Shown: positions 1 to 32,938 of the stretch, in pieces
Layout: each line of letters starts with the position of its first letter
How positions within the stretch are numbered: the stretch's first letter is position 1
Source of the DNA: a virus
Strand: one strand, 5' to 3'
IMG/VR virus record: IMGVR_UViG_3300031227_000236
Location: 1 to 32,938 of that record
Length of the DNA: 32,938 nucleotides
Position numbers and translations under genes: made by a program
Notes under the pieces: model-generated
Databases searched by the model: none
The model's input: the letters and a program-made list of their open reading frames with translations, nothing else
Told to the model about the DNA's origin: nothing

Positions 1-2088
1 TTCGCCTGATGCACCTTCCCCAATCGCACTCATATATGCACGAACTCCATTAGCATTGGCGGAACTGTCATTTCCATAAAACTGAACCGAGCCATAACTG
101 TGCGTAGTTACACCTGAAACAGTGTTCTCTAATCTCAAAGATGGACCGTACTGGTCACCCGAGGAATAAAGGCCTGCAAGATGTAATTGTGTTTGCGGAC
201 TCGTCGTCCCGATGCCGACGTTGCCTGAAATTATCATCCCATTTGACGGTGCTGCAGTACCTGAATACGTTCCAGCAGAGATACCCCCATTTACACTAAG
301 TTTTGAGCCAGGCGTAGTCGTCCCGATGCCGACGTTGCCGCTCTTATCAATAACCATAGCGGTATTAGTAATACCTGTAGTGTAGTTATTGGATGTACCG
401 AAATACAACGATGAGCCTGTAGCTCCTGTTATTGCACCAATACGAGCTTTTGGCACAGTGCCCTGTGAAGCTGTACTTAGAAAATCAATGCCTGAAAAGT
501 CAGTTACTCCTATTGAACCACCAACCGCAATTCCCATTCTAGTTGAACCAGTGAATGTTGCGCTTGAAGGCCCCGTGACTTCAAGTTTACTCCCTGGATT
601 CGTCGTCCCGATGCCGACGTTGCCGGTGCTATCTAAGACCATCCTATCGTGGATTCCTGCACTACCAAAAGTAAGCTTATCACTTGAGTGTATATACTTA
701 ACCATGCCACGAACAGTGGCATCACCTCCTGTACCATCTGCAAAGAAGATACTGCCATACCCTGCACTGCTATTACTCGCGATAGTTAAACCATTATAAC
801 TACTTGCAGTATCCCCAATAACTAAATTGTCTGCAAAACCATTGTATGCACCTGGCGTCGCCGTCCCCACCCCCACATTTCCACTCGCATCCACAATAAA
901 CGGCGAGCTATCTGGAGACGCGCTATCCTCCACTATGAAGCTGGGGCCGGTACCAGTGTTGGTGACGGCCAGCTTGGCACCAGGACTCGCCGTCCCGATA
1001 CCGACGTTGCCTGTGCTACCCACAAACACACCTTCGTCACCACCATCTCCTGAGAGGTAGTTACCATTAAGAGCAATGTTACCTGTCATTGTGCCTCCTG
1101 CTTTAGGTAATGCGTTGTCTGCTGTAGTTCCTTGTGCTGACGTTGCATAATCCGATGTATCAAAGGCTTTTACTTGGGCAAGGTTATCAACTTCTGAGTC
1201 CATCAATGCACCAGCGCTTGTTACGTTAGTAGCATCTGTAACGTCTGCCCCATCTTCTACATTTATTAAAGTACGCACCTCACTGGCTGTAAGTTGCTCT
1301 GAGTCACCTGTGCCTGCTGTGTTACGTCCTAAGATTCGGTCTGTGGCTACGTTTGATACTACGTCTACAGAACCACCAGGAATAGTCTCCCACGCAGCGT
1401 CTGTGCCGTCTGTACCGAGAAACTTACCGCTGTTACCTGTTTGGTCGGGGAGAGATGAGCCACTTTCTTGAAACACTAGACCTTTCCCATCATCTGATAC
1501 AGCTAATACTAACCCTTCATAGCCCACATACGCCCCTTGACGGCTTTTTGACTTAGCAGGGGTATCAAACAGTTCAAATAGGTAGCTAGCTCCACCACCG
1601 CCTCCGCCTAGCTTTGGGATTTTACTTTTAACAAACGCTTCGAGTCCTTTTAGGTCTGTCGGTACATCTGACTCTTTTGGCGCTTTGGTTAATAGATCTT
1701 CAATCTTTGAGATACGTTGTGTAAACTGTGTTCTCGTTTCGTCAACCATTGGTCTAAGTAGCGCTTTGATTTCATCAGCACTGGGAGTACGTCCGTCTTC
1801 TGGCACTCGTATACCATCTACCTTGGCTTGCACCACTGACTGCATATACTTTAAAACAGCGTCAATACGCTGATTAATAGACACGATAGCGTCTTGGGTT
1901 TTTTTATCTATGTCTTTAGTCGTCTTATCTGAGTGCTCTTTAAACGTCTTGGTCAAATGGTTTTCTACATCCTCACCTTTAAGCAGCCGTTTAGCCATAC
2001 CAGTTTTAGACGTTTTAGTGAACCTGGCAGCCAGCTGGCTTTCAAGCTCTTTTCTCAACTTCGGAGATATTTTGCGAGGTCTTATCAT
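1..2088 (-). CDS. Tail fibre protein, C-terminus beyond the left edge
   Basis: The minus-strand frame stays open for 696 codons from ATG 2088 to base 1. An in-frame TAG lies just upstream, which fixes the start. The first ~180 residues are charged and helical (coiled coil), then comes a glycine run and a fibre body. The body carries repeated modules of the form SGNVGIGTTTPGSKL, typical of trimeric phage tail fibres. A segment at about 1245-1375 (VDVVSNVATDRILGRNTAGT) closely resembles part of the fibre at 31942-32865, so the two fibres share a module. A chaperone or receptor-binding tip would lie beyond the edge. There is no Shine-Dalgarno site. The proposed promoter at 2095-2138 would start transcription at the ATG. 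The class is clear; the receptor is unknown. Confidence 0.85.
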   Translation of the reverse strand, partial: MIRPRKISPKLRKELESQLAARFTKTSKTGMAKRLLKGEDVENHLTKTFKEHSDKTTKDIDKKTQDAIVSINQRIDAVLKYMQSVVQAKVDGIRVPEDGRTPSADEIKALLRPMVDETRTQFTQRISKIEDLLTKAPKESDVPTDLKGLEAFVKSKIPKLGGGGGGASYLFELFDTPAKSKSRQGAYVGYEGLVLAVSDDGKGLVFQESGSSLPDQTGNSGKFLGTDGTDAAWETIPGGSVDVVSNVATDRILGRNTAGTGDSEQLTASEVRTLINVEDGADVTDATNVTSAGALMDSEVDNLAQVKAFDTSDYATSAQGTTADNALPKAGGTMTGNIALNGNYLSGDGGDEGVFVGSTGNVGIGTASPGAKLAVTNTGTGPSFIVEDSASPDSSPFIVDASGNVGVGTATPGAYNGFADNLVIGDTASSYNGLTIASNSSAGYGSIFFADGTGGDATVRGMVKYIHSSDKLTFGSAGIHDRMVLDSTGNVGIGTTNPGSKLEVTGPSSATFTGSTRMGIAVGGSIGVTDFSGIDFLSTASQGTVPKARIGAITGATGSSLYFGTSNNYTTGITNTAMVIDKSGNVGIGTTTPGSKLSVNGGISAGTYSGTAAPSNGMIISGNVGIGTTSPQTQLHLAGLYSSGDQYGPSLRLENTVSGVTTHSYGSVQFYGNDSSANANGVRAYMSAIGEGASGE
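201..1011 (-). repeat. Five degenerate copies of a GNVGIGT-coding repeat in the tail fibre
   Basis: Plus-strand copies of CGTCCCGATGCCGACGTTGC or close variants lie at about 201-225, 317-339, 601-624, 856-882 and 986-1011. Each encodes the fibre motif GNVG(I/V)GT(A/T)(T/S)PG. Copies 1-3 are nearly identical at DNA level and copies 4-5 have diverged. Such near-identical units allow recombination that changes fibre length. Confidence 0.8.
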
Positions 2089-2094
2089 GGTAAT

Positions 2095-2138
2095 AGTGTA
2101 CTAGATTAGTGGTGTTTTAGTGGTGTTTCTGCCGACAA
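2095..2138 (-). promoter_or_regulatory. Putative phage late promoter, copy 1 (tail fibre)
   Basis: On the minus strand TTGTCGGCA (2138-2130) is followed after exactly 29 bp by TACACT (2100-2095). Initiation about 7 bp further falls on the fibre ATG at 2088, giving a leaderless mRNA. The same box and spacing occur at 8111-8154, 14033-14076 and 16489-16532. No -35 hexamer is visible, so an activator bound to the box near -46 is inferred. Confidence 0.55.
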
Positions 2139-2150
2139 TCCCCAGGGGAT
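2138..2150. promoter_or_regulatory. 13-bp palindrome between divergent promoters
   Basis: ATCCCCAGGGGAT is a perfect palindrome around one central base. It abuts the leftward late-promoter box (2130-2138) and the rightward TTGACA (2154-2159). It could be an operator or a small hairpin. Confidence 0.4.
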
Positions 2151-2153
2151 ATG

Positions 2154-2182
2154 TTGACATTGTTACGGGTTGAGTGTTTAGT
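2154..2182 (+). promoter_or_regulatory. Sigma70-like promoter for the plus-strand membrane genes
   Basis: A consensus TTGACA (2154-2159), a 17-bp spacer and TTTAGT (2177-2182, 4 of 6 to TATAAT) precede the ATG at 2191 by 8 bases. The predicted transcript is almost leaderless. It is divergent from the tail-fibre promoter. Confidence 0.5.
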
Positions 2183-2190
2183 TAAGATAT

Positions 2191-2337
2191 ATGAAAACAT
2201 TTATCTTAGTTGTGGTAGCGGTACTCATCAGTTCAAGCCTTACCTACATGGTAGTAAAGCCTGATTATTCTGAGCGATACTACTTGGAGGTTATCAAGGC
2301 ATGTGAGGGGACTTTGAGTATTTATCAAGGTAAGTAG
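2191..2337 (+). CDS. Small membrane-anchored protein (48 aa)
   Basis: This is a 48-residue frame on the opposite strand to nearly all other genes. Residues 1-24 form a hydrophobic N-terminal segment (MKTFILVVVAVLISSSLTYM), a signal anchor or signal peptide. A short polar tail with one cysteine follows. It lies between the fibre gene and the convergent 1320-aa virion gene and has its own promoter at 2154-2182. This is the arrangement of a 'moron', an independently expressed accessory gene. Function unknown; a host-surface role such as superinfection exclusion is only a guess. Confidence 0.5.
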   Translation: MKTFILVVVAVLISSSLTYMVVKPDYSERYYLEVIKACEGTLSIYQGK

Positions 2338-2343
2338 CTTTCT

Positions 2344-2523
2344 ATGATTGGAAACTCAGTTGTTGTAGCCATCTCCGTAATCATATTCCCCACTCCTTTG
2401 GTATTTCTATACTTTAACTTTTCTGGTGAAACAGTAAGTTTTTCCCAAGCGTGGCTCCTAACAATACTGATGTTTGTTATCCCATATATTATATTTAACT
2501 TTTTGTTATCTGAAGAAAACTAA
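2344..2523 (+). CDS. Small two-helix membrane protein (59 aa)
   Basis: It begins 6 bp after the previous plus-strand gene and probably shares its transcript. Two hydrophobic segments at about residues 4-23 and 32-54 are joined by the short polar linker FSGETVSFSQ, giving a hairpin membrane topology. It ends 3 bp before the convergent stop of the 1320-aa gene. Size and topology also fit a holin-like protein, but the lysis genes are elsewhere, so a membrane accessory role is equally possible. I recognise no family. Confidence 0.5.
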   Translation: MIGNSVVVAISVIIFPTPLVFLYFNFSGETVSFSQAWLLTILMFVIPYIIFNFLLSEEN

Positions 2524-2526
2524 CTT

Positions 2527-5500
2527 TTAATTATCACCGAGTCCGAAGTCCATATCTCCAAAGCCGAAGTCTACTTCTCCTGAACCACTATCATCAGATA
2601 AATCTCCAAAGCCGAAATCTACGCTACCACCACTAGATGAAGATGTGGGAGCTGAACTACCAGCAGTACCAAATTGCTTGAAGGCAGCTGGCGTGAACTG
2701 TCTTTGTAGACCTGCTGCCCCTTTATTATCACCTTTGTCACCCCAGCGAGAGTCTTGCTGATACTCCTCTAGTGTCACTAGACTCTTTAGATTGTCGCCT
2801 AGCTGCTGGAGGAAACTGTATAGTCTTGGAGTAGATAAGAATAACGTTGGGTCAGTACCTCCCATCAGTGTCATTGACTCCATGTAAGCACGAGCTTTCA
2901 ACTTACCAATGAATGTTTCATCATCTTCTTCTGAGAGTACATAAGAGCCCATCAAGAACAACAAGATAGACATCTCAATTGCTCTGTATGTCTCTGCCGC
3001 TTCTTGTGAAGTAAGAGCTTTGAAATCACCATCCTTTAATCTTTTAGCAATACTAGAAACGTTGGCTATATTCGTTCGAGCAATTGGGATAGCCCAGCCT
3101 TTGTATTTAGTGGACATAACACCGACTGAAGTGGAACCGACTATAGACTTCACGTCACTACCCAAGTCACGCCACCGACCAGCTTCGATTCTTAAATTAG
3201 CTAGTCTTTGGGAGGATAATTTACCAGAAGCTAACTCCTCTTTTGAAATCTTACCCAGTAAGAATAGTTTGTTTGCTTCCACTGTAGACTGAGCAAATCC
3301 CCCGAACACAGTTTTTAACCCTCGGTCCATAATACCTTGACTCGGCTCAGCTAACTCAGTCCAGATGTTACGTCCAATGAAAGGCTCTGCTTCCTTGAGG
3401 ATACTATTGGCATTTTTATCAGACATTCTTTTAATACCAGTGTCCCACAGTCTTCGTTTCCAGGCTTTTGTATAACCTATCTTGCCTAACGCTTGGTATG
3501 TCATCACCTGATCACCGACTGAAGCAGCGACTGATGGTCCAAGTGACAGACCTAGGTCAATTAAAGATACCAGGGTGTTCCCCATACGGATAGCAATATC
3601 AGCTGGGCCAGATTGTTTTATGATGCCACCAAAGTTTTCTCTCCGACCTTTCTTGTTGTTCAAGTATTTATTTACGAATGTCTTTATACTTCTATCTATC
3701 TCAAGACCTTTATCAGTTAGTTTTGTTGGGGTGAGTGATTGAGTATAAATATCAATCTCAGGAATGATTTTATCGAACATTCGCTTTCTCTCGAACGTCT
3801 GCGCGTATTGCAGAAATACCCTGGTTACGTTCTTACTAGGCTCTAAGTTTCCCGTTCTTTGGAGAGAGTATTGGAAAAATTTAGACTTCGGTAAAATGTT
3901 ACCCGTATCTTGGTCTATGATATTAGCTATCATCTGGTCTTCTTTATGTGAACCCCACCACTCTCTGGTCGCTTTAATAACCCCATCATCACTCCAGGCT
4001 TCAAGAAAGTCTCTGCGAGTGTGGGTAAAATACTGGTCAACAAACCGACTCCCATATAGTTCTTTTATCTTGACGAGGTGTTCGTACGCTCCAGTATAAT
4101 ACTGCTCAATGTAGCTGGCGTAGTCTAGTTCTTCTTTTGTCAATTGAGATGCAAAGGCCGGCTTATCTACTACCGGAGCTTCCAGGTATTTAACAATCTC
4201 ATCATTCTTAGGGATAAGAGCTTGTCTCACTGTCCCAGTCAATCCTCGACTACGTGATTTGTTCGCTGCTTTCGCTAGTTCGTTGACCTTTTTCTGTACT
4301 TGTAAAAAGTTAGCTTCACCGTTCAACATCTCTGTTTGTGTTTTGTTTACGATAAAGTTATAAAAAGGATTCTTCTCAGCGAGAGCTGTGTCATAGCGTA
4401 AGTTATCAAAAGCAGATACTTTTATATTACTCACGTCTTCAAGTGTTAACTTTTCGTTACCTGGTGTTTTTTGAATTTCTTTGAGTAGTCGCTCTCTCGC
4501 TTCTCGCATAGTCTTCACTCCCTCTAAGTTAGTCCTGTCTACTGTCTCTAACTGCCGTGCCGTTAAGAATACGTCACCCTCTTGAAATTGCTCTAAGGCT
4601 GTAACGTAGTCACGCATTTGGTCACCAGTCATCTGGCTAATCGGAGGAAACCCCTGAGTCCTGCGGTAGTTATCTTCTTTCTGGAGACTGAGACGATTAC
4701 GAATATCCATCAACTCAGCCTTGGCTTGCCGAGTGTCTGCTTTCTCTACTGCCGCTTGCTCTAGTTCTTTTATAAAGTCACTGAACTTACCGTCACTCAT
4801 TGTTCGGTAGTCGCCCCCTTTGGCAGCTTTCTTAATATCCCCTTCGTTGAGCATGAACTGGTTGCGTAAATACTTTACGTAAGAACGACGCTCTCCAGTT
4901 GCGAGTCTGGTAATTTCTTTTACTTTGTTTGCCAAAGCCCGTTCTGATTTAGCCGCTTTCAATTCACCTTTCAGCTCAGTAATTTCTTCTCTTGAACTAT
5001 CAAAAGCCCTGATAGAATCATCAGCTTCTTCCATATTTCTAAAACCTGCCTCAGTTACCACCGAATCTAAGTTAGCCCGCTTAACCTCTCTAGCTGCGGT
5101 GACCGTTTTATTGTTGTAGGCTTTTTGATTACTCAGTACCGAGTTTGCCTCAGTCAAAGACATGTCTTTAGCTATCGGATTCGCTTCTACTTTCTTCATG
5201 GCTGTAGCTTGCACTTGACTCAAAGTGTCACCATTGGCTAGTTGTTTGCCACCTATCTGTTTTAGTAATTGTACATCAGGTAAACTGTCCTCAATAATAG
5301 AAAGTTTTGTTTCAAGATTGACAATTTCATCTACCGTAGCTGCTGTACTCCTCAAAGATTGGCGGATAGTATCCACTTCCTCATTGATTTTTATAACTCT
5401 GTTTGTGCTAGACTTAGGTAATGATTCGGATTGATTGTTTACTATACGTGAGCGTTGCATTTCTTCTGGCACTCGTCCTGCATAGCCTCCTTTGCGCATA

Positions 5501-6489
5501 GCTGGGTTGCGTAGGTTGTCTTTAGCTGTTTGTATGATGCCCTTTTTTTTGGGTGGGTTGGCTTGCTTCCTTTGTATATCACTTACACCATCACGGTTGA
5601 CTGGTAGCTTGCCGTCTACTGACTCAATAATCCCTCTAGCCTCTGCCATCTCCTCTAGTGATAAGTTTGTACGTTTTGCTTTTGTTTTGAGTATATCAAA
5701 CCGAACTGCTGTATCAGCATCTTCAAAGTCAATGGCCGACTTCTGCATTAAGTTTTCTAATACAATATCGTCAGCTGCATCTTTATTACGGGTACTAACG
5801 GGTGTGTAGGCTGGTTTCTTTTGAGTGGCGTTAAGGAGGATACCTTCAGCATCGGCCTTGTTACCCGCTCCAATAATAGACTGTATAAGTGAGTCACTTT
5901 TCTTAACTCCAAGTTCACTTAAAACTTCAGTTGCCTCTTTAGCTGTACGAGCTTCCACTGCTCTAGTTATCAGTCTCTCTGGTAATTTAGCTATCGAGCC
6001 TACTCCAGCTGTGGGGTCTAACTGCATATTTAGTTCTGTCCCAACAAAACCTGCTTGTAGCTGTAGCTCAGTCGCTCTAGCCTGAATCTCAGCCATAGTT
6101 CTTGTTGGGTCTTCCTCAACAGCTTCTTTCATTGAGTCTTCAATAGTTGGAAAAATGAACTTAGCCACTCTTGCAACAGGGTCAAAGATATGTTCTTCAA
6201 AGCCTTCTGATTTAGGAATCGCTTGAATGAGTTTACGTAAAGGACTTCGTTTATCCTTTGCTTGGCTGATAGAATCGCTACTCATATCACGACTACGTAA
6301 CACGTCCAGTGATTTTTCTCTAGGAGTTTTATTCTCTTCCTTTAACCTATTATTAAAAGTAGCTCTCTGAACTATCTGAGTAGCTGGAAACATCTCGCTA
6401 TAAGGAATAGACTCAGTACGGTTTCGCACTTGAGTATATGAAGATTCGTTCTGAGCTACTCCTCTTTTTTTTACTGGTGTGTATGCCAT
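2527..6489 (-). CDS. Very large internal virion / DNA-ejection-type protein (1320 aa)
   Basis: This is the longest gene. Its start has one of the best ribosome sites in the window (AGGAGG, 9 bases before ATG 6489). It is mostly alpha-helical and highly charged, with long coiled-coil stretches at about residues 300-800. An amphipathic or hydrophobic segment lies near 990-1030 and a clear hydrophobic helix (SILLFLMGSYVL) near 1190. The last ~50 residues are low-complexity and end in repeats of (V/M)DFG(F/L)GD. Length, coiled coils and position after the tail genes fit internal core or ejection proteins of podoviruses. I see no catalytic motif. The role is inferred from context. Confidence 0.6.
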   Translation of the reverse strand: MAYTPVKKRGVAQNESSYTQVRNRTESIPYSEMFPATQIVQRATFNNRLKEENKTPREKSLDVLRSRDMSSDSISQAKDKRSPLRKLIQAIPKSEGFEEHIFDPVARVAKFIFPTIEDSMKEAVEEDPTRTMAEIQARATELQLQAGFVGTELNMQLDPTAGVGSIAKLPERLITRAVEARTAKEATEVLSELGVKKSDSLIQSIIGAGNKADAEGILLNATQKKPAYTPVSTRNKDAADDIVLENLMQKSAIDFEDADTAVRFDILKTKAKRTNLSLEEMAEARGIIESVDGKLPVNRDGVSDIQRKQANPPKKKGIIQTAKDNLRNPAMRKGGYAGRVPEEMQRSRIVNNQSESLPKSSTNRVIKINEEVDTIRQSLRSTAATVDEIVNLETKLSIIEDSLPDVQLLKQIGGKQLANGDTLSQVQATAMKKVEANPIAKDMSLTEANSVLSNQKAYNNKTVTAAREVKRANLDSVVTEAGFRNMEEADDSIRAFDSSREEITELKGELKAAKSERALANKVKEITRLATGERRSYVKYLRNQFMLNEGDIKKAAKGGDYRTMSDGKFSDFIKELEQAAVEKADTRQAKAELMDIRNRLSLQKEDNYRRTQGFPPISQMTGDQMRDYVTALEQFQEGDVFLTARQLETVDRTNLEGVKTMREARERLLKEIQKTPGNEKLTLEDVSNIKVSAFDNLRYDTALAEKNPFYNFIVNKTQTEMLNGEANFLQVQKKVNELAKAANKSRSRGLTGTVRQALIPKNDEIVKYLEAPVVDKPAFASQLTKEELDYASYIEQYYTGAYEHLVKIKELYGSRFVDQYFTHTRRDFLEAWSDDGVIKATREWWGSHKEDQMIANIIDQDTGNILPKSKFFQYSLQRTGNLEPSKNVTRVFLQYAQTFERKRMFDKIIPEIDIYTQSLTPTKLTDKGLEIDRSIKTFVNKYLNNKKGRRENFGGIIKQSGPADIAIRMGNTLVSLIDLGLSLGPSVAASVGDQVMTYQALGKIGYTKAWKRRLWDTGIKRMSDKNANSILKEAEPFIGRNIWTELAEPSQGIMDRGLKTVFGGFAQSTVEANKLFLLGKISKEELASGKLSSQRLANLRIEAGRWRDLGSDVKSIVGSTSVGVMSTKYKGWAIPIARTNIANVSSIAKRLKDGDFKALTSQEAAETYRAIEMSILLFLMGSYVLSEEDDETFIGKLKARAYMESMTLMGGTDPTLFLSTPRLYSFLQQLGDNLKSLVTLEEYQQDSRWGDKGDNKGAAGLQRQFTPAAFKQFGTAGSSAPTSSSSGGSVDFGFGDLSDDSGSGEVDFGFGDMDFGLGDN

Positions 6490-6490
6490 A

Positions 6491-8101
6491 TTAACGACCT
6501 CCTGGGATTATAGACTGCCAAAATGTCCGTCCATAAACATCCACTAGTGCATCTTGAATAGCGTTCTCGAAAGTAGCTGGTAGATTTTTTGTACCTAAAG
6601 CTGACTCTAGGTTTGTTCTCGCTAAATCTTCAGCCTCACCTCTAGTGTATACATCTTTTATTCCTGACAAGGTGGTAGTAATCTTAGTCTTGATTTCGTC
6701 TATCGTAGCTGGCTCAGACTTTACCTCTCGCCCGAATATCTCTGATACTGCTGTCCGTTGTTGCTCATTATCAATCCCTTCAAGGACCGTATCTAAACCG
6801 AAATCAGCTACATCTTGTTGAATCTGAGCAATATCCTCTCCCGCAAAACCTATCCCGACTAGAGTACGTTCTTGCGCTGGTGTAATATCTACCTTAGCTC
6901 CACTTCCACCGTAAAGGAAATCTAATTGCTCTTGTCTTGGTGCCCCTGCTAAGCCAGCCTGTTCTAACTTTCGTGTCTCTTGTGAAGTGAATCCTCCACC
7001 GCCACTACCTGACCCTGCTTTAACTGGCTCGGCTGGCGGTACAAACGCTAGAGTCTTACCTCCCACATCCAGACTAACTACATCTTCTCTGTCACCTGGG
7101 AATGGTACATACTGATATCCCTCCATTTTGAGCTCGTTCATAACGTCCTGTCGTTCTTGTACTTTGGTCTGCTCGGACATCTTAACGTTAATCTCCTCGA
7201 CACTGTCATTAAGAGTAATACCAGCGTCCGCCATAAATTGCGCTGACTCTGGGTCAATCATCAAGTTGTTAATAGTCTCAGCTGTAGCTTCTAGCTGACT
7301 TAATTTGCGTTCAGCTAAAGTGATTTGTGTACTAGCGTAATCGTCATTGATTTTATTCTTGGCTAACTGGCCTGACCTTACCAAATCCATGTACGTCTTA
7401 TTGTAGTTGAGTTGGTCAGTCCATTGAGCAGCTACAGCTGTTCTGGTGTTGTTAATTATAGAGTGGGCAGCGTTAAAGTTACCGTCGAGTCCTGAGATAA
7501 CCGCATTAAGGACACCAGCGCGCGCTTGTACGTTCTGCATAGCTTTGGCTACACCCGCATTACGATAACGAGAAATAGGAGCTCCACGAGCTTGTTCAAT
7601 CAACTGATTACCTTGGGTAAGTACCGTTTCTAACTCGTTTACCACTGAGCGTCTTTTATTAAAATCTTCTTCCAGTGTAGCTGAGGCGGTTTCGGCAGCG
7701 TCCATTTGGTTTTGTACTATCCGTTGCTCTTGCTGAAATGTCGCGCGGTTTTCTGGATTACTGTCTTGTACTAGTTTTTCTTGCTTTTTATTTAGGTCAT
7801 CTTGTCGTTTTAAGGCAGCGTCACGCTCGGTCTTGAGTGTTGCATCAAGATTGGTTCTAGCGGCTGCTGTAGAGGCTTGTAGACCACCTTGAAACGACTC
7901 GGCTACGTTCTGTGCAGTTGGTTCTGGCATGTTTGGTGTACCACCAGAGCGTAGAGTCGCCGCATCAATCGCCCCCTCGTTATTTGTGAGTGGTGTAACA
8001 GTTGGAGTATTTCTCTCTGCTGCCTGACGCTTATTTAAAATAGCCTGAATATCCAAGACTTGACTTTTGATTGACGCTAGTTGTTCTTCACGAGTTGCCA
8101 T
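6491..8101 (-). CDS. Coiled-coil virion protein, probable internal protein (536 aa)
   Basis: The N-terminal half is rich in Gln, Ala, Glu and Asn with strong coiled-coil character (MATREEQLASIKSQVLDIQ onward, to about residue 330). A glycine/serine linker (GSGSGGGGF, about 365-375) and a helical C-terminal half with repeated EEDIAQ/TIDEIKT-type segments follow. It sits one base before the 1320-aa gene in the same operon, and the two probably work together in the virion. No Shine-Dalgarno site precedes ATG 8101; the putative late promoter at 8111-8154 would give a nearly leaderless message. Virion role by context only. Confidence 0.55.
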   Translation of the reverse strand: MATREEQLASIKSQVLDIQAILNKRQAAERNTPTVTPLTNNEGAIDAATLRSGGTPNMPEPTAQNVAESFQGGLQASTAAARTNLDATLKTERDAALKRQDDLNKKQEKLVQDSNPENRATFQQEQRIVQNQMDAAETASATLEEDFNKRRSVVNELETVLTQGNQLIEQARGAPISRYRNAGVAKAMQNVQARAGVLNAVISGLDGNFNAAHSIINNTRTAVAAQWTDQLNYNKTYMDLVRSGQLAKNKINDDYASTQITLAERKLSQLEATAETINNLMIDPESAQFMADAGITLNDSVEEINVKMSEQTKVQERQDVMNELKMEGYQYVPFPGDREDVVSLDVGGKTLAFVPPAEPVKAGSGSGGGGFTSQETRKLEQAGLAGAPRQEQLDFLYGGSGAKVDITPAQERTLVGIGFAGEDIAQIQQDVADFGLDTVLEGIDNEQQRTAVSEIFGREVKSEPATIDEIKTKITTTLSGIKDVYTRGEAEDLARTNLESALGTKNLPATFENAIQDALVDVYGRTFWQSIIPGGR

Positions 8102-8110
8102 TATAAGATA

Positions 8111-8154
8111 ATTCTACTAAATAATAAAGAAATAAAGGGGTATACTGCCGACAC
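8111..8154 (-). promoter_or_regulatory. Putative phage late promoter, copy 2
   Basis: The box GTGTCGGCA (8154-8146) directly follows the TAG of the gene at 8154-8861 and shares a base with it. Exactly 29 bp on is TAGAAT (8116-8111), 5 of 6 to a consensus -10. Predicted initiation is about 3 bases before ATG 8101. There is no -35 element. Confidence 0.55.
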
Positions 8155-8861
8155 TAGGTGATATTTAAGACATTACCGTTTTTCCAAATAACTCCCGTGC
8201 CACCCGGGTTACTGGTTGGTAAATTAAACATCTGGATACCATCTACATCTACTAGGATATAAGGAACGCTACCAGTCGGGCTATCTTCTTTATTTGCTAT
8301 GTGAGCAATGGCTATGCCTCCGTTAGCTCCCTGACTAGCAAGCTGAATGACTACCCCCTCCAGTCCGACATCATTTACCGTACCAGGGTCATAGAGGTTA
8401 ATACCACTACGGTCACTCGCCGGGTTTTCACCATCTCTAGTGACACGCAGTTTAATATAGCCATTGTTGCGCCCTTCTTTACTACCAATCTTGGTGTTAT
8501 GAGTAGCTGCAAAGTCAATTAGGTTGGTAAAACGAGACTTACCGTCACCCTGCCTCCCGAAAATAAGACTTTGAATACCATCGTCAGACATCTTGGTGTA
8601 AAACAGTTCAAACGCGTTCTTTACGTTTACCAAGCCAGTCGCTAGTTTTTCCGCTGGGTTTATGTTGCGCCCGGGTCGGTTTACCATTTTAAAACCATTA
8701 CTAAAAGCCAACTCTTTAAGTCCACGCACAAAGTTACCAAGGGTATCAAACCCAGCTCCTTTACGTCGCACGTCACGGGTAGATTCTGGATCTACTACTT
8801 CATAAAACCGCTCACCCTCGGTAAACTGCTCTACTTCATTTTCTAGTTTATCTTTAGCCAT
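8154..8861 (-). CDS. Virion appendage / tail fibre-like protein (235 aa)
   Basis: The N-terminal ~110 residues are charged and helical. The C-terminal half is beta-rich with many Gly, Asn and Asp residues. It ends in a fibre-like motif (GGTGVIWKNGNVLNI) of the kind found at the ends of phage fibre and appendage proteins. It starts 2 bp before the end of the propeller tail-protein gene with a weak GGAA upstream. Likely a tail-attached or head decoration protein; no catalytic residues are seen. Confidence 0.5.
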   Translation of the reverse strand: MAKDKLENEVEQFTEGERFYEVVDPESTRDVRRKGAGFDTLGNFVRGLKELAFSNGFKMVNRPGRNINPAEKLATGLVNVKNAFELFYTKMSDDGIQSLIFGRQGDGKSRFTNLIDFAATHNTKIGSKEGRNNGYIKLRVTRDGENPASDRSGINLYDPGTVNDVGLEGVVIQLASQGANGGIAIAHIANKEDSPTGSVPYILVDVDGIQMFNLPTSNPGGTGVIWKNGNVLNIT

Positions 8862-8862
8862 A

Positions 8863-11223
8863 TTATTTATTTCCTACACTAGCTATGGCAAATAACACAT
8901 CTTCTATCTCCGGCGTGTCGTTTGCGTTTACAGTTAAGCCAATTCGTAGCTGAGGATTGATTGTATCAGGGGTACTTGGTGACTTGAGTTTTACTACTTT
9001 CCGCACCGTACTGTCCAGCACATCCATGTTGGTGTAGGCAGTATCATAGTCTTTATTGATTCCAATAGTAATACCAGTGCTTGCAGGGAGCTTGTGATAC
9101 GGCACGATTACGTCTGACACGGTCTTAGCTTGGTGACGGTTCATGGCTTGTGTTAAGGTCAGTGTCTCGAAGTACGCCGAAGCGTATTTATTACTCCAGT
9201 CAATTTTAGCAATTCCTGTATCAGTCCCGTCTTTCCACGCTACGTACAGGTCGTTACCTTCTGTAAGGATTACACCAATTTCTACCCCTGAAAATTGACC
9301 ACTTGGCATCGGGAAGTCTAGTGACAATGACTTGGCGTAGTTTGAGTTGTATGAGCCGTAGCCGTAGATACCTTGGAGTACTGGATTTCCTAATAAGTTG
9401 GAAATACCTACTAGCGGCGTACCTCTAAAGTACCCAATCGCGTTACCGTTTATTTTTATTGTGTCTTGATTTTCTATTTCCGGAATAGTGACAAAGTCTT
9501 CACATTTAGCTCCGTTGTAGTAGTAGACAGACCCTCGATTACCTGCCACTGGATACACAAAGTTATCATCAAGAATAAATGCAAGTATCCCGCCTTTTTC
9601 ATAAATAATATCCTCGGCACTGGTTGTCTCTGATATTCCATCCCACCGCAACACTCGACCATTACTAATGTTATTAGTTCCGACTAAAACATCAAGGTCA
9701 AATGGAGCTAGTGCTGTAACCACTTCATCATTTTGTACGTTAAAGTTTGTCTGTGCAGTAAACGACCCTCTAAAGTCTACTTGCGCTACAACTTTGCCAT
9801 CTCCAATGTATAAAGATGAGTTTTGTTTCACCATTGGATGGTGTGTGCTGTTGCCGTTAACAAACGTGCCAACAGGTACGATGTTTTCTTCTATATCAGC
9901 AATGTTACTAGTCCTAACTCTAAAAAAGTAATCTTTTGTGGCGAAGTATACATGATCTTCTGGTTCGGCTGTGGCTGGACTAAATACGTTCTTAAACACA
10001 TCTGTTCCCAGCCCAACGTGTTCTTCTGCACCTAATACGATACCAGTCTGGGCTTCTGTACTCATTTCTAGCTCGTAGAGCACGTATGGACCGACACTTG
10101 AAGTACTAATAGAGCCGTTTAGGTTTACAGTAACCGAAGTAGTGGAAATAAACATTTTATTCCCTCCAGGGTATATTCCATAAGGTGCAACGGTTTGCAG
10201 ATAAATAGACTGGACATTATCGTCAAAAACAGAACTGAGGTATTGCCAACTTTTACTATAGCTTATTGTGGACAGGTCGTATGCTGTAGATAAATCGTAT
10301 TGGTAAAACCTATTTCTATTACCAACAACTGGATACCCATATGCAATAATTTTAGTTCCGTCAGGGGAAAAAGAAATTGGTTGGTTTCCACGAAAAATGT
10401 TTATTTCTGTACCAAATGAAAATGATACTGAGTCATATGTTGCGGTTGAAATATCAAATGCTGTACTTAGTGTGTACTGGTATAAAGTCGGTGTGCCGAA
10501 CCGGTCATCCCCAATATATAGTTTAGTTCCGTCAGTGTTTAACTGCATGTACCAGATAGATGTAGTTTCTGATGGTGTAAACGACTTTGAATCGTATGAT
10601 GAGCTTGAAATGTCTATGTTAGAACCAGTGGAGTACTGATATATCACTGTAGCAGATGATACATACCACTTCGTACCAGCACTATTCATGCAATATGCCC
10701 TAGAATCATCTGTCTGGGCAGAGTGGTTATATAACTCGTCGTATGCAAAGTCGCTTAAGTTATATCCACCATCTGTATCAATGTACCCGTAGATAAATTC
10801 ATCCTGTGTTCTACCTAAATGAAATTTAGTATTTCCAAAACCAGCGTTTCTTATCCCCATAAAGACAGTTGAACGCACAGAATTTGCAGTTACATCTAAA
10901 GACTGGTCGGTAAACGCCATTGTTCGAACATCCCATTCACTAATATTAAAGTTAGTCAAAAGCGTGTAAGTACCCGCAACTTCACGCCATACTTTCCCAC
11001 TTTCACTCGAAAACCATAACTTTGAGCCGTCTGATACTTTTACTGAAACTTTACATAGCTCATCTACGACTGTACCTGAATCTTTAGTAAGCTTCTGGTG
11101 CGCTTTTAAGACCCCTGGCTTGCTTCGACTGTCTATTCCAACACTTTTGGACACAGAACCCCGCTGACCGCTAAATATGCTGTCTGAGAGTCCTCTGTAT
11201 CCGCCACTGAATAGGCTTTTCAT
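8863..11223 (-). CDS. Tail protein with beta-propeller repeats (786 aa)
   Basis: Residues ~130-400 contain recurring blocks of the form YQY(D/T)LSTA(F/Y)D(I/L)ST followed by SPDGTK and a hydrophobic strand. This is the pattern of beta-propeller blades known from phage tail and adhesin proteins. The N-terminus is basic (SLFSGGYRGLSDSIFSGQ) and the rest is beta-rich. The position just after the adaptor gene and the length match the tail nozzle/tubular protein of podoviruses. The propeller could also bind a receptor. No enzyme motif. It starts one base after the previous stop, without a clear Shine-Dalgarno site. Confidence 0.55.
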   Translation of the reverse strand: MKSLFSGGYRGLSDSIFSGQRGSVSKSVGIDSRSKPGVLKAHQKLTKDSGTVVDELCKVSVKVSDGSKLWFSSESGKVWREVAGTYTLLTNFNISEWDVRTMAFTDQSLDVTANSVRSTVFMGIRNAGFGNTKFHLGRTQDEFIYGYIDTDGGYNLSDFAYDELYNHSAQTDDSRAYCMNSAGTKWYVSSATVIYQYSTGSNIDISSSSYDSKSFTPSETTSIWYMQLNTDGTKLYIGDDRFGTPTLYQYTLSTAFDISTATYDSVSFSFGTEINIFRGNQPISFSPDGTKIIAYGYPVVGNRNRFYQYDLSTAYDLSTISYSKSWQYLSSVFDDNVQSIYLQTVAPYGIYPGGNKMFISTTSVTVNLNGSISTSSVGPYVLYELEMSTEAQTGIVLGAEEHVGLGTDVFKNVFSPATAEPEDHVYFATKDYFFRVRTSNIADIEENIVPVGTFVNGNSTHHPMVKQNSSLYIGDGKVVAQVDFRGSFTAQTNFNVQNDEVVTALAPFDLDVLVGTNNISNGRVLRWDGISETTSAEDIIYEKGGILAFILDDNFVYPVAGNRGSVYYYNGAKCEDFVTIPEIENQDTIKINGNAIGYFRGTPLVGISNLLGNPVLQGIYGYGSYNSNYAKSLSLDFPMPSGQFSGVEIGVILTEGNDLYVAWKDGTDTGIAKIDWSNKYASAYFETLTLTQAMNRHQAKTVSDVIVPYHKLPASTGITIGINKDYDTAYTNMDVLDSTVRKVVKLKSPSTPDTINPQLRIGLTVNANDTPEIEDVLFAIASVGNK

Positions 11224-11224
11224 G

Positions 11225-11998
11225 TTAGTAGAGTGGGTAGTTACCTGAATAATCGTTTAGTAAGCCATTGGCTGTGTTGTTACGTGCCAAGCTAAGTGTA
11301 TGCTCGATGTCGTGTCGCTCTTGGTAGGTAACTGCTAGGGCGTTAAGAAGTCCTGACCCCTCAATTCCTCGGCGTGGTTCGACTCCAATGCGAACCACTA
11401 CCTTGCGAGCTTGTTCGTCTGGTCCGTTTATCTCTAGGTAGTCTAAAGCGGGCATTAAAGCTGCCAACTCTTCAAAGATAGGGTCAAAACCTACTACTGC
11501 ATCCTCATCTCCGGCTTCTAGCGTAAAGGCTACCGGACCCTCTTGGTATTGTACTTCTACGCCGTTGGATGCTGCGTAGTTAGAAAAGCCAACAATATAT
11601 AAATTGCCTCCTAGTAGGTAATAGTGGTCTAACATTCCACTAACCATCTCATCATCAGTAACCACGTCACGACTTTTAAACGTCAGTGTCTTCCAAGATG
11701 TGCCGTCAGACTCTTTGATTCTTATTCGTGAGATTTTGCGCCACGAGGTAGAGATAGCGATGATGTTTTCGCCAATAGTTAAATCGTTTGTAGTATCCAG
11801 TAGATTACTAGTGGAGTTTGTATCCTGTGACTTCCAACTCTTGTCATGCCGTTGTGCTACCGCAGTCAGTCGATTAACTGCCATATTTAGCGACTGAATA
11901 AAGTCTGCGTAGGTGAAGTTATTAGAATCAGCTCGCGCCCACCGCAAAGACAGGTGATACAGGCTGTTGTATTGATTTGTATCATCTTTTAATTGCAT
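11225..11998 (-). CDS. Probable head-tail adaptor / tail tubular A-like protein (257 aa)
   Basis: The helical N-terminus (NNFTYADFIQSLNMAVNRL) carrying a W-A-R motif, the beta-rich centre (residues ~70-170) and the helical C-terminal third match the layout of podovirus adaptor proteins. It lies between major capsid and the large tail protein, the usual place for adaptor genes. No signature residue proves this. A 75-bp spacer with hairpins separates it from the capsid gene. Confidence 0.5.
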   Translation of the reverse strand: MQLKDDTNQYNSLYHLSLRWARADSNNFTYADFIQSLNMAVNRLTAVAQRHDKSWKSQDTNSTSNLLDTTNDLTIGENIIAISTSWRKISRIRIKESDGTSWKTLTFKSRDVVTDDEMVSGMLDHYYLLGGNLYIVGFSNYAASNGVEVQYQEGPVAFTLEAGDEDAVVGFDPIFEELAALMPALDYLEINGPDEQARKVVVRIGVEPRRGIEGSGLLNALAVTYQERHDIEHTLSLARNNTANGLLNDYSGNYPLY

Positions 11999-12020
11999 GG
12001 TGTGTGTGTTTTATGGACAA

Positions 12021-12062
12021 GGGAGAAAAGACAGTATCTGCTCTCCCCCACCCATAAGGGTG
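12021..12062 (-). promoter_or_regulatory. Tandem hairpins between capsid and adaptor genes
   Basis: Two inverted repeats occupy the spacer: CACCC-loop-GGGTG (12049-12062) and GGGAGA-loop-TCTCCC (12021-12047). Neither is followed by a T-run on the minus strand. They are more likely to protect the capsid mRNA 3' end or cause partial readthrough than to be a full terminator. Confidence 0.45.
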
Positions 12063-12073
12063 AGATAACTTGG

Positions 12074-13276
12074 TTAGTAGTCAGATGCGTCTACAAAAGT
12101 AGTCACAGTCATGTACTTACCGTCAGTAAATGTCTTTGCATTGTGCATAGTCACTCCTGATAGTCGGGTGAAGTGAGCCTCGCCAGTCATTGGCTTTGGT
12201 CGACTCATTTCGATACCTTCATCTAGCTGTAGGGCAAGGTCAGTTGCGCCAACGGCTGTGAAGAACATCTTTGTAACTTCTGCACTCCAGATGTTACCAC
12301 CGGCAGTAAAGGTTTCAGCTGTTCCTACGTCACCGAATCCAGTGAAGAGTAGGTTTGCTGAACTTTCTGTTACTCCGATTCGTCGGTTTCGACGTAGGTA
12401 CATCCGTTGAATGATGTCTGGGTTGCTGTAATCTGTTCCCACAGTTCCAGTTCCAATGAAGTACGCAATCGTGTTAGCTCGTGAAGCTGCTACGTTTGCT
12501 CCAATAAGGATTTCGTTTTCTGCTCCAGTTAGAGTAGCTTTGTACGTTGCAGTTACTCCAGCTACAGTCACAGTATCGTTGTTAGACGGTGCTGTCCCCA
12601 TTGCAAGGGTTGCGCTCCAAGGTAGGTTATTACTCTTTACAAGCATTGAGTCCATTAGCGAACGGGCTGGATAACCTCCTAGGTACGTTTGGTCTCCTAG
12701 TACAGTTGCTCGGTTAGCTGTAGCTTTTTCGATTGCTCGGTACGCTCGTGGTCCCATAAGGATAACACGTTGGATTTCGTCAATGTCTGCTACGTCTACT
12801 AGACCTAGACCGTCTTCTACAGTGTCGAGAATAGTAGTTCCAGAGAAGTCGATTGGTGCTGCGGCTGAACCAAGAGTTTGTACACTCTCAATGTTACCTA
12901 CCCATCGCTTTTCAACTGAGTCTTTCATAGCTTGTCCAAGGTCGTCACCATAACGTGCTACGAGGTCTTGGTCTTTAAGCTGTGCTTTCTCAGTGTCGTC
13001 GATGTTGATGTGGATTGATTCAGCATCGGTTGCTCGGTCTACGGTCAACTCTTCGTTAGCTGTCTCAATGTTTTGAGATACTGATGTAGCGGTGAGCGGG
13101 GTATAAGATTGCATCTGAGCGAATCCGATGATTGGCCGGTGATACTTACGTCCACCCTGGACCTTTAGTGCGTCTCCTGGTTCACGGTTGGCAAGTGCCA
13201 TAGCCATGTTTTTGACGAAGAATTTACGCTGTGCTCTAGCATAAATTTGCTTCACCATGTTATTGTCAATAGACAT
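12074..13276 (-). CDS. Major capsid protein (HK97-type fold likely)
   Basis: The 400-residue protein follows the scaffold gene directly. The N-terminal arm (SIDNNMVKQIYARAQRKFFV) and segments such as LTVDRATDAESIHINIDD, ILMGPRAYRAIEK and the C-terminal TVTTFVDASDY are typical of capsid proteins of this class. Residues ~230-275 (DTVTVAGVTATYKATLTGA followed by ANVAASRANTIAYF) look like a small inserted beta-domain also seen in tail proteins, perhaps a surface decoration. Order TerL, portal, scaffold, capsid is canonical. No Shine-Dalgarno site is evident before ATG 13276. Confidence 0.8.
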   Translation of the reverse strand: MSIDNNMVKQIYARAQRKFFVKNMAMALANREPGDALKVQGGRKYHRPIIGFAQMQSYTPLTATSVSQNIETANEELTVDRATDAESIHINIDDTEKAQLKDQDLVARYGDDLGQAMKDSVEKRWVGNIESVQTLGSAAAPIDFSGTTILDTVEDGLGLVDVADIDEIQRVILMGPRAYRAIEKATANRATVLGDQTYLGGYPARSLMDSMLVKSNNLPWSATLAMGTAPSNNDTVTVAGVTATYKATLTGAENEILIGANVAASRANTIAYFIGTGTVGTDYSNPDIIQRMYLRRNRRIGVTESSANLLFTGFGDVGTAETFTAGGNIWSAEVTKMFFTAVGATDLALQLDEGIEMSRPKPMTGEAHFTRLSGVTMHNAKTFTDGKYMTVTTFVDASDY

Positions 13277-13308
13277 AAAATGTTTTTACGTTATGGACTT
13301 GGTTGTAC

Positions 13309-13953
13309 TTAGTTCTTAGACCATTCGTCGTAGGCTTTTTGCCCCTCTGGGGTAGCCATGTATGCAGCATCAGTAAACTGGTCTGGCATCTCTCCTGAAT
13401 TGCCTTTAGAACTTTTAGCACTTCCGCCTCCGTTTTTTGCGGCTTCTGAAATGCGGTTTCCGTCAGTTTCTTTTTCAATCAAGTACTGAATGTAAGAATC
13501 TTTGGTAGCGGCACGAACGGTAGTTTCGTTAAGTTTAGCAACTTTTCTAAGTTCTGCCTTGAGTGTGTCAGAATACTCTGACTCTTCAAGATATTCCTCA
13601 TCGAATTGCGCCTTTACGGTCTGTTCCGTTTGCTTGCGGATAGAATCAGCGTCGAATTCAGTCTTTGACTGCTCTGGCTTCTTCTGTTCAGGCTTCTTCT
13701 GTTCAGGCTTTTGGTTAAACTTTTCTAGCTCTGTTCGGTACTTAATTTTGGCACCGATAGCACTAGATAGTTTCTGGCGGCTTGATTTCTCTCGCTCTAC
13801 CAGTTTATTAACCAAGTCTTCGTTATTGTCATCGGCTTCGAGGCCTAATGAGTCGAGGACAGATGAACGAAGGTCTGCGTCCTGAACTTCTGCAAGACTC
13901 TCCTGCTCAACTTGGAGCTCCTCCGGAGATGGAGTGTTGTTTTGTTGTTCCAT
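13309..13953 (-). CDS. Capsid scaffolding protein (about 214 aa)
   Basis: Acidic, highly charged and helical, rich in Glu, Lys and Gln, with a short low-complexity repeat (EQKKPEQKKPEQ) in the middle and a glycine/serine patch near the C-terminus. Its position directly upstream of the major capsid gene is typical of scaffolds. The frame is open to 14076, but that extension would overlap the promoter and terminator at 14033-14076. The ATG at 13953 (MEQQNNTPSPEEL) is therefore the likely start. No protease motif is present. Confidence 0.7.
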   Translation of the reverse strand: MEQQNNTPSPEELQVEQESLAEVQDADLRSSVLDSLGLEADDNNEDLVNKLVEREKSSRQKLSSAIGAKIKYRTELEKFNQKPEQKKPEQKKPEQSKTEFDADSIRKQTEQTVKAQFDEEYLEESEYSDTLKAELRKVAKLNETTVRAATKDSYIQYLIEKETDGNRISEAAKNGGGSAKSSKGNSGEMPDQFTDAAYMATPEGQKAYDEWSKN

Positions 13954-14032
13954 AGGAATACTTATTTTTGTTGGGTGGACAATGTCCTTAATAACCTCGC
14001 TCGAAGATAATTTATATCTTGAACTTACATAT

Positions 14033-14076
14033 AGGATAGCAAAACCCCCCATATTACTGGGGGAAACTGCCGACAA
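14033..14076 (-). promoter_or_regulatory. Putative phage late promoter, copy 3 (scaffold-capsid unit)
   Basis: TTGTCGGCA (14076-14068) lies 29 bp upstream of TATCCT (14038-14033), the same geometry as the other three copies. Initiation near 14026 leaves a leader of about 70 nt before ATG 13953. The terminator-like hairpin at 14041-14063 sits inside the spacer. Confidence 0.5.
14041..14063 (-). terminator. Rho-independent-like terminator
   Basis: The minus strand reads CCCCC, an 8-base loop, GGGGGG and TTTT, 17 bp after the stop of the gene at 14080. The GC stem is strong but the T-run is short. It would end the portal/small-gene transcript while the scaffold promoter restarts in the same place. 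Confidence 0.6.
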
Positions 14077-14079
14077 TTA

Positions 14080-14331
14080 TTACATTCCTAGCTTTCTGAG
14101 TGATTCAGCGCGCATGTTTGCGATTGGTTGGGGGTCATACTGGAATGGTTCGAGGATTTGGTGGATAGTCTGTACAGCAAGCGCCCGTCCTTTGGCTTCT
14201 ACTGCAAAGTCTTTGTCATCTGCAATGCTAGAGCAACTATCTAACACGTCTATACATTCTGCTAGGTGCTTTTCTAGCGCTTGCCACTCAGGTCGTGATT
14301 TTAATTCTTTTGCATCTTCCGGAGTTATCAT
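14080..14331 (-). CDS. Small helical protein of the packaging/head operon (83 aa)
   Basis: Predicted to be nearly all alpha-helical, with a C-terminus rich in Arg and Leu (NMRAESLRKLGM). It starts 2 bp after the stop of its neighbour and is the last gene before the terminator at 14041-14063. I recognise no family. A small head accessory role is possible. Confidence 0.6.
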   Translation of the reverse strand: MITPEDAKELKSRPEWQALEKHLAECIDVLDSCSSIADDKDFAVEAKGRALAVQTIHQILEPFQYDPQPIANMRAESLRKLGM

Positions 14332-14333
14332 AT

Positions 14334-14573
14334 TTAGGCTTTCATTAGCTTTTCAATATCTTTGTACACACTGACCTTTGCATCTAGGAACGCACAGTCA
14401 ATAGCGTATAGGTTTTTTGCTAGGTCATCGAACAGTGATTGTATCTCTGCTTGTGTTTCGGTAGATAGCTCTGTGCTTTCCCACAGTTCAAATACTGCAA
14501 TCAGTCTGTCTACCTCTGCCTTTTTCGCGTCAAACTCTTCTGTTGTTAGGATTGTAGCGTTTATTTTTGTCAT
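14334..14573 (-). CDS. Small helical protein (79 aa)
   Basis: An acidic helical protein (TTEEFDAKKAEVDRLIAVF onward). Its ATG overlaps the TGA of the preceding 54-aa gene (ATGA), which supports this start and translational coupling. No motif recognised. Confidence 0.6.
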   Translation of the reverse strand: MTKINATILTTEEFDAKKAEVDRLIAVFELWESTELSTETQAEIQSLFDDLAKNLYAIDCAFLDAKVSVYKDIEKLMKA

Positions 14574-14734
14574 AGACTATGTTTATTTGTTACCTCCTGC
14601 ACTCGCTGTACTTCTGCTTTGTGTAACCGCCGTTGCTCTATTCGCTTAGGGTCGGTCATTTCGTTTAGGATGCGTTCAGTTGACGACCTTTCATCCATTT
14701 CTAAGTAGGCTTGGGTTTGATTGAACTGTTCCAT
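14570..14734 (-). CDS. Small charged helical protein (54 aa)
   Basis: MEQFNQTQAYLEMDERSSTE begins at ATG 14734, just after the portal stop (TAG at 14736-14738), and ends at a TGA that overlaps the next ATG. It is highly charged and probably one long helix. The tight packing on both sides supports it as a real gene. Function unknown. Confidence 0.6.
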   Translation of the reverse strand: MEQFNQTQAYLEMDERSSTERILNEMTDPKRIEQRRLHKAEVQRVQEVTNKHSL

Positions 14735-14735
14735 A

Positions 14736-16481
14736 CTATACCATTGCTGTCTGTGATGTTAGTGGAGCTGCTGGTTGAGCCGATGGCTGTGGTTGTGTAG
14801 CTTCTGGTTCCTGGGCTTGCATTACCTCTGGTGGTGTTTGGATGCCTTTTGACTTATAGATGTAGTCTAGGAAGAACGCCCGTCTGACTGGGTCAGCTTC
14901 TAGATTGATTGTCTGCATGATTGTATCAATCTCAGCGGTGTTGTATGCCTCACCTACCACTGTGACATACATTCGCGGTAGCACTTCCTTCCAGATTTCC
15001 TTACTGTTTTTAAGTACCGGGTCAGTCTGTTGCAACTCCATTACCTTTTCTTCAATCAGTTGCTCTCGCATTTCCTTCGTGTGCGGTCCGATAATGGCAA
15101 GGTTGCTGTTAAACCAGACGTTAGCGGCGAGCTTCCTAAAGTCTTCCAGCATCTGGTCTGAACCAGTGATACGGATAATGTCCTTACCTTTTAAGTCTGA
15201 CACTAAATCTTTTAGTACAAAGTCGCGGTACACGTAGCGATATGGTACTGCCAGTTTCTTACGTAAGAAGTCAAACATCTTGTTGGCGTTACTGTTCATC
15301 ATCTGGGTAGTTCCTAGTGGAGTACCTGATGCTGGAGTAATACCCTGTACTACTTCAAATGAGTTAGAGATAGTGTCCATCTCGTTTAGCACACTGTTAC
15401 GCATGTTTACCGCTTCGGTAGTTTGCGCTGTGATTTGTACCTGTCGGATGTCTGATGACTTCAACAGTGTTCCTCGCTGCAACCCGTGACGGACATTCTG
15501 GAAAGTCTGCAAGTCATTAGACGCTAGGATTGCGGACGTACTCCAAGGAATAGCGCGCATAATCTCGTTGGTAAGCTCATTGTACGCTGTCTGGTGGTCT
15601 AGTAGCAGCTCATACAACCCTTCCCGCATCCACTTGCCTTTGTATGGTCCCCGGTGAGCTTCTTTGAAATGGTCTGACATTGAGCCAGTGAGCTTTTCGC
15701 AGAACAATACGTATTCTGATTTGTCCTTACCATCAGCTGCGGTCAAACCACAAACAATAACCATCGCTAGAATGTATTTATTCGCATCGCCTTTCTTTTC
15801 TCCCTTTGCTTCGTAGTATGCCTTCTCGGTAATTTCTCCAGTGCGACGGTATAGCTCATACTGAGGAGCCGTCTTGGTTGATTTAGAGGATGTCTCAGTT
15901 GCACCGTAGGTAGTGTTCTTACACTTCTCTATCACAGATTCGACGTTCTCATAAATGTTAGACCGCTTTGATAACTCTGATTGAGTCAGCGTAAACCGTT
16001 CGATAATATCTGTCTCGTTTACGGAGCGTGCGAGTGTGTTGGTTAGAAACGTCTGCATCATGTCACACTTCTCATACGACCTATCTGTCTTACGCAGAAG
16101 AATATTGCCGTCAGCAGAAAAGTCTTCATTGCTCCCAGACAGTTCCTCGGCTCGACCAGTATCTTCCATGTACTCAGCCAGCGCAGCGTTTGTGATATAC
16201 ACCGCTGGGAAGTCTTTAGTTGGGTTCTGACTCCAGAACATAAAGAAACGTGAGTCGATTCGCAGGTTCTTGATTTCGTTATTTACTCGTGACTGTATAG
16301 CGTCAAACCAGTACTCAATTTCCCCGTTGGCGTTTACCTTGCCAGTTGGATAACGTCTAGCTTTATAGTTAGCAATACGTTTCTTGAGCTTCCACTCTGA
16401 ATACAGCTCACCGCCTGATGTCTCGACTGATTCATTGGTGTACTTGTCAATCTCCGCTTTGATTGTAGATAGTAATTGCAT
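14736..16481 (-). CDS. Portal protein
   Basis: The 581-residue protein lies directly after the large terminase and before scaffold and capsid, the usual portal position, and its size is normal for podovirus-type portals. It is mixed alpha/beta with a long helical segment (about residues 330-450, DIRQVQITAQTTEAVNMRN onward), as expected for wing and stem. It ends in a Pro/Gln-rich tail (QEPEATQPQPSAQPAAP). It would form the dodecameric ring through which DNA is packaged. Identification rests on context and size. There is no Shine-Dalgarno site; the promoter at 16489-16532 would start at the ATG. Confidence 0.72.
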   Translation of the reverse strand: MQLLSTIKAEIDKYTNESVETSGGELYSEWKLKKRIANYKARRYPTGKVNANGEIEYWFDAIQSRVNNEIKNLRIDSRFFMFWSQNPTKDFPAVYITNAALAEYMEDTGRAEELSGSNEDFSADGNILLRKTDRSYEKCDMMQTFLTNTLARSVNETDIIERFTLTQSELSKRSNIYENVESVIEKCKNTTYGATETSSKSTKTAPQYELYRRTGEITEKAYYEAKGEKKGDANKYILAMVIVCGLTAADGKDKSEYVLFCEKLTGSMSDHFKEAHRGPYKGKWMREGLYELLLDHQTAYNELTNEIMRAIPWSTSAILASNDLQTFQNVRHGLQRGTLLKSSDIRQVQITAQTTEAVNMRNSVLNEMDTISNSFEVVQGITPASGTPLGTTQMMNSNANKMFDFLRKKLAVPYRYVYRDFVLKDLVSDLKGKDIIRITGSDQMLEDFRKLAANVWFNSNLAIIGPHTKEMREQLIEEKVMELQQTDPVLKNSKEIWKEVLPRMYVTVVGEAYNTAEIDTIMQTINLEADPVRRAFFLDYIYKSKGIQTPPEVMQAQEPEATQPQPSAQPAAPLTSQTAMV

Positions 16482-16488
16482 TGTGTCT

Positions 16489-16532
16489 ATATTATCAGAT
16501 GATTAGTAAAGTATGCAGTATATTGCCGACAA
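16489..16532 (-). promoter_or_regulatory. Putative phage late promoter, copy 4 (portal)
   Basis: TTGTCGGCA (16532-16524) begins right after the TAA of the terminase gene. After 29 bp comes TAATAT (16494-16489). Predicted initiation is at about 16482, one base before ATG 16481, so the portal message would be leaderless. Confidence 0.55.
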
Positions 16533-18056
16533 TTACAGGCCAAGTCGCTGGCCTATTTGAGCCGCGCGGTTACTGTCTTGCTCTTGTAGCATGGCTTGAG
16601 TCCTGGCACTGGCTGGAGCTTCGGCAAACTGTAGCTGGTACGCTGTAGCATCCGCGCAGTCATCGTTTGAACCCTTGGGGAACGCTAGTAGCTCCTCTTC
16701 TAAATCAGTACAGTCACCCTCTAGGTGATAAACCATGTGCCCTGCATACCACGGGATAAGCCCTCTGATGCGCGTTTCCTTCATAGTCTGATTGTGTTTG
16801 AGTGGGATTACATTAGGGAACTTACCTCGCTTACGCATTTCCTCTTGTAAGAATGGTTCTACCACGTACGAGAACGCACCCTCCTCGATGCCAATCTTTT
16901 CAAAACCTTCATCATGCAATAAGAATATCAAGTCAATTACTTCTTTACTGTTTACCCGATAGCGAGTAGAGCGCAGGTTCCACTGGCCTTCGCTGTTGAT
17001 ATAGTTTCTAGTGACTCCACAATAATCACTTTGGTCGGACTTCTTTAAGTTGGGGTCAATCGTGACAAAACGTCTGGTAGTCATTTTTGAGACCTCATCA
17101 TAAGTCCGATACTTAAACCACTCGCGCTTAAACTCACGGCTTGCATCGTCTACAGGATTAGCTTGATAGAGCGCGCTAAACTCATACGGTCCCAGGGTGC
17201 TTTTAATATCCTGTAATTCAGCTAGGTCATATCTGTCTGGCCACAGTGCCTCCCCTTTCTTGCGGTACTCTTCATCATCTTCTGCTATCGCTTTGAGCTG
17301 TAGTCGTACCCATTTAGCGTCACCTAGGCCATTCTTAATGTAATCAAAGTAATCTACCCACGGTTCCGCTGTCTCTTTACCATCAACTAGGCGTCCAATC
17401 AGGTCATCTTCATGCCAGCGAGTGTGTAGTATAAGCATACATCCAGTGGGAGTAAGTCGTGTACGAGCCACCGAGCGCATCCAAGACCATACTGTCTCTC
17501 TAATTACTTGGCTGTCAGCTTCTTTGCGGTCTTTGAAGGGGTCATCAATAATAAAGAAGTCAGCTCCCTTTCCAGTGATAGAGCCACCAACACCAGCCGC
17601 ATTGTAAGCTCCCTTAGCGTTTACCCACTCACCCTTTTCATCCTTTTTCTGCGTGTTCCACTTTCCTTTAGCTGATGAGTCTGGTGCTAGTCTAGTATTA
17701 AATACATTCTGATACTCTCGGCTTTGAATCAAGTTACGAGTCTCACGGCCGTGGTCTGATGCTAGGTCTCCTGAATAAGAACCAACAATGACATCGGTGT
17801 CTGGCTTACGGCCCACTACCCACGCTGGGAACCGTTGTGATACGTGTAGGGACTTACCGTGCCTGGGCGGAACTTCTATAATCAACCAGCGAATCTCTTT
17901 TTTCTCTAGCCGCTGCAACGCATCACACAGCACTTCCGTATGCCAACTAGACATATAACCCTCATCAACGTACCTGTTAAAGTTTGTAAAGTTCCTACGA
18001 GCCAACTCACGGCGTGCTAATTCCTTTTCCGCGTCCTTTTTAGTAAATTGTGTCAT
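16533..18056 (-). CDS. terL: Terminase large subunit (packaging ATPase/nuclease)
   Basis: A clear large terminase of 507 residues. Walker A is PPRHGKS at 63-69, Walker B is FFIIDDP at 167-173, and the coupling motif LHTRWHEDD lies at 210-218. The C-terminal RNase H-like nuclease shows acidic positions in VTIDPNL (D334), IEEGAFSY (E391/E392) and NDDCADA (465-469). It pumps DNA into the prohead through the portal and cuts it. Its ATG overlaps the TGA of the preceding gene (ATGA), so the two are coupled. Length is normal and no key residue is missing. Confidence 0.95.
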   Translation of the reverse strand: MTQFTKKDAEKELARRELARRNFTNFNRYVDEGYMSSWHTEVLCDALQRLEKKEIRWLIIEVPPRHGKSLHVSQRFPAWVVGRKPDTDVIVGSYSGDLASDHGRETRNLIQSREYQNVFNTRLAPDSSAKGKWNTQKKDEKGEWVNAKGAYNAAGVGGSITGKGADFFIIDDPFKDRKEADSQVIRETVWSWMRSVARTRLTPTGCMLILHTRWHEDDLIGRLVDGKETAEPWVDYFDYIKNGLGDAKWVRLQLKAIAEDDEEYRKKGEALWPDRYDLAELQDIKSTLGPYEFSALYQANPVDDASREFKREWFKYRTYDEVSKMTTRRFVTIDPNLKKSDQSDYCGVTRNYINSEGQWNLRSTRYRVNSKEVIDLIFLLHDEGFEKIGIEEGAFSYVVEPFLQEEMRKRGKFPNVIPLKHNQTMKETRIRGLIPWYAGHMVYHLEGDCTDLEEELLAFPKGSNDDCADATAYQLQFAEAPASARTQAMLQEQDSNRAAQIGQRLGL

Positions 18057-18436
18057 GCTTTTCTAAATACTAACTCACGGTATGTTCCCTTAATACGCCG
18101 CGTGTCTTTATGTTCGTGTATCAGTTCTAACCATCCCCGGTCTTCTAGTCGTACAAGGATAGCGCGTTCAGTGATAGAGCCACCAGGCTTTAATATAAAT
18201 AGTAGGTCTTTGTGCAGTAGTACGCACTTGTGTATATATCGTACTTGCCTATAAGTAACTGGCTGGGCTACCTGTAGTACCTCGTGAGTTCTGGCTGGTC
18301 CCCATTGGTCACACATCTGGACTAGAGTTTCTATTACTCGTTTCTTTACCTTGTATCGTCTAGAAAAATGCAGGAATAAATCTACCTGCTTTATATCGTT
18401 GTATACTATAAAGTTACTTATCAGTTTTCTTGTCAC
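18053..18436 (-). CDS. Unknown basic protein between the terminase subunits (127 aa)
   Basis: A basic helical protein with a possible winged-helix ending (SITERAILVRLEDRGWLELI, then HEHKDTRRIKG). It starts at a GTG inside the end of the small terminase gene (23-bp overlap) and its TGA overlaps the TerL ATG. The C-terminal part reads like a small DNA-binding domain, which would suit a packaging accessory factor. That is inference. A shorter start cannot be excluded. Confidence 0.6.
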   Translation of the reverse strand: MTRKLISNFIVYNDIKQVDLFLHFSRRYKVKKRVIETLVQMCDQWGPARTHEVLQVAQPVTYRQVRYIHKCVLLHKDLLFILKPGGSITERAILVRLEDRGWLELIHEHKDTRRIKGTYRELVFRKA

Positions 18437-18860
18437 CTGCTAGTGCTAGTAGTTCTGCATCAGACATTTCTGAGACTTTGTTTATTTCTATAGCTCCACC
18501 GTCTTTTCCGGTAAACTCTGACCGTTCTGAGTACTTGTCTTTTTTCAATCCCTTTAAAACAAGTTTAGCGGCGTCTAGTTTTAATCTACCTGCTCCACTA
18601 TCAACTCTGCCTTCTTCGTTTACTGTGATGTATCCTAGTGCCTCTGAGAGTGCTTTTTCAGCTCTACTTACTAATTCTTCGTCCTTGACACTATCTGACA
18701 GCCAATCTAGATCCTTACTAAGTATCACCGAAGCATACTCATCTTCATACCCTGCGTGTAGTGCGGAACGGTATGCATTAGAAAATGTCTCGCTTTTGGG
18801 GTCTAGGTAAGCCGCTAAGAATAAAGATTGTCTAGGGTCTGCTTTGTACTGGTTTGCCAT
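18414..18860 (-). CDS. terS: Terminase small subunit
   Basis: The N-terminal motif DPRQSLFLAAYLDPKSETF followed by AYRSALHAGY is the typical helix-turn-helix of small terminases, with a central helical region. The later segment GRLKLDAAKLVLKGLKKDKY followed by SERSEFTGKDGG is also common in this family. I chose ATG 18860; an upstream TTG would add only three residues. A TATAGT hexamer ends about 9 bases before the ATG, so a near-leaderless transcript is possible. It binds the packaging site and recruits TerL. Confidence 0.8.
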   Translation of the reverse strand: MANQYKADPRQSLFLAAYLDPKSETFSNAYRSALHAGYEDEYASVILSKDLDWLSDSVKDEELVSRAEKALSEALGYITVNEEGRVDSGAGRLKLDAAKLVLKGLKKDKYSERSEFTGKDGGAIEINKVSEMSDAELLALAGDKKTDK

Positions 18861-18883
18861 ATACAACAACTATAACACGTTGT

Positions 18884-19117
18884 TTAACTTACTACTGCAA
18901 ATATCTGCGTGTAGTCGATGTAGTAGAAACCGTTATCTAGTTTGTTGGCTACCCCTATTACTACCTTGTCTTGTAAATCTTTTGACTCCTCTGTTGTGGC
19001 TACAACTTTGTATCGTGGTTCACCTCCGCCTGAGATAATTCCAGATACACTAATAGTTTCATTATCTACTTTTGTTGCTATGACGTATTTGTTTATTGCT
19101 GTTTTCCAACTGTTCAC
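18884..19117 (-). CDS. GroES-like co-chaperonin (77 aa), tentative
   Basis: The 77-residue beta protein follows the order of GroES features. There is a first strand (KYVIATKV) and a short loop leading to SVSGIIS, as in the GroES mobile loop. A strand-turn pair (RYKVVATTEES, then DLQDKVVIG) resembles GroES V-L-A-V-G and V-G-D-x-V-x-F. The end (FYYIDYTQIFAVV) matches the final GroES strand. It is shorter than bacterial GroES and has no roof insertion. It precedes the packaging and capsid genes, where a capsid-folding co-chaperonin such as T4 gp31 would make sense. It starts at GTG 19117, because an in-frame stop lies just upstream. Confidence 0.5.
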   Translation of the reverse strand: MNSWKTAINKYVIATKVDNETISVSGIISGGGEPRYKVVATTEESKDLQDKVVIGVANKLDNGFYYIDYTQIFAVVS

Positions 19118-19180
19118 TCATAGAAACATGATGCCATACTAATTATGGTTTGTTATAAAAATATGTACCTCACTGATAAC

Positions 19181-19261
19181 TTACTCCGCTGTCAACTCTT
19201 CTTCAGCGGCCAGAAGTTCTAATTCTTGCAGGAGGTCTGTTAGTTCATCGTAGAAACTCAT
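19181..19261 (-). CDS. Possible 26-aa acidic leader peptide
   Basis: A short frame (MSFYDELTDLLQELELLAAE onward), very acidic and leucine-rich. It lies just downstream of the probable noncoding RNA and 60 bp upstream of the GroES-like gene. It has no ribosome site. It may be a leader peptide or chance. Confidence 0.3.
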   Translation of the reverse strand: MSFYDELTDLLQELELLAAEEELTAE

Positions 19262-19466
19262 AAGGTATTATGATATCACAGTTAGAGGGATTGAACCTCT
19301 ACGCATCGCACTTAATAGATTTATGCTAGTGGTGGAGTTGGGAGAACTCGCTGGAATATGATGCTTATTGCTTATTACGTGTAGAACGATATGAAACTAA
19401 TTCTTCAATAGTGCGTGAAGTGCGGTTTACCAAAACACTGTGCGGAGGAAAGAACTAATATTCTAC
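19262..19466 (-). ncRNA. Probable noncoding RNA or structured leader
   Basis: About 200 bases without a convincing gene follow a strong promoter (19472-19499). The minus-strand transcript has a GAGTT/AACTC hairpin (19335-19349) and a perfect tRNA-like T-arm, AGAGG-TTCAATC-CCTCT (19284-19300). After one unpaired base the T-arm is followed by ACTGTG, which can pair with CACAGT near 19440. The rest does not fold into a cloverleaf. It could be a small RNA with a tRNA-like 3' end, or a leader of the GroES-terminase operon. Confidence 0.4.
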
Positions 19467-19471
19467 TAAGA

Positions 19472-19499
19472 ATTATACCACGCTATATTTTGTCGTAAA
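19472..19499 (-). promoter_or_regulatory. Strong sigma70-like promoter with extended -10
   Basis: On the minus strand TGGTATAAT carries a perfect TATAAT (19477-19472) with an extended TGn. TTTACG (19499-19494) lies 16 bp upstream as a partial -35. It overlaps the end of the 38-aa zinc-ribbon gene. Initiation would be near 19465. Confidence 0.6.
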
Positions 19500-19599
19500 T
19501 TATTAGGGTGCTAGTTGTCTTGACTGGCTTACCTTCACAGCTCTTACAAAATAAAAAACCTTTCTTTGTTTTCTCTCTACAATTATAACATTTCTGCAT
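19483..19599 (-). CDS. Zinc-ribbon miniprotein (38 aa)
   Basis: The protein begins MQKCYNCREKTKKGFLFCKS with CxxC pairs at residues 4-7 and 18-21, a compact zinc ribbon, and has a short basic tail. It lies downstream of the terminator at 19623-19648 on the minus strand, so it may need its own promoter. Function unknown; such ribbons often bind nucleic acid or protein partners. Confidence 0.6.
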   Translation of the reverse strand: MQKCYNCREKTKKGFLFCKSCEGKPVKTTSTLIIYDKI

Positions 19600-19622
19600 A
19601 CCGATATTCTATCAAATAGAAA

Positions 19623-19648
19623 CCCCGTCGGCTAAAGAGTCGGCGGGG
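19623..19648. terminator. Long hairpin, likely terminator of the small-gene unit
   Basis: An 11-pair stem (CCCCG plus six inner pairs, loop AAAG) starts just after the stop of the 50-aa gene at 19655. As plus-strand RNA all pairs hold, with two G-U wobbles. As minus-strand RNA these two become A-C mismatches. TTTCTATTT follows the stem on the minus strand, as in a terminator. Confidence 0.6.
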
Positions 19649-19654
19649 ATTAGT

Positions 19655-19807
19655 TTAACCAGCGATAAGGGCCGGTAGGAAAAACGAAACCAGGAATGTC
19701 GCTGCTAGTGCAATGATGCAGAGCAGGAAAATGAGGTTTTGTTTTTTCCATTTTCTGTTTGTTTCTTCGTCAAACAGTTGGTCTTCGAAGTCGCGGAAAT
19801 CTTCCAT
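19655..19807 (-). CDS. Small single-pass membrane protein (50 aa)
   Basis: It has an acidic N-terminal half (MEDFRDFEDQLFDEETNRKW) and one membrane helix at about residues 26-48 (FLLCIIALAATFLVSFFLP). An AAGGA ribosome site lies 9 bases before ATG 19807. It overlaps the end of the zinc-ribbon gene in another frame and is followed by the terminator. The shape fits a small phage membrane protein (holin or antiholin type possible); function unknown. Confidence 0.6.
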   Translation of the reverse strand: MEDFRDFEDQLFDEETNRKWKKQNLIFLLCIIALAATFLVSFFLPALIAG

Positions 19808-19937
19808 TGAGTTTTTCCTTTATACAAATGCGGCATATGTAGCCTTTTTTTGTTTGTTGAAGGTAAACTCTGAGGCGGGGTTTCTGACACTCCTTGCACC
19901 GCTCAAAGTCCGAGATGTCAATGATGGCCTGTGGCAT
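19770..19937 (-). CDS. Zinc-ribbon protein (55 aa)
   Basis: Two CxxC pairs (RCKECQK at residues 13-19 and ICRICIK near 35-41) surround a short beta segment (RLRVYLQQTKKG), a classic zinc ribbon. GGGAG stands about 10 bases before ATG 19937. The last ~13 codons overlap the downstream membrane-protein gene. A TTG start with a stronger ribosome site (AGGAGGAG) opens a different 58-codon frame at 19996-19820; I consider the zinc ribbon the real product. Confidence 0.6.
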   Translation of the reverse strand: MPQAIIDISDFERCKECQKPRLRVYLQQTKKGYICRICIKEKLNGRFPRLRRPTV

Positions 19938-20016
19938 TTTGTTGTCTCCCTACAGACACGTTTCCATAAACGACGTGCTTTCTTTGCTTTCTTCAATGTA
20001 CTACTCCTCCTGTTGT

Positions 20017-20043
20017 CTACGTACTATTTTACCATGTACGTAG
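20017..20043. promoter_or_regulatory. Inverted repeat with two TACGTA sites, probable operator
   Basis: Perfect 8-bp arms CTACGTAC and GTACGTAG are separated by 11 bp. Each arm contains the palindrome TACGTA, with centres 19 bp apart. The loop holds a -10-like TAAAAT on the minus strand. It lies upstream of the zinc-ribbon/membrane-protein unit and suggests an operator over its promoter. Confidence 0.5.
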
Positions 20044-20116
20044 GAGTGAGTAGATTATTGTTCACTATGTTGTGGGGAATTACGCAGCGAAGCCGTAGAT
20101 TACAATTTCTCCAATA

Positions 20117-20359
20117 TTAAGTTCGAGTCCGAATAAGGTCATTTCTGAATGCTGTATTAGATACTAAATCATATCCAATAGGCGTAGGGATGATGCCTGC
20201 TAGATTTTCAAGAGTAATAACTTCGTTGCTGTATTTACACATAATCTCACCATTTTCAATTCGGCACAAAAGTCCTGCCTTCTCTAGCATTGGCATTAAG
20301 TCTTCATCATATACAGCCCTTATTTTCGTGGACCGCATTCTACTGAATAGGTTTTTCAT
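20117..20359 (-). CDS. Unknown small protein (80 aa)
   Basis: A mixed alpha/beta protein with a basic N-terminus (MKNLFSRMRSTKIRAVYDED) and a possible small domain (AGLLCRIENGEIMCKYSNEV). Its start, ATG 20359, follows the 27-bp inverted repeat at 20374-20400. No family recognised. Confidence 0.55.
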   Translation of the reverse strand: MKNLFSRMRSTKIRAVYDEDLMPMLEKAGLLCRIENGEIMCKYSNEVITLENLAGIIPTPIGYDLVSNTAFRNDLIRTRT

Positions 20360-20373
20360 GTACTGATTAAACC

Positions 20374-20400
20374 ATGTTATTTACTTAGAGTAAATAACAT
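20374..20400. promoter_or_regulatory. Perfect 11-bp inverted repeat, operator or hairpin
   Basis: ATGTTATTTAC and GTAAATAACAT flank TTAGA. There is no T-run after it on either strand, so it is not a standard terminator. It lies 15 bp upstream of ATG 20359 and could be the binding site of a dimeric repressor, such as the Cro-like protein at 24811-24993. Confidence 0.5.
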
Positions 20401-20423
20401 TTCGTTGGTTTTTGGTCTAGTCG

Positions 20424-20504
20424 CTATTTAGTCACTTCCTTACGTATATGCGTTCGTCTGCGGTGACAGTTAGCACACACCAAATCACACTTCAATATCT
20501 CATC
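20424..20504 (-). pseudogene. Remnant of an HNH endonuclease C-terminus
   Basis: The minus-strand frame after two stop codons reads DEILKCDLVCANCHRRRTHI, the usual C-terminal end of HNH endonucleases (CxxCH followed by R/H). The rest of the domain is missing and there is no ATG, only a TTG. It appears to be the tail of a lost homing-type nuclease. Confidence 0.6.
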
Positions 20505-20516
20505 TTATTATTTATT

Positions 20517-20786
20517 TCACTTGTGTGAACCCCGAACAAAATACCAGAAGCCTTTGCCGAATGTCTCAAACTCTTGGCATTTGCGGTAAAGGTCATACCC
20601 TTGTTGGCAGTTGTCTACACCAGCTATTTTTAACTTCTTTGCAATCACGGCAGGAGATAGTTTTCTGAAACCGCCTGCTACTCGTGGTGGATTTAATTTG
20701 TCCTCAAACATTCGAATTACTTCTTGCCACTCGCTGCCACCTTTAGTTACCTTAAAGCGTGACATGTCTAGTTTTGTTTTATCCAT
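20517..20786 (-). CDS. Unknown phage protein (89 aa)
   Basis: The C-terminal pattern GYDLYRKCQEFETFGKGFWY, then a basic end, resembles small phage proteins with a conserved Tyr...Cys...FGK-FW motif of unknown function. The middle (LSPAVIAKKLKIAGV) could be a helix-turn-helix-like segment. I start at ATG 20786 rather than the upstream GTG. It ends in TGA. Confidence 0.55.
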   Translation of the reverse strand: MDKTKLDMSRFKVTKGGSEWQEVIRMFEDKLNPPRVAGGFRKLSPAVIAKKLKIAGVDNCQQGYDLYRKCQEFETFGKGFWYFVRGSHK

Positions 20787-20863
20787 CACTAGATTATATA
20801 TTAGTGTTTTCTTATTGTTTGTTATTTATGTGAATAAAGTTTCTCTATCCCGAACTAGCGTTA

Positions 20864-21109
20864 ATGTGGGAAAGATATGTGAATCATCATTGTAGAACTC
20901 ACTTAGTAAGTAGAGATAGGAGAAGCTTGGTTATCCACTCCCCTCTTTTTGTCCTTCTCAATGAAGCTATTTCTAGCGACACGTTTTATGGGAATCCAAC
21001 TTACAAAGATGTACCTACTCAACCCCTCCATATCGGGAACCACTATAAGCTAGTGGTCAACAATTTGGAGGCGTTGCTGTCAGTTGAAGATATTTTTATT
21101 CAGTCTTAG
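20864..21109 (+). CDS. Doubtful plus-strand open frame (81 aa)
   Basis: The C-terminal half (NPTYKDVPTQPLHIGNHYKL onward) reads like a protein. The N-terminal half does not, there is no ribosome site, and strong RNA-like inverted repeats overlap the 3' part. It may be an orphan or decayed plus-strand gene, or chance. Otherwise I see only the structures listed nearby in 20790-21238. Confidence 0.22.
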   Translation: MWERYVNHHCRTHLVSRDRRSLVIHSPLFVLLNEAISSDTFYGNPTYKDVPTQPLHIGNHYKLVVNNLEALLSVEDIFIQS

Positions 21110-21126
21110 TCAACGGCTACAGACTG
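21025..21126. other. Two structured inverted-repeat elements
   Basis: The first is nested: CCTCCA...TGGAGG (21025-21030 with 21066-21071) encloses a perfect ACCACTA-TAAGC-TAGTGGT hairpin (21039-21057). The second is CAGTCT...AGACTG (21101-21126) with extra TAG/CTA pairs inside. Both lie downstream of the leftward promoter at 21191-21219 and could belong to a noncoding RNA or a long leader. Confidence 0.4.
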
Positions 21127-21190
21127 TGATGATTGTTGTCTACTCCTGTGTGGAGTGGTGTGTGCCTGAAGTGGGACTCGAACATTAGCT

Positions 21191-21219
21191 ATAATATACC
21201 ACACAACCCCCCTAATCAA
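21191..21219 (-). promoter_or_regulatory. Sigma70-like promoter with tRNA-3'-end-like sequence downstream
   Basis: Minus strand TTGATT (21219-21214), 17 bp, TATTAT (21196-21191, 5 of 6 to consensus). Just downstream is TTCGAGTCCCACTTCAGGCA, which looks like the T-loop and 3' acceptor of a tRNA but lacks the pairing T-stem. Transcription would run left through the structured region at 21025-21126. Confidence 0.5.
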
Positions 21220-21238
21220 GCAAGTGTATAACTGTGGA

Positions 21239-21466
21239 TTACTCCTCTAAGCTTTTCAAGTATTCAATTAGTTTGTGCTGTTCGTTAATAATATTCTGTT
21301 GTTCTGTCCACTGTGCTTTCAATAACTGATGTTCCTCAGCTAACTCTAGGTATCTATCTGATAGCTTTTCTTTTGCGTAATGCAAGCTACCGATAGTACC
21401 GTTCAATTCCCTAATCATTTCTTCTACCCAAATATTATTTCTTCTACGTTTAGAAACTATAATCAT
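21239..21466 (-). CDS. Coiled-coil protein (75 aa)
   Basis: It has a basic N-terminus (SKRRRNNIW) followed by a continuous charged helix (residues ~15-75) with heptad-like spacing (ELAEEHQLLKAQWTEQQNII). A small dimeric DNA-binding or scaffold factor is possible; no family recognised. The upstream spacer to the NinG-like gene is 44 bp. Confidence 0.5.
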   Translation of the reverse strand: MIIVSKRRRNNIWVEEMIRELNGTIGSLHYAKEKLSDRYLELAEEHQLLKAQWTEQQNIINEQHKLIEYLKSLEE

Positions 21467-21510
21467 ATAATCATATAGTCAGATAGTACCATCTAGCCAA
21501 GCAGTAGGCA

Positions 21511-22047
21511 CTAATCCTGTGGGGATAACACTCTTTCTGCATAATCCACACATGACCAGTCCTCCTGCTTTTGGCCGGAGTATTTTCTATTTTCTATCTC
21601 AATCCAATCAAGTACCTCTGGACCATGACGGAATTGCAGTGTCTCTCCAAGCTTCTTGAGCGTGATAGCGTCGTCCTTGAGATTGCAACCAGCACAGATA
21701 AGGGCCAAATTCCTACGTTCGTATTTGAACCAACTATTGCATATAGAGTACCGCAACCAGTGTCCTAGCTGTCCATCTCGCCAACTTGGAAGATAAACAC
21801 CACAGCAAGGGCAGTGATGGCCGTAATGTTTCCAATCAAACTTTCGGTAGGTTTCAGATACAACCCGCCACAAACGCTTCTGGGTGGGTGTTCTGCCATG
21901 TGAGCCTGGTTTTATAGCTTTGTACCAGTCCGGCACTTTGTAACCCTTAGAAGGCAATTTTCGGCGTTTAATATCCTTCCTGGTGGAGCATTTAAAGGAA
22001 GTTTTATTCTTTAGAGATGTCTTGCGTTTTACAGGGGTACGCTTCAC
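21511..22047 (-). CDS. NinG/Rap-like or HNH-type recombination nuclease (178 aa)
   Basis: The N-terminus is very basic. A metal-binding core follows: HHCPCCG (residues 77-83), DGQLGHW (91-97), then ICAGCN (117-122). This Cys-Cys / G-H / C-x2-C-N order is that of lambda NinG (Rap) and related HNH-like phage nucleases that resolve recombination intermediates. Length is close to NinG. With no polymerase in the window it is the clearest DNA-processing enzyme. Family membership is by motif order. Confidence 0.65.
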   Translation of the reverse strand: MKRTPVKRKTSLKNKTSFKCSTRKDIKRRKLPSKGYKVPDWYKAIKPGSHGRTPTQKRLWRVVSETYRKFDWKHYGHHCPCCGVYLPSWRDGQLGHWLRYSICNSWFKYERRNLALICAGCNLKDDAITLKKLGETLQFRHGPEVLDWIEIENRKYSGQKQEDWSCVDYAERVLSPQD

Positions 22048-22059
22048 CAGCTAATTGTA

Positions 22060-22389
22060 TCACGTCAAATTATAGGCTTCGGTGGTTTTCACATCAATAA
22101 GGGTCTTGGCAGCAGAAAGCATTTTCTCAATTTTCTTTAACTCAAACCGCCAATGCCGCTCGGCTGTTCCAAGCTCTGTCGCTTCCCAGGTACGTTCAGT
22201 GGCCGTGTCACTTTTGTGGTCGGCTCTCAAACCGTTCCAGATTGCAGGCTTCTTGTTGAGCACCTCCTCCAGCTGGTTGCTGGCATAAGCATATTTGCCG
22301 GATAAAATAACCCGAATCTCAGCCAGTCGGCCAGGTGTTGAGTTACCAAAAGCCATTTCTTCTTCTATATTTTTAAGTGATAGGTTCAT
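22060..22389 (-). CDS. Conserved helical phage protein (109 aa), function unknown
   Basis: An all-helical protein. The motifs RLAEIRVILSGKYAYASNQL and KKPAIWNGLRADHKSDTATE followed by a C-terminal KKIEKMLSAAKTLI recall small proteins I know from phage recombination modules, often beside single-strand annealing proteins or nucleases. Here the NinG-like gene is adjacent. It ends at TGA 22060. No catalytic residues are evident. Confidence 0.55.
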   Translation of the reverse strand: MNLSLKNIEEEMAFGNSTPGRLAEIRVILSGKYAYASNQLEEVLNKKPAIWNGLRADHKSDTATERTWEATELGTAERHWRFELKKIEKMLSAAKTLIDVKTTEAYNLT

Positions 22390-22449
22390 ATGTTTATAAT
22401 TACTGTTAGATAGTTATGTTAGTTTTGCACTACTACCTTTATTCAATGG

Positions 22450-22578
22450 CTAATAATGGTGTCGCTCATCATTTGGGTCATACAGCACCTCATATCGAAT
22501 CCAGTCTAGTATTTCAGTTAAGGCTAGAGGTGTGCTGTCTCGCCAGTAGGTTAGTTTCTTATAGAGACTGTATTTCAT
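22450..22578 (-). CDS. Small unknown protein (42 aa)
   Basis: MKYSLYKKLTYWRDSTPLAL onward. It is compact with several aromatic residues and ends in RHHY. Its start follows the shared A/T-rich leader seen in this region (AACAACTATG). Too short for functional assignment. Confidence 0.5.
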   Translation of the reverse strand: MKYSLYKKLTYWRDSTPLALTEILDWIRYEVLYDPNDERHHY

Positions 22579-22604
22579 AGTTGTTTTTCAAAGTCTTGTG
22601 GGGG

Positions 22605-23294
22605 TTAGTAATCTTCCTCAGTTTCTTTTTGAGCGGCTTTTTTAAGTAACAACATTTCTAGTAGTTGTTCTAATAAAGACCTTAGATATTTCTTTAGTGA
22701 CCATTGTTCGAAGCTTATCTCTGGGAAGATTGCTTCTATGTCACGTTTAACGTAGTCAAAGTAGTGTGTTGGCAGTCTATAATAGTCGTCTTTATATTTA
22801 TCCAGTTTATATTTAGAAATAAGTTCTTCTCTACGTTTAGAGAAGTGTGTAAATCCATGAGCTACTTCATGTAGAAGTATTCTATAGAACTGTGGTAAGT
22901 CGGACCTATTTATTGGGGACCATTCACCCTTATCTGCACAAACCCAAAATTCATAACTATCATTACTATCAGTCCAATACATTCCGTTAAAGTTTTCATC
23001 TAAATCCCAATTGTTTCTTTCTTCCTTACTAAAGTGGTAACCAACCATATTAAATCCCATAAGTTTAGCTGTATCAGATAGATAAGTTTCGAACCAGCCA
23101 AAGGCTATCTTCCTTACACCTTCTGAATCTATATAAGTCACGGGGACCACTTTTTTTGGGTCTAAATATAAGACAGTAAATTCTTCCACCTGTACATAAG
23201 GTGAAGTTTCCATAACCGGTATTGCTTTTTCACATTCTTCTTTCACCCACTCTAAATCTTTAGAGGTTGTGTAGATAATTGGCTTTATCTTCAT
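22605..23294 (-). CDS. Zincin-type metallopeptidase-like protein (229 aa)
   Basis: HEVAHGFTH (residues 142-150) is an HExxHxxxH zinc-binding helix, preceded by a beta-rich half with a W-V-C-A-D segment. The C-terminal quarter is helical and leucine-rich. It probably cleaves proteins; the target is unknown. I choose ATG 23294 over 23315 because it overlaps the TGA of the upstream 55-aa frame (ATGA). A zincin in an accessory region could act on host proteins or be inactive. Confidence 0.55.
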   Translation of the reverse strand: MKIKPIIYTTSKDLEWVKEECEKAIPVMETSPYVQVEEFTVLYLDPKKVVPVTYIDSEGVRKIAFGWFETYLSDTAKLMGFNMVGYHFSKEERNNWDLDENFNGMYWTDSNDSYEFWVCADKGEWSPINRSDLPQFYRILLHEVAHGFTHFSKRREELISKYKLDKYKDDYYRLPTHYFDYVKRDIEAIFPEISFEQWSLKKYLRSLLEQLLEMLLLKKAAQKETEEDY

Positions 23295-23458
23295 TTTATA
23301 AGGACTAGAGACCATAAGCTGAATATATTATTAACCCTGCGAATAAAACTATAAACACAACACCACGCATCTTCTTCCCAATATTCCTCCATAATATACT
23401 GTAGTAATTTGTGCCATTCCTTATATTCCTCCACCTCCACGCTCTTAGTGTTGTTCAT
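23291..23458 (-). CDS. Small unknown protein (55 aa), possible nested membrane peptide
   Basis: MNNTKSVEVEEYKEWHKLLQ onward ends at a TGA that overlaps the metallopeptidase ATG. The second half is hydrophobic with adjacent cysteines. In another frame a 21-residue, almost wholly hydrophobic peptide (MRGVVFIVLFAGLII...) begins inside it. I cannot tell which is made. Confidence 0.4.
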   Translation of the reverse strand: MNNTKSVEVEEYKEWHKLLQYIMEEYWEEDAWCCVYSFIRRVNNIFSLWSLVLIK

Positions 23459-23461
23459 ACT

Positions 23462-23812
23462 CTATTTCTTATCACCTCTAATGGAGGTGAGGATAGTATT
23501 TTTTTCTTTAAGGAGCATTGCTTTTACATTCTTAGAGCAAATTTGATACCCCCTATCAGCTTCTTTATCTTCATCTCCCCAGCCGTATGCTTCTGGTATG
23601 TTTTCTATAAATTCAGTTAGTCGTTTCTCCACCATCTCTATCACATCAGCATCTCTCTGCTCTACTGCGGTGGCAATCTTCGGGTTCAACTTTCCACACA
23701 GACAACATTTGTAATGTTCAATCTTCTGTCCGCATGGTGGATTCTCTTTGTCAAAGCAGTGAGAGTGCGAACCGTATGTTTCGTAATTAGATTGACTGTC
23801 TGTATGCCTCAT
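23462..23812 (-). CDS. Cysteine-rich protein with zinc-binding N-terminus (116 aa)
   Basis: The N-terminal ~45 residues contain HSHCF, PPCG and YKCCLCGKLNP, a ribbon-like cluster of Cys/His. Residues 50-116 are helical and acidic. Its ATG overlaps the TGA of the previous gene (23809-24216). Function unknown. Confidence 0.55.
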   Translation of the reverse strand: MRHTDSQSNYETYGSHSHCFDKENPPCGQKIEHYKCCLCGKLNPKIATAVEQRDADVIEMVEKRLTEFIENIPEAYGWGDEDKEADRGYQICSKNVKAMLLKEKNTILTSIRGDKK

Positions 23813-24216
23813 AAGCTTTTTTTAATCTTCACTGGCTTTTCTAACGCCTTGCAGACTTCTTCCATAGTCATCTCAGTTACTTCTTCTTCATCATCTCCAA
23901 ACTCAGCTTCACCTTTATAGACGAGATAGTTTCCGTCTTCTATTTCGATTTGTTTAATTTCTGTAGCTGACAGCCATTTTACTCCAAAGAATAGGCCAGC
24001 TTTTAATTTACCAAACACCCTTGCGTCACCAGACACCCTTGCGTTACCAGACACCCATGCGTTACCAGACACACTTACGTTACTCTCTTTCTCTACCCAG
24101 CCTCCTAATTCTTCCTTGCTGACGTATCCGAAACTTTTAAGAGCTTTAATACGGTGCAGAGTTACTCCAAACTCTACTTTTGTTTCACTTGTTAGTTCAA
24201 ATTTATCGTTTTTCAT
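23809..24216 (-). CDS. Repeat protein with NAxVSG motifs, beta-solenoid-like (135 aa)
   Basis: The N-terminus (KFELTSETKVEFGVTLHRIK) and SKEELGGWVEKESNVSVSGN lead into short SGNAWVSGNARVSGDARV repeats (about residues 46-68), a left-handed beta-helix pattern common in phage and prophage proteins of unknown function. The rest is acidic. It is one of three repeat proteins within 2.8 kb. Confidence 0.65.
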   Translation of the reverse strand: MKNDKFELTSETKVEFGVTLHRIKALKSFGYVSKEELGGWVEKESNVSVSGNAWVSGNARVSGDARVFGKLKAGLFFGVKWLSATEIKQIEIEDGNYLVYKGEAEFGDDEEEVTEMTMEEVCKALEKPVKIKKSL

Positions 24217-24231
24217 AGTTATTTATTATGT

Positions 24232-24345
24232 TTAATAATGCGTATCACAGGCCTTATTGCATTTAGTACAGACATGAAATTTAGTAGTGTCTCCTTGTAC
24301 TCCTGCTATTACATTACAGCAGTTGCTTTTAATTGGTGTGTTCAT
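24232..24345 (-). CDS. Zinc-finger miniprotein (37 aa)
   Basis: MNTPIKSNCCNVIAGVQGDT onward has CC near residue 9 and HVCTKCNKAC near residues 25-34, forming a short zinc finger. Its ATG overlaps the TGA of the preceding gene (ATGA). The start lies inside a 17-bp direct repeat (24342-24358). Confidence 0.5.
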   Translation of the reverse strand: MNTPIKSNCCNVIAGVQGDTTKFHVCTKCNKACDTHY

Positions 24346-24731
24346 ATCTCGGTGCGTTTATTGGTAATGATGGCTTTGATGTCGTCTATGTAAGGGCGGA
24401 CTTGTTCTCGGTCACTTTCTTTTTCTGGTTCTGATAGGTCTTTGAATGAGGTATTTATTTGTCGTTCCCAACGAGGTAGAAACTCCTCAAACTTTCCTTC
24501 CTTAAATATTTTATGACAATACCTCTGCCAATTACTCCACCTCTCATGCTCTAAGTGTGCGTAGTGTTCCATTCTTCGCCCCACCTCCCTCTCAATCTCA
24601 TCTAGGACTGCGGTGACGGTGTTGGCGATAATCTTATCTATCGCTTGTTGAGGTGTGACTGTTTCATCTCGTAGTATAGCTCCAAGCATTTCTTCTCTAG
24701 CTAACTTCTGCAATTTTTTAAGTAGTGTCAT
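24342..24731 (-). CDS. Helical phage protein with an EHERW motif, RyR-like (129 aa)
   Basis: Residues ~55-115 (HYAHLEHERWSNWQRYCHKI, then RWERQINTSFKDLSEPEKES and DREQVRPYIDD) follow the pattern LExxRW...W...LSExEKxxDR found in small phage proteins and related to the RyR-type domain. The function of the phage forms is not established. It is flanked exactly by a 17-bp direct repeat, suggesting a movable cassette. It ends in an ATGA overlap with the zinc-finger gene. Confidence 0.5.
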   Translation of the reverse strand: MTLLKKLQKLAREEMLGAILRDETVTPQQAIDKIIANTVTAVLDEIEREVGRRMEHYAHLEHERWSNWQRYCHKIFKEGKFEEFLPRWERQINTSFKDLSEPEKESDREQVRPYIDDIKAIITNKRTEI

Positions 24732-24744
24732 ATCTCGGTGCGTT
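24342..24744. repeat. 17-bp direct repeat flanking one gene (seam pair 1)
   Basis: TCATATCTCGGTGCGTT occurs at 24342-24358 and 24728-24744. Each copy contains a start codon on the minus strand. The pair brackets the gene at 24342-24731. Confidence 0.75.
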
Positions 24745-24745
24745 G

Positions 24746-24817
24746 TTATTTTAAGCCAGTGTTACTCACCTCATACAATCCTTCATATCCTACTACTGGC
24801 TTCCAAGTTGTTACCAT
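24746..24817 (-). pseudogene. NUMOD4 fragment of a homing endonuclease (23 aa)
   Basis: ATG 24817 opens WKPVVGYEGLYEVSNTG, an exact NUMOD4-type motif, then stops after 23 codons. NUMOD4 is an N-terminal DNA-binding element of HNH homing endonucleases. Here the nuclease is lost. The ATG overlaps the stop of the Cro-like gene. Confidence 0.65.
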
Positions 24818-24993
24818 AGTGAAGATTTTAGCTTTTCTAATATAGCTTCTGATGCTATCCCCTTACCTGTAAGCAAACGAGAAATGTACGTGTAATGAAC
24901 TCCGCTTCGTTCCCCTAGTTGCCTTATGGTAAGTCCTGCCTTATCCATCTTTTTACGTAATGGATATTCCTTTGTTATTGTGTAACGTATCAT
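24811..24993 (-). CDS. Cro/CI-type helix-turn-helix regulator (60 aa)
   Basis: The sequence LRKKMDKAGLTIRQLGERSG, then VHYTYISRLLTGKG, is a standard HTH_3 fold: MDKAGLTIRQLGERSGV as helices 1-2 and the recognition helix around HYTYISRLL. At 60 residues it is a single domain, Cro-sized, without a CI dimerisation domain. It may bind the inverted repeats at 20374-20400 or 20017-20043; I have not matched them directly. A lysis/lysogeny or early-gene role is inferred. Confidence 0.8.
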   Translation of the reverse strand: MIRYTITKEYPLRKKMDKAGLTIRQLGERSGVHYTYISRLLTGKGIASEAILEKLKSSLW

Positions 24994-25008
24994 ACTAACA
25001 GTCTAACA

Positions 25009-25071
25009 TTATTTACACAGTCGGTCTAGCTCTTGGCAGTGTTCTAGGTCTGGTACGTGTTTCTTAGTCAT
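25009..25071 (-). CDS. Possible 20-aa peptide or truncated gene
   Basis: MTKKHVPDLEHCQELDRLCK is preceded by the common leader AATAACTATG. It resembles the start of a longer phage protein cut short by a stop. Expression is uncertain. Confidence 0.3.
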   Translation of the reverse strand: MTKKHVPDLEHCQELDRLCK

Positions 25072-25086
25072 AGTTATTGTTTAATT

Positions 25087-25770
25087 TTACTTAATTACCG
25101 CCGTGTATGTTTTGCCGTCTACTGTGACAGACACTTCTTTTCCTGATAAGGACGGAGTGATGCCAGTTTCTTTTAACAGGCCATATGCTACGTTCCCCTT
25201 TTCTAACTTTGAACAAGTAATAGTTTTTTCAGCATCGGTAATTTCTCTCCAGACACCAATACCAGCAAACACTTTTAAGCCGCAAGATACAGTTTCTTTC
25301 GCAGTAATATACAATCCTGCTGATATTCCACTGAAGCTACCTGCTTCGATGAAGCTACCTGCTTCGATGAAGCTACCTGCTTCGATGGAGTCACCTGCTT
25401 TGATGGAGTAATCTGCTTTGATGGAGTAACCTGCTTCGATGGAGTAATCTGCTTTGATGAAGCCACCTGCTTCGATGGAGTCACCTGCTTTGATGGAGCT
25501 AACTGCTTCGATGAAGCTACCTGCTTTGATGGAGTAATCTGCTTTGATGAAGCTACCTGCTTTGATGAAGCTACCTGCTTCGATGAAGCTACCTGCTTCG
25601 ATGAAGCTACCTGCTTCGATGGAGTAATCTGCTTTGATGGAGTAACCAGCACAGTCGATACTTCCTTTTACGTCAATCGCTTTTTCTACGAGTAGGTTAC
25701 CTGTCAGTATTAAATCGCCATCAACTACTAGCTCTCCTTTAATCGTTCCTTCTTTTTTATATGTGTTCAT
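25087..25770 (-). CDS. Hexapeptide-repeat beta-helix protein (227 aa)
   Basis: After an N-terminal cap similar to bactofilin-type proteins (GELVVDGDLILTGNLLVEKA) come about 17 tandem six-residue units of form xxI(E/K)A(G/D), residues ~43-144. A beta-rich C-terminus with a small domain (SGKEVSVTVDGKTYTAVIK) follows. Six residues per face fits a left-handed three-sided helix of about 6 turns. Bactofilins polymerise; that ability is not shown here. The repeat is an 18-bp DNA tandem, so copy number can change readily. Confidence 0.65.
   Translation of the reverse strand: MNTYKKEGTIKGELVVDGDLILTGNLLVEKAIDVKGSIDCAGYSIKADYSIEAGSFIEAGSFIEAGSFIKAGSFIKADYSIKAGSFIEAVSSIKAGDSIEAGGFIKADYSIEAGYSIKADYSIKAGDSIEAGSFIEAGSFIEAGSFSGISAGLYITAKETVSCGLKVFAGIGVWREITDAEKTITCSKLEKGNVAYGLLKETGITPSLSGKEVSVTVDGKTYTAVIK
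25333..25650 (-). repeat. 18-bp tandem repeat, about 17 units
   Basis: Units of the form GAAGCTACCTGCTTCGAT (plus strand) with variants run from about 25333 to 25650. They encode the hexapeptide units, and two other frames also stay open across them because of the repeat. There are no spacers, so it is not a CRISPR array. Confidence 0.9.
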
Positions 25771-25775
25771 AAGTG

Positions 25776-25883
25776 TTATTTAATCGTTGGGTAAATCATA
25801 ATTGCCCTGGTGGCTTCGGTGCGGTCTGTGTCCCAGTACTTTTCTACTTCGTCTAGGGTTTCTTCTATTGTTGGGTTAGTCAT
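25776..25883 (-). CDS. Small unknown protein (35 aa)
   Basis: MTNPTIEETLDEVEKYWDTD onward, ending in RAIMIYPTIK. Leader AACACCTATGA matches neighbours. A plausible small gene, but unassigned. Confidence 0.45.
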   Translation of the reverse strand: MTNPTIEETLDEVEKYWDTDRTEATRAIMIYPTIK

Positions 25884-25888
25884 AGGTG

Positions 25889-26242
25889 TTATTTAGGGTT
25901 AATAATCTCTTTGTCTAGGGAGGAGAGGAGGGGAAAATCATCCCAGTTAAATATGATTGAGTCGTAAACTGTTGATTTTGCTTTATCCTCATCCCATTTC
26001 ATAGTCAATTTTTCTTTTTTACTTTTTGCCCAATCTTTCACCCTCTTCAACATCTCCTGATCGGCTTGTGCGATTGAGGTGGAGAATTTGTTTACAAGTT
26101 CTGTCCATTCGTATAAAGGCTCTTCAAAATGGCTAAAGTCGCTTTCTTTTAATTTACATCCACCGTCTGTCGCTGACCAGACTAAATCAATTACTAATTT
26201 AAATAGTTCACTTTCCAATCGTCTTTGTGTGTAGTTGTTCAT
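25889..26242 (-). CDS. Unknown small protein (117 aa)
   Basis: A helical, charged protein (FKLVIDLVWSATDGGCKLKE, later FSTSIAQADQEMLKRVKDWA). Its C-terminal codons DKEIINPK lie in a 23-bp direct repeat shared with a remnant at 26638-26660. No motif is known to me. The start at 26242 lies in a second direct repeat. Confidence 0.6.
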   Translation of the reverse strand: MNNYTQRRLESELFKLVIDLVWSATDGGCKLKESDFSHFEEPLYEWTELVNKFSTSIAQADQEMLKRVKDWAKSKKEKLTMKWDEDKAKSTVYDSIIFNWDDFPLLSSLDKEIINPK

Positions 26243-26246
26243 ATCT

Positions 26247-26627
26247 TTATTCTTGAATTAACTCATTAACATCAATACCTTTTTTTCTATCCTCATCTGT
26301 GATTTCACAGTCATCGAGGTTTCCAGAAAGTCCAGTGACATTTCCACGAAGTCCAGAGACATCTCCAGAAAGTCCAGTGACGTTTCCACGAAGTCCATCA
26401 GAAATATCTCCACGAAGTCCAGAGACATTTCCACGAAGTCCATAGACATCTCCAGAAAGTCCAGTGACGTTTCCACGAAGTCCATAGACATCTCCACGAA
26501 GTCCAGAGACATTTCCATAAAGTCCATCAGAAATATCTCCACGAAGTCCAGAATGCACTCCCTCAATTTTCACACCATCTTTAACGTGATACAGATTATA
26601 TTTATTTTTGGTTAGTGTTTTTTTCAT
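26247..26627 (-). CDS. Heptapeptide-repeat protein, GLxG(D/N)V type (126 aa)
   Basis: Eleven units of GL(R/S/Y)G(D/N)(V/I/L)x (residues 27-105) sit between a short N-terminal region and a conserved acidic tail (DCEITDEDRKKGIDVNELIQ). I know this repeat and this tail from small phage proteins of unknown function. A beta-solenoid or coiled structure is likely. It forms a cassette bracketed by a 17-bp repeat. Confidence 0.65.
   Translation of the reverse strand: MKKTLTKNKYNLYHVKDGVKIEGVHSGLRGDISDGLYGNVSGLRGDVYGLRGNVTGLSGDVYGLRGNVSGLRGDISDGLRGNVTGLSGDVSGLRGNVTGLSGNLDDCEITDEDRKKGIDVNELIQE
26313..26549 (-). repeat. 21-bp tandem repeats, 11 units (two with +3 bp)
   Basis: Units such as CCAGAGACATCTCCACGAAG code the GLRGDV heptads. 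Two units are 24 bp (GDISDGL). The pattern repeats in blocks, which shows past duplication of several units at once. Confidence 0.85.
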
Positions 26628-26669
26628 ATCTTTATTCTTTAGGGTTAATAATCTCTTTGTATAACTTGG

Positions 26670-26774
26670 TTAATCATATTCTTTTGCTAACATATTATTT
26701 AGGATTATAATCACAATCCCTGCTTCTGCTAGTTGTTTGGCTATTTTTAGGCTGGTGTGGTGTTTTGTGTTCAT
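26670..26774 (-). CDS. Small unknown protein (34 aa)
   Basis: MNTKHHTSLKIAKQLAEAGI onward. Its ATG overlaps the TGA of the upstream gene (ATGA). A short copy of its start (MNTKH) appears at 27153, in the other seam repeat, and stops after 13 codons. This suggests the upstream gene was inserted here. Confidence 0.5.
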   Translation of the reverse strand: MNTKHHTSLKIAKQLAEAGIVIIILNNMLAKEYD

Positions 26775-27155
26775 AGTGTTTGCTGTAATCTAGCTATTAA
26801 CTTCTCTACATCTTCTTTTTCGTACACAGCATATAGTTGTTCATCTTCAAACATTCCATCTCTTGATGTGTACTCAAAATCTACCTCAACACTTTCCCCT
26901 GCCTTCATTAAGGTACACTTATCTGAAAAATCACCAGAACCATTGTTCTTAACAGCCCCAACAATGCTGTCAAATAACCAATCGTTGTCGTAGTTCTCAG
27001 GGTCGTCTGCCTTAATTTCTAATTCTCTAAAAAAATGAGGCTCATAATATGAGTAAACAGTACCTTTCGGCATCCTTAACATTTCCTTTCTAGTAATTAC
27101 TTTCATACACCTTATATCTTATCCTTATAATGCTCTGTGTGTTTTGTGTTCATAG
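26760..27155. repeat. 17-bp direct repeat flanking one gene (seam pair 4)
   Basis: GTGTTTTGTGTTCATAG at 26760-26776 and 27139-27155, with four more matching bases (GTTT) after one mismatch. Each holds a TGA stop and an overlapping ATG. The pair brackets the gene at 26771-27106. Confidence 0.75.
26771..27106 (-). CDS. Conserved phage protein of unknown function (111 aa)
   Basis: The start KVITRKEMLRMPKGTVYSYY and the end YAVYEKEDVEKLIARLQQTL resemble a small acidic protein seen in several phages (function unknown). An acidic middle (DDPENYDNDW) and a short beta region lie between. Bracketed by a 17-bp direct repeat. It ends with ATGA coupling to the 34-aa gene. Confidence 0.55.
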   Translation of the reverse strand: MKVITRKEMLRMPKGTVYSYYEPHFFRELEIKADDPENYDNDWLFDSIVGAVKNNGSGDFSDKCTLMKAGESVEVDFEYTSRDGMFEDEQLYAVYEKEDVEKLIARLQQTL

Positions 27156-27356
27156 CGTTTTTACTGGTTTAATGCTCTCTTGGAAATTCTGAGAATCTTC
27201 TACATCGGACTCTATAAATCTATTTCCACAATGTTCGCAAACAGGTTCTTCTACAGGAATTGAATAAACAACTTTTTGCCCTGATGTTTGTCCTATTATT
27301 TTGTATATTTTATTGTTTCTCTCAAAAATTGTTCCTAGTTCAGTAATCCATTTCAT
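27150..27356 (-). CDS. Small protein with a CxxC pair (68 aa)
   Basis: A beta-rich start (IFERNNKIYKIIGQTSGQKV) followed by CEHCGNRF, a half zinc ribbon, and a polar tail. It ends in TGA within a seam repeat. Function unknown. Confidence 0.55.
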   Translation of the reverse strand: MKWITELGTIFERNNKIYKIIGQTSGQKVVYSIPVEEPVCEHCGNRFIESDVEDSQNFQESIKPVKTL

Positions 27357-27359
27357 AAT

Positions 27360-27482
27360 TTATGCACTTAACTCCTTGTTTAGTTCGCGGATAAAGTAAT
27401 GCTTCGATACCCACTCACCGTTAGCTTCCAATAGGATCTCTAACACCTTTATCTGCTGTTTTCCTGTTGGGTATCGTGACAT
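27360..27482 (-). CDS. Small protein with a winged-helix-like beginning (40 aa)
   Basis: GKQQIKVLEILLEANGEWVS followed by KHYFIRELNK reads like the first helices of a winged-helix DNA-binding domain, but the protein ends before the recognition wing. It may be truncated. It starts 5 bp after the stop of the SSB-like gene. Confidence 0.5.
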   Translation of the reverse strand: MSRYPTGKQQIKVLEILLEANGEWVSKHYFIRELNKELSA

Positions 27483-27486
27483 AAGC

Positions 27487-27981
27487 CTAGAAAGGTGAAG
27501 CCTCAGCGTCAGTGGCTCTTATTTCTTCGACCTCCTTTTGTGCGTCAGACTTCTCTTCTTCTTCTGGAGCTTCTCTAGGTACATTCGGTTCTTCCTTCAC
27601 TAATTCTCCCCACTCATCCAAAATGTAGCCACTAGGTGCTAGATATACGATAACCACCTTCTTGTTATTGATTATGTCTTTCTTGGTATAAACAGTTACC
27701 TCCTTATCAACCCACTGTTGGCTTTCTTCTCCGAAAGCGTCTATTAAGATATTGATAGAAGTTTGGTTTATCTTAAGCTTCTTTTCTCCATTTCTGGTCT
27801 CAATATTCAGGTAGAATTGTTCACCATACTGCCCACCGTCTTCAACAGCTCCTTCATTCTTAATGGTGATGGTGTCTTCGTTCTTAATATCTGCCTCGTA
27901 CTGAGTACCTTCCCATTCGTAAGCTTCCTTCCGTGCGTATGCTACTCCCCCGTTACCTGTATCTTTCTTTTGCATTTTCAT
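27487..27981 (-). CDS. SSB-like / ssDNA-binding candidate (164 aa)
   Basis: A basic beta-rich core (YLNIETRNGEKKLKINQTSI, then FGEESQQWVDKEVTVYTKKD) resembles phage proteins next to recombination genes. The C-terminus is acidic (EEEEKSDAQKEVEEIRATDA) and ends in ASPF, like the acidic -PF tip by which bacterial SSB recruits partners. I infer a single-strand-binding role. The OB-fold is not proven by sequence alone. Confidence 0.45.
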   Translation of the reverse strand: MKMQKKDTGNGGVAYARKEAYEWEGTQYEADIKNEDTITIKNEGAVEDGGQYGEQFYLNIETRNGEKKLKINQTSINILIDAFGEESQQWVDKEVTVYTKKDIINNKKVVIVYLAPSGYILDEWGELVKEEPNVPREAPEEEEKSDAQKEVEEIRATDAEASPF

Positions 27982-27986
27982 ATTGA

Positions 27987-28406
27987 TTATTTTTTGTTAG
28001 CGTCTTTATTAACTAGTGAGTGGTGTGTCTTCATCGTTGGGGTGGTATCTCTTTTACCCATTTGCTTTCCTCTTTTCACAGCTTGCAGGATAGCTTTCTG
28101 AGCAAGGTTACAATCCTCATAAGTGGCACTGTCTACACTTCTATTGGCCACATAATCCCTCAAGTAAGTGTAGAACCTTTCAGCGGTTATACCACCTTGA
28201 AAGGTGGATATCTCTTCCAGGATGGCTTGATTAACCATCTCTACACATGCGGTTCTTAATTCGTTCTCTACCACTACAATGTCTTCACCTTCCGCTACCT
28301 CAGCAGATAAGGAAGCAAAGTGGTCAGAGCTTTCATACTGTCCACCGCCATAAAGAGCATGGTTGGCTTTGCGGGTGTATGAGGTTGTTATGTTTGTAAT
28401 TTCCAT
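27987..28406 (-). CDS. Conserved replication-module phage protein (139 aa)
   Basis: The start ITNITTSYTRKANHALYGGG and the segment SAEVAEGEDIVVVENELRTA resemble a family of small phage proteins often found beside single-strand-binding or exonuclease genes. Function not established. It lies directly upstream of the SSB-like gene, supporting a role in DNA metabolism. Confidence 0.5.
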   Translation of the reverse strand: MEITNITTSYTRKANHALYGGGQYESSDHFASLSAEVAEGEDIVVVENELRTACVEMVNQAILEEISTFQGGITAERFYTYLRDYVANRSVDSATYEDCNLAQKAILQAVKRGKQMGKRDTTPTMKTHHSLVNKDANKK

Positions 28407-28407
28407 A

Positions 28408-28572
28408 TTAGATGTTTTTAAGTGATTCTTCTTTCATCACCTTGTAGAATAAACGATAGAAGTCATTGGGCTGCTTTAGCTTCAACTTCCTGCGTATCTC
28501 TGCCTGGGTGATAAATAAGGGGTCTGCACAATGGTCCAACATCATCCTCTTAGTTCGTTTGTCCATTTTCAT
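28408..28572 (-). CDS. Small basic helical protein (54 aa)
   Basis: MKMDKRTKRMMLDHCADPLF, then a helical region (ITQAEIRRKLKLKQPNDFYR). It overlaps the end of the cysteine-rich gene by 23 bp. Basic and helical, possibly DNA-binding. Confidence 0.5.
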   Translation of the reverse strand: MKMDKRTKRMMLDHCADPLFITQAEIRRKLKLKQPNDFYRLFYKVMKEESLKNI

Positions 28573-28720
28573 TTTGATGGAATTTGCTCTTATTTAGTAA
28601 TCTGTTCTTTCTCTCAACCAGCTCCTCATTACTAGCTCCACAATCGAGGACATGTTGACAACTCCAGCAACCATCAAAGAATATGAGATTGGTTAAGTGG
28701 TCTGGGTTCTTGCATTTCAT
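28550..28720 (-). CDS. Cysteine-rich small protein (56 aa)
   Basis: It contains CKNPDH at residues 3-8 and CWSCQHVLDC near 24-33, a possible zinc site, then a charged helix. It starts 3 bp from the neighbouring stop. Function unknown. Confidence 0.5.
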   Translation of the reverse strand: MKCKNPDHLTNLIFFDGCWSCQHVLDCGASNEELVERKNRLLNKSKFHQNENGQTN

Positions 28721-28723
28721 AAG

Positions 28724-28978
28724 CTAAAATATTTGACCGTCTAAAGCGATGCCCTGCTCTTTCTGTCTAAGAGCGTCCCATACCACTTCACTCCCACTGT
28801 GGTGATAGGCGTACATCTCTGCATCATCGAAGTTCGACCTCTTGCCTTCGATGATAAACTCTCCGTCTGCCAACTTCTCAATCATAGTCGGATGACTATA
28901 AGGCGCATTGTTGAAAAGGCTTTCATGATGCCAATCAAATGCTTGTCCTGGATCCTTCTCATCTGTTGGGTAAGACAT
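28724..28978 (-). CDS. Unknown small protein (84 aa)
   Basis: Polar and rich in His, Tyr and Asp (DWHHESLFNNAPYSHPTMIE). It contains a few beta strands and no motif I recognise. It starts 3 bp before the stop of the small membrane protein. Confidence 0.55.
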   Translation of the reverse strand: MSYPTDEKDPGQAFDWHHESLFNNAPYSHPTMIEKLADGEFIIEGKRSNFDDAEMYAYHHSGSEVVWDALRQKEQGIALDGQIF

Positions 28979-28981
28979 ATT

Positions 28982-29095
28982 TTATATGCTACTGATAAAG
29001 CTATCTGATATGCCGGATAGTTCGGCAATGATGATTGTGAGGGCGACTGATATAACTATCATTAGTCCCAAAAAAATCAAATCTTGTTTATTCAT
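28982..29095 (-). CDS. Small single-pass membrane protein (37 aa)
   Basis: MNKQDLIFLGLMIVISVALT leads through one hydrophobic helix. It is the first gene after the promoter at 29126-29155 and thus probably expressed early. Small early membrane proteins in phages may disturb host functions; here this is only a guess. Confidence 0.55.
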   Translation of the reverse strand: MNKQDLIFLGLMIVISVALTIIIAELSGISDSFISSI

Positions 29096-29125
29096 ATTGT
29101 TTTATACGTTACTTCTAATACCTAC

Positions 29126-29155
29126 AATATAACACAATTATTACAGTTGTAACAA
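29126..29155 (-). promoter_or_regulatory. Early-region sigma70-like promoter with palindrome
   Basis: Minus strand TTGTTA (29155-29150), 18 bp, TATATT (29131-29126, 5 of 6 to TATAAT). TTACAACTGTAA (29152-29141) is a palindrome around the -35 side, a possible operator. Initiation would be near 29119, about 25 bases before ATG 29095. Confidence 0.6.
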
Positions 29156-29194
29156 TGGCCTCATAATGGCAACTGGGGATAACTTTTTGATAAT

Positions 29195-29221
29195 AAAAAT
29201 AGCCCACTTAGGGCTATTTTT
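29195..29221 (-). terminator. Rho-independent terminator of the lysis module
   Basis: Perfect 11-bp stem AAAAATAGCCC / GGGCTATTTTT around a 5-base loop, with T's after it on the minus strand. It lies 23 bp after the stop of the lysozyme-like frame and before the early promoter. It would work on either strand. Confidence 0.85.
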
Positions 29222-29244
29222 ACGCACGATGTTTGAGTGGATTT

Positions 29245-29514
29245 TTACCTCATTGCAATCTCTCTATAACAAGTCCACATCGCCCCCTTCCCTTGCTTGA
29301 GGTTCTTCGCCAGGAAGCGGAGAGCAAAGTCTGGGTCAATGGCTTGTTCGTAGGTTACAGAAGGATGGTCAGGTAAGTGAATTTGTACTAGTCCAAAACT
29401 CTGTTCCTGTTGTCCTTCATAGATACCCCTTGAGGCATCTGAGAATGAGTATCGGTGTCGAGATTGCACATCCACCTGATACTGACTTTCGCAACTTACT
29501 ACGGCATTTACCAT
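29245..29514 (-). CDS. Lysozyme-like transglycosylase (SLT), N-terminus unclear
   Basis: From ATG 29514 the frame reads MVNAVVSCESQYQVDVQS, with Glu-9 in the usual place for the catalytic Glu, then SFGLVQIHLP and FALRFLAKNLKQGKGAMWTC, matching soluble lytic transglycosylases. The first helix (LKRYISHISDEYGVSASM) lies upstream in frame but has no start codon. It continues back to the TGA of the gene at 29581. So the ATG form lacks part of the fold. It would cleave peptidoglycan glycan strands in lysis or entry. Real start not resolved. Confidence 0.6.
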   Translation of the reverse strand: MVNAVVSCESQYQVDVQSRHRYSFSDASRGIYEGQQEQSFGLVQIHLPDHPSVTYEQAIDPDFALRFLAKNLKQGKGAMWTCYREIAMR

Positions 29515-29580
29515 GCTGGCACTAACACCGTATTCGTCAGAGATATGAGAGATATATCGTTTTAGATTTGATACATCTCT

Positions 29581-29886
29581 TCAATAACTCTCTACCTCTT
29601 TTGCTAGTTCGAGTTCACGAGTCTCAATTTCCTTGCGGAAGTTGGTAGTGACCTCTAGCTCAATTTCGGTCATAGCTTCTTCAAAGGCTGCGTCATAGGC
29701 AGATTGGGCTTTTGCCGCTATGTCTGCTTTGGCCGCGTCTTGTGCGTCGGTTATGCGTTTATTGAGCATGTCCACCTCAACCTGTTCGGTCTTGGTTTCT
29801 TGATTGTACATGGTACCTCCATTTGTTGCTTCAAGAGCAACCAATCCTAACGCCACGGTAATCCCCACAAGGATTATCCATTTCAT
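29581..29886 (-). CDS. Membrane-anchored coiled-coil protein, spanin-like (101 aa)
   Basis: An N-terminal hydrophobic anchor (MKWIILVGITVALGLVAL) is followed by a long charged helix (about residues 35-101). The shape and place after a holin-like gene recall an inner-membrane spanin or a lysis-module anchor. It stops at TGA 29581, and the same frame then continues without a stop through the lysozyme domain. Whether the anchor and enzyme are one protein is an open question. Confidence 0.55.
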   Translation of the reverse strand: MKWIILVGITVALGLVALEATNGGTMYNQETKTEQVEVDMLNKRITDAQDAAKADIAAKAQSAYDAAFEEAMTEIELEVTTNFRKEIETRELELAKEVESY

Positions 29887-29948
29887 ACGTTTAGATTAAT
29901 TTCTAGGCCAACTCGAAAGCTGGTCCATATATTATACATTGTCTAAAG

Positions 29949-30119
29949 CTAGTTTCTTGGTTGGTTGGGGATAAGAAAAGTAAGGCCAGCAATAGCAGCA
30001 TATGTGACAGCTTCACCCAACGACATTACCTCAGTCAAACCAAAGTGACCTAACAAGGCAAGGATAGCTGCTACTACAGCAGGGACTAGAGCTTTTCTAA
30101 TTTCGGCTGGTTGATACAT
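29949..30119 (-). CDS. Holin-like small membrane protein (56 aa)
   Basis: MYQPAEIRKALVPAVVAAIL has a first membrane helix (residues ~9-27). A second (residues ~33-50, AVTYAAIAGLTFLIPN) follows a short polar turn. Two helices with basic ends and a place between M23 and lysozyme genes fit a phage holin that opens the inner membrane. Confidence 0.6.
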   Translation of the reverse strand: MYQPAEIRKALVPAVVAAILALLGHFGLTEVMSLGEAVTYAAIAGLTFLIPNQPRN

Positions 30120-30183
30120 AGAGAATAATTATGCGTGTAATACAAACATTATACCAAAAAAAATGACTGTTGATACAAAAATA

Positions 30184-30783
30184 CTAACTATCAGTTCCTT
30201 CATCTTTTTTTCTTAAACGGTCTTGTAAAGAGTCCAAGATTTTGGCCAGTACCTCTCTTATCCATTTGTTTTTGTCAGAGTATAACAACTTGGTTCGTGC
30301 AAATAGAGGGGTCATTAAAGGCAGTGGGTCAACTGAAACCCAACGTGTTCCCTTTTTTTTCTTCAATTCAAAATGCAAATGATTGCCAGAAGACCATCCT
30401 GTATTGTCGGCCCATCCAACTATCTGGCCTGTAAATACTAGGTCACCCTTTTTACCGTGATATCCCAACAAGTGCTCATAAATATGCAAATATTTAACAC
30501 CGTCAACATCTGTACGAATGCGAACGTCTAATCCGCTCTTAGGGTCGGTGTCTATAGAGTCTATAACGCCTGTAGCGGCACAGTAGACCTCTTGGCCATG
30601 TCCAGCACGTAAATCAATCCCTTTATGGCCTCCAGCTCCATAGAGCGAACGGTAGCCCTTAGGAGGCTTATTTCCGTTGCAGGTGATTACCTTTTTTGTC
30701 TCTGAATTATAGCAGGCACTATTCTCACCAAACTTCTGGTTAAGATGAAAGGGATAGACCGGCTGGTATAAGAATTTAGGCAT
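30184..30783 (-). CDS. M23 (LytM-type) peptidoglycan endopeptidase (199 aa)
   Basis: HKGID (zinc ligands His-53 and Asp-57) and HLHFEL (His-137) are the LytM/M23 motifs, with a middle HIYEH (His-100, His-104). It cuts peptide cross-bridges in peptidoglycan. Start at ATG 30783, which overlaps the stop of the basic peptide gene; the upstream GTG at 30795 is unlikely. No signal peptide is evident, so it may depend on the holin or be a virion enzyme. Confidence 0.85.
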   Translation of the reverse strand: MPKFLYQPVYPFHLNQKFGENSACYNSETKKVITCNGNKPPKGYRSLYGAGGHKGIDLRAGHGQEVYCAATGVIDSIDTDPKSGLDVRIRTDVDGVKYLHIYEHLLGYHGKKGDLVFTGQIVGWADNTGWSSGNHLHFELKKKKGTRWVSVDPLPLMTPLFARTKLLYSDKNKWIREVLAKILDSLQDRLRKKDEGTDS

Positions 30784-30880
30784 AACGTGAACCACGCTTT
30801 TTACGCGGTGATATTTTCTTTACTAAACGACCTTTTCCTACTACTTTTCTACCTGTTTTCTTTGTGGCTTTAGCTTTCAT
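30776..30880 (-). CDS. Very basic 34-aa peptide
   Basis: MKAKATKKTGRKVVGKGRLV then KKISPRKKRGSRYA: 15 of 34 residues are Lys or Arg. It lies between the coiled-coil gene and the M23 gene, overlapping the latter by 8 bp. It may bind nucleic acid or membranes. Tight spacing on both sides supports it. Confidence 0.5.
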   Translation of the reverse strand: MKAKATKKTGRKVVGKGRLVKKISPRKKRGSRYA

Positions 30881-30881
30881 A

Positions 30882-31187
30882 TTATTCTACTATTTCAAAC
30901 TCATAATCAGCTAGTGACTCTGACACTATAGATGGAATAGCTCGCTTTATTCCATCTAATTGATTAACAAATATCCAAGTCACTAAAGATATAATCATTG
31001 GTAACATCACACCCCCTACTAGGATAGTGGTGTTGATTTTAGTGTTAATTTTGGAGATATCATTTTCATTACGGGTGGTTCTACCGTTTGTACGAGTTGT
31101 CTGCTCTTCAATTCGGTTTAACTGACTTTTTATATCCGTTAGAAAATGGTCTAGCTCTCTGTTGCTGTATCTCACTTCTTCATTCAT
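30882..31187 (-). CDS. Coiled coil plus membrane helix, XhlA/holin-like (101 aa)
   Basis: Residues ~1-50 form a polar coiled coil (LDHFLTDIKSQLNRIEEQTT) and ~53-75 a membrane helix (TTILVGGVMLPMIISLVTWI), then an acidic tail. This layout is like phage XhlA/hemolysin-type accessory lysis proteins. It is the first gene of the lysis module. Confidence 0.55.
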   Translation of the reverse strand: MNEEVRYSNRELDHFLTDIKSQLNRIEEQTTRTNGRTTRNENDISKINTKINTTILVGGVMLPMIISLVTWIFVNQLDGIKRAIPSIVSESLADYEFEIVE

Positions 31188-31241
31188 TATCTTATATATT
31201 TTAACAATGTCATACTTTTAATTAAATGTTAAGTGTGGGGA

Positions 31242-31382
31242 TTACATACCACCAAAAGAGAATAAGGGGTTTTTTACGGTACTGCCTTCAGCTTCAGCTA
31301 AAGTCCAAAAGTTAGCTACGTCGTCTTGATTGTTGTACTCGGTGGTTATCCAGTGTCTACCTGATGGGATTAGTGGGGTCAT
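31242..31382 (-). CDS. Small unknown protein (46 aa)
   Basis: MTPLIPSGRHWITTEYNNQD onward ends in GGM. It lies between the beta-sandwich gene and the lysis module. A virion accessory is possible. No motif. Confidence 0.5.
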   Translation of the reverse strand: MTPLIPSGRHWITTEYNNQDDVANFWTLAEAEGSTVKNPLFSFGGM

Positions 31383-31391
31383 GTTAAATTA

Positions 31392-31940
31392 TTATAGCAG
31401 TAATCTGCGGTGAGCGAAGGCTGGGTTGTAGGATGAAGCGGCGGTGTAATAAACAGTAATTCTCATGGTATCGACATAAGCTGTTCCTGAAGAGGTCCAA
31501 CCGTTGCTTGAGGAAAAACCTATCCCAAAGTTGGCATTATTGATATCAGAAGGTGTCCATGCCTCACCCCATAAATCAGAAACCCCCCCATAAGTTTCGT
31601 AGGCTGAAACTGTTGGAAACTCAGTGTAGGTAGCTTTATTTGTTGAGCCAAAGGTACTGTTCGCCTTTCTTATTACCACATTTACATCTTTCATGTTGTG
31701 GGAAGCAGCACCTTCGTACCTTTTTATTTCAACTTTTATCCCATCTATTGTAGCCCCCGAAGGAATCGAAAAACCAAAGGAAGTGCCAGTCAAATTACTT
31801 GAGCCGCCACCTTCTCCTGTTGTAACCGAAGCAAACGTACTATTATCAGAAACTATGTCGCTTGGGTTAGCCCAGTCTGTTCCACCGTAAGAGTAATTTA
31901 CTCCGACGGATGGGTATAAAGGTCCTTGTGTTACTTCCAT
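31392..31940 (-). CDS. Beta-sandwich virion/adhesion protein (182 aa)
   Basis: The order GGTDWANPSDIVSDNSTFAS, TSFGFSIPSGATIDGIKVEI, SDLWGEAWTPSDINNANFGI and DTMRITVYYT is typical of a jelly-roll-like domain in phage tail proteins. It starts one base after the fibre gene. It may be a receptor-binding or decoration protein. Confidence 0.6.
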   Translation of the reverse strand: MEVTQGPLYPSVGVNYSYGGTDWANPSDIVSDNSTFASVTTGEGGGSSNLTGTSFGFSIPSGATIDGIKVEIKRYEGAASHNMKDVNVVIRKANSTFGSTNKATYTEFPTVSAYETYGGVSDLWGEAWTPSDINNANFGIGFSSSNGWTSSGTAYVDTMRITVYYTAASSYNPAFAHRRLLL

Positions 31941-31941
31941 A

Positions 31942-32865
31942 CTATGCTTCGTTTACATAACTGACAAGTACCTTGGTCGCCGTTACTTTCTCCAGCACAA
32001 TTGCCATTACCTTTGAGACAGTGGTGGTGGTAGGTAATGCTAGTCCGTCCAGTGCCATGTAGTGAGTACCAAAAGTGATAGCTCTAGCTGTAGCGTTGTC
32101 AGTTAGTTGCACTGCCACCACCTCGCCGATGTCCATAGTAGGGTTACTAATGGTGATAGCGGCTGCCTGTGCGGTACGGATGTAGCGGTCAAAGTCTACC
32201 TTAGTTGGAGTTATGTTACCTGATGCGCTAGAGCTGACACGCGGCTCTATACGCTTGTTTTCAAGTGTGGCTGTTGCTGCACGCTCAGTAGCGTTGCTAG
32301 TGTTGTCTACATTACCTAGTCCTACGTCAGCGGCATCTTCTGCTTTTGTATCTAGCTGAGTTTGAATGGCACTTGTTACCCCGTCTACGTAGTTTATTTC
32401 TGCGGTGGTAGCTGTTACACCGTCCATCTTGTTTAGTTCTGCTGTAGTAAGAGTAGCTCCTTCAAGAATACCTAGCTCTGTTTCTGATACGTTTACAGAG
32501 CCTATGCCAATTTCACCTGTAAAGGTTGGGTTAGCAATAGGTGCTAGTGCTGATAGGTCTTGGTCTGCTGTCGCCCCGTCTGCAACATTAAGGAATGTCC
32601 GTGTAGCACTTGCAGTAAGTTCTTCGGAGTCACCTGACCCTGCTGTCGTTCGTCCAATAATCCTAGCAGTTGCTACGTTAGAAAGTACGTCAACTCCGCC
32701 ACCTGGCAGGTCTGCAATGTTGACGTACTTTAGGTTGTCGGAATCACTAGTATCTTGAATAAGCACCTTATCATCTGAGGCTGGTGTTCCCGCGTCTGTA
32801 ACAGTTGCACCGCTAACTGCTCCGATTACTGCTGCTTTATCTGTGTCTAGTAATACCTTTGTCAT
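31942..32865 (-). CDS. Tail fibre-like protein (307 aa)
   Basis: An N-terminal segment (KVLLDTDKAAVIGAVSGATV) and ADLPGGGVDVLSNVATARII resemble the fibre at 1-2088. Repeats of GVTATTAEINYVDGVTSAIQ and a fibre-type end (AITFGTHYMALDGLALPTTT) follow. It is a second, shorter fibre or a fibre adapter. Starts at ATG 32865; ends in TAG. Confidence 0.7.
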   Translation of the reverse strand: MTKVLLDTDKAAVIGAVSGATVTDAGTPASDDKVLIQDTSDSDNLKYVNIADLPGGGVDVLSNVATARIIGRTTAGSGDSEELTASATRTFLNVADGATADQDLSALAPIANPTFTGEIGIGSVNVSETELGILEGATLTTAELNKMDGVTATTAEINYVDGVTSAIQTQLDTKAEDAADVGLGNVDNTSNATERAATATLENKRIEPRVSSSASGNITPTKVDFDRYIRTAQAAAITISNPTMDIGEVVAVQLTDNATARAITFGTHYMALDGLALPTTTTVSKVMAIVLEKVTATKVLVSYVNEA

Positions 32866-32868
32866 AGT

Positions 32869-32938
32869 TTATTTCTTTAGCTTGGTAGGGATTTCTGATA
32901 CCGTGATATCAATGTCTGCGTTGTCGTTAATTTCTTTT
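32869..32938 (-). CDS. C-terminal end of a gene running off the right edge
   Basis: Only the last 22 complete codons are visible (KEINDNADIDITVSEIPTKL, then KK and a stop). It ends 3 bp before the next ATG. The identity is unknown; it may be another tail gene. Confidence 0.5.
   Translation of the reverse strand, partial: KEINDNADIDITVSEIPTKLKK

Follow-up and report, generated by a model that had tools for sequence, protein, structure and literature searches.

A lineage-specific TGTCG box ahead of putative leaderless late promoters, and a candidate small activator, in a group of uncultured phages

The DNA analysed here, a 32,938-nt stretch of virus record IMGVR_UViG_3300031227_000236 from an uncultured phage (hereafter the window), carries on its minus strand a short box that recurs ahead of apparent late genes at a fixed distance from a -10-like hexamer, which raises the question of what reads this box and how it might control the genes that follow. 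A sequence-only reading had proposed four such sites between genes, each with its box exactly 29 bp from a TAnnnT hexamer and without a -35 element, as promoters of leaderless late mRNAs under one activator or sigma-like factor. We asked how far this arrangement exceeds chance, whether related phages share it, and which protein could act on it.

Four box sites in the window

All four sites lie where the sequence-only reading had placed them (Table 1). The composite motif TGTCGGCA-N29-TAnnnT occurs four times in the 32,938 bases, always on the minus strand and never on the plus strand, against 0.01 expected from shuffles, and a separate set of 200 shuffles yielded no match. The exact box TTGTCGGCA has three copies in the window, where 0.15 would be expected, and at the level of two mismatches the box is not enriched there (79 matches versus 71 expected), so that the signal resides in the near-exact box combined with its fixed spacing. 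Although intergenic DNA makes up only ~20% of the window by a simple ORF call, all four sites are intergenic, and three of the boxes (boxes 2, 3 and 4) begin at or next to the preceding stop codon (at -1, +3 and 0 nt), as had been noticed from the letters.

Table 1. Coordinates of the box sites and associated genes in the window
Feature	Position	Strand	Remarks
Box 1	2130..2138	-	TTGTCGGCA; ~388 nt past the 1320-aa gene (last long gene)
Site 1 -10-like hexamer, TACACT	2095..2100	-	ATG at 2088, 6 nt downstream
Tail-fibre-like gene	1..2088	-	site 1 as putative promoter; PHROG tail fibre matches; runs off the record
Box 2	8146..8154	-	GTGTCGGCA; first G also ends the preceding stop codon
Site 2 -10-like hexamer, TAGAAT	8111..8116	-	ATG at 8101, 9 nt downstream
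536-aa gene	6491..8101	-	site 2 as putative promoter; kept in relatives; product probably a virion structural protein
Box 3	14068..14076	-	TTGTCGGCA; begins 3 nt past the preceding stop codon
Site 3 -10-like hexamer, TATCCT	14033..14038	-	preceded by TGC
Scaffold-like gene	13309..13953	-	~75-80 nt leader from site 3; putative function from position and conservation in relatives
Capsid-like gene	12074-13276	-	follows the scaffold-like gene
Box 4	16524..16532	-	TTGTCGGCA; adjoins the TerL stop codon
Site 4 -10-like hexamer, TAATAT	16489..16494	-	ATG at 16481, 7 nt downstream
Portal-like gene	14736..16481	-	site 4 as putative promoter; next to TerL in relatives; putative portal role from position and size
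Candidate late activator, 127 aa	18053..18436	-	GTG start; between TerS-like and TerL genes; pI 10.1
Extended -10, TGTTATAGT	18869..18877	-	8 nt upstream of the TerS-like ATG (18860)

The TerS-like gene of the window has no box, whereas its counterparts in three relatives have one; the extended -10 element ahead of it is likely the box-less promoter of the operon that contains the candidate activator gene. Two further features of the record are observations in their own right. Similar fibre-like sequence is found at both of its ends on the same strand (1-2088 and 31942-32865), so that the record may derive from a circle that was cut and lacks a piece in the fibre region, and the genes at 25087-25770 and 26247-26627 consist mostly of short in-frame repeats, of the type SIEAG/FIEAG in one and GLRGNV/GLSGDV in the other.

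Conservation of the box and the predicted leaderless starts

Several contigs from near relatives, whose TerL is 95-98% identical to that of the window, keep site 4, and site 3 is kept in those that extend that far; the contigs end before sites 1 and 2. At site 4 the spacer has changed almost wholly in these relatives (atatactgcatactttactaatcatctga versus gtctaacccctcaatttcttattatttgc) while the box, the 29-bp spacing and the TAATAT hexamer are all unchanged, which points to selection on all three. Furthermore, three more phages with portals 63-70% identical to that of the window display the same architecture with 3-5 sites each and with a spelling of their own (TGTCGGAATATTT, TGTCGCCATTT and TGTCGCCAAAA), the versions TGTCGGAA and TGTCGCCA standing beside TGTCGGCA as phage box spellings. 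In L010/G002, NTGTCGGAATATTT-N25-TAnnnT is present five times, before the genes for an endolysin-like protein, TerS, the portal, a pre-scaffold protein and a tail-end 283-aa protein; L082 carries three copies of [TG]TGTCGCCATTT, each beginning at a stop codon, before its TerS, portal and pre-scaffold genes, and in L083 [TG]TGTCGCCAAAA precedes the same three genes. Boxes ahead of late operons, anticipated for related phages by the sequence-only reading, are thus found at 15 independent sites in four phages (the window, L010/G002, L082 and L083).

Alignment of these 15 sites reveals a core that is invariant in every box, namely TGTCG and the final A, with three or four A/T-rich bases after TGTCG and a phage-specific remainder. 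The distance from box to hexamer is 29 bp in three phages and 30 bp in G002, the spacer is T-rich at -5 to -3 just before the hexamer, and the T, A and T of the hexamer are conserved at 14, 15 and 15 of the 15 sites, with TAnnnT in 14 of them; the exception, L082 site b, has AACAAT at 29 bp instead. We also ran an unbiased search, in which the box was not named, for 7-mers of any sequence that keep a constant distance to a start-proximal TAnnnT; it recovered only the box and its adjoining bases in the window, G002 and L082, and returned nothing in L087, L091, L092, L095, L098 and L101. The G002 spelling with its fixed spacing is matched in 36 of 2.9 million viral contigs, 35 of which have a single match, more than half of these inside genes; with five, G002 is the only contig with more than one. 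A further G002 box match at reverse-complement position 30069 was dropped, as it lies inside a gene, lacks TATTT and has no nearby start. We found no convincing box in eleven other portal relatives, several of which show bare extended -10 promoters, and the generic box pattern gave one match in thirteen box-less records together. We also observed that the TerL of L082 (1580-2917) is of a type that differs from those of the window, L010 and L083 and is common to L087, L091 and L101; L082 keeps the box at its TerL/portal junction despite this different type.

The 15 aligned sites combine a -10 element with the absence of a -35 element, the best TTGACA match at 16-18 bp averaging 2.07 of 6 positions, below the background of 2.50, which agrees with the lack of a visible -35 hexamer first noted in the window. 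At 12 of the 15 sites the hexamer stands 6-9 nt before the ATG, so that initiation ~7 nt downstream of it would fall at or next to the start codon; this holds for the three cases originally singled out (sites 1, 2 and 4). Moreover, Shine-Dalgarno-like motifs are not enriched before genes relative to internal ATGs, either in the window (0.11 versus 0.14) or in L101 (MW202577.1, a complete 39.6-kb phage; 0 versus 0.04). Together, the short distances and this missing enrichment make it likely that mRNAs from the box sites are mostly leaderless, in support of the earlier suggestion. The same genes in box-less relatives are often preceded by a bare TGnTATAAT, 5-10 nt from the ATG, and in L101 9 of 29 genes start 5-10 nt past an extended -10, against a background of 0.5%; judged from these data, leaderless expression seems general in the phage group. 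The box sites differ from these L101-type leaderless promoters by their upstream box and mostly weaker hexamers, and the distinguishing trait of the box phages is the use, in some late operons, of an upstream box with a weaker -10 rather than an extended -10.

The leader upstream of the scaffold-like gene presents a separate feature in three of the phages, where it can form a pseudoknot (L082:5645-5782, L010:14648-14854 and L083:8891-9051) in which CTTGC(A/G).. pairs with ..(T/C)GCAAG across a longer stem and the first stem shows an A-U to G-C change. A search of Rfam at gathering scores gave no match for it, and the 80-nt scaffold leader of the window looks unlike these three.

A candidate reader of the box

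The sequence-only reading had pointed to a phage regulator gene, and comparison of the window ORFs with 17 relatives or contig sets identifies a candidate confined to box phages: a 127-aa protein with homologs only in the near relatives, L010, L082 and L083. A reciprocal search from L082 gives the same distribution, a profile run at E up to 10 against the relatives' loci adds no homologs, and a search of viral contigs matches only these box phages; the absence of the protein from box-less relatives is itself weak evidence, as several of those records are fragments. In the window, L082 and L083 the first box is found downstream of this gene; in the linear record of L010 the gene is located upstream of TerS and downstream of the box of the endolysin-like gene. 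The portal tree places L087 together with L083 within the box clade (support 100/98), yet the 12.5-kb contig of L087, a fragment that runs from TerS to the tail genes by gene order, has neither box nor 127-aa protein, which fits a joint loss of the two.

The protein is basic in all four box phages (pI 8.9-10.1) and has no significant match in Pfam, PHROGs, PDB sequences or INPHARED. AlphaFold models (mean pLDDT 84.5 and 79.9) predict a series of helices and, at the C-terminus, a further helix with a beta-hairpin, a pair that could represent a winged helix. The models have no significant match in structure libraries; a MarR-like fold (RovA, OhrR) was considered and set aside, its matches being weak and not significant. 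As no known DNA-binding family or structure was matched, the case for DNA binding is built on charge, the helix and beta-hairpin, and co-occurrence with the box. Two other proteins were considered as regulators. A small protein encoded after the portal has the same distribution and is ranked below the 127-aa protein because it is acidic (pI 4.4-5.2) and located inside a late operon; an XRE-type HTH protein (24811-24993) has no match in the relatives searched and therefore does not track the box.

We consider it probable that the box is the site of a phage-encoded late activator, with the 127-aa protein as its most likely identity, acting together with a sigma70-type polymerase. From the comparative data we infer that this protein would read the box by binding DNA at about -50 to -42 (~-46) from the start point, where it would replace the -35 contact and bring the sigma70-type RNA polymerase of the host to the weak -10; such a layout of box and weak -10 without a -35 is that of an activator touching polymerase beside the promoter. 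Several operons (TerS or portal, pre-scaffold or scaffold, tail, fibre and lysis) would thereby be activated together at a late time, giving transcripts whose 5' ends would mostly be leaderless, and in the window the activator itself would probably be made from the earlier, box-less extended -10 promoter. The activator may further have co-evolved with the box spelling in each lineage, and a spelling that is uniform within a phage and different between phages is indeed what co-evolution with one trans-acting protein would produce.

This comparison supports the single trans-acting factor of the sequence-only reading and shifts the balance between its two options, since a -10 that stays sigma70-like, in a group where related phages use ordinary extended -10 sites, is more readily reconciled with an activator than with a sigma-like factor. 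The rigid box-to-hexamer spacing and the absent -35 would follow if a phage sigma-like or polymerase-appropriating protein used the box as an element of its core promoter. The gap of 29-30 bp, however, far exceeds the -35/-10 spacing of known sigma factors, the hexamer remains sigma70-like, box-less relatives use those ordinary sites, and we detected no sigma-like gene product in the set of proteins examined; we therefore regard this reading as improbable. Somewhat less so, and still unlikely, is a reader of the box supplied by the host, be it a regulator or an alternative sigma factor, with the phages borrowing a host promoter type: the phage regulator is a candidate by co-occurrence, and our search of genomes for a related prophage found none, while the one named phage whose portal is related has a record that gives no host. 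Against a host reader stand the spelling that is uniform within each phage and differs between phages, the relatives that have homologous capsid genes without the box, and the co-occurrence of an unclassified phage protein with it.

A box that works in RNA, for instance as a processing or termination signal after the stop codon, with leaderless mRNAs arising by cleavage, would suit the 8 of 15 boxes that start no more than 3 nt from the stop codon before them; yet further boxes lie far from any stop or reach into the coding sequence upstream, and the conserved element on the downstream side resembles a -10 with T-rich bases ahead of it, so that we hold such a signal to be very unlikely. We give least credence, and hardly any, to a loading site for a Q-type antiterminator acting after initiation. 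The lambda Q gene sits just upstream of the late genes, as does the candidate regulator gene here, but sites for lambda-type Q overlap the core promoter, and a single late promoter is served, whereas these phages have 3-5 promoters each with the box at ~-46. The activator acting at the box remains our preferred explanation.

Relation to known phage activators

The proposed pair of regulator and site would be testable, and it concerns an uncultured phage group for which we found no description of transcription control; in the open-licence papers searched the box is not described. Its four spellings and the four proteins constitute a natural set for the direct mapping of DNA specificity, the box offers a simple means of recognising late operons in phages of this kind, and the predicted starts point to a host whose genes often begin without a leader or ribosome site.

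The closest parallels are found among small phage proteins that act at promoters with a poor or missing -35. P2 Ogr and P4 Delta use a conserved upstream site to activate several late promoters whose -35 is poor, and the present system would resemble them in each of these respects. Ogr, however, is a zinc-finger protein and its sites are TGT-N12-ACA dyads near -55, whereas the box here is an asymmetric TGTCG element at ~-46; no such dyad near -55 was seen on reading the 15 aligned site sequences, and Pfam and PHROG models detect no Ogr/Delta zinc-finger domain in the candidate. In phage Mu, Mor and C likewise stand in for the -35 contact, at middle or late promoters, as we propose for the candidate; their sites are imperfect dyads adjoining position -35, and Pfam gives no Mor/C match for the 127-aa protein. 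T4 middle promoters would offer a third likeness, a short box upstream of a sigma70 -10 without a -35 and with a phage protein as reader, but the MotA box lies near -30 and requires AsiA, in contrast to the 29-30 bp that separate box and hexamer here. On balance, we lean towards an undescribed family of small phage late-gene activators that would act with a lineage-specific TGTCG box to drive leaderless late mRNAs in phages without Shine-Dalgarno use, protein and box apparently having been lost together in L087. Indeed, a site and spacing unlike those of P2, Mu and T4, with a candidate outside the families of their activators, would be consistent with a new regulator family.
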